Assembly (NCBI GenBank): GCA_949358305.1
Contig: CASHSZ010000121.1
Location: forward strand, 92,501-143,000
Length of the DNA stretch: 50,500 nt
Origin: Strigamia acuminata
Taxonomy: Eukaryota; Arthropoda; Chilopoda; Geophilomorpha; Linotaeniidae
Direction: 5' to 3'
Positions 1 through 50,500 of this stretch are shown in pieces (position 1 is the first letter of the stretch; each line of letters begins with the position of its first letter). The translations under genes and the position numbers were made by a program. A model generated the notes under the pieces. That model saw nothing but the letters and a program-made list of their open reading frames with translations. It did no database searches and was not told the DNA's origin.

Positions 1-400
1 TGATGTGCAGCGGTGGCAACCGTTTCGGGGGCGGCGGCGGCGGCGTCGGCGTCGGCGATGACGACTGCGGCGACGAGACCGAAGCTCGCCCGGAAGACGG
101 CAAAGGCGACTTCGGCGACGTCTGTGGCGTCGACGGCGCCGGAACTCGTTCCGGATGCGCCGGTGATGTGGCGTCTCCGGCGACGGTCTGCGGGTCCGGG
201 GCGGGTTTGCGCGCCCGCTGGATGTCGTTCTCCGACAACCGCTCCACGGGTACGGTGACTCGCCGTAGCAGCACCTCCGACGAAAGCGGCGCCGTCGCCT
301 CAAACGTCTCCGGCGACGATTGCGGCGAAGACGAAGACGTCGACGCGATTAAGATCGGCGATGGGAATCTCCCGGGCGTCTACCGAGAAAAGGAGAAAAA

Positions 401-464
<64 letters not shown>

Positions 465-922
465 ATGAATAAATAAATAAATAAATAAATAAATAAAGAA
501 ACAAACAAACAAACAAACAAACAAACAAACAAACAAATAAACAAATAAAGTAAATTAAAGTAAAGTAAAGTAAAATAAGGTAAAGTAAAGTAAACTCGTA
601 AATGAGCGAGTGTGTGAGTACGGACGATCGAGTTGAGACAAGAGAAAATACCTCTCGCGGCCACTCCAGGCTGTTTGTTTGAGGAAAGAACGCGGGTAAG
701 GAAAAAAAGAAAAAAAAATATAAAAAAAAAGAAATATGCACGAAGTTGGGTGATGGAAATGCCAAAACGTTACCTTCTTCATCCTTTTCCACGCGCTCCC
801 TCCCGCCCTCGTCTCCCTCTTCACGGCCTTCTTATCGCCTCTCTTCTCTTTCGTCTTTCTGGCGCCCTTTTTCTCTTCCGTCCCCTTCTCCGTTCTCACC
901 TCTCCCCCCTCATCATTCGGCT

Positions 923-957
<35 letters not shown>

Positions 958-3666
958 TCCTCATCCTCCTTCTTCTCCTTCTCCGCCATCATCCTCTCTT
1001 CCTCCTCTTCTTCCTCTTTCTTCTTCTTCTCCGCAATCACCCTCTTTTCCTCCACTTCTTCCTCCTTTTTCTTCTTCTCCGCCATCACCCTCTTTTCCTC
1101 CTCTTCTTCCTCCTTCTTCTTCTTCTCTTCCGCCCTCGCCTTCTTTTCCTCCTCTTTTCTCTTCTTCTTCTCCCTTTTCTCCTTCTTCTTCTTCTTCTCC
1201 TCCTCCTTCTCCTCCTCCTCTTTCTTCTTCTTCTCCGCCATCGCCCTCTCTTCCTCCTCTTCTTCCTCTTTCTTCTTCTTCTCCGCCATCGCCCTCCTTT
1301 CCTTCTCTTTCGCTAACCACCCACGCATCCAATCACTCCTCTCGTCGGCTTCACTCCCGCTCAGCTCCTCGTCGGCCTCGTCATCGCTCTGCCCGTCGTC
1401 GGTGTCACTACTGTCATCCTCACTCTGCTCCCCCTCGGTCTCTTTCGCGTCTCTCTTTTTCCTACAAAAGAGGTGAAATTGTGAGACATTGCGCGCGACC
1501 CGCAAAGAACGCGTCAAACTTACACCGGCGACGCGCCCGTGGACTCCGCGGACCGCCGCTCGCTCATCGCCCGACCCGCGGGCCGCGACAAACCCGGTGC
1601 CAACGCATTCGATGGTTGTTGCTGTTGTCGTGGCGAATCTGGCTGGATCTGGAAAGGAGCGAAACGAGCGGCGGACTAAGAAAATAAAATAAAACGAGCG
1701 TGGGAATGACGATTCTTTCACTCACCGGCGCCGTCGACCGCGACTTCGGACCGCGCAGCATCATCATCGCCGCCTCGAACAACCCAAGTCGTCCGGTCTG
1801 CGACCCGGCCGTTGTTGTCGCCGTCGCCTGCGACTCGAGCGACGCCTGGCTATTCGTGGTGTCCTGCGACTCTTCGTCCTCGTCTTCGCCCGGGGACCGA
1901 GAAAGCTGCGTCACCCGCGAGAAAACGAAATAAACGGGATCGATAAAATAAAATAATTACGCGATAATTCTTTTACTCACCGTCTCGGGTCCCGCGGGCC
2001 GTGGTCGGGGGTCGACCGTCGACGACGACGAGCCCGGCACGACCTGGAAGAAAACAAACGAACAGACAAATATAAGTAAACGAGCGAATTAAAGAAAAAG
2101 GCGGGCGAAAGAAAAGAAAAGAAGGAGTAACTTATGAAACGAGGCGAAACGAAACAGATCCGAGTTGGTCGGATGCGCTCTAACGCTCGTTCTCGGGCGC
2201 TACTTTGACGGCGGACGGGCAAGCGTCGAGGCCTCGGCTCGATTTTTACCGGACTCGAACTTTTTTGTTCGTGCACGTTTCGACCCAAACAAACCAACAA
2301 CAATTTCACTCACCGTCGATGGGGATGGCGGCGGTAGTGGCGAATACGTCGGCGATTGCAGTAATTGCAGTAGCGGCGACGGTAGTGACGATGACAGCGA
2401 CGACCGACTCGCGGACCGTCGCGTGGGCAGCGTGACCTGGAAAGAGGCGGACGAGTTAATAAGATGAAATAATAGTGGGACAAAAATATTTTTTTTTTTT
2501 TTTTTTTTTTTTCTAAACCCACCACCCTGTCGGGTCCTGTCGGACTCGGCACGGGCGCGTTGCCGTCGTCCGGGAAGCGAGGCTGCAACCCTTCGTCGAT
2601 GGACACGACCTGGAAACGAACGAACAAATAAAAAGAAAAAGATAAATAAAAATAAAAGGAAAAATAGAAATAAAAATAAAAATAAGTGGAAAAGTAAGAT
2701 ATAAAGTAACGCGTGAAACAAAACGAAACAAATCGAGGCGATTCTTTCACTCGGCGCCAGTGTTGTATCTCGTTCACTAAATCGCGAACTAGTTCTAGTT
2801 CGCGTTCATCACCGTTTTCAATTCAGTGAACTAGTTCTAGTTCCCGTTCACCCCAAAATCTCAAAGTGAACTAAGTTCTAGTTCAGTTCTAGTTCAGTTC
2901 TAGTTCAGTTCACTTTACAAACTTTTTTTTTCTGAATTCAAATTTTTATTTACACCATTTTATACTGGAAGAAGACATTTATTTACTGTAAAAAATTATT
3001 AAATTATTAAATTTATTCCATATTACGATAACAGATCTCGGAAAAAGCGATTACGAAAGTGAATTACGAAAACTATTGTTGCAAATCCGCCAAATCCACC
3101 AAAACAATAAAGCACGCAACAAGTAGTCAGGGAAGAAAATCACAAGTTGTTTTATTCAATGAAATTACACTCGTTTTATACTATAAAAATCGTCTATGAT
3201 TGGCCGTGACCTATAACGTCGGAGGAACGAACTAATTAACGAACTAGAACTTAGTTCGTGTTAAAAAAACGAACTTCGTTCGTTTTTTAAGTTCTTCAAA
3301 AAAGGTGAACTAGTTCGCGTTCTTAGTTCGCGAACTACGAACTAAGTTCGCGAACGCGAACTATTAGTTCTAGTTCGATACAACACTGCTCGGCGCTACC
3401 TTTGGTTCCTCGGTGGTCGACTCGGACGCCGCCGACGTCGTCCGCTGCAGCCGCGGCATGTCGGGAACCACCGCCTCGTCGTCGATCGTGGCCTGTAAAT
3501 AAGCGATCGAATTAATTAAATGAATGGATGAATAGATGGTTTACGGAACGACTCTTTCACTTACGGGTTTCGCCGCTACAGCCACGGCATCCGTTTCTTC
3601 GACCTCGACCTCCGTTCCGATGTTGAGCTCGGTCTCATCGACTATTTTTTCTTCTTCTTTTTCCAT
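1..3666 (-). CDS. Multi-exon gene for a disordered Lys/Glu-rich protein (3' end outside window)
   Basis: I do not recognise the family. The start is ATG at 3664-3666, right after an acceptor AG, so a 5' noncoding exon is likely. Exons that join in phase are 3565-3666 (MEKEEEKIVDETEL...), 3400-3492, about 2526-2609, 2314-2436, 1981-2043, 1726-1905, 1524-1648 and about 774-1461. Donors are mostly GTGAGT or GTAAGT. The first six exons are all phase 0, and three of them begin with GTCGTG or GTCACG, which hints at exon duplication. The early exons are Ser/Pro/Thr-rich and acidic. The 774-1461 exon encodes about seven repeats of an AEKKKKEEEEEE-type motif, predicted to form a charged helix or coiled coil. 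A Ser/Pro-rich frame (TPGRFPSP..., poly-Pro) is open from 379 to the window edge. The link from 774 to 379, perhaps through a small exon at 652-670, is uncertain in phase. Overall it looks like a nuclear or scaffold-type low-complexity protein, which is inference only. Confidence 0.6.
405..545. repeat. (AAAT)n / (AAAC)n microsatellite in an intron
   Basis: A nearly pure AAAT run is followed by an AAAC run and then degenerate AAAGT repeats to about 590. It lies between the last two visible exons of the minus-strand gene. The long Leu/Ile/Phe-rich frames read across it are artefacts of the repeat. Confidence 0.9.
2758..3388. mobile_element. hAT-like MITE, 631 bp, inside an intron
   Basis: The ends are inverted: CAGTGTTGTATC on the left and GATACAACACTG on the right. 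The element is bracketed by an 8-bp direct repeat CTCGGCGC (2750-2757 and 3389-3396). An 8-bp target duplication and a CAG...CTG terminus are typical of hAT transposons. The subterminal regions are dense in GAACTAGTTC / TTCGCGAAC palindromic motifs, and there is no transposase frame. The right end lies 9 bp inside the intron from the donor GT at 3398-3399. The target duplication therefore rebuilds most of the donor-proximal intron sequence. Confidence 0.85.
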
Positions 3667-4480
3667 CTGGTGTCTACGCGGGAGAAGAAAAATTAAATAA
3701 ATAAATAATTAAATAAATAAAACAAACGAACAACGTGAAAATGTGAAAATAAATTGAGTGACAAGCGACGATAAACCGGGAACGAGGGATCGAAGATGGG
3801 GCGACAGAACACGTCGCGCGAAATCCGCGAGCGGGACACCGAGCCCGCTACCCCGGCCGTTTGCGTCTCGTTATTTTATTTCATTTTATTTTTATTTATT
3901 TTTATTAATTAATTAATTAATTAATTAATTAATTAATTGATCAGTTAGTTAATTAAAACTAATTAAAAAGAAAAAAAAGTTGAAATGAAGCTGTTCCCGC
4001 GATCAAGTTTTCTCGCCGCCATGAGCGACGCGACCGAAACGCGACCAAACGAATTTGCACGCCGTATTGGCGTACGCTGTTCCGCGTGTACGGGTGCATA
4101 CGTGTGGTCGCGATCGTGGTTAATAGACCAATTTGTTTACTCACTCGACAATCGACAGGCAATTGATAAACGTTGTTGGTGCCAAACAATCGCGCGCTAG
4201 GGTGCACCGTGGATAAACAAACCCGTGTGACATCTGGTGACAAGTCCGCGAACAATTTCATTTCATTTCTAACCTACAAGTAGGCGGTTTAATCAAACCA
4301 ACCATCGGTTTATATTTAAAAAAAAACAAAACAAACAAGAGAAAAAAATAAAATAAAATAAAATAAAATAAAATAAAATAAAAGGAGTCGGCGTCAAAGG
4401 AAACCGTGGTAGCGGCGCCAACGGGACGAATCCGATCTATCAATAAGACGGGCGACCCGGCGCTGGCCGAGGAGGCGCGC

Positions 4481-4524
<44 letters not shown>

Positions 4525-5094
4525 GCTTGTCTGTCTCGTTTCGAAGTTGACGGATATGTTGGTCGATTTCTTTTGTTTTATCATCTATTTTGTTGTTCAT
4601 TCCCTCTCTTACACGGTCGCGCCGAAACGTAACGACACCACCGCCCCTCGTTACGTCGTTCCCGGCAGCCGTCGCTCGCCCGACGCGCCCTCGCGCGCTC
4701 CCGTGTCCCCCGCACGCGCCTAAACGCGGTCACGTCGCAGAAGCGCGCCGATCCAGTGCCCTGATCAAAGACGTTTTGTTTCGATTTTATCGTCGCTGCG
4801 TGAGGAGAAGACAAAGACGACGACGACGACGACGACGAAGTTCGGAAAGAGAGTCGAGAGGCTGACGAGGAAGATGCGGGAGAAGACAAAAGTGGTCGCG
4901 TTGAAGTTGAACTTGACGAGGAAGAGGCTCGGGGGCCCGGGGACCGACCTGTACGAGTTGGGAGCGGATGAGTTGGAGACGGTGGACGACAAGGACGAGT
5001 CGTTTGTTTGTAATAATAACGATGTAATGATGTAATAATAATAATAATAACAACAAAAACAACAACAACAACAATTACAATGGTTAATGTGGAT
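3667..5094. other. Intergenic region, microsatellites, no firm gene
   Basis: It contains (AAAT)n near 3695-3720, (TTAA)n at about 3905-3946, (AAAAT)n at 4346-4383 and (TGTC)n at about 4482-4530. On the plus strand at about 4803-5034 an acidic stretch (a GAC run, then ...VDDKDESFVCNNNDVMM and a TAA) could be the last exon of a gene. The acidic reading changes frame part-way (near 4965), and I could not find a clean acceptor, so it is not called as a CDS. Confidence 0.5.
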
Positions 5095-5171
5095 TTATTT
5101 ATTTTTTTTTTATTTTATTTTATTTATTTTTTTTTTTTATATATTTGAGACAATACAATAAAAGAAAAAGA

Positions 5172-5671
5172 TCAAATTAACGAAATCCTGTGCGCCTCCG
5201 TCCAATGGCCAATCAGGTTGTCTGGAGAGGGTGTCTCCGCACAAAACGGACAGCGTCTGCCGCGTTGGTGCACCTGCCCCAATATCTAAAAGAGGGGGGG
5301 GAAGGGAGGAAGAAACGAATTAGTTGGTTGGTTAACTAGACAAAGGAGTTAAATGCTCACCAACGCTAGATGAGCGGGCTCGCGCGAATACATTCGTAGC
5401 AATCCCCGGATGGCCTCGTCCGCACCTTCACGGATGTCGTGTCGCTGTCGCCAGTGGCGGAAGATGTCCATGTAAAAGTAGCCGTCCGGGTCTGAAATAA
5501 ATAAGAAAAATAAAAATAAAATAAAATAAAAGAAAATGAAAAAATAAAAAGAAAATGGACGACTAATAAGTAGATAAATAGATGTTTCTCACCGTTTGGG
5601 TGCTCGCCGCACAAAACGCAGTAATACGACCTACCGCCCTCTTCTCTGTGTGGTGCTGGTGCTCCGTTCAT
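5172..5671 (-). CDS. Small two-finger zinc protein, paralogue 1 (novel CxxC/HWRxxH family)
   Basis: Three exons join in phase: 5593-5671, 5361-5491 and 5172-5285, giving 107 residues from ATG at 5669-5671. Donors are GTGAGA and GTGAGC; acceptors are TTTCAG and TTTTAG. The first finger is split by a phase-1 intron. It reads CVLC in exon one, then FRHWRQRH in exon two (C-x2-C ... H-x4-H), followed by a helix-like stretch ending GLLRMYSREPAHLAL. The last exon holds a second finger, CPFCAETP...GHWTEAH (C-x2-C-x11-H-x4-H). Both are C2H2-like but carry an HW after the first His position. I do not know a named family with this arrangement. The neighbour at 7539-8056 has the same exon lengths, phases and motifs, so the two are tandem duplicates. 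DNA, RNA or protein binding cannot be decided from sequence. Confidence 0.75.
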
Positions 5672-5759
5672 CTTTCTTTCTTCCGTGTGGGAGACGAATA
5701 AAGAATTAATTAATTAATTGAAAATAAATTGGAAAGGGAGATCACACAAAGCATCAAAC

Positions 5760-5765
5760 TTACTC

Positions 5766-5820
<55 letters not shown>
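5760..5820. repeat. (CTTA)n microsatellite forming tandem GTAAG donors on the minus strand
   Basis: About 15 copies of the CTTA unit sit exactly at the donor of the 5' exon of paralogue 1. Read on the minus strand this is GTAAGTAAGTAAG..., a string of near-consensus donors. Paralogue 2 has a single GTAAG at the same place (8128-8132). Confidence 0.85.
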
Positions 5821-5914
5821 AACGAAGACGATGTGGCGACGGGGACCGGGCGGATGATGAAACGCGCACTTGATCCACGTTGTCGTGACACTTGATGTCG
5901 AGACCGCAAACCAT
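5820..5914 (-). other. Probable 5' exon of paralogue 1 with a short upstream ORF
   Basis: The segment is conserved with 8133-8248 upstream of paralogue 2. It ends at a GTAAG donor. Both copies have an ATG that opens MVC(G/E)LD(I/K or T/R)xCHD. In both, the frame meets a stop at or next to the splice junction. It is therefore better read as an untranslated exon with a short upstream ORF than as the protein's N terminus. Confidence 0.4.
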
Positions 5915-6049
5915 TTCGTCTGGACTACGGAGCGCCCGGAGATGCGCTGTACCGCGCTCGGTACAACGAGGAATTGTACGCGGGCGCGTGTGTGCAAAAC
6001 ATGCGGTCGATTAGCGACGTTCCCTCCGATATGCACTCGCCGAGTGAAC

Positions 6050-6543
6050 GGGGTCGGCATCCCACGCCGAGAGAACCGTGCCGGAGAAAGAAAGTTGGAG
6101 TCGAAGCCAGCAAACGAGACTACCGGGAAACATCACGACCATCGTTGCGAACAACGTTGGCACGACAAAGACTTTAAAAAGACAGGCACGCTCGGGCACC
6201 CGGTGGAAGGCGAATCCTCTCGATGGCGCGTCCCATGCCGAGGGAACCGTGCCGGAGAAAGAAAGTTGGAGTCGAAGCCAGGCGGCCGAATTCCGCCACC
6301 CGGAAGTGCGTTCGTGTCCAGTTGATCGGGGACGGAAAGAAGATCGTGGCTTGCGCGCCCAGAGACGGATGTTTGTTTGAATTTTAACGAGATGGAAAAC
6401 GACGGAGTTTTGGTTGCCGGATTCGGTCGTAGCGGGGCACGCCGTTGGTGATGTTCCCGGCGCGCGATTCAAAGTGGTCAAAGTCGCTAATGTTTCGTTG
6501 TTGGCTTTGTACGGGGAGAAAAAGGAAAGACCGAGGTCTTAAA
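6050..6543 (+). pseudogene. RPS23: Ribosomal protein S23 (uS12) pseudogene, plus-strand copy
   Basis: The RPS23 sequence is recognisable but broken. In order there is a duplicated scrap encoding HAE-TVPEK (about 6058-6108), then [13 protein letters not shown] (about 6133-6180), [16 protein letters not shown] (about 6198-6242), [16 protein letters not shown] and onward to DGCLFEF (about 6263-6384), [12 protein letters not shown] (about 6398-6432), and the C terminus HAVGDVPG ... KKERPRS with TAA near 6541. Successive blocks lie in different frames, so there are at least three frameshifts, including an extra G in the GGGG run at about 6435-6440. There are no introns and the N-terminal third is missing. 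RPS23 is a core protein of the small ribosomal subunit decoding centre; the functional gene must lie elsewhere. The copy sits between two zinc-protein paralogues, next to inverted pieces of itself. Confidence 0.8.
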
Positions 6544-6694
6544 ATGTGTTTGTTTTTTTTTTTTGTTTGTTTGCTTGTTTAGTGGCAAATTTGAATTCGA
6601 TCGAGTTTCAAAAATAAATCGATCGAAACGTTAAAAACGAGACTTTAACGTAGAATTTCTCATTCGTTTTAATGGCGGCAACGACTTTTTGATC

Positions 6695-7345
6695 GGACGA
6701 CACTATCGTTTATTACAAACAAACAACGGGGTGGCGAGTAAACCGAGTGACTTCGGGCGCCGCGTTAGCATCCAAGAAACAATTAGCTCACCCGCGTGTT
6801 CGTCATCTTTGCTCGCCGCCGAGAGGATTTGCCTTCCATCGGGTGCCCGAGCGTGTCTGTCTTTTTCGAAGTCTTCGTCGCGCCAAACGTTGTTCGCGAC
6901 GATGATCACGATGTTTCCTCGCAGTTCGCCGACCTCGCGGTTTACCCGCTTCGCTCGTTGGATACGGAAGGTCGATCGGTTTATTTTTGAATTTTGGTCG
7001 CCGAGTTCGAATTTGCCGCCGAATTTGTTCGCGCGGTCTCTCGCCGTAATATGTTTTGTTTCTTTTTTTTTTTCTTTCTTGATTTTCTGTTTAATTTTTA
7101 TTTATTTATTTATTTATTTATTTTTTTATTTATTAATTAATTAATTTATTTTTTTTTTTTACGAACCAAAAAAAAAAAAAACACATTTTAAGACCTCGGT
7201 CTTTCCTTTTTCTCCCCGTACAAAGCCAACAACGAAACATTTGCGACTTTGGCCACTTTGAATCGCGCGCCGGGAACATCACCAATGGCGTGCCCCGCTA
7301 CAACCGAATCCGGCAACCAAAACTCCGTCGTCCGCCTCGTTAAAT
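6695..7345 (-). pseudogene. RPS23: Ribosomal protein S23 (uS12) pseudogene pieces, minus-strand and scrambled
   Basis: Two RPS23 blocks lie on the minus strand in the wrong order. The C-terminal block (VLVAGFG ... ERPRS, TAA near 7190) is at about 7190-7345. The more N-terminal block ([21 protein letters not shown] type) is at about 6815-6915, downstream of it. The C-terminal block shares with the plus-strand copy both the extra G before CACGCC and the 3' flank TTAAAATGTGTTT. The frameshift therefore predates the duplication, or the copies have been homogenised. A further inverted match (6575-6635 against 6970-7020) shows that the locus is a rearranged foldback. Confidence 0.7.
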
Positions 7346-7538
7346 AACAACTACGATTAATGTGGATTTTTTTTTATTTTTATTTTTATTTTTATTCTTA
7401 TTTTTTTTATTTTTAATTAATTAAAACAAATAAAAAGAAATGAAGAAGAAGTCATACAATACAAAAAAAAACAAAAAAACAAAAAAACAAAAAAAGGTCA
7501 AATAAAATCGAATGCACGGTCCACCGATGCTGTCTCCG

Positions 7539-8056
7539 TCATCCCTGGTGGGCGGTCGGTGCTTGAAATCTATGCGCTTCCACCCAATGGGTAGAGAGAT
7601 CCTCGAAAAAGGGTGTTTCCGCGCAAAACGGACAGCGTCCGTCGTTGTGTCGGTACACCCGTCTCAGTGCCTTGAAAAAAAAATAAAAAATAAAAAAAAA
7701 TAAATTAGTTGACTAGTTAACTCGGCGAAGAAACTAAAAGCTCACCAATGCCAAACGAACGGGGTCGCGCGAATGGATTCGTAGCAGCCCTCGGGTGGAA
7801 TCGTCCGCATCTCCGCCGATGTTATGGTACCGTCGCCAGTGACGAAAGGCATCTTTACAGAAAACACCGTTCGGTTCTGAAACGAGAAAAAATTAAAATC
7901 AAATAAAATATACATAATTAAAAAATAAATAAATAAATAAATTGAACAACTGATAAGTAAATAAATGGATGTTTGTTTCTTACTGTCGGGGTATTTACCG
8001 CAGCACAAAGCGCAGTAATGTGACTTGTCGCCCTCTGCATGCTGCGCTCCTTCCAT
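7539..8056 (-). CDS. Small two-finger zinc protein, paralogue 2 (novel CxxC/HWRxxH family)
   Basis: The exons are 7984-8056, 7746-7876 and 7539-7670, giving 111 residues from ATG at 8054-8056. The middle exon is 131 nt, the same as in paralogue 1, and all phases match. The N-terminal finger reads CALC ... FRHWRRYH, followed by RGLLRIHSRDPVRLAL. The last exon has CPFCAETP...THWVEAH. Between the paralogues the Cys and His residues, the Trp after the first His, the Leu-Leu-Arg and the exon borders are kept while other positions vary. That pattern fits a real protein under constraint. The start is supported by similar openings (MEGAQHAEGDKSHYC here, MNGAPAPHREEGGRSYYC there). The 3' flank (TTAATGTGGATTT on the plus strand) is also shared, so the duplication took in the UTRs. 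The function is unknown. Confidence 0.75.
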
Positions 8057-8132
8057 CTTTCTTCTGTGTGGGAGACGAGTAGAGAATTGAAAATAAATTG
8101 GAGAGAGAAACCACACAAAACACCAAACTTAC

Positions 8133-8248
8133 CAACGGAGACGAAGTGCCGATGAAAACCGGGAGGAAAATGAAACACTCGCGCGATATACGCTGTCGGA
8201 CCAACGTGCGCGTTTGTCGTGACATCTGGTGTCGAGCTCGCAAACCAT
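8133..8248 (-). other. Probable 5' exon of paralogue 2 with a short upstream ORF
   Basis: This is the counterpart of 5820-5914. It has an ATG at 8246-8248 opening MVCELDTRCHD and a GTAAG donor at 8128-8132. Joining to the next exon would create a TGA at the junction, so this frame probably does not continue into the protein. Confidence 0.35.
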
Positions 8249-8346
8249 TTCGTGGCCGCGCGAGTCGAGGCCGTCGACTTCGAGTGGTAGCCGAGACCGT
8301 AAATGAATTCGCTTTTACCGCGACGAATCTCGCGCGACCGCGACTC

Positions 8347-8815
8347 CGCAAAAATACCGTATATGGCCCGTAACGGCCCGCCGACGGTCCCGTAACGGTC
8401 CCGTCACGACCCCGTCAACGGCTTGTACGGGCCGTGATGGGGTCGTGACGGGACCGTCGGCGGCCCGTTAACGGACCGTGCGGGCCGTTACGGGATCGTG
8501 ACGGTCCCGTCACGATCCCGTCAACGGCTTGTACGGGCCGTTACGAGATCGTGACGGTCCCGTTGGCGGCTCGTTAACGGCCCGTACAAGCCGTTGACGG
8601 GATCGTGACGGTCCCGTCACGATCCCGTAACGGCTCGCACGGGCCGTTAACGGGCCGCCGACGGTCCCGTGACGGTCCCGTAACGGCCTTCGTTCCCGGA
8701 CTTCGGCTCGCCGACGGCCCGTACGACCTCATGCGGGCCGTTAACGGCCCGTTAACGGGCCGCCGACGGTCCCGTCACGATCCCGTAACGGCCCGTCATG
8801 ATCCCGTAACGGGCT
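8347..8815. repeat. 53-bp CCGTTAACGG minisatellite, first patch
   Basis: Degenerate tandem units contain CCGTTAACGG, GGGATCGTGACGG and GGGACCGTCGGCGG. The orientation changes within the patch. It is the same family as the large arrays at 13.4-22.9 kb and 24.1-41.4 kb. It begins about 100 bp upstream of the 5' exon of paralogue 2. Confidence 0.85.
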
Positions 8816-9215
8816 GAAAACGGGAAAACTGAGGGAGTCGGGTGCGAGACCACGTGACCCGGAGTGTGGTTTTTGGGGGCGAGGGCCGTCCTCCGACCGC
8901 GCCGTGACGCGCCCCGAGTCGGATCAAGAGTCACGGCGCGTCGCGGCGCTTTCGGAGCACGCGACCCGATCCCCCCCCTCCCTCCCGTCACAAAAACCAC
9001 GTTTTAGCGAAACCCTTGACCGGTCACAAAACCCACCGAACACCGAAAAGCAACGAACAAAACGCGCTCGGTCGCACGAACTACTCGGCCAAAACAACAT
9101 CCGCAAATTCCGCATCGCAGTCGCGATCAACGAAACAACGTATAGGCCGCCGTAATGTTAAAAAGCGGGACCCTTTCGCCCCCGACAAAATCCGCACACA
9201 TACCCCAAGGTTAAA
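8816..9215. repeat. Satellite flank module ending in CCCCAAGGTTAA
   Basis: It opens with a block containing GAGACCACGTGACCCGGAG and continues through GATCCCCCCC to a segment of about 285 bp ending CCCCAAGGTTAA. The distal segment recurs at 23521-23805 and about 36700-36984. All three copies end at the same TTAA and then diverge completely. The frames read in it (for example HELLGQNNIRKFRIAVAINE) are conserved because the DNA is, and show no other sign of coding. Confidence 0.8.
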
Positions 9216-9489
9216 CGAGCGTTTCATTCGCCCATTTATCCGTCGGTCTCTTCTAGGCCATGGCGGACGGTTTTCCCAAAACTGACGCGGACGCGCGTGT
9301 GTGGGTCGCCACGACAACATCGCCCTCTTCCTTCTCGCTTCGACGGACGACTGTGTGTGTTCGCTCAATCCGCGACGTCTTCACGACCGAACACGTGTCA
9401 ATTTTGGACAGCCGACTGGCCGATTAATTCTGTTTCGTTTTATTTTATTATATTTTATTGTATTTTATTTCATTTTTCCATTTTTATTA

Positions 9490-9539
<50 letters not shown>

Positions 9540-9690
9540 TAACAACAACAAAAACAAAGGCGATGACGACGTATTGTCGGTGCCAACGAGGAAAAAAAAA
9601 AAAAAAAACAAAAAAAAAAAAGAAGAAGAATTGAAAACAAATGAAACAGGGATAAATAAAAACGAACGAATTAACTAATTAATTAATCGA
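9216..9690. other. Intergenic region with an (ATT)n microsatellite
   Basis: No gene is seen. There is (ATTTT)n at about 9437-9480, (ATT)n at about 9487-9538 and an A-rich tract at 9592-9625. It lies downstream of the minus-strand gene ending at 9696. Confidence 0.6.
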
Positions 9691-9695
9691 TCAAT

Positions 9696-10787
9696 TTATT
9701 GGTCCACCGGTCGATCGGTCGCGTCGGGGCGCGTTGGAGCGATGGCCCGGTGCTCGCGGTACCCACTCGTCGTGGCCGTGGCCGCGTCCATCGCCTCGTC
9801 CGACTCGGATCGCTCTCGGGTTTCGGTCGGTCCTTCGGCAACGACAATGGTGGCTGGCGGTTGGTCGTCGGGCTCTCGGGTCGGCGAGTGACTCAACTGG
9901 GGACAAGTAAAGTAAAGTAAAGTAAAGTAAAGTAAAGTAAAATAAAACAAAGTAAATGGAAAATAAATTGGCCGGGGTGGGACGGTGTCTAATCGAAATC
10001 GAGTTTGACCCCGTGCGCCGTGAAATGGGAAGGGGGGAAAGAGAGAGAGACAGAGACAGACAGACACTCACGTGTTCTTGTCTCGGGCGCTTCTCGAGAT
10101 CCAACGCCTTTTTTTTTAAGTCCTCCACCTCCACGTCATGAGCCGACTCCGACTCCGGCTCCGACTCGAGTGGTCGTCGTTGTTGTTGCTGCCACTGCTG
10201 CCACTGCTGCTCTCGCTCCCGCTCCCACTGCTGCTCCGACTGCTCCAGCTCCAATCGCTCCCGCTCCAATCCCTCCCACTCTCGCTGCTCCCGCTCTCGT
10301 TGCTCCCGCTCCTGTCGACGCCACGCCCGCCGATAGACCGCGCTTTCTCGGTCCAACTGTTCGAGACGCAAATGGATTTGGCGCTGGTGGGACACCTCTT
10401 GTAGTCTCAACCGCTCATCAAGTTCTCTCTTCTTCGCCTCCAACCGTCTTCGCATCTCTCGCTTTGAACCTCTCCAACTCGTCGTCCGTGGTTCGACGCA
10501 GTTGTCGTTGCTCCTCTCCCAGCTGGTTTCCCAGCGCCCACAGGAGCCGCGCGGTCGACGGCGGCTCTTCCTCCCCCTCCTCTCCTTCCTTCTTTTCGAA
10601 CGGCAGCTCGAATTCGACCGCCCCAGTCTAGAGAGAACGAAGGAACGAACGAATGAACAAAAATATTGCGCCGGGTAACGCGGGGCAACGCGAAAATTTT
10701 TACTCACTTCGACCTCGAGTTTGACTCCTCGTTTAACGTCGCGCAACATGGCGGCGTCGATCTCGGTTAGGTCTTCGTCGTCGTTGT

Positions 10788-10826
<39 letters not shown>

Positions 10827-10994
10827 CAACGACAGCGCCATTGCCGTCTTCTTCGTCGTCGTCGGTGATGTCAACCTGAAAGCAAAATTTTAAGCGGGGC
10901 GACGTGACACGTCGAAGAAAATAAACGCGCTCACCGTGACGACGGGAATGGGCGGCCATCTCGGATCCTCGTTTCGTTCGCGGTTCGGTTCCAT
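9696..10994 (-). CDS. Four-exon gene for an acidic coiled-coil protein with an apparent frameshift
   Basis: The exons are 10935-10994, 10708-10875, 10072-10627 and 9696-9896, all phase 0, with GTGAGC/GTGAGT donors. The stop is TAA at 9696-9698, and the protein would be about 327 residues. The start ATG at 10992-10994 follows an acceptor directly, and a 5' UTR exon probably ends at a GTAAGT near 11071. Exon 2 encodes an acidic stretch with a run of Ala from a GCC repeat. Exon 3 encodes a long Arg/Glu/Gln-rich helix (QEREQREREQREW...) typical of a coiled coil. The last exon is Pro/Thr/Asp-rich. Exon 3 is 556 nt, one more than a multiple of three. The frame before about 10463 (TGAVEFELPFEKKEGEEG...) runs into a stop, while the coiled coil lies in the next frame. 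I do not recognise the family. Confidence 0.6.
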
Positions 10995-11080
10995 CTGAAA
11001 AACGGAACGAAAAGTTGACGCCGACTGACGAGAACGAAATGGTTGTCGCGGTAATAGCGTTGGAGAAACTTACCACGTTG

Positions 11081-11215
11081 TGTATGTATGTATGTATGTA
11101 TGTATGTATGTATGTATGTATGTATGTATGAATGGATAAATGTCTGTCGGTCGTCGAACGAAGTTGGTCGCAAAACGCAGACGTCGCGTGGTCGGGAAAA
11201 GTGCACTCACTCACA

Positions 11216-11282
<67 letters not shown>
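11081..11282. repeat. (TATG)n and (TC)n microsatellites
   Basis: TATG repeats run from about 11081 to 11130 and an uninterrupted TC run from about 11218 to 11282. The first falls in the likely 5' leader of the coiled-coil gene. The frames rich in Tyr-Val-Cys-Met or Ser-Leu read across them are artefacts. Confidence 0.9.
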
Positions 11283-11284
<2 letters not shown>

Positions 11285-11489
11285 GCGAGATGTGACGCTA
11301 GAGCATGTCGGTCGACCGGTGACGCGAAAAAGATTAATGAATAAACGACACTAATAATGGCAATAACTGACAACTAATAATTAATAATCAATAATTAATT
11401 AATAATCGACGATTAATAATCAATAACCGATAATGATTAGTAATAACGACAAACGTCGTCATCGAAAATAGCGACGCTTTGTCTCCGGG

Positions 11490-11566
11490 CCCGGGTGGCC
11501 GAGCGGGCAGAGTTACCTGCCGTACGGAGTTGTGGATCGAGGGTTCGAATCCCGCTCCCGCGAGTT
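11490..11566 (+). other. tRNA-like sequence with Pol III A and B boxes (SINE head or tRNA relic)
   Basis: TGGCCGAGCGGG fits an A box and GGTTCGAATCC is a perfect B box, about 45 nt apart. A T arm can be folded around TTCGAAT with four of five pairs. The acceptor stem pairs poorly and I could not place a convincing anticodon loop, so this is not called as a working tRNA. Confidence 0.5.
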
Positions 11567-11980
11567 TTCGTTTCTGGCAAAGCTGTATTGTCAAACACGC
11601 ATTCCATTGACATTGCCATACATTGTGCCGTTTCAGTTTGGTCCCTTCTTCGTTTCAGATAGTGATGGTGAACACTCTCCCGCGAGGTTGCGGGAGGGTG
11701 GGGGGGAGTCGAAAGATTCGGCTCTCCTTTTATTTCTTCGTTTTATTTTTTTATTTTCATTTACCGTTCTCATCTTTATTTTCATTCTCGTTTTTTATTT
11801 TCGTTTACATGTTTCTATTTTTATTTCCACGGTGTGTCGGGAGGGCGCGCGAAAACCTACTCGCCCAATCTCCGTGGTCGCATTTTCCAAATTTTGTCAC
11901 TGGATTTCGCGCTTGCGGTGGGGATGGGCGCGCGCAGGCTCCGTCGTCGTGCCAGAAACTCCACTGTGTGATGTAGTCGC

Positions 11981-12011
<31 letters not shown>

Positions 12012-12186
12012 ACCTAAACCACCACCACCACCACCACCACCACCATCGTCGTCTCTTCTCTCCTTTTCTTTTAATTTTTGTTAATTTTTGTTAATTTTTG
12101 TTAATTTTGTAATTTTGTAATTTTGTAATTTTGTAATTTTGTAATTTTTGAAATTTTTATTTTTAACTTTTGAATGTACAAATGTA

Positions 12187-12225
<39 letters not shown>

Positions 12226-12302
12226 ATACAATAATCAGACTTTATTCTTCAGTCTTAAAAATATAAAAAAAATAAAAAAAAAAAATATTGTAAACCACTC
12301 GT
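11567..12302. other. Intergenic region with simple repeats
   Basis: No supported gene. There are GCC/GTC and ACC triplet runs at about 11970-12045, tandem TTTTTGTTAA and TTTTGTAA repeats at about 12070-12150, and (AAAT)n at about 12186-12228. Confidence 0.6.
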
Positions 12303-12704
12303 TTACGGTCCACGGGGAAATAAATAAATAAATAAATACATAAATGAATGAATGAATGAATGAATAATTAGAATCGAAGAGTGGCTGTCGTCGTCGTCGT
12401 CGCCGCCGTCGCCGCCGGTCCTCTCCTCGCCACCTTTACCACCGGTCGCCCCTTTGTCGTCGCCTTCGTCGTCCACCGGCTCCGTATCATCGGCCATCGC
12501 TCCCATCCACTTCTTCTCCACCCTCTCCAACATGTTCTCGAATCGTTCCTCCGTTCTCGCCAGCATCGCTTCCAATTTTGCCTCCGTCCTCGCCATCATC
12601 TTCTCGACCATCGCCTCCAGCGCCGTCTCCTCGCTCTTCTTTTCACTCGGTGTCGGTGGCGGCGGCGGCGGCGGTGGTCGCGCAGACGCACCCCCTCGAC
12701 GCAA
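12303..12704 (-). CDS. Last exon of a coiled-coil protein gene (5' part not found)
   Basis: The frame is open from an acceptor-like CGCTAG (preceded on the minus strand by a T-run) to TAA at 12303-12305, about 134 codons. There is no ATG at its head, so it is read as a terminal exon. It encodes a Pro-rich start, then a Met/Glu/Arg-rich helix with a clear repeat (EAMVEKMMARTEAKLEAML, ARTEERFENMLERVEKKW), then a Gly/Asp-rich acidic tail. The final residues run into an (AATG)n/(AATA)n microsatellite and may be frayed. Upstream lies a long GA run and satellite DNA, so the remaining exons are either far away or lost. The family is unknown. The helix recalls the one in the zinc-protein gene at 49559-50469 only in general character. 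Confidence 0.45.
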   Translation of the reverse strand: MRRGGASARPPPPPPPPTPSEKKSEETALEAMVEKMMARTEAKLEAMLARTEERFENMLERVEKKWMGAMADDTEPVDDEGDDKGATGGKGGEERTGGDGGDDDDDSHSSILIIHSFIHSFMYLFIYLFPRGP

Positions 12705-12726
12705 CTAGCGAAAAAAAAAAAAAAAA

Positions 12727-12848
<122 letters not shown>

Positions 12849-12856
12849 GAGAGAGA

Positions 12857-12894
12857 GTGCACTGTTCACGCGCCCACATGCGTGAACAGTGCAC
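12857..12894. repeat. Perfect 15-bp inverted repeat with 8-nt loop
   Basis: GTGCACTGTTCACGC, loop GCCCACAT, then GCGTGAACAGTGCAC. A diverged relative of the 3' arm is present near 37428-37446 in the second copy of this module, where the left arm differs. Confidence 0.85.
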
Positions 12895-12931
12895 TCGCCC
12901 TCCGCGCCCCGTCGGCGTAGGCGCCGGCCGT

Positions 12932-12969
<38 letters not shown>

Positions 12970-13370
12970 GCCCGGGAATCGCCCTTCCGCCCGTCACCGA
13001 ATTTTGTCAATATCTGATAAATTTCCACAGAATTGCAGCGACATTGTACGGGATATTTCTGCCCGATTTGACGGACTTATGTAAAACATTGCTGAAATTC
13101 CGTGGAAATTTATAAAATATTGACAAAGGTTGGTGACCGACCCACGGCGCGTTGCGGCGCGGTCGGAGCACGCGACCCGATCCCCCCCTCCCCCCGTCCC
13201 CAAAAAACCACGCCTCGAGGAACCCCGAGGTTCGGTTTCCGACCGGGTCGCCTCTTGATCCGACCCGGGGCGCGTCACGGCGCGGTCGAAGGACGGCCCT
13301 CGCCCCCAAAAACCACACTCCGGGTCACGTGGTCTCGCACCCGACTCTCTCAGTTTTCCCGTTACGGGAT
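12895..13370. repeat. Satellite flank module, copy also at about 37447-37905
   Basis: Sequence from GCCCTCCGCGCCCCG through a (TC)n run, an AT-rich block with TTGTCAATATCTGATAAATTT, then the GACCACGTG-containing CpG-rich block in inverse orientation. The same order and nearly the same sequence recur inside the giant inverted repeat at about 37447-37905. Confidence 0.8.
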
Positions 13371-16300
13371 CATGACGGGCCGTTACGGGATCGTGACGGG
13401 ACCGTCGGCGGCCCGTTAACGGCTTGTACGGGCCGTTACGGGATCGTGACGGGACCGTCGGCGGCCCGTTAACGGCCCGTGCGGACCGTTACGGGATCGT
13501 GACGGGACCGTCGGCGGCCCGTTAACGGCCCGTGCGGGCCCATGCGGGCCGTTGACGGGCCGTTGACGGGCCGTTGACGGGCCGTTAACGGGCCGTTAAC
13601 GGGCCGTGACGGTGTAAATCGAAAAAATCAACAACCGACAACACGTACATGAAAACGCGTACAACATTCATAGACATTAATCTCGAATCCTGTTTTTGGT
13701 TTTACGCCGTTAACGGGCCGTTAACGGCCCGTTAACGGCCCGTTAACGGCCCGCATGAGGTCGTACGGGCCGTTACGGGGTCGTGACGGGACCGTCGGCG
13801 GCCCGTTAACGGCCCGTGCGAGCCGTTACGGGATTGTGACGGGACCGTCGGCGGCCCGTTAACGGCCCGTGCGGGCCGTTTTCGACCCGTTGCGGCCGTT
13901 TTCGACCCGTTGCGGCCGTTTTCGACCCGTTGCGGCCCGTTTTCGACCCGTTACGGTCCTTGGCCGTAACGGGCCGAAAACGGGAAAACTGAAAAAGTCG
14001 AGTGCGAGACCACGTGACCCGGAGTGTGGTTTTTGGGGACGAGGGCCGTCCTCCGACCGCGCCGTGACGCGCCGCGGGTCGGTCACCAACTTTTGTCAAT
14101 TTTTGACAGATTTTCACGGAATTTCAGCGACATTTTACGAGACGTTTCTGCCCGATGGGACGGACTTCTGTAAAACATTGCTTAAAATCCATGGAAATTT
14201 ATCACATATTGACAAAATTCGGTGCAAGTTTTGTCAGAAATTAGGAAAAAACTTTTTTCAAAACTCGTCCAACGCGCCGGTAAATTGAGCGCCCACGTGC
14301 GTCGACAGTGGGCGCTTCAAAACCGCGTGGACACTGTCAGATCTCGGCACAGTTTGATGCGCCCAAATCTAGCAATACTTGCACCGACTTTTGGCAATTT
14401 GTGACAAATTTTCACAGAATTTCGGCAACATTTTACGACACATTTCTGCCCGGTTGGACACATTTCCACAGGTTTTTTGTAAAACGTTGCTAAAATTCCG
14501 TTGAATTTCATCAAAAATTGTGTCAAAAGTCGGTGACGGGCGGAGGGGCGAGCTCCGGGCGCCCGAGAGAGAGAGAGAAAGAGAGAGAGAGGGGACGGCC
14601 GGGGCTCCCGCCAACGGGCGGAGGGGCGAGCCTTGGCGGGTTGGGCGTGCACTATCTAGGCATGTGGGCGCTCGATTTACCGGCACGTTGGACAAGTTTT
14701 GAAAATTTTTTTTTCCTAATTTTTGACAAAATTAGCACCGAATTTTGCCAATATTTGATAAATTTCCACGGAATTTTATCAATGTTTTACAAAAAACCCC
14801 TGGAAATGTGTCCAATCGAGCAGAAATGTCTCGTAAAATATTGCTGAAATTTGTCTAAAATTGACAAAAAATCGGTGCAAGTTTTGCTAGATATTTGCCC
14901 GGATCAAACTGTGCCCGAAACCGCCCGATCTGACAGTGTGCACGCGGGCTGGACGTGCCCACTGTCCCCGCATGTGCACTCGCCGGCGCGTTGGACGAGT
15001 TTAAGAAGATTTTATCAGTTTCTGACAAAACTTGCATCGATTTTTTGTCAATTTTTGATAAATTTCCCCAGAATTTTAGCAATAAAACCTTTGAAAATGT
15101 ATCCAAAAGAGCAGAAATGTCCTGTAAAATATTGCTGAAAATCTGTTGAAATTCATCAAATATTGACAAAAATCTGTGACGAGCGGAGGGGCGATCCTTT
15201 GGCGGCCGAAAGAGAGAGGGGGGACGGTCGGGGCTCCCGCCGACGGGCGGAGGGGCGAGCCTTGGCGGCCGAGAGAGAGAGAGAGAGAGGACGGCCGGGG
15301 CTCCCGCCGGCGCACTGTCCACGCATGGGCGCGCTCGATTTACTGGCGCGTTGGACGAATTTTAAATTTTTTGTTTCCTATTTCTGACAAAATTTGCACA
15401 GACTTTTGTCAATTTTTGACAAATTTTCACGGAATTTCAGCAATGGGACGGACTTATGTAAAACATCGCTTAAAATCTGGAAATCTGTCAAATCTTCTTT
15501 AAATTTATGCAAGATATTGGGAAATTTTGGTTTAACTCGTCCAACGGGCCGGTAAATCGAGCGCCCACACGCGCCCACATGCACGTCCAACCCGCATGGG
15601 CACTGTCACATCGGACGTTTGTTGCGTGCAAAACTTGCACCGACTTTTGGCCATTTTTGGTTAAACTTCCGCACAATTTCTGCCCGATTGGACACTGAGG
15701 TTCGGTTTCCGACCGGGTCGTTTCTTGTCCGACCCGCGGCGCGTCGCGGCGCGGCCGGAGGACGGCCCTCGTCCCCAAAAACCACACTCCGAGTCACGGG
15801 TCGCACGGCCAACAGGCCGTGACGGGCCGTAGCGGGTCGAAAACGGGCCGTTAACGGCCCGTTGACGGCCCGTTAGCGGCCCGCATGAGGTCGCACGGGC
15901 CGTCGGCGAGCCGAAGTCCGGGAACGAAGGCCGTTACGGGACCGTGACGGGACCGTCGGCGGCCCGTTAACGGCCCGTGCGAGCCGTTACGGGATCGTGA
16001 CGGGACCGTCGGCGGCCCGTTAACGGCCCGTGCGAGCCGTTACGGAATCGTGACGGGACCGTCGGCGGCCCGTTAACGGCCCGTGCGGGCCGTTACGGGA
16101 TCGTGACGGGACCGTCGGCGGCCCGTTAACGGCCCGTGCGACCCCATGCGGGCCGTTGACGGGCCGTTAACGGGCCGTTAACGGGCCGTTAACGGGCCGT
16201 GACGGTGTAAATCGAAAAAATCAACAACCGACAACACGTACATGAAAACGCGTACAACATTCATAGACATTAATCTCGAATCCTGTTTTTGGTTTTACGC

Positions 16301-19300
16301 CGTTAACGGGCCGTTAACGGCCCGTTAACGGCCCGTTAACGGCCCGCATGAGGTCGTACGGGCCGTTACGGGGTCGTGACGGGACCGTCGGCGGCCCGTT
16401 AACGGCCCGTGCGGGCCGTTACGGGATAGTTACGGAACCGTCGGCGGCCCGTTAACGGCCCGTGCGAGCCGTTACGGGATCGTGACGGGACCGTCGGCGG
16501 CCCGTTAACGGCCCGTGTGAGCCGTTACGGGATTGTGACGGGACCGTCGGCGGCCCGTTAACGGCCCGTGCGGGCCGTTTTCGACCCGTTGCGGCCGTTT
16601 TCGACCCGTTGCGGCCGTTTTCGACCCGTTGCGGCCCGTTTTCGACCCGTTACGGTCCTTGGCCGTAACGGGCCGAAAACGGGAAAACTGAAAAAGTCGA
16701 GTGCGAGACCACGTGACCCGGAGTGTGGTTTTTGGGGACGAGGGCCGTCCTCCGACCGCGCCGTGACGCGCCGCGGGTCGGTCACCAACTTTTGTCAATT
16801 TTTGACAGATTTTCACGGAATTTCAGCGACATTTTACGAGACGTTTCTGCCCGATGGGACGGACTTCTGTAAAACATTGCTTAAAATCCATGGAAATTTA
16901 TCACATATTGACAAAATTCGGTGCAAGTTTTGTCAGAAATTAGGAAAAAACTTTTTTCAAAACTCGTCCAACGCGCCGGTAAATTGAGCGCCCACGTGCG
17001 TCGACAGTGGGCGCTTCAAAACCGCGTGGACACTGTCAGATCTCGGCACAGTTTGATGCGCCCAAATCTAGCAATACTTGCACCGACTTTTGGCAATTTG
17101 TGACAAATTTTCACAGAATTTCGGCAACATTTTACGACACATTTCTGCCCGGTTGGACACATTTCCACAGGTTTTTTGTAAAACGTTGCTAAAATTCCGT
17201 TGAATTTCATCAAAAATTGTGTCAAAAGTCGGTGACGGGCGGAGGGGCGAGCTCCGGGCGCCCGAGAGAGAGAGAGAAAGAGAGAGAGAGGGGACGGCCG
17301 GGGCTCCCGCCAACGGGCGGAGGGGCGAGCCTTGGCGGGTTGGGCGTGCACTATCTAGGCATGTGGGCGCTCGATTTACCGGCACGTTGGACAAGTTTTG
17401 AAAATTTTTTTTTCCTAATTTTTGACAAAATTAGCACCGAATTTTGCCAATATTTGATAAATTTCCACGGAATTTTATCAATGTTTTACAAAAAACCCCT
17501 GGAAATGTGTCCAATCGAGCAGAAATGTCTCGTAAAATATCGCTGAAATTTGTCTAAAATTGACAAAAAATCGGTGCAAGTTTTGCTAGATATTTGCCCG
17601 GATCAAACTGTGCCCGAAACCGCCCGATCTGACAGTGTGCACGCGGGCTGGACGTGCCCACTGTCCCCGCATGTGCACTCGCCGGCGCGTTGGACGAGTT
17701 TAAGAAGATTTTATCAATTTCTGACAAAACTTGCATCGATTTTTTGTCAATATTTGATAAATTTCCCCAGAATTTTAGCAATAAAACCTTTGAAAATGTA
17801 TCCAAAAGAGCAGAAATGTCCTGTAAAATATTGCTGAAAATCTGTTGAAATTCATCAAATATTGACAAAAATCTGTGACGAGCGGAGGGGCGATCCTTTG
17901 GCGGCCGAAAGAGAGAGGGGGGACGGTCGGGGCTCCCGCCGACGGGCGGAGGGGCGAGCCTTGGCGGCCGAGAGAGAGAGAGAGAGAGGACGGCCGGGGC
18001 TCCCGCCGGCGCACTGTCCACGCATGGGCGCGCTCGATTTACTGGCGCGTTGGACGAATTTTAAATTTTTTGTTTCCTATTTCTGACAAAATTTGCACCG
18101 ACTTTTGGCAATTTGTGACAAATTTTCACAGAATTTCGGCAACATTTTACGACACATTTCTGCCCGGTTGGACACATTTCCACAGGTTTTTTGTAAAACG
18201 TTGCTAAAATTCCGTTGAATTTCATCAAAAATTGTGTCAAAAGTCGGTGACGGGCGGAGGGGCGAGCTCCGGGCGCCCGAGAGAGAGAGAGAAAGAGAGA
18301 GAGAGGGGACGGCCGGGGCTCCCGCCAACGGGCGGAGGGGCGAGCCTTGGCGGGTTGGGCGTGCACTATCTAGGCATGTGGGCGCTCGATTTACCGGCAC
18401 GTTGGACAAGTTTTGAAAATTTTTTTTTCCTAATTTTTGACAAAATTAGCACCGAATTTTGCCAATATTTGATAAATTTCCACGGAATTTTATCAATGTT
18501 TTACAAAAAACCCCTGGAAATGTGTCCAATCGAGCAGAAATGTCTCGTAAAATATTGCTGAAATTTGTCTAAAATTGACAAAAAATCGGTGCAAGTTTTG
18601 CTAGATATTTGCCCGGATCAAACTGTGCCCGAAACCGCCCGATCTGACAGTGTGCACGCGGGCTGGACGTGCCCACTGTCCCCGCATGTGCACTCGCCGG
18701 CGCGTTGGACGAGTTTAAGAAGATTTTATCAGTTTCTGACAAAACTTGCATCGATTTTTTGTCAATTTTTGATAAATTTCCCCAGAATTTTAGCAATAAA
18801 ACCTTTGAAAATGTATCCAAAAGAGCAGAAATGTCCTGTAAAATATTGCTGAAAATCTGTTGAAATTCATCAAATATTGACAAAAATCTGTGACGAGCGG
18901 AGGGGCGATCCTTTGGCGGCCGAAAGAGAGAGGGGGGACGGTCGGGGCTCCCGCCGACGGGCGGAGGGGCGAGCCTTGGCGGCCGAGAGAGAGAGAGAGA
19001 GAGGACGGCCGGGGCTCCCGCCGGCGCACTGTCCACGCATGGGCGCGCTCGATTTACTGGCGCGTTGGACGAATTTTAAATTTTTTGTTTCCTATTTCTG
19101 ACAAAATTTGCACAGACTTTTGTCAATTTTTGACAAATTTTCACGGAATTTCAGCAATGGGACGGACTTATGTAAAACATCGCTTAAAATCTGGAAATCT
19201 GTCAAATCTTCTTTAAATTTATGCAAGATATTGGGAAATTTTGGTTTAACTCGTCCAACGGGCCGGTAAATCGAGCGCCCACACGCGCCCACATGCACGT

Positions 19301-22300
19301 CCAACCCGCATGGGCACTGTCACATCGGACGTTTGTTGCGTGCAAAACTTGCACCGACTTTTGGCCATTTTTGGTTAAACTTCCGCACAATTTCTGCCCG
19401 ATTGGACACTGAGGTTCGGTTTCCGACCGGGTCGTTTCTTGTCCGACCCGCGGCGCGTCGCGGCGCGGCCGGAGGACGGCCCTCGTCCCCAAAAACCACA
19501 CTCCGAGTCACGGGTCGCACGGCCAACAGGCCGTGACGGGCCGTAGCGGGTCGAAAACGGGCCGTTAACGGCCCGTTGACGGCCCGTTAGCGGCCCGCAT
19601 GAGGTCGCACGGGCCGTCGGCGAGCCGAAGTCCGGGAACGAAGGCCGTTACGGGACCGTGACGGGACCGTCGGCGGCCCGTTAACGGCCCGTGCGAGCCG
19701 TTACGGGATCGTGACGGGACCGTCGGCGGCCCGTTAACGGCCCGTGCGAGCCGTTACGGAATCGTGACGGGACCGTCGGCGGCCCGTTAACGGCCCGTGC
19801 GGGCCGTTACGGGATCGTGACGGGACCGTCGGCGGCCCGTTAACGGCCCGTGCGACCCCATGCGGGCCGTTGACGGGCCGTTAACGGGCCGTTAACGGGC
19901 CGTTAACGGGCCGTGACGGTGTAAATCGAAAAAATCAACAACCGACAACACGTACATGAAAACGCGTACAACATTCATAGACATTAATCTCGAATCCTGT
20001 TTTTGGTTTTACGCCGTTAACGGGCCGTTAACGGCCCGCATGAGGTCGTACGGGCCGTTACGGGGTCGTGACGGGACCGTCGGCGGCCCGTTAACGGCCC
20101 GTGCGGGCCGTTACGGGATAGTTACGGAACCGTCGGCGGCCCGTTAACGGCCCGTGCGAGCCGTTACGGGATCGTGACGGGACCGTCGGCGGCCCGTTAA
20201 CGGCCCGTGCGAGCCGTTACGGGATTGTGACGGGACCGTCGGCGGCCCGTTAACGGCCCGTGCGGGCCGTTTTCGACCCGTTGCGGCCGTTTTCGACCCG
20301 TTGCGGCCCGTTTTCGACCCGTTACGGTCCTTGGCCGTAACGGGCCGAAAACGGGAAAACTGAAAAAGTCGAGTGCGAGACCACGTGACCCGGAGTGTGG
20401 TTTTTGGGGACGAGGGCCGTCCTCCGACCGCGCCGTGACGCGCCGCGGGTCGGTCACCAACTTTTGTCAATTTTTGACAGATTTTCACGGAATTTCAGCG
20501 ACATTTTACGAGACGTTTCTGCCCGATGGGACGGACTTCTGTAAAACATTGCTTAAAATCCATGGAAATTTATCACATATTGACAAAATTCGGTGCAAGT
20601 TTTGTCAGAAATTAGGAAAAAACTTTTTTCAAAACTCGTCCAACGCGCCGGTAAATTGAGCGCCCACGTGCGTCGACAGTGGGCGCTTCAAAACCGCGTG
20701 GACACTGTCAGATCTCGGCACAGTTTGATGCGCCCAAATCTAGCAATACTTGCACCGACTTTTGGCAATTTGTGACAAATTTTCACAGAATTTCGGCAAC
20801 ATTTTACGACACATTTCTGCCCGGTTGGACACATTTCCACAGGTTTTTTGTAAAACGTTGCTAAAATTCCGTTGAATTTCATCAAAAATTGTGTCAAAAG
20901 TCGGTGACGGGCGGAGGGGCGAGCTCCGGGCGCCCGAGAGAGAGAGAGAAAGAGAGAGAGAGGGGACGGCCGGGGCTCCCGCCAACGGGCGGAGGGGCGA
21001 GCCTTGGCGGGTTGGGCGTGCACTATCTAGGCATGTGGGCGCTCGATTTACCGGCACGTTGGACAAGTTTTGAAAATTTTTTTTTCCTAATTTTTGACAA
21101 AATTAGCACCGAATTTTGCCAATATTTGATAAATTTCCACGGAATTTTATCAATGTTTTACAAAAAACCCCTGGAAATGTGTCCAATCGAGCAGAAATGT
21201 CTCGTAAAATATCGCTGAAATTTGTCTAAAATTGACAAAAAATCGGTGCAAGTTTTGCTAGATATTTGCCCGGATCAAACTGTGCCCGAAACCGCCCGAT
21301 CTGACAGTGTGCACGCGGGCTGGACGTGCCCACTGTCCCCGCATGTGCACTCGCCGGCGCGTTGGACGAGTTTAAGAAGATTTTATCAATTTCTGACAAA
21401 ACTTGCATCGATTTTTTGTCAATATTTGATAAATTTCCCCAGAATTTTAGCAATAAAACCTTTGAAAATGTATCCAAAAGAGCAGAAATGTCCTGTAAAA
21501 TATTGCTGAAAATCTGTTGAAATTCATCAAATATTGACAAAAATCTGTGACGAGCGGAGGGGCGATCCTTTGGCGGCCGAAAGAGAGAGGGGGGACGGTC
21601 GGGGCTCCCGCCGACGGGCGGAGGGGCGAGCCTTGGCGGCCGAGAGAGAGAGAGAGAGAGGACGGCCGGGGCTCCCGCCGGCGCACTGTCCATGGGCGCG
21701 CTCGATTTACTGGCGCGTTGGACGAATTTTAAATTTTTTGTTTCCTATTTCTGACTAAATTTGCACAGACTTTTGTCAATTTTTGACAAATTTTCACGGA
21801 ATTTCAGCAATGGGACGGACTTATGTAAAACATCGCTTAAAATCTGGAAATCTGTCAAATCTTCTTTAAATTTATGCAAGATATTGGGAAATTTTGGTTT
21901 AACTCGTCCAACGGGCCGGTAAATCGAGCGCCCACACGCGCCCACATGCACGTCCAACCCGCATGGGCACTGTCACATCGGACGTTTGTTGCGTGCAAAA
22001 CTTGCACCGACTTTTGGCCATTTTTGGTTAAACTTTCGCACAATTTCTGCCCGATTGGACACTGAGGTTCGGTTTCCGACCGGGTCGTTTCTTGTCCGAC
22101 CCGCGGCGCGTCGCGGCGCGGCCGGAGGACGGCCCTCGTCCCCAAAAACCACACTCCGAGTCACGGGTCGCACGGCCAACAGGCCGTGACGGGCCGTAGC
22201 GGGTCGAAAACGGGCCGTTAACGGCCCGTTGACGGCCCGTTAGCGGCCCGCATGAGGTCGCACGGGCCGTCGGCGAGCCGAAGTCCGGGAACGAAGGCCG

Positions 22301-22975
22301 TTACGGGACCGTGACGGGACCGTCGGCGGCCCGTTAACGGCCCGTGCGAGCCGTTACGGGACCGTGACGGGACCGTCGGCGGCCCGTTAACGGCCCGTGC
22401 GGGCCGTTACGGGATCGTGACGGGACCGTCGGCGGCCCGTTAACGGCCCGTGCGGGCCGTTACGGGATCGTAACGGGCCGTTAACGGGCCGTTAACGGGC
22501 CGTTAACGGGCCGTGACGGTGTAAATCGAAAAAATCAACAACCGACAACACGTACATGAAAACGCGTACAACATTCATAGACATTAATCTCGAATCCTGT
22601 TTTTGGTTTTACGCCGTTAACGGGCCGTTAACGGCCCGTTAACGGCCCGTTAACGGCCCGCATGAGGTCGTACGGGCCGTTACGGGGTCGTGACGGGATC
22701 GTCGGCGGCCCGTTAACGGCCCGTGCGGGCCGTTACGGGATAGTTACGGAACCGTCGGCGGCCCGTTAACGGCCCGTGCGAGCCGTTACGGGATCGTGAC
22801 GGGACCGTCGGCGGCCCGTTAACGGCCCGTGCGAGCCGTTACGGGATTGTGACGGGACCGTCGGCGGCCCGTTAACGGCCCGTGCGGGCCGTTTTCGACC
22901 CGTTGCGGCCGTTTTCGACCCGTTGCGGCCCGTTTTCGACCCGTTACGGTCCTTGGCCGTAACGGGCCGAAAACG
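13371..22975. repeat. Higher-order satellite array, unit about 2.6 kb (one unit 3.7 kb)
   Basis: The marker GTAAATCGAAAAAATC recurs at 13614, 16207, 19921 and 22521, that is at spacings of 2593, 3714 and 2600 bp. Each unit has 53-bp CCGTTAACGG minisatellite repeats, the core of about 95 bp, and AT-rich modules containing TTGTCAATTTTTGACAA-type dyads separated by GC-rich, GA-run-bearing spacers. The long unit contains an extra tandem copy of a 1,015-bp segment (17217 onward repeated at 18232 onward). Identical small frames appear in every unit (for example 14518, 17217, 18232 and 20889), but they follow the repeat and are not taken as genes. Confidence 0.85.
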
Positions 22976-23805
22976 GGAAAACTGAAAAAGTCGAGTGCGA
23001 GACCACGTGACCCGGAGTGTGGTTTTTGGGGGCGAGGGCCGTCCTCCGACCGCGCCGTGACGCGCCCCGAGTCGGATCAAGAGGCGACCCGGTCGGAAAC
23101 CGAACCTCGGGGTTCCTCGAGGCGTGGTTTTTTGGGGACGGGGGGAGGGGGGGGGGGGGGATCGGGTCGCGTGCTCCGACCGCGCCGCAACGCGATGTGG
23201 GTCGGTCACCAACTTTTGTCAATTTTTGACAAATTTCCACGGAATTTCAGCAACATTTTACGAGACGTTTCTGCCCGACTAGACACGTTTCCGCAGGTTT
23301 TAGCAAAACAACGTTAAATTCTGTGGAAATTTATCAAATGTTGACAAAATTCTGTGCAAGTTTTGTCAGATACTTACTTACTTACGATATAAACTCGAAC
23401 GTCGTCCATCGACACTCTCAACATTCCACCGGACATTTTCCGGAAGAGTTTGTCCCGATCGGGACCACGCCTCGACGAAGCCCGGGACCCGGTTTCCGAC
23501 CGGGTCGTTTTTGGCCCAAGTCACGGCGCGTCGCGGCGCTTTCGGAGCACGCGACCCGATCCCCCCCCTCCCCCCCGTACTCAAAAACCACGTTTTAGCG
23601 AAACCCTTGACCGGTCACAAAACCCACCGAACACCGAAAAGCAACGAACAAAACGCGCTCGGTCGCACGAACTACTCGGCCAAAACAACATCCGCAAATT
23701 CCGCATCGCAGTCGCGATCAACGAAACAACGTATAGGCCGCCGTAATGTTAAAAAGCGGGACCCTTTCGCCCCCGACAAAATCCGCACACATACCCCAAG
23801 GTTAA
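22976..23805. repeat. Satellite flank modules ending at TTAA
   Basis: It has the GACCACGTG block, a G-run (about 23146-23160), one AT-rich dyad module, a (CTTA)3 scrap near 23374, and a copy of the 285-bp module ending CCCCAAGGTTAA at 23805. Nearly the same order recurs at 36030-36984. Confidence 0.8.
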
Positions 23806-24059
23806 GCGAGCTCGGGGTTGCCTCGCACGCACGAGGGGCGCACCGGTAGTTACTTCCGTGGTGTTGCGCCGTGCACACCGTGCGCCGACGGTAGTTTGCG
23901 CGCATTGTCTGTCGCGCGACCCACTCGGTCTATCGGTACGGAGGCATCGTCGTGGTTCGTATTTTGGAGCGGCCGTGTCTGGCCTCGAGAGGGAGAGGAG
24001 GGGGAGGAGGAGGAGGGAGGGGAGACGGTGACAAATATTTATTTTGAAACAAATTACCG

Positions 24060-25173
24060 GGACTACCGGCGCTCGTTGGCGCCCGTTGTCCCGTGCGGGC
24101 CGTTAACGGGCCGCCGACGATCCCGCAACGGCCCCGTAACGGCCCGTACGGGCCGTTAACGGGCCGCACGAGGTTGGCGAGGCCGCCGCACGGGCCGCCG
24201 ACGGTCCCGTAACGACCCCGTTAACGGCCCGTGCGAGCCGTTAACGGGCCGCCGACGGTCCCGTCACGATCCCGTAACGGCCCGTACAAGCCGTTAACGG
24301 GCCGCCGACGGTCCCGTCACGATCCCGTCACGGCTCGTGCGGGCCGTTAACGGGCCGCCGACGGTCCCGTCACGATCCCGTCACGGCCCGTGCGGGCCGT
24401 TAACGGGCTGCCGACGGTCCCGTCACGATCCCGTCACGGCTCGTGCGGGCCGTTAACGGGCCGCCGACGGTCCCGTCACGATCCCGTCACGGCCCGTGCG
24501 GGCCGTTAACGGGCTGCCGACGGTCCCGTCACGATCCCGTCAACGGCCCGCATGGAGTCGTACGGGCCGTTAACGGGCTGCCGACGGTCCCGTCACGATC
24601 CCGTCACGGCTCGTGCGGGCCGTTAACGGGCCGCCGACAGTCCCGTCACGATCCCGTCACGGCCTGTGCGGGCCGTTAACGGGCCGTTAACGGGCCGTTA
24701 ACGGCCCGTTAACGGCGTAAAACCAAAAACAGGATTCGAGATTAATGTCTATGAATGTTGTACGCGTTTTCACGTACGTGTTGTCGGTTGTTGATTTTTT
24801 CGATTTACGCCGTAACGGCCCGTTAACGGCCCGTTAACGGCCCGTCAACGGCCCGTCAACGGCCCGCAACGGCCCGCACGGGCCGTTAACGGGCCGTCGA
24901 CGATCCCGTCACGATCCCGCAACGGCCCGCACGGGCCGTTAACGGGCCGCTGACGGTCCCGTCACGATCCCGTCACGGCCTTCGTTCCCGGACTTCGGCT
25001 CGCCGACGGCCCGTACGACCTCACGCGGGCCGTTAACGGGCCGTTAACGGCCCGTTAACGGCCCGTTAACGGCGTAAAACCAAAAACAGGATTCGAGATT
25101 AATGTCTATGAATGTTGTACGCGTTTTCATGTACGTGTTGTCGGTTGTTGATTTTTTCGATTCACGCCGTAAC
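24060..25173. repeat. CCGTTAACGG satellite, left arm before the copia insertion
   Basis: 53-bp units plus two copies of the conserved core (from about 24716 and 25074, spacing 358 bp). The first about 250 bp of the arm (23806-24055) is not satellite but a GC-rich sequence with a GAGGAGGAGG run. Confidence 0.9.
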
Positions 25174-25726
25174 TGTAGCTGTGTGGCGCAAAAATATCGC
25201 CGAAATAGGCGATAGGAAGCGTAAAACTGAGTCAAACGCACTTCTAAGTGCGGACAAATGCGCGTGATGCGCGTACGCGAGTTTGAGCGGACTTACGATC
25301 AAATTCGCGTGCACTACACTTATAGAAACGTGTAGTGCCGAACTAAATACAATAGTTAACCAAAAATATAACATTTATTAAGAGAAAACTTACATAATGG
25401 GTCCAGAATCACTGGACAAACACAAGGAAACACACTACCCGTGTGAGCGGCCATTTGTAATGTGCCAGAGACATCTGGTGGCCGAAAATAGAAACAATAA
25501 GTAGAAATACACACAGAATAGAGGATGCATGATGCCAGATGGATAAGACACATCTAAAAGGCATCATGCATTCCCTTTACATAGAAACTAAGGAAAAACA
25601 TAAGAAACAATACTAAATTACCCCGAATAAGAAAAGATAACCGATGGATAATAAAATAAACATTTCAAAGTCATTTCACATCGAAAAACGATTTAAATAA
25701 CTCAAAAGTGGTTCCAAAGTCTAACA
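25174..25726 (-). repeat. 3' LTR of the copia element
   Basis: 553 bp. In element orientation it starts TGTTAGACTTTGG and ends CACACAGCTACA. It contains a hairpin-like GTGCACTACAC ... GTGTAGTGC pair. It looks identical to 31099-31651. Confidence 0.95.
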
Positions 25727-25727
25727 A

Positions 25728-25738
25728 TTCCCTCCTTC
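25728..25738 (-). promoter_or_regulatory. Polypurine tract of the copia element
   Basis: GAAGGAGGGAA in element orientation, followed by one T and then the 3' LTR TG. It is the expected plus-strand primer position. Confidence 0.85.
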
Positions 25739-25774
25739 GATGTAAAATGTCGGTGCTAAACAATCGAAAAAAAG

Positions 25775-28700
25775 TTACTTCGAGACGAAAATCCGAGATA
25801 ATAAATTTCGAAGACGCTCTGAACTGAGCCACTTGGTGAAAATGTCGGATACATTTATCTCACCCGGAATTTTGCGGAGTTCGAAACATCCGGCAATGTG
25901 CCACTCACGAAGCCAGTGAAACTTCACTCGAATATGTTTCGTTTTCGAGTTCTCGATGTCGTTGTTCGTGAACTGAATCGAGGCGAGGGCATCGGAAAAT
26001 ATGATCGGTTTCGATAACCGACGTAAAGGTGGAAACACTTGATAAATACTGTCGAGCCAATAGAGTTCTTTGACGATTTCGACAAGTGCCACAAATTCGG
26101 CTTCCATTGTGGAGCAAGCGACGCTGGTCTGCTTCTTGCAGCTCCAGCCAATGGGCACACTTCCGATGTAAACAATGTATCCGCCGAATGATCTCGATGT
26201 AGCGATGTCGGAGGCCCAAGAGGCGTCTGTGCAACCCCACAGTTGACTCGAATCGCATTTCGAAAGTTCGATGGCGTACTCGCTCGTGTTCGCGACGTAA
26301 CGAAGGACCTGCAGCAAACACTTGATATGGCTCTCGGTGTAGCAGTTGTTGTACTGCGATAATGCGATCACCGAGTACAAAATGTCGGGGCGAGTACGTG
26401 AAGCCAGGAACAATAAAGATCCGACGAGTGATCGATACGGAAAATCCGGAAGGTCGGTGAGCGGTCCCTTGACTAACGTGGTCCCAGGTGTGACTGGCAC
26501 CTTGATGAGCGCGTCAGATGAAACATTAAACTTTTTGAGGAGTTTGTCAATGTAATTGCGTTGAGTCATAAAGACTTTCCCGTCACGACGCTCGAACTCG
26601 ACTCCCAGCAGTTTGGTGATTGGCCCCAGGTCGACAATGTCGAATTTACTCGTGATCAGCTTGAGTATTCGATCCCTGATGTTTTCCGAAGCATAAAATA
26701 AAACAATATCGTCGACGTATACCAGCATAATGGCCGAATGTCCGTAGGCGTACACACAATTACATGCTGGAAACTTTTGAAATCCGAGTTCTGTCAATGT
26801 TTCATTAAGTTTCTGGTACCACATGCGCCCCGACTGGTGAAGACCGTAAAGCGACTTGGTCAACAACCATACGTTGTCGGGCGAGGAACATGTGGCACCA
26901 GCGGGAATCCGCATATAAATCTCGTGGTCAAGGTCGCCGTAGAGGTAGGCACATTTCACGTCGAGGTGCGTGTCCCTCCATCCGAGGAGAATAACCAGCA
27001 GACAAAAGAAGAAACGGATTAGGACAAAATTGACTACGGGACTAAAAACTTCATCGTAGTCAACGCCCATTGTCTGCCGAAATCCTTGGGCGACCAGTCG
27101 AGCACGATATCGGGTAATCTTTCCGGTAATGTCACTTTTGAACTTAAAAATCCATTTGCAACCGAGCACAGTCTTGTCAGGGGGTCTCGGAACCTCCTTA
27201 TAAACGTCTCGTTGCTTGAAAGTCGAAAGTTCCTCGTCGATTGCTTCGGTCCATTTCGGTGCTTCGGGCAATTTCACAGCTTCGGCGTATGTGGCCGGTT
27301 CCCGAAAACACATGTGGACACGAGGAGGCGATGGCGGAGCATATGGCATGTGGTGTTCTAAATTGCCGAAGAAGAAAACGGACTCATCATACGGTATCCG
27401 GTGTGCGAAACAATAAGCGGCGATATCTGTGTGCGACCGCAAGCGGACACCGTGCTCCGGATAATAATAAACGTCGACTTTAATCCTCCCCGGAACCTGA
27501 TCTTTCCGGAGATGCTCTTCTCTCCTCCATCCGCTGAAGGGCGAAACGCCGCCAACAAAACTCCAAGGGCAATGAAGAGCGCGTAAAGGCGCCAAATTAG
27601 GCGTACCCGGAAGTCGGACAGGCAAGGCAGCCGCTTCGTCGAGAAGGTCTTCGTCAAAATCTGAACCCTGTTCAGACATCGCTGCGGTGTCGTCAAGACC
27701 CGGGAGAGATGGGTAGGACATCGAACGCCGTAGATGAGGCAAGCGGGTGGAACGTACGGTCGGAGTAAATTGTCCATGTCCTGCAATGGTCGTAACATTA
27801 TCGGAGCCATCAGCGACGGTAACAGAGCCATCAGCGTCGGTAACAGAGCCATCAGTCGTAGCAGCTAAGCCGTCAGCAGCGGCGATGAGACCATCAGCTG
27901 TAGGAAGAGATGGTGCGAATGAAGCGAAAGACGGAGCACTCGAAGCGACGGAGGGAGCACGACTGGCAATACCATCCTCGTCACTGCTGTCAGCAGAAGA
28001 GTCGTTATCCGAATCGTGACGTCGACGAGGCCAAGGCTGAGTTGGAAAGTTATCACGAAAAGTGACACGTGACGGGGTGTGGCCACGAGCAGGCTCCTCC
28101 ATGGGTGGAGCATTGTCATCCGGATCTGGAACATAAAAGGGCGAGCGCTTAAAGTTCTGCCGTTCATCGATTTGGACGTGAACAGATTCGGTGACGGTGT
28201 TCGTAGCCGGATTCCACACTCGATACCCTCGAGTTCCCGAAGCGTAGCCAACGAGAAATCCTTCCCACGCTCGAGGATCCAGTTTGTTGCGTCCAGGTGC
28301 GGTGAAGTGTACCCAGCACTTGGAACCAATCTTACGAAAATGTCTGACGGAAAGAGCACGCTGGCGCCACAAAATGTATGGGATTTCGTCGTTGAGCTTC
28401 GAATGCGGACTGCGGTTTTTGATATATGTGAACGTCACGGCAAGTTCAGCCCAAAGCGTGTGCGAAAATCCGGTTTCGGAGTTGATGGAGCGGAGATAGT
28501 CGCCCATTGTCCGGTTCAGGCGTTCGGCGACACCGTTCATCTGTGGCGATGCGGGATTGGTCCGTTGAGCAACAATACCCTTGTCGGCAAGAAAACGGTC
28601 AAAATCCCTCGAAATAAATTCTCCTCCACGGTCGGTGCGAATTGTTTTAATCCGGCAATCAGCAATACGTTCAACGCGGGAAACAAAGTCTTTAAACGTA

Positions 28701-30163
28701 GCAAAAACATCGGATTTACGGGCGATCGGGAAAAGCCAGGCGTACCTGGTGGCGTCATCGATAATGGTGAAGGCAAAATTAGCACCGCCGATGGAAGGCA
28801 GTCTCGACGGGCCCCAGACGTCCATGTGAAGCAATTCAAGCGGTTTCGTGGTTGAAGGCGCGGAAATTGGCTTATGTGGAGCACGCGTGGACTTGGCAAC
28901 ACGGCACGTGTTGCAGGAAAGTTCCTGGCGAACAGCAGCTGGATCAAGCCCATAAACCTGGGAGTTAGCCGCTAAAGTCCGCATGGCCTTCGTATGCAGG
29001 TGACCCAGCCTGCCGTGCCACAATCCCGTGGCGTCTGCGACGTTGGCAACCGAAGGATTAACTGGTTTGGGAGGTAATGCTGCGTTTGACTTGGCAACGG
29101 GAGGAGGAGATGCGAGGGCATTGGAATACATCCGGATCTGTTGAGGTTGGGATCCGGGAATAGGAGCAGGACTGGTAGGGAAAAGTGAAGGGACAAGCAA
29201 GGTGTTGGAGGAGACGGGCAAGCGGAAATCGGTCATATTGTCAGCCGACTTCTTCTTAGTCTTGTTGGAAGACTTGGGCAATGCGGGAAAGTCCTCTTCC
29301 TTCGTCACTAGAGTGGTCGGTATCGGAGTCGGAAGTGATGATGAAACAGACGAACTCGAAACATTAGTCGGAGCGGCGAATGGCGAGATGAGCCCATCCA
29401 CGAAATAAAGTCCAGACTTCTGTTTCGCCCGAAGAACACTTAGTTTGATGTCCGTTTCATACGTATGCAATTCCGAGTTGTGAATGTGGATGTGATGTCC
29501 GCATTTATCAATCCGAGAAACCGAGATAAGATTGGCGCCGAAGTCAGGTGCGAATAATACGTCGCGGAGCAATACGGTGCATTCGCAGCCATCGATGAGC
29601 GACTTGACCGGAACGTCACCTTTGCCTGTGACCCTCGAACTGCCCTGGCCTAACTCGATGTTGAACGGGACAACGGAAACAAAGTTCGTAAACCACGCTT
29701 TGACGTGCGAAACGTGGTCGGTGGCCCCACAATCGACAATCCATTCGTGGGACTGGAGAAAATGTACAACCGGAGCTTCGATCACCGGTGGAGCCGACAA
29801 CAGGTAAGCGGCGTCCCTTCGGGGACGAGAAACATCACGGTTTTGACCACCGGATTGCTGCGAACTGTTATTCTGCCGTCGTTTGCTCTTACTGCGGGGT
29901 CGGCCTTGTTGAGACGCGACCGGTTGCGGTTCCTTGCCCTGTTTGCGAGGGCGGGGGCACTTATTCGCGTAGTGGCCGAAAAAGCCGCAATTAAAACAGC
30001 GAACCTGCGAAATCGGACGAGGAGGTCGGGATTGATTGCATCCACGATTGTCCATAGCAAAAGCCGATGTTTCCTTCGTGTACCGATTCCAATTCAAGTT
30101 GGCTCTTGCTGTCTGCATTTTTCCGGAGGAAAATCGGAGATAATGGCGATAATGAGCACGCAT
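25775..30163 (-). CDS. Copia gag-pol polyprotein with an embedded MBD-like domain
   Basis: One open frame runs to the stop at 25775. Numbered from codon 1 at 30214 (a GTG), it has 1,479 codons; the first ATG is codon 18 (30163). The zinc knuckle is C73, C76, H81, C86 (CFNCGFFGHYANKC). Protease D161-C162-G163 stands where DSG or DTG is usual. The integrase zinc-binding set is H400, H405, C434, C437, and the core acidic residues are D465, D528, E564. A Ser/Asp-rich linker with ADGS repeats spans about 735-815. An MBD-like segment lies at about 888-952 (W896, R903, D914, Y916, R926). Reverse transcriptase begins near 985, with YVDD at 1166-1169. RNase H has D1330, E1371 and D1408, followed by KHIRVKFHWLRE. 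All enzymatic cores look intact. Only about 70 residues of Gag precede the knuckle, against several hundred in typical copia elements. Confidence 0.95.
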   Translation of the reverse strand: MRAHYRHYLRFSSGKMQTARANLNWNRYTKETSAFAMDNRGCNQSRPPRPISQVRCFNCGFFGHYANKCPRPRKQGKEPQPVASQQGRPRSKSKRRQNNSSQQSGGQNRDVSRPRRDAAYLLSAPPVIEAPVVHFLQSHEWIVDCGATDHVSHVKAWFTNFVSVVPFNIELGQGSSRVTGKGDVPVKSLIDGCECTVLLRDVLFAPDFGANLISVSRIDKCGHHIHIHNSELHTYETDIKLSVLRAKQKSGLYFVDGLISPFAAPTNVSSSSVSSSLPTPIPTTLVTKEEDFPALPKSSNKTKKKSADNMTDFRLPVSSNTLLVPSLFPTSPAPIPGSQPQQIRMYSNALASPPPVAKSNAALPPKPVNPSVANVADATGLWHGRLGHLHTKAMRTLAANSQVYGLDPAAVRQELSCNTCRVAKSTRAPHKPISAPSTTKPLELLHMDVWGPSRLPSIGGANFAFTIIDDATRYAWLFPIARKSDVFATFKDFVSRVERIADCRIKTIRTDRGGEFISRDFDRFLADKGIVAQRTNPASPQMNGVAERLNRTMGDYLRSINSETGFSHTLWAELAVTFTYIKNRSPHSKLNDEIPYILWRQRALSVRHFRKIGSKCWVHFTAPGRNKLDPRAWEGFLVGYASGTRGYRVWNPATNTVTESVHVQIDERQNFKRSPFYVPDPDDNAPPMEEPARGHTPSRVTFRDNFPTQPWPRRRHDSDNDSSADSSDEDGIASRAPSVASSAPSFASFAPSLPTADGLIAAADGLAATTDGSVTDADGSVTVADGSDNVTTIAGHGQFTPTVRSTRLPHLRRSMSYPSLPGLDDTAAMSEQGSDFDEDLLDEAAALPVRLPGTPNLAPLRALHCPWSFVGGVSPFSGWRREEHLRKDQVPGRIKVDVYYYPEHGVRLRSHTDIAAYCFAHRIPYDESVFFFGNLEHHMPYAPPSPPRVHMCFREPATYAEAVKLPEAPKWTEAIDEELSTFKQRDVYKEVPRPPDKTVLGCKWIFKFKSDITGKITRYRARLVAQGFRQTMGVDYDEVFSPVVNFVLIRFFFCLLVILLGWRDTHLDVKCAYLYGDLDHEIYMRIPAGATCSSPDNVWLLTKSLYGLHQSGRMWYQKLNETLTELGFQKFPACNCVYAYGHSAIMLVYVDDIVLFYASENIRDRILKLITSKFDIVDLGPITKLLGVEFERRDGKVFMTQRNYIDKLLKKFNVSSDALIKVPVTPGTTLVKGPLTDLPDFPYRSLVGSLLFLASRTRPDILYSVIALSQYNNCYTESHIKCLLQVLRYVANTSEYAIELSKCDSSQLWGCTDASWASDIATSRSFGGYIVYIGSVPIGWSCKKQTSVACSTMEAEFVALVEIVKELYWLDSIYQVFPPLRRLSKPIIFSDALASIQFTNNDIENSKTKHIRVKFHWLREWHIAGCFELRKIPGEINVSDIFTKWLSSERLRNLLSRIFVSK

Positions 30164-30214
30164 AAACACTCGAGGCACTAAAGACGTAATCGGAGCACTT
30201 TTCACTCGAAGCAC

Positions 30215-31084
30215 TTCACTAAACGTTGTTAGAAGCGGAATAACCTCGACGGGGAGCCAATGCTAAAATTGGCTAAGAACCTTAGACAAGTGTCCCCCTA
30301 ACGTCCTTTATGACCACCTGGGGCCGCGGGAATGTTAGGTGGCGCAGGGCTCAGCCTTGTCTAAGAATACAAGCACAGCTTGGACGGAATGTCCGAAGGG
30401 CTGTGCCGATACTAATCGGGACCCACTCCAAAAACTTAAAATTAACAAATAAATTCGAAATCTGAAATAAAAAGAAGGAGAAGTTGGTGAATCTGTATGC
30501 ACAGACGTCCCTGTGCACACCGCGCATAAAAAATGCGGAATTCTTCAAAAGATCGCCGACCGATTTCGAAAACCGGGAAAAACTTCTCGAAAATCGCCGA
30601 TACTGTCGCACTCCGGGGTGCAGACAGCGGGTTATGCCCGTTTCTGGATGAAAACGTCGCTCAGACGTTGTCGGAACGTGACAAATGATGAAAATCGGCG
30701 AAAAAATCTGAAAATAAATGAAATTTCCGCAAAAATCGCGAAAAATCGCGAAATTCACGAAAAATTAGAGGGAAAAAAAAGAACAAGACCTTTCCTAGGT
30801 CAATTGTCGCTATCTTGCACAATAAATGCACAAAAAGCAGTGTTTTTAACTCGAAAAACACAAAAAAACAGTGTTTTTAACTCGAAAAACACGAAAAAAG
30901 GTTGAAAAAATTCAAAAATCGACGATTACGACCGCACTCCGGGGTTGTGAACGTCAGAAAGACGTTGTTGACTGCCGGAAATCGTCGAAAATCTGAAAAA
31001 AACAAAAATTTCCGCAAAAATCGCGAAAAATCGCGAAATTCACGGAAAATTAATGGAAAAACGAGGCACTGGTGGCTTTCCAGG
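30215..31084 (-). other. Copia leader without a gag-like frame, with a tandem duplication
   Basis: This 870-bp stretch lies between the primer-binding site and the pol frame, where most of gag should be. It is A-rich and holds a diverged tandem repeat of about 285 bp: the segment with TTTCCGCAAAAATCGCG recurs at about 30724 and 31009, and the flanking CGCACTCCGGGG also recurs. A stem CTTAGACAAG / CTTGTCTAAG sits near 30285-30365. The longest frame (30351-30758) has no Gag features. TTTTAG just before CATTGGC near 30260 could be a splice acceptor. Confidence 0.6.
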
Positions 31085-31096
31085 CCTCTGCTACCA
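31085..31096 (-). promoter_or_regulatory. Primer-binding site matching initiator tRNA-Met
   Basis: TGGTAGCAGAGG in element orientation, two bases after the 5' LTR. It is complementary to the CCTCTGCTACCA 3' end of eukaryotic initiator tRNA-Met, a common copia primer. Confidence 0.85.
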
Positions 31097-31098
31097 CT

Positions 31099-31651
31099 TG
31101 TAGCTGTGTGGCGCAAAAATATCGCCGAAATAGGCGATAGGAAGCGTAAAACTGAGTCAAACGCACTTCTAAGTGCGGACAAATGCGCGTGATGCGCGTA
31201 CGCGAGTTTGAGCGGACTTACGATCAAATTCGCGTGCACTACACTTATAGAAACGTGTAGTGCCGAACTAAATACAATAGTTAACCAAAAATATAACATT
31301 TATTAAGAGAAAACTTACATAATGGGTCCAGAATCACTGGACAAACACAAGGAAACACACTACCCGTGTGAGCGGCCATTTGTAATGTGCCAGAGACATC
31401 TGGTGGCCGAAAATAGAAACAATAAGTAGAAATACACACAGAATAGAGGATGCATGATGCCAGATGGATAAGACACATCTAAAAGGCATCATGCATTCCC
31501 TTTACATAGAAACTAAGGAAAAACATAAGAAACAATACTAAATTACCCCGAATAAGAAAAGATAACCGATGGATAATAAAATAAACATTTCAAAGTCATT
31601 TCACATCGAAAAACGATTTAAATAACTCAAAAGTGGTTCCAAAGTCTAACA
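31099..31651 (-). repeat. 5' LTR of the copia element
   Basis: 553 bp, the same as 25174-25726 in every stretch compared by eye. It begins with TG and ends with CA in element orientation. Confidence 0.95.
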
Positions 31652-31656
31652 GTAAC

Positions 31657-34600
31657 GGCCCGTTAACGGCCCGTTAACGGCCCGTCAACGGCCCGTCAAC
31701 GGCCCGCAACGGCCCGCACGGGCCGTTAACGGGCCGTCGACGATCCCGTCACGATCCCGCAACGGCCCGCACGGGCCGTTAACGGGCCGCTGACGGTCCC
31801 GTCACGATCCCGCAACGGCCCGCACGGGCCGTTAACGGGCCGTCGACGATCCCGTCACGATCCCGCAACGGCCCGTACGGGCCGTTAACGGGCCGCCGAC
31901 GGTCCCGTCACGATCCCGTCACGGCTCGTGCGGGCCGTTAACGGGCCGCCGACAGTCCCGTCACGATCCCGTCACGGCCTGTGCGGGCCGTTAACGGGCC
32001 GTTAACGGGCCGTTAACGGCCCGTTAACGGCGTAAAACCAAAAACAGGATTCGAGATTAATGTCTATGAATGTTGTACGCGTTTTCACGTACGTGTTGTC
32101 GGTTGTTGATTTTTTCGATTTACGCCGTAACGGCCCGTTAACGGCCCGTTAACGGCCCGTCAACGGCCCGTCAACGGCCCGCAACGGCCCGCACGGGCCG
32201 TTAACGGGCCGTCGACGATCCCGTCACGATCCCGCAACGGCCCGCACGGGCCGTTAACGGGCCGCTGACGGTCCCGTCACGATCCCGTCACGGCCTTCGT
32301 TCCCGGACTTCGGCTCGCCGACGGCCCGTACGACCTCACGCGGGCCGTTAACGGGCCGTTAACGGCCCGTTAACGGCCCGTTAACGGCGTAAAACCAAAA
32401 ACAGGATTCGAGATTAATGTCTATGAATGTTGTACGCGTTTTCATGTACGTGTTGTCGGTTGTTGATTTTTTCGATTCACGCCGTAACGGCCCGTTAACG
32501 GCCCGTTAACGGCCCGTCAACGGCCCGTCAACGGCCCGCAACGGCCCGCACGGGCCGTTAACGGGCCGTCGACGATCCCGTCACGATCCCGCAACGGCCC
32601 GCACGGGCCGTTAACGGGCCGCTGACGGTCCCGTCACGATCCCGCAACGGCCCGCACGGGCCGTTAACGGGCCGTCGACGATCCCGTCACGATCCCGCAA
32701 CGGCCCGTACGGGCCGTTAACGGGCCGCCGACGGTCCCGTCACGATCCCGTCACGGCTCGTGCGGGCCGTTAACGGGCCGCCGACAGTCCCGTCACGATC
32801 CCGTCACGGCCTGTGCGGGCCGTTAACGGGCCGTTAACGGGCCGTTAACGGCCCGTTAACGGCGTAAAACCAAAAACAGGATTCGAGATTAATGTCTATG
32901 AATGTTGTACGCGTTTTCACGTACGTGTTGTCGGTTGTTGATTTTTTCGATTTACGCCGTAACGGCCCGTTAACGGCCCGTTAACGGCCCGTCAACGGCC
33001 CGTCAACGGCCCGCAACGGCCCGCACGGGCCGTTAACGGGCCGTCGACGATCCCGTCACGATCCCGCAACGGCCCGCACGGGCCGTTAACGGGCCGCTGA
33101 CGGTCCCGTCACGATCCCGTCACGGCCTTCGTTCCCGGACTTCGGCTCGCCGACGGCCCGTACGACCTCACGCGGGCCGTTAACGGGCCGTTAACGGCCC
33201 GTTAACGGCCCGTTAACGGCGTAAAACCAAAAACAGGATTCGAGATTAATGTCTATGAATGTTGTACGCGTTTTCATGTACGTGTTGTCGGTTGTTGATT
33301 TTTTCGATTCACGCCGTAACGGCCCGTTAACGGCCCGTTAACGGCCCGTCAACGGCCCGTCAACGGCCCGCAACGGCCCGCACGGGCCGTTAACGGGCCG
33401 TCGACGATCCCGTCACGATCCCGCAACGGCCCGCACGGGCCGTTAACGGGCCGCTGACGGTCCCGTCACGATCCCGCAACGGCCCGCACGGGCCGTTAAC
33501 GGGCCGTCGACGATCCCGTCACGATCCCGCAACGGCCCGTACGGGCCGTTAACGGGCCGCCGACGGTCCCGTCACGATCCCGTCACGGCTCGTGCGGGCC
33601 GTTAACGGGCCGCCGACAGTCCCGTCACGATCCCGTCACGGCCTGTGCGGGCCGTTAACGGGCCGTTAACGGGCCGTTAACGGCCCGTTAACGGCGTAAA
33701 ACCAAAAACAGGATTCGAGATTAATGTCTATGAATGTTGTACGCGTTTTCACGTACGTGTTGTCGGTTGTTGATTTTTTCGATTTACGCCGTAACGGCCC
33801 GTTAACGGCCCGTTAACGGCCCGTCAACGGCCCGTCAACGGCCCGCAACGGCCCGCACGGGCCGTTAACGGGCCGTCGACGATCCCGTCACGATCCCGCA
33901 ACGGCCCGCACGGGCCGTTAACGGGCCGCTGACGGTCCCGTCACGATCCCGTCACGGCCTTCGTTCCCGGACTTCGGCTCGCCGACGGCCCGTACGACCT
34001 CACGCGGGCCGTTAACGGGCCGTTAACGGCCCGTTAACGGCCCGTTAACGGCGTAAAACCAAAAACAGGATTCGAGATTAATGTCTATGAATGTTGTACG
34101 CGTTTTCATGTACGTGTTGTCGGTTGTTGATTTTTTCGATTCACGCCGTAACGGCCCGTTAACGGCCCGTTAACGGCCCGTCAACGGCCCGTCAACGGCC
34201 CGCAACGGCCCGCACGGGCCGTTAACGGGCCGTCGACGATCCCGTCACGATCCCGCAACGGCCCGCACGGGCCGTTAACGGGCCGCTGACGGTCCCGTCA
34301 CGATCCCGCAACGGCCCGCACGGGCCGTTAACGGGCCGTCGACGATCCCGTCACGATCCCGCAACGGCCCGTACGGGCCGTTAACGGGCCGCCGACGGTC
34401 CCGTCACGATCCCGTCACGGCTCGTGCGGGCCGTTAACGGGCCGCCGACAGTCCCGTCACGATCCCGTCACGGCCTGTGCGGGCCGTTAACGGGCCGTTA
34501 ACGGGCCGTTAACGGCCCGTTAACGGCGTAAAACCAAAAACAGGATTCGAGATTAATGTCTATGAATGTTGTACGCGTTTTCACGTACGTGTTGTCGGTT

Positions 34601-36010
34601 GTTGATTTTTTCGATTTACGCCGTAACGGCCCGTTAACGGCCCGTTAACGGCCCGTCAACGGCCCGTCAACGGCCCGCAACGGCCCGCACGGGCCGTTAA
34701 CGGGCCGTCGACGATCCCGTCACGATCCCGCAACGGCCCGCACGGGCCGTTAACGGGCCGCTGACGGTCCCGTCACGATCCCGTCACGGCCTTCGTTCCC
34801 GGACTTCGGCTCGCCGACGGCCCGTACGACCTCACGCGGGCCGTTAACGGGCCGTTAACGGCCCGTTAACGGCCCGTTAACGGCGTAAAACCAAAAACAG
34901 GATTCGAGATTAATGTCTATGAATGTTGTACGCGTTTTCATGTACGTGTTGTCGGTTGTTGATTTTTTCGATTCACGCCGTAACGGCCCGTTAACGGCCC
35001 GTTAACGGCCCGTCAACGGCCCGTCAACGGCCCGCAACGGCCCGCACGGGCCGTTAACGGGCCGTCGACGATCCCGTCACGATCCCGCAACGGCCCGCAC
35101 GGGCCGTTAACGGGCCGCTGACGGTCCCGTCACGATCCCGCAACGGCCCGCACGGGCCGTTAACGGGCCGTCGACGATCCCGTCACGATCCCGCAACGGC
35201 CCGCACGGGCCGTTAACGGGCCGCTGACGGTCCCGTCACGATCCCGCAACGGCCCGCACGGGCCGTTAACGGGCCGTCGACGGTCCCGTCACGATCCCGC
35301 AACGGCCCGCACGGGCCGTTAACGGCCCGTTAACGGCCCGTTAACGGCCCGTTAACGGGGCAAAACCGAAAACAGGATTCGAGATTAATGTCTATGAATG
35401 TTGTACGCGTTTTCATGTACGTGTTGTCGGTTGTTGATTTTTTCGATTCACGCCGTAACGGCCCGTTAACGGCCCGTTAACGGCCCGTCAACGGCCCGTC
35501 AACGGCCCGCAACGGCCCGCACGGGCCGTTAACGGGCCGTCGACGATCCCGTCACGATCCCGCAACGGCCCGCACGGGCCGTTAACGGGCCGCTGACGGT
35601 CCCGTCACGATCCCGTCACGGCCTTCGTTCCCGGACTTCGGCTCGCCGACGGCCCGTACGACCTCACGCGGGCCGTTAACGGGCCGTTAACGGGCCGTTA
35701 ACGGCCCGTTAACGGCGTAAAACCAAAAACAGGATTCGAGATTAATGTCTATGAATGTTGTACGCGTTTTCACGTACGTGTTGTCGGTTGTTGATTTTTT
35801 CGATTTACGCCGTAACGGCCCGTTAACGGCCCGTTAACGGCCCGTCAACGGCCCGTCAACGGCCCGCATGGAGTCGTACGGGCCGTTAACGGGCCGCCGA
35901 CGGTCCCGTCACGATCCCGTCACGGCCCGTGCGGGCCGTTAACGGGCCGCCAACGGTCCCGTCACGATCCCGTCACGGCTCGTGCGGGCCGTTAACGGGC
36001 CGCCGACAGT
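31657..36010. repeat. 833-bp higher-order satellite repeats, left arm after the copia insertion
   Basis: The core marker GTAAAACCAAAAACAGG recurs with alternating spacings of about 358 and 475 bp (32031, 32389, 32864, 33221, 33697, 34054, 34529, 34886, ...). That gives a dimeric unit of 832-833 bp repeated about four times with almost no differences. Such near-identity implies recent unequal exchange or conversion. Variant cores (GGGCAAAACCGAAAACAGG) appear at 35357 and in the right arm. Confidence 0.9.
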
Positions 36011-37925
36011 CCCGTCACGATCCCGTAACGGGCTGAAAACGGGAAAACTGAAAGAGTCGGGTGCGAGACCACGTGACCCGGAGTGTGGTTTTTGGGGGCG
36101 AGGGCCGTGACGCGCCGTGACGCGCCCCGAGTCGGATCAAGAGGCGACCCGGTCGGAAACCGAACCTCGGGGTTCCTCGAGGCGTGGTTTTTTGGGGACG
36201 GGGGGAGGGGGGGGGGGGGGATCGGGTCGCGTGCTCCGACCGCGCCGCAACGCGATGTGGGTCGGTCACCAACTTTTGTCAATTTTTGACAAATTTCCAC
36301 GGAATTTCAGCAACATTTTACGAGACGTTTCTGCCCGACTAGACACGTTTCCGCAGGTTTTAGCAAAACAACGTTAAATTCTGTGGAAATTTATCAAATG
36401 TTGACAAAATTCTGTGCAAGTTTTGTCAGATACTTACTTACTTACGATATAAACTCGAACGTCGTCCATCGACACTCTCAACATTCCACCGGACATTTTC
36501 CGGAAGAGTTTGTCCCGATCGGGACCACGCCTCGACGAAGCCCGGGACCCGGTTTCCGACCGGGTCGTTTTTGGCCCAAGTCACGGCGCGTCGCGGCGCT
36601 TTCGGAGCACGCGACCCGATCCCCCCCTCCCCCCGTTCTCAAAAACCACGCCTCGACGAAGCCCGGGACCCGGTTTCCGACCGGGTCGTTTTTGGCCCAA
36701 GTCACGGCGCGTCGCGGCGCGTTCGGAGCACATGAACCGATCCCCCCTCCCTCCCGTCACAAAAACCACGTTTTAGCGAAACCCTTGACCGGTCACAAAA
36801 CCCACCGAACACCGAAAAGCAACGAACAAAACGCGCTCGGTCGCACGAACTACTCGGCCAAAACAACATCCGCAAATTCCGCATCACAGTCGCGATCAAC
36901 GAAACAACGTATAGGCCGCCGTAATGTTAAAAAGCGGGACCCTTTCGCCCCCGACAAAATCCGCACACATACCCCAAGGTTAAGCGCCGACTGGTCCCCG
37001 TCCGGCCGCGTCCGGGCGTCGCGTCCGCACGCCTGCTTTGCCTATCCTTCGGAAGCGAGTGCACCCGCAAAATCCGCACTTTGGGAGTGACTATTCCTCG
37101 GATTCCGGCCGGACCAAACTCTTCCGGAAAATGTCCGGGGGAATGCTGAGAGTGCCGATAGACGACATTCGATTTTATGTCGTGGGTTTTTGTGCGGTTT
37201 GCGCCGTGTTTATTATTCGTACGAGATTTGGTATTTTCGCAGGGTTGTTGTCGCGCGAGATTCATCGGGGTAAAGCGAGTTCATCAACGACCTCGCCGGT
37301 GAATGTTGCTAAAAATCTGTGCAAGTGTTGTCAAATATTGCCGTGATTCGATGGAATTTTTGTCAGACATTGGGAAATTTTTTTTGACTTGTCCAACGCG
37401 CCAGTAAATCGAGCGTCCACACGCGCCCACATGCGTGAACAGTGCACTCGCCCTCCGCGCCCCGTCGGCGTAGGCGCCGGCCGTCCCCCCTTTCTCTCTC
37501 TCTCTCTCTCTTCCGCCCGGGAATCGCCCTTCCGCCCGTCACCGAATTTTGTCAATATCTGATAAATTTCCACAGAATTGCAGCGACATTGTACGGGATA
37601 TTTCTGCCCGATTTGACGGACTTATGTAAAACATTGTTGAAATTCCGTGGAAATTTATAAAATATTGACAAAGGTTGGTGACCGACCCACGGCGCGTTGC
37701 GGCGCGGTCGGAGCACGCGACCCAATCCCCCCCTCCCCCCGTCCCCAAAAAACCACGCCCCGAGGAACCCCGAGGTTCGGTTTCCGACCGGGTCGCCTCT
37801 TGATCCGACCCGGGGCGCGTCACGGCGCGGTCGGAGGACGGCCCTCGCCCCCAAAAACCACACTCCGGGTCACGTGGTCTCGCACTCGACTCTCTCAGTT
37901 ATCCCGTTACGGCCCTTGGCCGTAA
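36011..37925. repeat. Centre of the giant inverted repeat: flank modules in mirror order
   Basis: From the left: the GACCACGTG block, a G-run, an AT-rich dyad module, and two copies of a CCCGGGACCCGGTTTCCGACC block. Next come the 285-bp module ending TTAA at about 36984 and a short unique stretch. The right half then has inverted or related modules, ending in the inverse GACCACGTG block at about 37860-37890. No gene is supported. Confidence 0.75.
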
Positions 37926-40900
37926 CGGGCCGTTACGGGATCGTGACGGGACCGTCGGCGGCCCGTTAACGGCCCGCACGGGCCGTGACGGGATCGTGAC
38001 GGGACCGTTGGCGGCCCGTTAACGGCCCGCACGCGCCGTGACGGGACCGTGACGGGACCGTCGGCGGCCCGTTAACGGCCCGTACGACTCCATGCGGGCC
38101 GTTGACGGGCCGTTAACGGGCCGTTAACGGGCCGTTAACGGCGTAAATCGAAAAAATCAACAACCGACAACACGTACGTGAAAACGCGTACAACATTCAT
38201 AGACATTAATCTCGAATCCTGTTTTTGGTTTTACGCCGTTAACGGGCCGTTAACGGGCCGTTAACGGCCCGTTAACGGCCCGTTAACGGCCCGCGTGAGG
38301 TCGTACGGGCCGTCGGCGAGCCGAAGTCCGGGAACGAAGGCCGTGACGGGATCGTGACGGGACTGTCGGCGGCCCGTTAACGGCCCGCACGCGCCGTGAC
38401 GGGACCGTGACGGGACCGTCGGCGGCCCGTTAACGGCCCGTGCGGGCCGTTGCGGGATCGTGACGGGATCGTCGACGGCCCGTTAACGGCCCGTGCGGGC
38501 CGTTGCGGGCCGTTGACGGGCCGTTGACGGGCCGTTAACGGGCCGTTAACGGGCCGTTACGGCGTGAATCGAAAAAATCAACAACCGACAACACGTACAT
38601 GAAAACGCGTACAACATTCATAGACATTAATCTCGAATCCTGTTTTCGGTTTTGCCCCGTTAACGGGCCGTTAACGGGCCGTTAACGGGCCGTTAACGGC
38701 CCGTGCGGGCCGTTGCGGGATCGTGACGGGACCGTCGACGGCCCGTTAACGGCCCGTGCGGGCCGTTGCGGGATCGTGACGGGACCGTCAGCGGCCCGTT
38801 AACGGCCCGTGCGGGCCGTTGCGGGATCGTGACGGGATCGTCGACGGCCCGTTAACGGCCCGTGCGGGCCGTTGCGGGATCGTGACGGGACCGTCAGCGG
38901 CCCGTTAACGGCCCGTGCGGGCCGTTGCGGGATCGTGACGGGATCGTCGACGGCCCGTTAACGGCCCGTGCGGGCCGTTGCGGGCCGTTGACGGGCCGTT
39001 GACGGGCCGTTAACGGGCCGTTAACGGGCCGTTACGGCGTGAATCGAAAAAATCAACAACCGACAACACGTACATGAAAACGCGTACAACATTCATAGAC
39101 ATTAATCTCGAATCCTGTTTTTGGTTTTACGCCGTTAACGGGCCGTTAACGGGCCGTTAACGGCCCGTTAACGGCCCGCGTGAGGTCGTACGGGCCGTCG
39201 GCGAGCCGAAGTCCGGGAACGAAGGCCGTGACGGGATCGTGACGGGACCGTCAGCGGCCCGTTAACGGCCCGTGCGGGCCGTTGCGGGATCGTGACGGGA
39301 TCGTCGACGGCCCGTTAACGGCCCGTGCGGGCCGTTGCGGGCCGTTGACGGGCCGTTGACGGGCCGTTAACGGGCCGTTAACGGGCCGTTACGGCGTGAA
39401 TCGAAAAAATCAACAACCGACAACACGTACATGAAAACGCGTACAACATTCATAGACATTAATCTCGAATCCTGTTTTCGGTTTTGCCCCGTTAACGGGC
39501 CGTTAACGGGCCGTTAACGGGCCGTTAACGGCCCGTGCGGGCCGTTGCGGGATCGTGACGGGACCGTCGACGGCCCGTTAACGGCCCGTGCGGGCCGTTG
39601 CGGGATCGTGACGGGACCGTCAGCGGCCCGTTAACGGCCCGTGCGGGCCGTTGCGGGATCGTGACGGGATCGTCGACGGCCCGTTAACGGCCCGTGCGGG
39701 CCGTTGCGGGATCGTGACGGGACCGTCAGCGGCCCGTTAACGGCCCGTGCGGGCCGTTGCGGGATCGTGACGGGATCGTCGACGGCCCGTTAACGGCCCG
39801 TGCGGGCCGTTGCGGGCCGTTGACGGGCCGTTGACGGGCCGTTAACGGGCCGTTAACGGGCCGTTACGGCGTGAATCGAAAAAATCAACAACCGACAACA
39901 CGTACGTGAAAACGCGTACAACATTCATAGACATTAATCTCGAATCCTGTTTTCGGTTTTGCCCCGTTAACGGGCCGTTAACGGGCCGTTAACGGGCCGT
40001 TAACGGCCCGTGCGGGCCGTTGCGGGATCGTGACGGGACCGTCGACGGCCCGTTAACGGCCCGTGCGGGCCGTTGCGGGATCGTGACGGGACCGTCAGCG
40101 GCCCGTTAACGGCCCGTGCGGGCCGTTGCGGGATCGTGACGGGATCGTCGACGGCCCGTTAACGGCCCGTGCGGGCCGTTGCGGGATCGTGACGGGACCG
40201 TCAGCGGCCCGTTAACGGCCCGTGCGGGCCGTTGCGGGATCGTGACGGGATCGTCGACGGCCCGTTAACGGCCCGTGCGGGCCGTTGCGGGCCGTTGACG
40301 GGCCGTTGACGGGCCGTTAACGGGCCGTTAACGGGCCGTTACGGCGTGAATCGAAAAAATCAACAACCGACAACACGTACATGAAAACGCGTACAACATT
40401 CATAGACATTAATCTCGAATCCTGTTTTTGGTTTTACGCCGTTAACGGGCCGTTAACGGGCCGTTAACGGCCCGTTAACGGCCCGCGTGAGGTCGTACGG
40501 GCCGTCGGCGAGCCGAAGTCCGGGAACGAAGGCCGTGACGGGATCGTGACGGGACCGTCAGCGGCCCGTTAACGGCCCGTGCGGGCCGTTGCGGGATCGT
40601 GACGGGATCGTCGACGGCCCGTTAACGGCCCGTGCGGGCCGTTGCGGGCCGTTGACGGGCCGTTGACGGGCCGTTAACGGGCCGTTAACGGGCCGTTACG
40701 GCGTAAATCGAAAAAATCAACAACCGACAACACGTACGTGAAAACGCGTACAACATTCATAGACATTAATCTCGAATCCTGTTTTTGGTTTTACGCCGTT
40801 AACGGGCCGTTAACGGCCCGTTAACGGCCCGTTAACGGCCCGCACAGGCCGTGACGGGATCGTGACGGGACTGTCGGCGGCCCGTTAACGGCCCGCACGA

Positions 40901-41400
40901 GCCGTGACGGGATCGTGACGGGACCGTCGGCAGCCCGTTAACGGCCCGTACGACTCCATGCGGGCCGTTGACGGGATCGTGACGGGACCGTCGGCAGCCC
41001 GTTAACGGCCCGCACGGGCCGTGACGGGATCGTGACGGGACCGTCGGCGGCCCGTTAACGGCCCGCACGGGCCGTGACGGGATCGTGACGGGACCGTCGG
41101 CGGCCCGTTAACGGCCCGCACGAGCCGTGACGGGATCGTGACGGGACCGTTGGCGGCCCGTTAACGGCCCGCACGGGCCGTGACGGGATCGTGACGGGAC
41201 CGTCGGCGGCCCGTTAACGGCTTGTACGGGCCGTTACGGGATCGTGACGGGACCGTCGGCGGCCCGTTAACGGCCCGCACGGGCCGTTAACGGGGTCGTT
41301 ACGGGACCGTCGGCGGCCCGTGCGGCGGCCTCGCCAACCTCGTGCGGCCCGTTAACGGCCCGTACGGGCCGTTACGGGGCCGTTGCGGGATCGTCGGCGG
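37926..41400. repeat. CCGTTAACGG satellite, right arm (inverted)
   Basis: The same repeats run in the opposite orientation. The inverted core (ATTCATAGACATTAATCTCG) recurs near 38196, 38617, 39091, 39449, 39922, 40399 and 40756, at spacings of about 421, 474, 358, 473, 477 and 357 bp. The outermost 1,368 bp of the arm mirror 23806-25173 exactly in length. Confidence 0.9.
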
Positions 41401-41995
41401 CCCGTTAACGGCCCGCACGGGACAACGGGCGCCAACGAGCGCCGGTAGTCCCGGTAATTTGTTTCAAAATAAATATTTGTCACCGTCTCCCCTCCCTCCT
41501 CCTCCTCCCCCTCCTCTCCCTCTCGAGGCCAGACACGGCCGCTCCAAAATACGAACCACGACGATGCCTCCGTACCGATAGACCGAGTGGGTCGCGCGAC
41601 AGACAATGCGCGCAAACTACCGTCGGCGCACGGTGTGCACGGCGCAACACCACGGAAGTAACTACCGGTGCGCCCCTCGTGCGTGCGAGGCAACCCCGAG
41701 CTCGCTTAAAGAAGCCACGCAACAACAACCGAGTTCGTTTATCTATTTATTTATTTTTTATTCGTCTAGCATTTTAAACGAATCGATGAAAACAAATGAA
41801 AACAAACAAACAAATTAATAAACAAATCGAATACATAAAAAAATAAAATAAAATAAAATAAAATAAAATAAAATAAAGATGAAATGAAATGAAATAAAAT
41901 GAAATATTGGCCGTTTCGATCCTCGATGTCGCCTTTATCTGCCTATCCATCTATTCTGAAATGAGAGAAGAAAAGATGAGTATTCGAAGAGGCGC

Positions 41996-42774
41996 TTAGT
42001 GGAGAATTCGCTCACTGTCCCGTTTCTTCGACTCGCGGGTAACCGCCGGTGCGTCGGAGGAGCCACCAGTGTTGGGTGGCGGCTAAAAAAAAAAAAAAAA
42101 AAAAAAAAACGAATGTTTGTCGAAATACGGGGAAAAAAAGGTGCGTACATGCACGGTGAACGTTTTCCACCGACTGACTCACTCACCATGCGCATCAGCA
42201 TTCTAACTATAGCGCGGTGCGCGTCCAACGCCAAACGCGAGAACACGGGGCCTCCAGCCGGGAGCAACTCGACTCCATCGGCGACGTCTCGGTCGTCGCT
42301 CTCTTCCTCCTCTTCCTCTTCATCTTCTTCTTCTTCCTCTTCTTCTCCTTCTCCTCCCTCTCCTCCTTCTTCGCCCTCTCCCTCCTCCGCCACTGTCTTT
42401 GCCGGAGCCTCCAGCCCGCCCGACAAGGGAGCGGCGGACGACGTAGATGGGACGGCGTCGCTCGACGACGAGGCGACGACGCGCGCTGGCGACGATTCTC
42501 CGTCTTGACGCGGCTGGAAAATGGAGGGGGAATAGGCGAATGAATAGACGAATGAACGACGACAATCTTGACGGGATACCTTTTTGGTTGGCGCCGGATC
42601 GCCCGCTTCCCCGGGACGCTTTACCGTTCGCTGCGTCTCCGGCGACTGTGGCTGCGTCGGCGTCTCCGACGTCCCCGGTGACGGTGGTTGCGACGGTAGC
42701 TGCGACTGCGGCGGCTGCAGCTGCGTCAGCGCCTCGTTCTCGCTCCCACTCTCGCTCTCGTTTTCGATCGGCAT
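41996..42774 (-). CDS. Three-exon gene for a disordered acidic protein, 202 residues
   Basis: The exons are 42580-42774, 42187-42513 and 41996-42082, all phase 0, with donors GTATCC and GTGAGT and acceptors TTCCAG and TTTTAG. The start is ATG at 42772-42774 and the stop is TAA at 41996-41998. The protein opens MPIENESESGSENEALTQLQ and is Pro/Gln/Ser/Thr-rich. It carries a basic KR/KK patch near residue 50-65 and a long Glu/Asp run in exon 2. It then has a possible short helix (LALDAHRAIVRMLMRM) and a basic tail ending SKKRDSERILH. No domain is recognised. The exon lengths divide exactly by three (195, 327 and 87 nt), which supports the model. The large acidic run is encoded by a CTC/TTC-type triplet repeat. 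It lies just outside the right end of the giant inverted repeat. Confidence 0.6.
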
Positions 42775-42791
42775 CTGTAGAGAAGGAATAA

Positions 42792-43581
42792 ATTAAATTA
42801 AATTGAATTAAATCGAAGCGCGAGCGCGGTAAAACCGAAAGAAGAAGGGGTGGAGGTGAGGAAAAGAGACCGAAGGACGAGCGAGAGGGGGGCGCTATAG
42901 TTTCACCGCACGACTCGTTGCACTATACGAATTGCCCCGAAACAAACGCCTATTTATTTCTTTATTTTTTTTTATTTATTCATTCATTCGTTAATCTCGT
43001 CCACTCGTTAAGTTTTATCAAATTCGTTAAACTCGTTCGTCCATTCGTCAAATTGGTCGTTTCGTCTAGCGACGAGAACAACGGCGACGCTAACGTTTAC
43101 GCGAGTAACTCGGTGAGTTCGTGCATTCTGCGCACGCAAAACGCGAACGCGGCCAATTGACAAAATAACATTTTACAAGTAATGGTTTAATAATTTACCT
43201 CCGTGTGCGAAGCGCGTGTCGCGTCCATTGTGTCTGTCTGTCTGATTTTGGCGAATGAACCGACGCGACGCCCGGTGATAACAATGGCGATAATGACACG
43301 CGACGTAGCATACTTCTAGCTAAACAACAATAATAATAATAATTCATTAAAAAAATAAAATGAAATAGAATAATTAAATAAACAAACAAAATAATAAATA
43401 GATAAATAAATAAATAAATAAATAAATAAGTCGAAAATAAATAAACTAGCGGCGGGACGGGCCGAGGTCAGAGATTTTGCTCCGTTCTCGCGTCTGTCTA
43501 TTCCGGGTAGAGGGAGGGAGCGAACGGGCGCGCGCCGGACATCGCTCGGAATTAAAAAACGGGTAACGGGGGAAGACAGAC
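42792..43581. other. Intergenic region, no gene seen
   Basis: AT-rich, with (AAAT)n at about 43397-43440 and an ATT run near 43328-43345. A purine-rich stretch at 42830-42895 may belong to the promoter side of the minus-strand gene, but no clear motif is visible. Confidence 0.5.
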
Positions 43582-44534
43582 AGTCGAAATTTGATTCCCC
43601 GGTCGTGGAATCGACTCCGCGACCCGTGCTTTAACGGTTAATTGGATTATCTTCGTCGTGACTTATCGGGATAAAAATTTTATAGAAAATCGGCCGTATC
43701 GTATTTTATTTTCATCTTCCGAGGGTCTCGCGTCGTCGTTGTGGACGGGAGTCTTCCCGAACACGTTCGACGGGCTTCGCGAATGCTTTCAGATCGGACG
43801 CGGAACTCGGGCCCGCCGCTCGGTCGAGCGGCGCCAGTACCCGCCGAGCGGCGCGGTATCCGATCAAATAACTCCCTTGCTTCGTCACGGTCTCGGACTG
43901 GCCTTCGGGCCGGTCAAAATAACAAATAAATGAATAAATCGAAAATAGAACGCCCCCGTCCCGGCGAGACTAGGGGCGGGTGGCGTCGTTGAGCGGCGGC
44001 AGCGGCGGCGGTAGCCCCGACGACTCGCCCCGAAAATAAGCTCCCGCACCAGCATTCCTTCGTCCGTCTAAACCTCGCAGCGCGTGCGGTCGCGTGCATT
44101 CTACTCGTGTCCGGTGTGGCGATCGGTACAGAGTAAAAAAAAGATCACCCGAAAAAGAAAGACGATTAAAGTTTTAATTCTCCGGTCGTGGAACCGACTT
44201 TGCGGTTCGTGCTTTAACCGTTAATTAGGTTATCTTCGTCGCAACTCGTCGTAATAAAAATTTCACAGAAAATCAGCCGTTTCGTATTTTATTTTCATCT
44301 TCCGGGGGTCTCGCGCCGTCGTTGTGGACGGGAGTCTTCCCGAACACGTTCGATGGGTTTTGCCGACACTTTCAGATCGAATGCGGAACTCGGGCCCGTC
44401 GCTCGGTCGAGCGGCGCCAGTACCCGCCGAGCGGCACGGTATCCGATACCCGTCTTTTTTAAACCTCCCTTGCTTCGTCGGTCTCAGACTGGCCTTCGGG
44501 TCGGTCAAAATAAATAAATAAATAAATAAATGAA

Positions 44535-44585
<51 letters not shown>

Positions 44586-47500
44586 GTAGGTCGGGAAATA
44601 GAACGCGTTCGTCCCGGCGAATAGTGGCAGCTGGGGTCGTCGAGTGAGTGGCGGCGGCAGCGGCAACCTCGATGACTCGCCCCGAAAATAAAGTCCCGCG
44701 TCGGCATCCCTTCGTGCGTCCTTCGTCCGTCTAATCCTCGCAGCGCGTGCGGTCGCGTGCATTCTACTCGTGTCCGATGTAGCGACCGGTACGAGGTAAA
44801 AAAAATATCACACGAAAAAGAAAGACGATTAAAATTTTAATTCTCCGGTTGTGGAACCGACTTCGCGGTTCGTGCTTTAATCGTTAATTAGATTATCGTC
44901 GTCGCAATTTATCGGAATAAAATTTTTACGGAAAATTGACATTTCCGTATTTCATTTTCATCTTTCGGGGGTCTTGCGCCGTCATAATCGGAGCGAGTCT
45001 CGCTCGATGCGTTCGACGGACTTTGTGGGAGTTTCCAGATCGCCAGCGGAACGAGGGGCCGTGGCTCGTCCGAGCGGCGCAGTACCCGTCGAGTGGCGCG
45101 GTACCCGAGTTCTTGCATCCAACGGTGGACACATCTTTGTCGAGAGCACCTCTCGGTCTCAGACCGGCCTTCGGGCCGGTCAAAAAAAATAAACAAATAA
45201 ATAAATAAATAAATAAATAAACGAGTCGGCGAATAAAGGCGGTTGGGGTCGCTGGACGGTGGCGGTGGTGGTGGCAGCGGCAACCCCGACGACTCGTCGC
45301 AAAAGATAAGCTCCCGCGCCGGCATCCGTTTGCTCGTCTAAACCTCGCAGTGCGCGTGCGGTCGCGTGCATTCTACTCGTGTCCGATGTGGCGATCGGCA
45401 TAGATCACCCGAAAAAGGAAAGACGATTAAAATTTTAATTCTCCGGTCGTGGCACCGACTTTGCGGCTCGTGCTTTAACCGTTAATTAGGTTATCTTCGT
45501 CGTAATTCGTTGGAATAAAATTTTTATAGAAAATCAGCCGTTATGCATTTTATTTTCATCTTCCGGGGGTCTCGTGCCGTCGTAGTAGGCGTTAGTTTCA
45601 ATCATCGCGTTCTACGGATTTTGAGGGGATCCTCAGATCGAGACCAAAGTGAGAGGGCCGTCGCCCCCGTCTCGTGCGCCGCTCGATCCCCGTTGGATGA
45701 CAAGATGGCATTCGCCTCTCCCACCCGAGGATCGGTCGGTGGTGCGGTATTTATGCTTGTGCACCAAATGGGTGGTCGACAGGTCCCCAATCGGTCTCGG
45801 GCTCAGACTGGCCTTCGGGCCGGTCAAAATAACAAATAAATGAATAAATCGGAAATAGAACGCTCCCGTCCCGGCGAGACTAGGGGCGGGTGGCGTCGTT
45901 GAGCGGCGGCAGCGGCGGCGGTAGCCCCGACGACTCGCCCCGAAAAAAGGCTCCCGCACCGGCATTTCTTCGTCCGTCTAAACCTCGCAGCGCGCGTGCG
46001 GTCGCGTGCATTCTACTCGTGTCCGGTGTGGCGATCGGTACGGGGTAAAAAAAAAATATTACACGCAAAAGGAAAGACGATTAAAATTTTAGTTCTCCGG
46101 TCGTGGAACCGACTTTGTGGTTTGCGTTTTAACCGTTAATTAGGTTATCTTCGTCGCACTTTATCGCAATAAAAATTTTATAGGAAACCCGCCGCTCCGC
46201 ATTTTATTTTCACCTCCCGGGGGTCTTGCGCCGTCGTATTCGATGGCAGTCGCCTTCGGTGCGTTCAATTGACCCCGTGAGTGCTTTCGGATCGAGACCG
46301 ATGTGAGAGGTCGACATTCACGCCCCGACGATCGGTGCGGACCACTGGCATTTTTTCACCCATCCGTTTATCGGTCGTCGGTCCGATGCACGCTCCAGCC
46401 AGTGATTTTGTCGACGGGTCTCCGAGAGCGGTCTCGGTCTCAGACTGGCCTTCGGGCCGGTCAAAATAATAAATAAATAAATAAATAAATAAATGGATCG
46501 GAAATAGGTCGCACCCGTCCCGGCGAGAATAAGGGTGGGTGGCGTCGTTGAGCGACGTCAGCGGCAGCGACGTCAGCGGCAGCGACAGCCCCGACGACTA
46601 ACTCGCCCCGAAAATAAGGTCCTGCGCCGGCATCCGTTCGTTCGTTCAAACCTCGCAGCGCTCGTGCGGTCGCGTGCATTCTACTCGTGTCCGACGTGGC
46701 GATCGGTACGGAGTAAAAAAAAAAAAGATCATCAGAGAAAGGAAGACGATTAAAATTTTAATTCTCCAGTCGTGGCACCGACTTTGCGGTTCGTGCTTTA
46801 ACCGTTAATTAGGTTATCTTCGTTGTGGCAGATTCGAATAAAAGTTTTACAAAATAATCGTCGTTTTACATTTTTAAATCATTTCCCAGGGACCGTGTAC
46901 CGTCGCAGTCGATGCGAGTCCCGGTCATCGCATCCGATAGACATTGCGGACGTTTTTCAGATCGAGACTGGAGTACCTGTTGAGTACCAAATGGCCGGTC
47001 GGTCGTTGGTGTGGTTCCGTCTCCTAAAATGTTCGTCGCCATTTTCTGTTGGTCGAGTCGCCTACCATCCAATGGTCGGTCGGTGGGTCTCGGTCTCAGA
47101 CTGGCCTTCGGGCCGGTCAAAATAACAAATAAATGAATAAATCGGAAATAGAACGTCCCCGTCCCGGCCAGAATAGGGGCAGGTGGTGTCGTTGAGCGGC
47201 GTCAGCGGCAGCGACAGCCCGGACGAATCGCCCCGAAAATAAGGTCCTGCGCTGGCATCCGTTTGTTCGTTCAAACCTCGCAGCGCTCGTGCGGTCGCGT
47301 GCATTCTACTCGTGTCCGACGTGGCGATCGGTACGGAGTAAAAAAAAAAAAGATCATCAGAGAAAGGAAGACGATTAAAATTTTAATTCTCCGGTCGTGG
47401 CACCGACTTTGCGGTTCGTACTTTAACCGTTAATTAGGTTATCTTCGTCGTAATTCGTTGGAATAAAAATTTTATAGAAAATGAGCCGTTTCGTATTTTA

Positions 47501-48330
47501 TTTTCATCTTCCGGGGGTCTCGCGCCGTCGTTGTGGACGGGAGTCTTCCCGAACACGTTCGATGGGTTTTGCCAACACTTTCAGATCGAACTCGGGACTC
47601 GGGCCCGCCGCTCGGTCGAGCGGCGCACAGTACCCGCCGAGCGGCGCGGTATCCGATATAAAAGGACCCTTGCTTCGCCACGGTCTCAGACTGGCCTTCG
47701 GGCCGGTCAAAATAATAAATAAATAAATAAATAAATAAGTCCGAAAATGGAACGTATCCGTCCCGACGAATAGATGCGGTTGGGGTCGTTGAGCGACAGC
47801 GGCGGCAGCGGCAGCCCCGACGACTCGCCCCGAAAATAAGCTCCCTTACCGGCATTCCTTCGACCGTCTAAACCTCGCAGCATGCGTGCGGTCGCGTGCA
47901 TTCTACTCGTGTCCGATGTGGCGATCGGTACGAGGTAAAAAAAATATCACACGAAAAAAGAAAGACGATTAAAATTTTAATTCTTCGGTCGTGGGACCGA
48001 CTTTGCGGTCCGTGCTTTAACCGTTAATTAGGTTATCTTCGTCGTAATTCGTTGGAATAAAAATTTTATAGAAAATGAGCCGTTTCGTATTTTATTTTCA
48101 TCTTCCGGGGGTCTCGCGCCGTCGTTGTGGACGGGAGTCTTCCCGAACACGTTCGATGGGTTTTGCCAACACTTTCAGATCGAACTCGGGACTCGGGCCC
48201 GCCGCTCGGTCGAGCGGCGCACAGTACCCGCCGAGCGGCGCGGTATTTGATACCCGTCTCTGTAAAAGCAGCCGTGCTTTTTCGGTCTCAGACTGGCCTT
48301 CGGGCCGGTCAAAATAATAAATAAATAAGT
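43582..48330. repeat. Tandem array of eight diverged units of about 0.6 kb
   Basis: The unit marker (GATTAAAATTTTAATTCTCC, then GGTCGTGG-ACCGACTTTGCGG and CGTTAATTAGGTTATCTTCGTCG) occurs at about 43582, 44161, 44824, 45422, 46076, 46745, 47370 and 47964. Each unit then has CATCTTCCGGGGGTCTCG, a variable GC-rich part, a conserved GGTCTCAGACTGGCC hairpin and an (AAAT)n tract. A block on the other strand encoding MHATARA-type frames follows. The last unit is cut short at about 48330. Units differ far more than the 833-bp satellite units do, so this array is older or under constraint. Confidence 0.85.
43896..48310 (+). other. Eight conserved TTCG-loop hairpins, one per tandem unit
   Basis: An 8-bp stem GACTGGCC, loop TTCG and GGCCGGTC occurs at 43896-43915, 44487-44506, 45162-45181, 45806-45825, 46443-46462, 47099-47118, 47689-47708 and 48291-48310, each followed by AAAATAA. 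Two copies have substitutions. At 45162 a T.G wobble becomes C-G, and at 44487 a C-G becomes T.G, so pairing is kept. UUCG closed by C-G is an especially stable RNA tetraloop. This may be a structured RNA or a processing or termination signal; no promoter was identified. Confidence 0.5.
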
Positions 48331-49558
48331 CGAGAATGGGCCACCGCCGGCCGGTGGGGCCAATCGTCGCGGGTGGGTGGGGCAGGCAGCCAACCGTCCA
48401 CCGATCGATCGATCGATTGATTGATCGACCGACCAATCAATCGGTTTTCAGATTTCGGGTTTTCACGGGTCCCAGGTTTTTCAGGTTTTTCAGATTTTTC
48501 AGATTTCAGATTTCAGATTTCAGATTTCAGATTTCACATCGAATAATGTACGGAGTCTCTTCGGTGCCATTCTCATTTTGACCGTTAAGGACAGACAGAC
48601 TGCTCCTCGACCAGGACCGACTAATGCGACAACTAGACCCGTCGCCCGTCGCGCGAGCCCGCCTCATTTTTTTCGCTCGTTTATTCACGCTTAGTTTTAA
48701 GAAAAATTTTCAAATTTTACAAATGTACACAAATAAAAAGACCGTTTACTTTTCGCTCCAATTGTTTATTCTTTATACGCCTTTACAACTCTTACGAGAA
48801 GATAAATAGAAAGCGAGAAAATATAATCGATCAACCACGCCGTCGGCGCCTAACCCGAACCCGTAGTCCCCGCTTCGTTCTTCTCCTCCCCGTTCACGGG
48901 ACGGGCCGAACACCGAACACCGAGCGCCGAGCGCTGCGCGGGCACCCGGTGGCGCAACCGGGCAACATGACGCGGCACGATTCAAAACGCCGATCGTTTA
49001 TTCGTTTCATTTTATTTTGTTTCGTTTCGTTTCATTTTATTGTTTCACTTTGTTTTATTTTGTTTCATTTTTTCTTTTTAATTCGCATCGCCGAGCGTCG
49101 CGTCGCAGCGCCGTGACATCGAGGTGAACAGCGGATCAAGCTTTTTCCCGCCATTGTTGTGCCCTTCTCCTTCTTCGCGACGCACACGCGTACATATATC
49201 GGTTCGCTGGACTCCGTAGAGTGGGAAAAACAAACAAACAAACAAACAAAAAAAAAACGAACAAACGAGTAAGTAAGGCTATCCAATCGCATTATTTCTT
49301 AAAAAAAAAACAAACAAACGAGAGAAGAAACGGAACGGGCGAATAAAAACGGCGTGCCATGCGGGACAGCGTGCGTGAGCACGGAGGAGGGGGGAAACCC
49401 CGTCGATATCAAACGACTAGATTCAACGTTGGTTTTGTGGTTACTACTCGCGGCGCTATTATTTGTCCGTCCGTTCGTCCGTTAATCGGTCTAATGAATT
49501 AACCAATTAATTGATTAAACGACCAATTCGTTTATAAGTAGGCGATTGATCGACGAAA
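48331..49558. other. Intergenic region with short tandem repeats, no gene seen
   Basis: (GATC)-like repeats lie at about 48404-48428, a TTTCAGA tandem repeat at about 48478-48537, and TTTTATTTTG-type repeats at about 49008-49075. Minus-strand frames at 48773-48985 and 49065-49292 show no domain and no splice support. Confidence 0.5.
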
Positions 49559-50469
49559 ATGGACGACGAGCAACGAGGAGTGGGCGAAGAACGGACGGGA
49601 GTGAACCCCGAGGGCGGAGGTGTCACGGAGACCCACGCGGAAACAGGCGCCGAGGAGGTGGTGCACGTTTTGTCGTCGCCGAACGGAACAGCGGGAACCG
49701 AGAGCGCGGACCCGGGCGCCAGCCAGTCGTTTCCGAGCACGTTGTCCGGATTGGAAGGTGTACGCAAACCCCGTCCAATGTAAGTACCACGGCGCGACCG
49801 GGTTCGTGCGGGATACCATTTACATTCGTTTTCGTTTTTCGATAGACGACTCGACAGCGACAACGACGACGACAGCGACAATGGCAATGGCAACAACGGC
49901 GGGTGGCGGCGACAACGGCAACGGCGGCAACGAAGCCAACGACGGCAACAGCGGCGGTGACGGGGCAACGGGGCGCGAGGTCGAAGCCATGCAAGCCAAG
50001 ATCAACACCCTGGAAGTTGAACTGGAAGAATTGAGGTCGAACCTCGCCAACCACGGCGAAAGACTGGGGGCTCTCGAGGCGATGCTCCCAGTCCCTCCCA
50101 GCGGGTCGCAGTCGCAACAAACAGACTTTGGCTCCTACGACTCTGCGAAGGTTGAGCAACGGCGCCCGCCCGTGTCGTCGATTCACTCGTTTTTTCTTCT
50201 TCTTCTTCTTCTTCTTCGTTCAGGACAAGCCCGTTCGCAGCAGGGTGGGGATGTGTTGGCTGTGCCGCAGGAAGCGCGCGAACTACGCCTACGACGACGA
50301 CGACGGCGACGGCGACGACGACGACGGCGATGGGGGCGGATGGAAACCGGCTGGCCCACTCAAGGACATTGGCGATCACTGGCGGAGTGTGCACACCGTA
50401 GCCAGAGACTTTGAGGCGGCCAGGCAATTGCTGCGCGGCCACATCGGCACATTCGACGGCTTTTGCCAG
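49559..50469 (+). CDS. Zinc protein, third member of the CxxC/HWRxxH family (3' part outside window)
   Basis: The exons are 49559-49757, 49846-50150 and 50224-50469; a GTACGT donor at 50470 shows that the gene continues. Start ATG 49559-49561 (MDDEQRGVGEERTG). For exon 1 the donor GAAG|GTGTAC gives phase 1, which joins in frame to exon 2; the stronger-looking GTAAGT 20 bp later would lead to a stop. Exon 2 encodes an acidic Thr/Gly/Asn-rich region and a coiled coil (REVEAMQAKINTLEVELEEL). Exon 3 has CWLC, an Asp/Gly run, then DHWRSVH and a helix ending RQLLRGH. The C-x2-C ... HWRxxH ... R-x-LLR order matches the paralogues at 5172-5671 and 7539-8056. The exon also ends in phase 0 at the equivalent point. 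I predict that the next exon, beyond the window, carries a CPFC...HWxxAH finger. Confidence 0.65.
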
Positions 50470-50500
50470 GTACGTATGTATGCATGTGTTTCCTCGCGCG

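Follow-up and report, generated by a model that had tools for sequence, protein, structure and literature searches.

Introduction

Copia elements that carry a methyl-CpG-binding domain (MBD) are reportedly known from arthropods. De Mendoza, Pflueger and Lister are said to have described such elements in 2019 (Genome Res 29:1277-1286, doi 10.1101/gr.243774.118) and to have found their MBDs functional. The MBD of the CopiaMBD element of the centipede Strigamia maritima reportedly binds CpG-dense methylated DNA; young copies are said to lie in CpG-dense regions, and a gene-body bias is said to occur in a spider. Chromoviruses (Ty3/Gypsy) are alike in that a chromatin-reading domain stands beside the integrase of an LTR element, and in 2008 Gao et al. 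reportedly described the chromodomain, with integrase, as thought to direct integration to heterochromatin. However, chromoviruses belong to another superfamily than Ty1/Copia and read a histone mark, not a DNA mark. The DNMT-carrying retrotransposons of dinoflagellates and charophytes (PMC5890265) have likewise acquired a component of the host's apparatus for cytosine methylation, but carry the writer and not the reader.

The element described here lies in a stretch of 50,500 nucleotides from Strigamia acuminata (contig CASHSZ010000121.1, positions 92,501 to 143,000 of the forward strand), referred to below as the window. It is a new CopiaMBD member in a new species, and its kind is already described; the initial annotation, which held that there was no described example of an MBD in Copia, was wrong in this respect, as arthropod Copia with a functional MBD were reportedly published in 2019. 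What the window element shares with the CopiaMBD elements, as reportedly described, is the MBD within a Copia polyprotein and the genus Strigamia (there S. maritima), and the S. acuminata families share with them a placement of copies in CpG-dense DNA relative to other LTR elements. What differs here is the species, the chromosome-level view with its enrichment on Y and unplaced contigs, and a possibly unreported subclade with Val, Ile or Trp at the methyl-contact position. The data, which come from a further centipede species and extend to whole chromosomes, support both the uptake of a DNA-mark reader into the integration polyprotein of a retrotransposon lineage and the occurrence of CopiaMBD copies in CpG-dense DNA.

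Structure of the element

The features of the element and of the surrounding satellite are given in Table 1. The two 553-bp LTRs are 100% identical, with TG...CA termini, and because of this identity and of the 5-bp target duplication the element is considered young. The probable primer-binding site, TGGTAGCAGAG, is presumably complementary to animal initiator tRNA-Met at its 3' end. Within the polyprotein frame the first GTG is at 30214, giving 1479 aa from there to the end at 25775. The order of domains is that of Ty1/Copia, namely PF22936, PF13976, PF00665, PF25597 and PF07727, with the integrase ahead of an RVT_2-type reverse transcriptase (RT). The termini are also those of Ty1/Copia, with TG...CA LTRs, a 5-bp target duplication and the probable initiator-tRNA primer site.

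Table 1. Features of the Copia element and of the adjoining satellite, in window coordinates.
Feature	Position	Strand	Details
Whole Copia element, LTR to LTR	25174..31651	-	LTR pair, TG...CA ends, GTAAC on both sides
5' LTR	31099..31651	-	553 bp
3' LTR	25174..25726	-	553 bp
Target-site duplication GTAAC, left copy	25169..25173	.	
Target-site duplication GTAAC, right copy	31652..31656	.	
Probable primer-binding site TGGTAGCAGAG	31086..31096	-	Just inside the 5' LTR, read from the sequence
Polyprotein open frame, stop to stop	25775..30262	-	1495 aa
CCHC zinc knuckle, weak	29954..30001	-	PF00098, 15.9 bits, below the cut-off of 20.8
Pol_BBD (Pol polyprotein beta-barrel)	29498..29743	-	PF22936, 61.7 bits
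GAG-pre-integrase domain	28889..29062	-	PF13976, 35.1 bits
Integrase core	28544..28849	-	PF00665, 45.7 bits
SH3-like retroviral polymerase domain	28151..28360	-	PF25597, 84.2 bits
MBD segment	27359..27553	-	PF01429; Pfam match proper 27398-27532
Reverse transcriptase (RVT_2)	26492..27208	-	PF07727, 194.8 bits
CpG-dense satellite with periods of 53 bp and more, edge included, left of insertion	24088..25173	.	
CpG-dense satellite, right of insertion	31652..36031	.	
Further CpG-dense satellite blocks	8367-8812, 13359-13956, 15811-16655, 19525-20327, 22178-22949, 37925-41321		

No gag family is found in the window ORF by Pfam scan of the frame, and between the ORF and the 5' LTR (30263-31098) the longest frame has 137 codons, none reaching 150. 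Retrotran_gag_2 is present at the start of the 1658-aa frame of a related family B member (L194), which is 88% identical to the window copy in the MBD segment (27.2 bits, cut-off 27), and in P0002, a relative from outside this genome (96.3 bits). The window family thus seems to lack gag within a lineage that bears it, and the abundant family A, to which the window copy belongs, may rely on gag from relatives.

The MBD segment

The initial annotation placed an MBD-like segment at about residues 888-952 of the frame, between integrase and RT. The segment does lie between the integrase/SH3 region and the RT, and the coordinates are exact (27553 down to 27359 on the minus strand, which the annotation had left unstated). 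PF01429 matches the whole ORF at residues 895-939, scoring 22.9 bits where the curated cut-off is 21 (E=6.5e-5), and the profile check on the 111-aa segment alone gives 27.8 bits against the same cut-off (E=1.9e-6). R903, D914, Y916 and R926 are in place in the alignment row as had been claimed, and W896 is taken from the same row; the spacings of 7 from Trp to Arg and 12 from Asp to Arg presumably equal those of MeCP2 in its own numbering. By profile match and residues the domain of the window copy is read as an MBD with predicted methyl-CpG contacts.

Among solved structures, MBD2 comes closest in sequence, though the match is weak (E=0.0027), and in the alignment to it the loop between Arg and Asp has one additional residue in the window copy. 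The representative of family E also has MBD2 as its nearest solved structure (E=1e-8), with Val opposite Tyr. As compared with the host proteins MBD1, MBD2 and MBD3, the element domains have in common the Pfam MBD, MBD2 as nearest structure, the arginine fingers and the Asp. They differ in being embedded in pol, in the additional loop residue of the window clade and in the loss of Tyr in one subclade. The same segment also matches F-actin capping protein weakly, at 12.5 bits, which is under the cut-off of that family.

Relatives in the genome and constraint on the MBD

The S. acuminata genome searched comprises 237,517,015 bases in 157 contigs. Matches to the 111-aa segment, of which 150 are listed from 1242 candidates so that counts are lower bounds, can be grouped into four families. 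Family A, at 99-100% identity to the segment, includes at least 36 matches, at least 34 of them identical when the window copy is included. Family B (77-95% identity) includes at least 49, family C (69-74%) at least 57 and family D (55-58%) at least 8. PF01429 itself gives 150 listed matches from 1092 candidates, the best listed at 50.3 bits. The 11 of these that were examined (L018-L028) are all Copia frames with the MBD at the same place; the insertion that the initial annotation had proposed to look for in related Copia is thus shared by sister families. No host MBD gene was recognised among the 150 PF01429 matches listed of 1092 candidates, and one short-frame candidate that was examined (L193) gave no clear host gene.

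MBD-less Copia elements are also abundant, with 150 RVT_2 matches listed of 2633 candidates. Pfam scans of ten MBD-less representatives (L040-L049) showed no MBD upstream of the RT in any of the ten, and one pair of listed MBD and non-MBD matches lies within 3 kb. In the integrase-SH3 tree of 23 rows, 14 MBD rows are split from 9 MBD-less rows by a 100/100 branch. MBD-bearing Copia form one clade in this tree of S. acuminata rows, which uses 14 of the 21 available MBD rows and leaves out L042 as too short. Because rows were chosen for having or lacking an MBD, MBD-less members within the MBD clade could be missed.

R903, D914 and R926 are invariant in 18 of 18 aligned rows, and since these rows come from divergent families, the resemblance to an MBD exceeds chance. 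Ka/Ks of the MBD is 0.04-0.19 in 9 of 11 comparisons, Ks being saturated in the other two. The linker before the MBD gives 0.11-0.42, the MBD being lower in all eight comparisons computable for both. Values below those of the MBD are seen in turn for SH3 and in most comparisons of the RT. The MBD is under purifying selection, yet less constrained than the enzyme.

Protein searches reached beyond this genome. With the MBD region of the window as query no protein was found at E<=0.001 among 330 candidates. The corresponding region of family E gives 34 proteins at E<=1e-5, and one of these, P0002, lists PF01429; it has a complete Copia set and an MBD at 31.1 bits, with Tyr kept.

The Tyr-less subclade

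The residue two after Asp, Y916 in the window copy, is taken to be the methyl-group contact of MBD proteins. Of the 18 aligned rows, 11 keep Tyr at this position, whereas three have Val, three have Ile and one has Trp, and the five Val, Ile or Trp rows of the integrase-SH3 tree form one subclade (100/99). Among families represented by one member each, E (L018) and G (L021) have Val and F (L019) has Ile. Literature searches, directed at other points, returned no report of Tyr loss in the MBDs of CopiaMBD elements, and the subclade is possibly unreported so far.

Satellite and methylation context

The element had been described as lying in very CpG-dense satellite. The 480 bp that follow the 3' LTR bear this out with a density of 15.2 CpG per 100 bp, and satellite is present on the other side too. 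Periods of 11 and 53 bp occur among the repeats listed, built around the palindrome CCGTTAACGG, and the satellite 18-mer GGCCCGTTAACGGCCCGT has 7114 + 7240 occurrences genome-wide, the reversed control having 0. The satellite has a CpG o/e of 1.7 and a deficit of TpG/CpA, values that would be surprising for DNA methylated in the germline.

PF00145 gives 11 exon-wise matches in the S. acuminata genome (11 of 11 candidates scored). Judged by eye from position and motifs, these would come from five loci, four of them DNMT1-like and one DNMT2-like. No DNMT3 is seen among the 11 matches, an exon-wise search being able to miss one. For S. maritima, PMC4244043 gives four Dnmt1 genes and one Dnmt3 as well as an unusual CpG-rich fraction of the genome, and PMC7343188 places 0.758 of 719 transposable elements (TEs) in the highly methylated group.

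Insertion sites

Target duplications of 5 bp are present in 12 of the 13 window-family copies for which both ends were seen (15 tried), and these copies are accordingly separate insertions. CpG per 100 bp was determined in flanks of 370 bp beyond the 3' end. The 56 MBD flanks comprise 16 of family A (the window copy together with 15 from the remaining 35 on the list, without copy L057, whose LTR end was not found), 20 of E, 10 of G and 10 of F. Control flanks are from three MBD-less Copia families (20, 10 and 10) and from 20 random sites on the 11 large contigs. All sets were kept whole, including two identical MBD-less flanks, three random flanks with a common repeat, three MBD flanks with satellite in common and two more pairs of MBD flanks that overlap in sequence.

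Median CpG per 100 bp is 6.89 in family A, 5.95 in E, 4.32 in G and 8.11 in F, as against 2.57, 2.30 and 1.35 in the MBD-less families and 2.84 at random sites. MBD flanks (56) are higher than MBD-less flanks (40) at p=2.2e-8, in a comparison within Copia, and higher than the 20 random sites at p=8.9e-5; MBD-less flanks do not differ from random sites in CpG density (p=0.51). By family, G shows no difference from random sites (p=0.13). Of the three tested Tyr-less families, E and F have insertion sites similar in CpG density to those of the Tyr family A, and G has little bias. Families with a Tyr-less representative are biased like the Tyr family in flank CpG density (p=0.14 between them). Because the site preference is similar in Tyr-less families, CpG or GC content may suffice for part of the lineage.

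In a model with GC and GC squared no CpG preference beyond GC is detected (MBD effect 0.22 CpG per 100 bp, p=0.65), although MBD and MBD-less flanks with a GC of 0.30-0.45 still differ (p=0.0037, 48 flanks). CpG density does not peak where the copies are inserted (0-100 bp vs 200-380 bp, p=0.40); its elevation is a property of the region and has no centre at the site. The median CpG o/e at window-family sites is 1.28. As these flanks are not CpG-depleted, germline methylation is not visible in the sequence, a gauge by which methylation of young DNA can be neither established nor dismissed.

At the scale of chromosomes, contigs were set against the chromosome table in PMC10556566, by which the Y-sized contig is C13 and the X is C12; the contig of the window is outside the 11 chromosomes. 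Y and unplaced contigs make up 9.9% of the assembly. Among listed copies, thinned within 100 kb, they hold 13/35 of family A, 11/43 of B, 6/44 of C, 4/7 of D, 10/57 of E, 6/23 of F and 1/30 of G, and 6/130 of non-MBD Copia. The window family differs from non-MBD Copia at Fisher p=2.5e-6 among these listed, thinned copies. In 1-Mb bins along the chromosomes the two lists of MBD matches correlate (rho 0.32), and correlations of MBD with non-MBD Copia density are slightly negative (-0.08, -0.14), in both cases among listed matches. The targeting proposed in the initial annotation is supported in part: flanks are denser in CpG than those of MBD-less Copia and the Y and unplaced contigs are enriched, but the effect is inseparable from GC (p=0.65).

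Interpretation

The reading that we prefer, at a probability of roughly 80%, is that the window contains a young, recent CopiaMBD insertion, and that the MBD with integrase binds CpG-dense (methylated) DNA and steers or tethers copies there. An MBD like the host MBD2 type would stand in or beside integrase within the integration complex and would bind CpG-dense, probably methylated, DNA. The complex, so tethered, would bring new copies into CpG-rich, TE- and satellite-rich DNA, and such placement could limit damage to host genes. We infer that the domain binds DNA, that this binding is methylation-dependent, and that the bias is set during integration rather than left behind by the disappearance of other copies.

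Base composition could account for the same sites if the domain binds CpG or GC-rich DNA regardless of methylation, its arginine fingers reading the guanines of CpG; this is a possibility to be taken seriously, if clearly the lesser one. It draws on a whole subclade that has Val, Ile or Trp for Tyr with both arginines and Asp kept, on the CpG-dense sites of the Tyr-less families E and F, on sites that are CpG-rich and not depleted, and on GC alone explaining the CpG difference. However, Tyr is kept in the window family and in 11 of the 18 rows, family G with its Val has little bias, and the S. maritima MBD described earlier reportedly favours methylated DNA. A narrower form of the idea concerns the Tyr-less subclade, in which the arginines are kept under purifying selection and two of three tested families lie in CpG-dense DNA. 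Its domain may have turned from reading methyl-CpG to reading CpG as such, a proposal that we hold to be rather doubtful; if true, targeting would no longer be tied to host methylation. Sister families with Tyr, Val, Ile and Trp in one genome provide a natural series for the question of whether methylation, or only CpG/GC, guides integration.

The MBD could also be without a targeting role, recruiting or disarming host silencing proteins, with the CpG-rich location due to selection against copies elsewhere. The bias is regional and not centred at the insertion point, as would suit such a history, and non-recombining, heterochromatic DNA retains more TEs in general. MBD-less Copia, however, are not enriched on Y and unplaced contigs (6/130 listed vs 9.9% of the assembly), and the window-family copies are young, at least 34 including the window copy having an identical 111-aa segment, which leaves little time for selective removal; we consider this explanation unlikely. 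That the resemblance to an MBD is due to chance is exceedingly improbable. The score of the window copy is modestly over the cut-off (22.9 vs 21 bits) and the same segment has the sub-cut-off match to F-actin capping protein at 12.5 bits, but sister families reach up to 50.3 bits among the matches listed, the family E representative matches MBD2 at E=1e-8, the outside relative P0002 has an MBD at 31.1 bits, and the domain is under purifying selection.

Additional observations

The best seven listed PF01429 matches score 46.8-50.3 bits; the five of them that were examined (L024-L028) are Copia frames, some broken, and two of the five are on the Y-sized contig C13. The second match in the family E protein search, P0003, has no Pfam MBD. 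Its residues from about 475 to 535 are alignable by eye to the MBD without the Arg/Asp set, and the segment is possibly a decayed or repurposed MBD. On contig C6, at least 15 family C matches in both orientations are packed into 0.27 Mb (15.35-15.62 Mb). A spacing of exactly 5,088 bp recurs in four pairs of them, and the cluster suggests a segmental duplication of nested elements.
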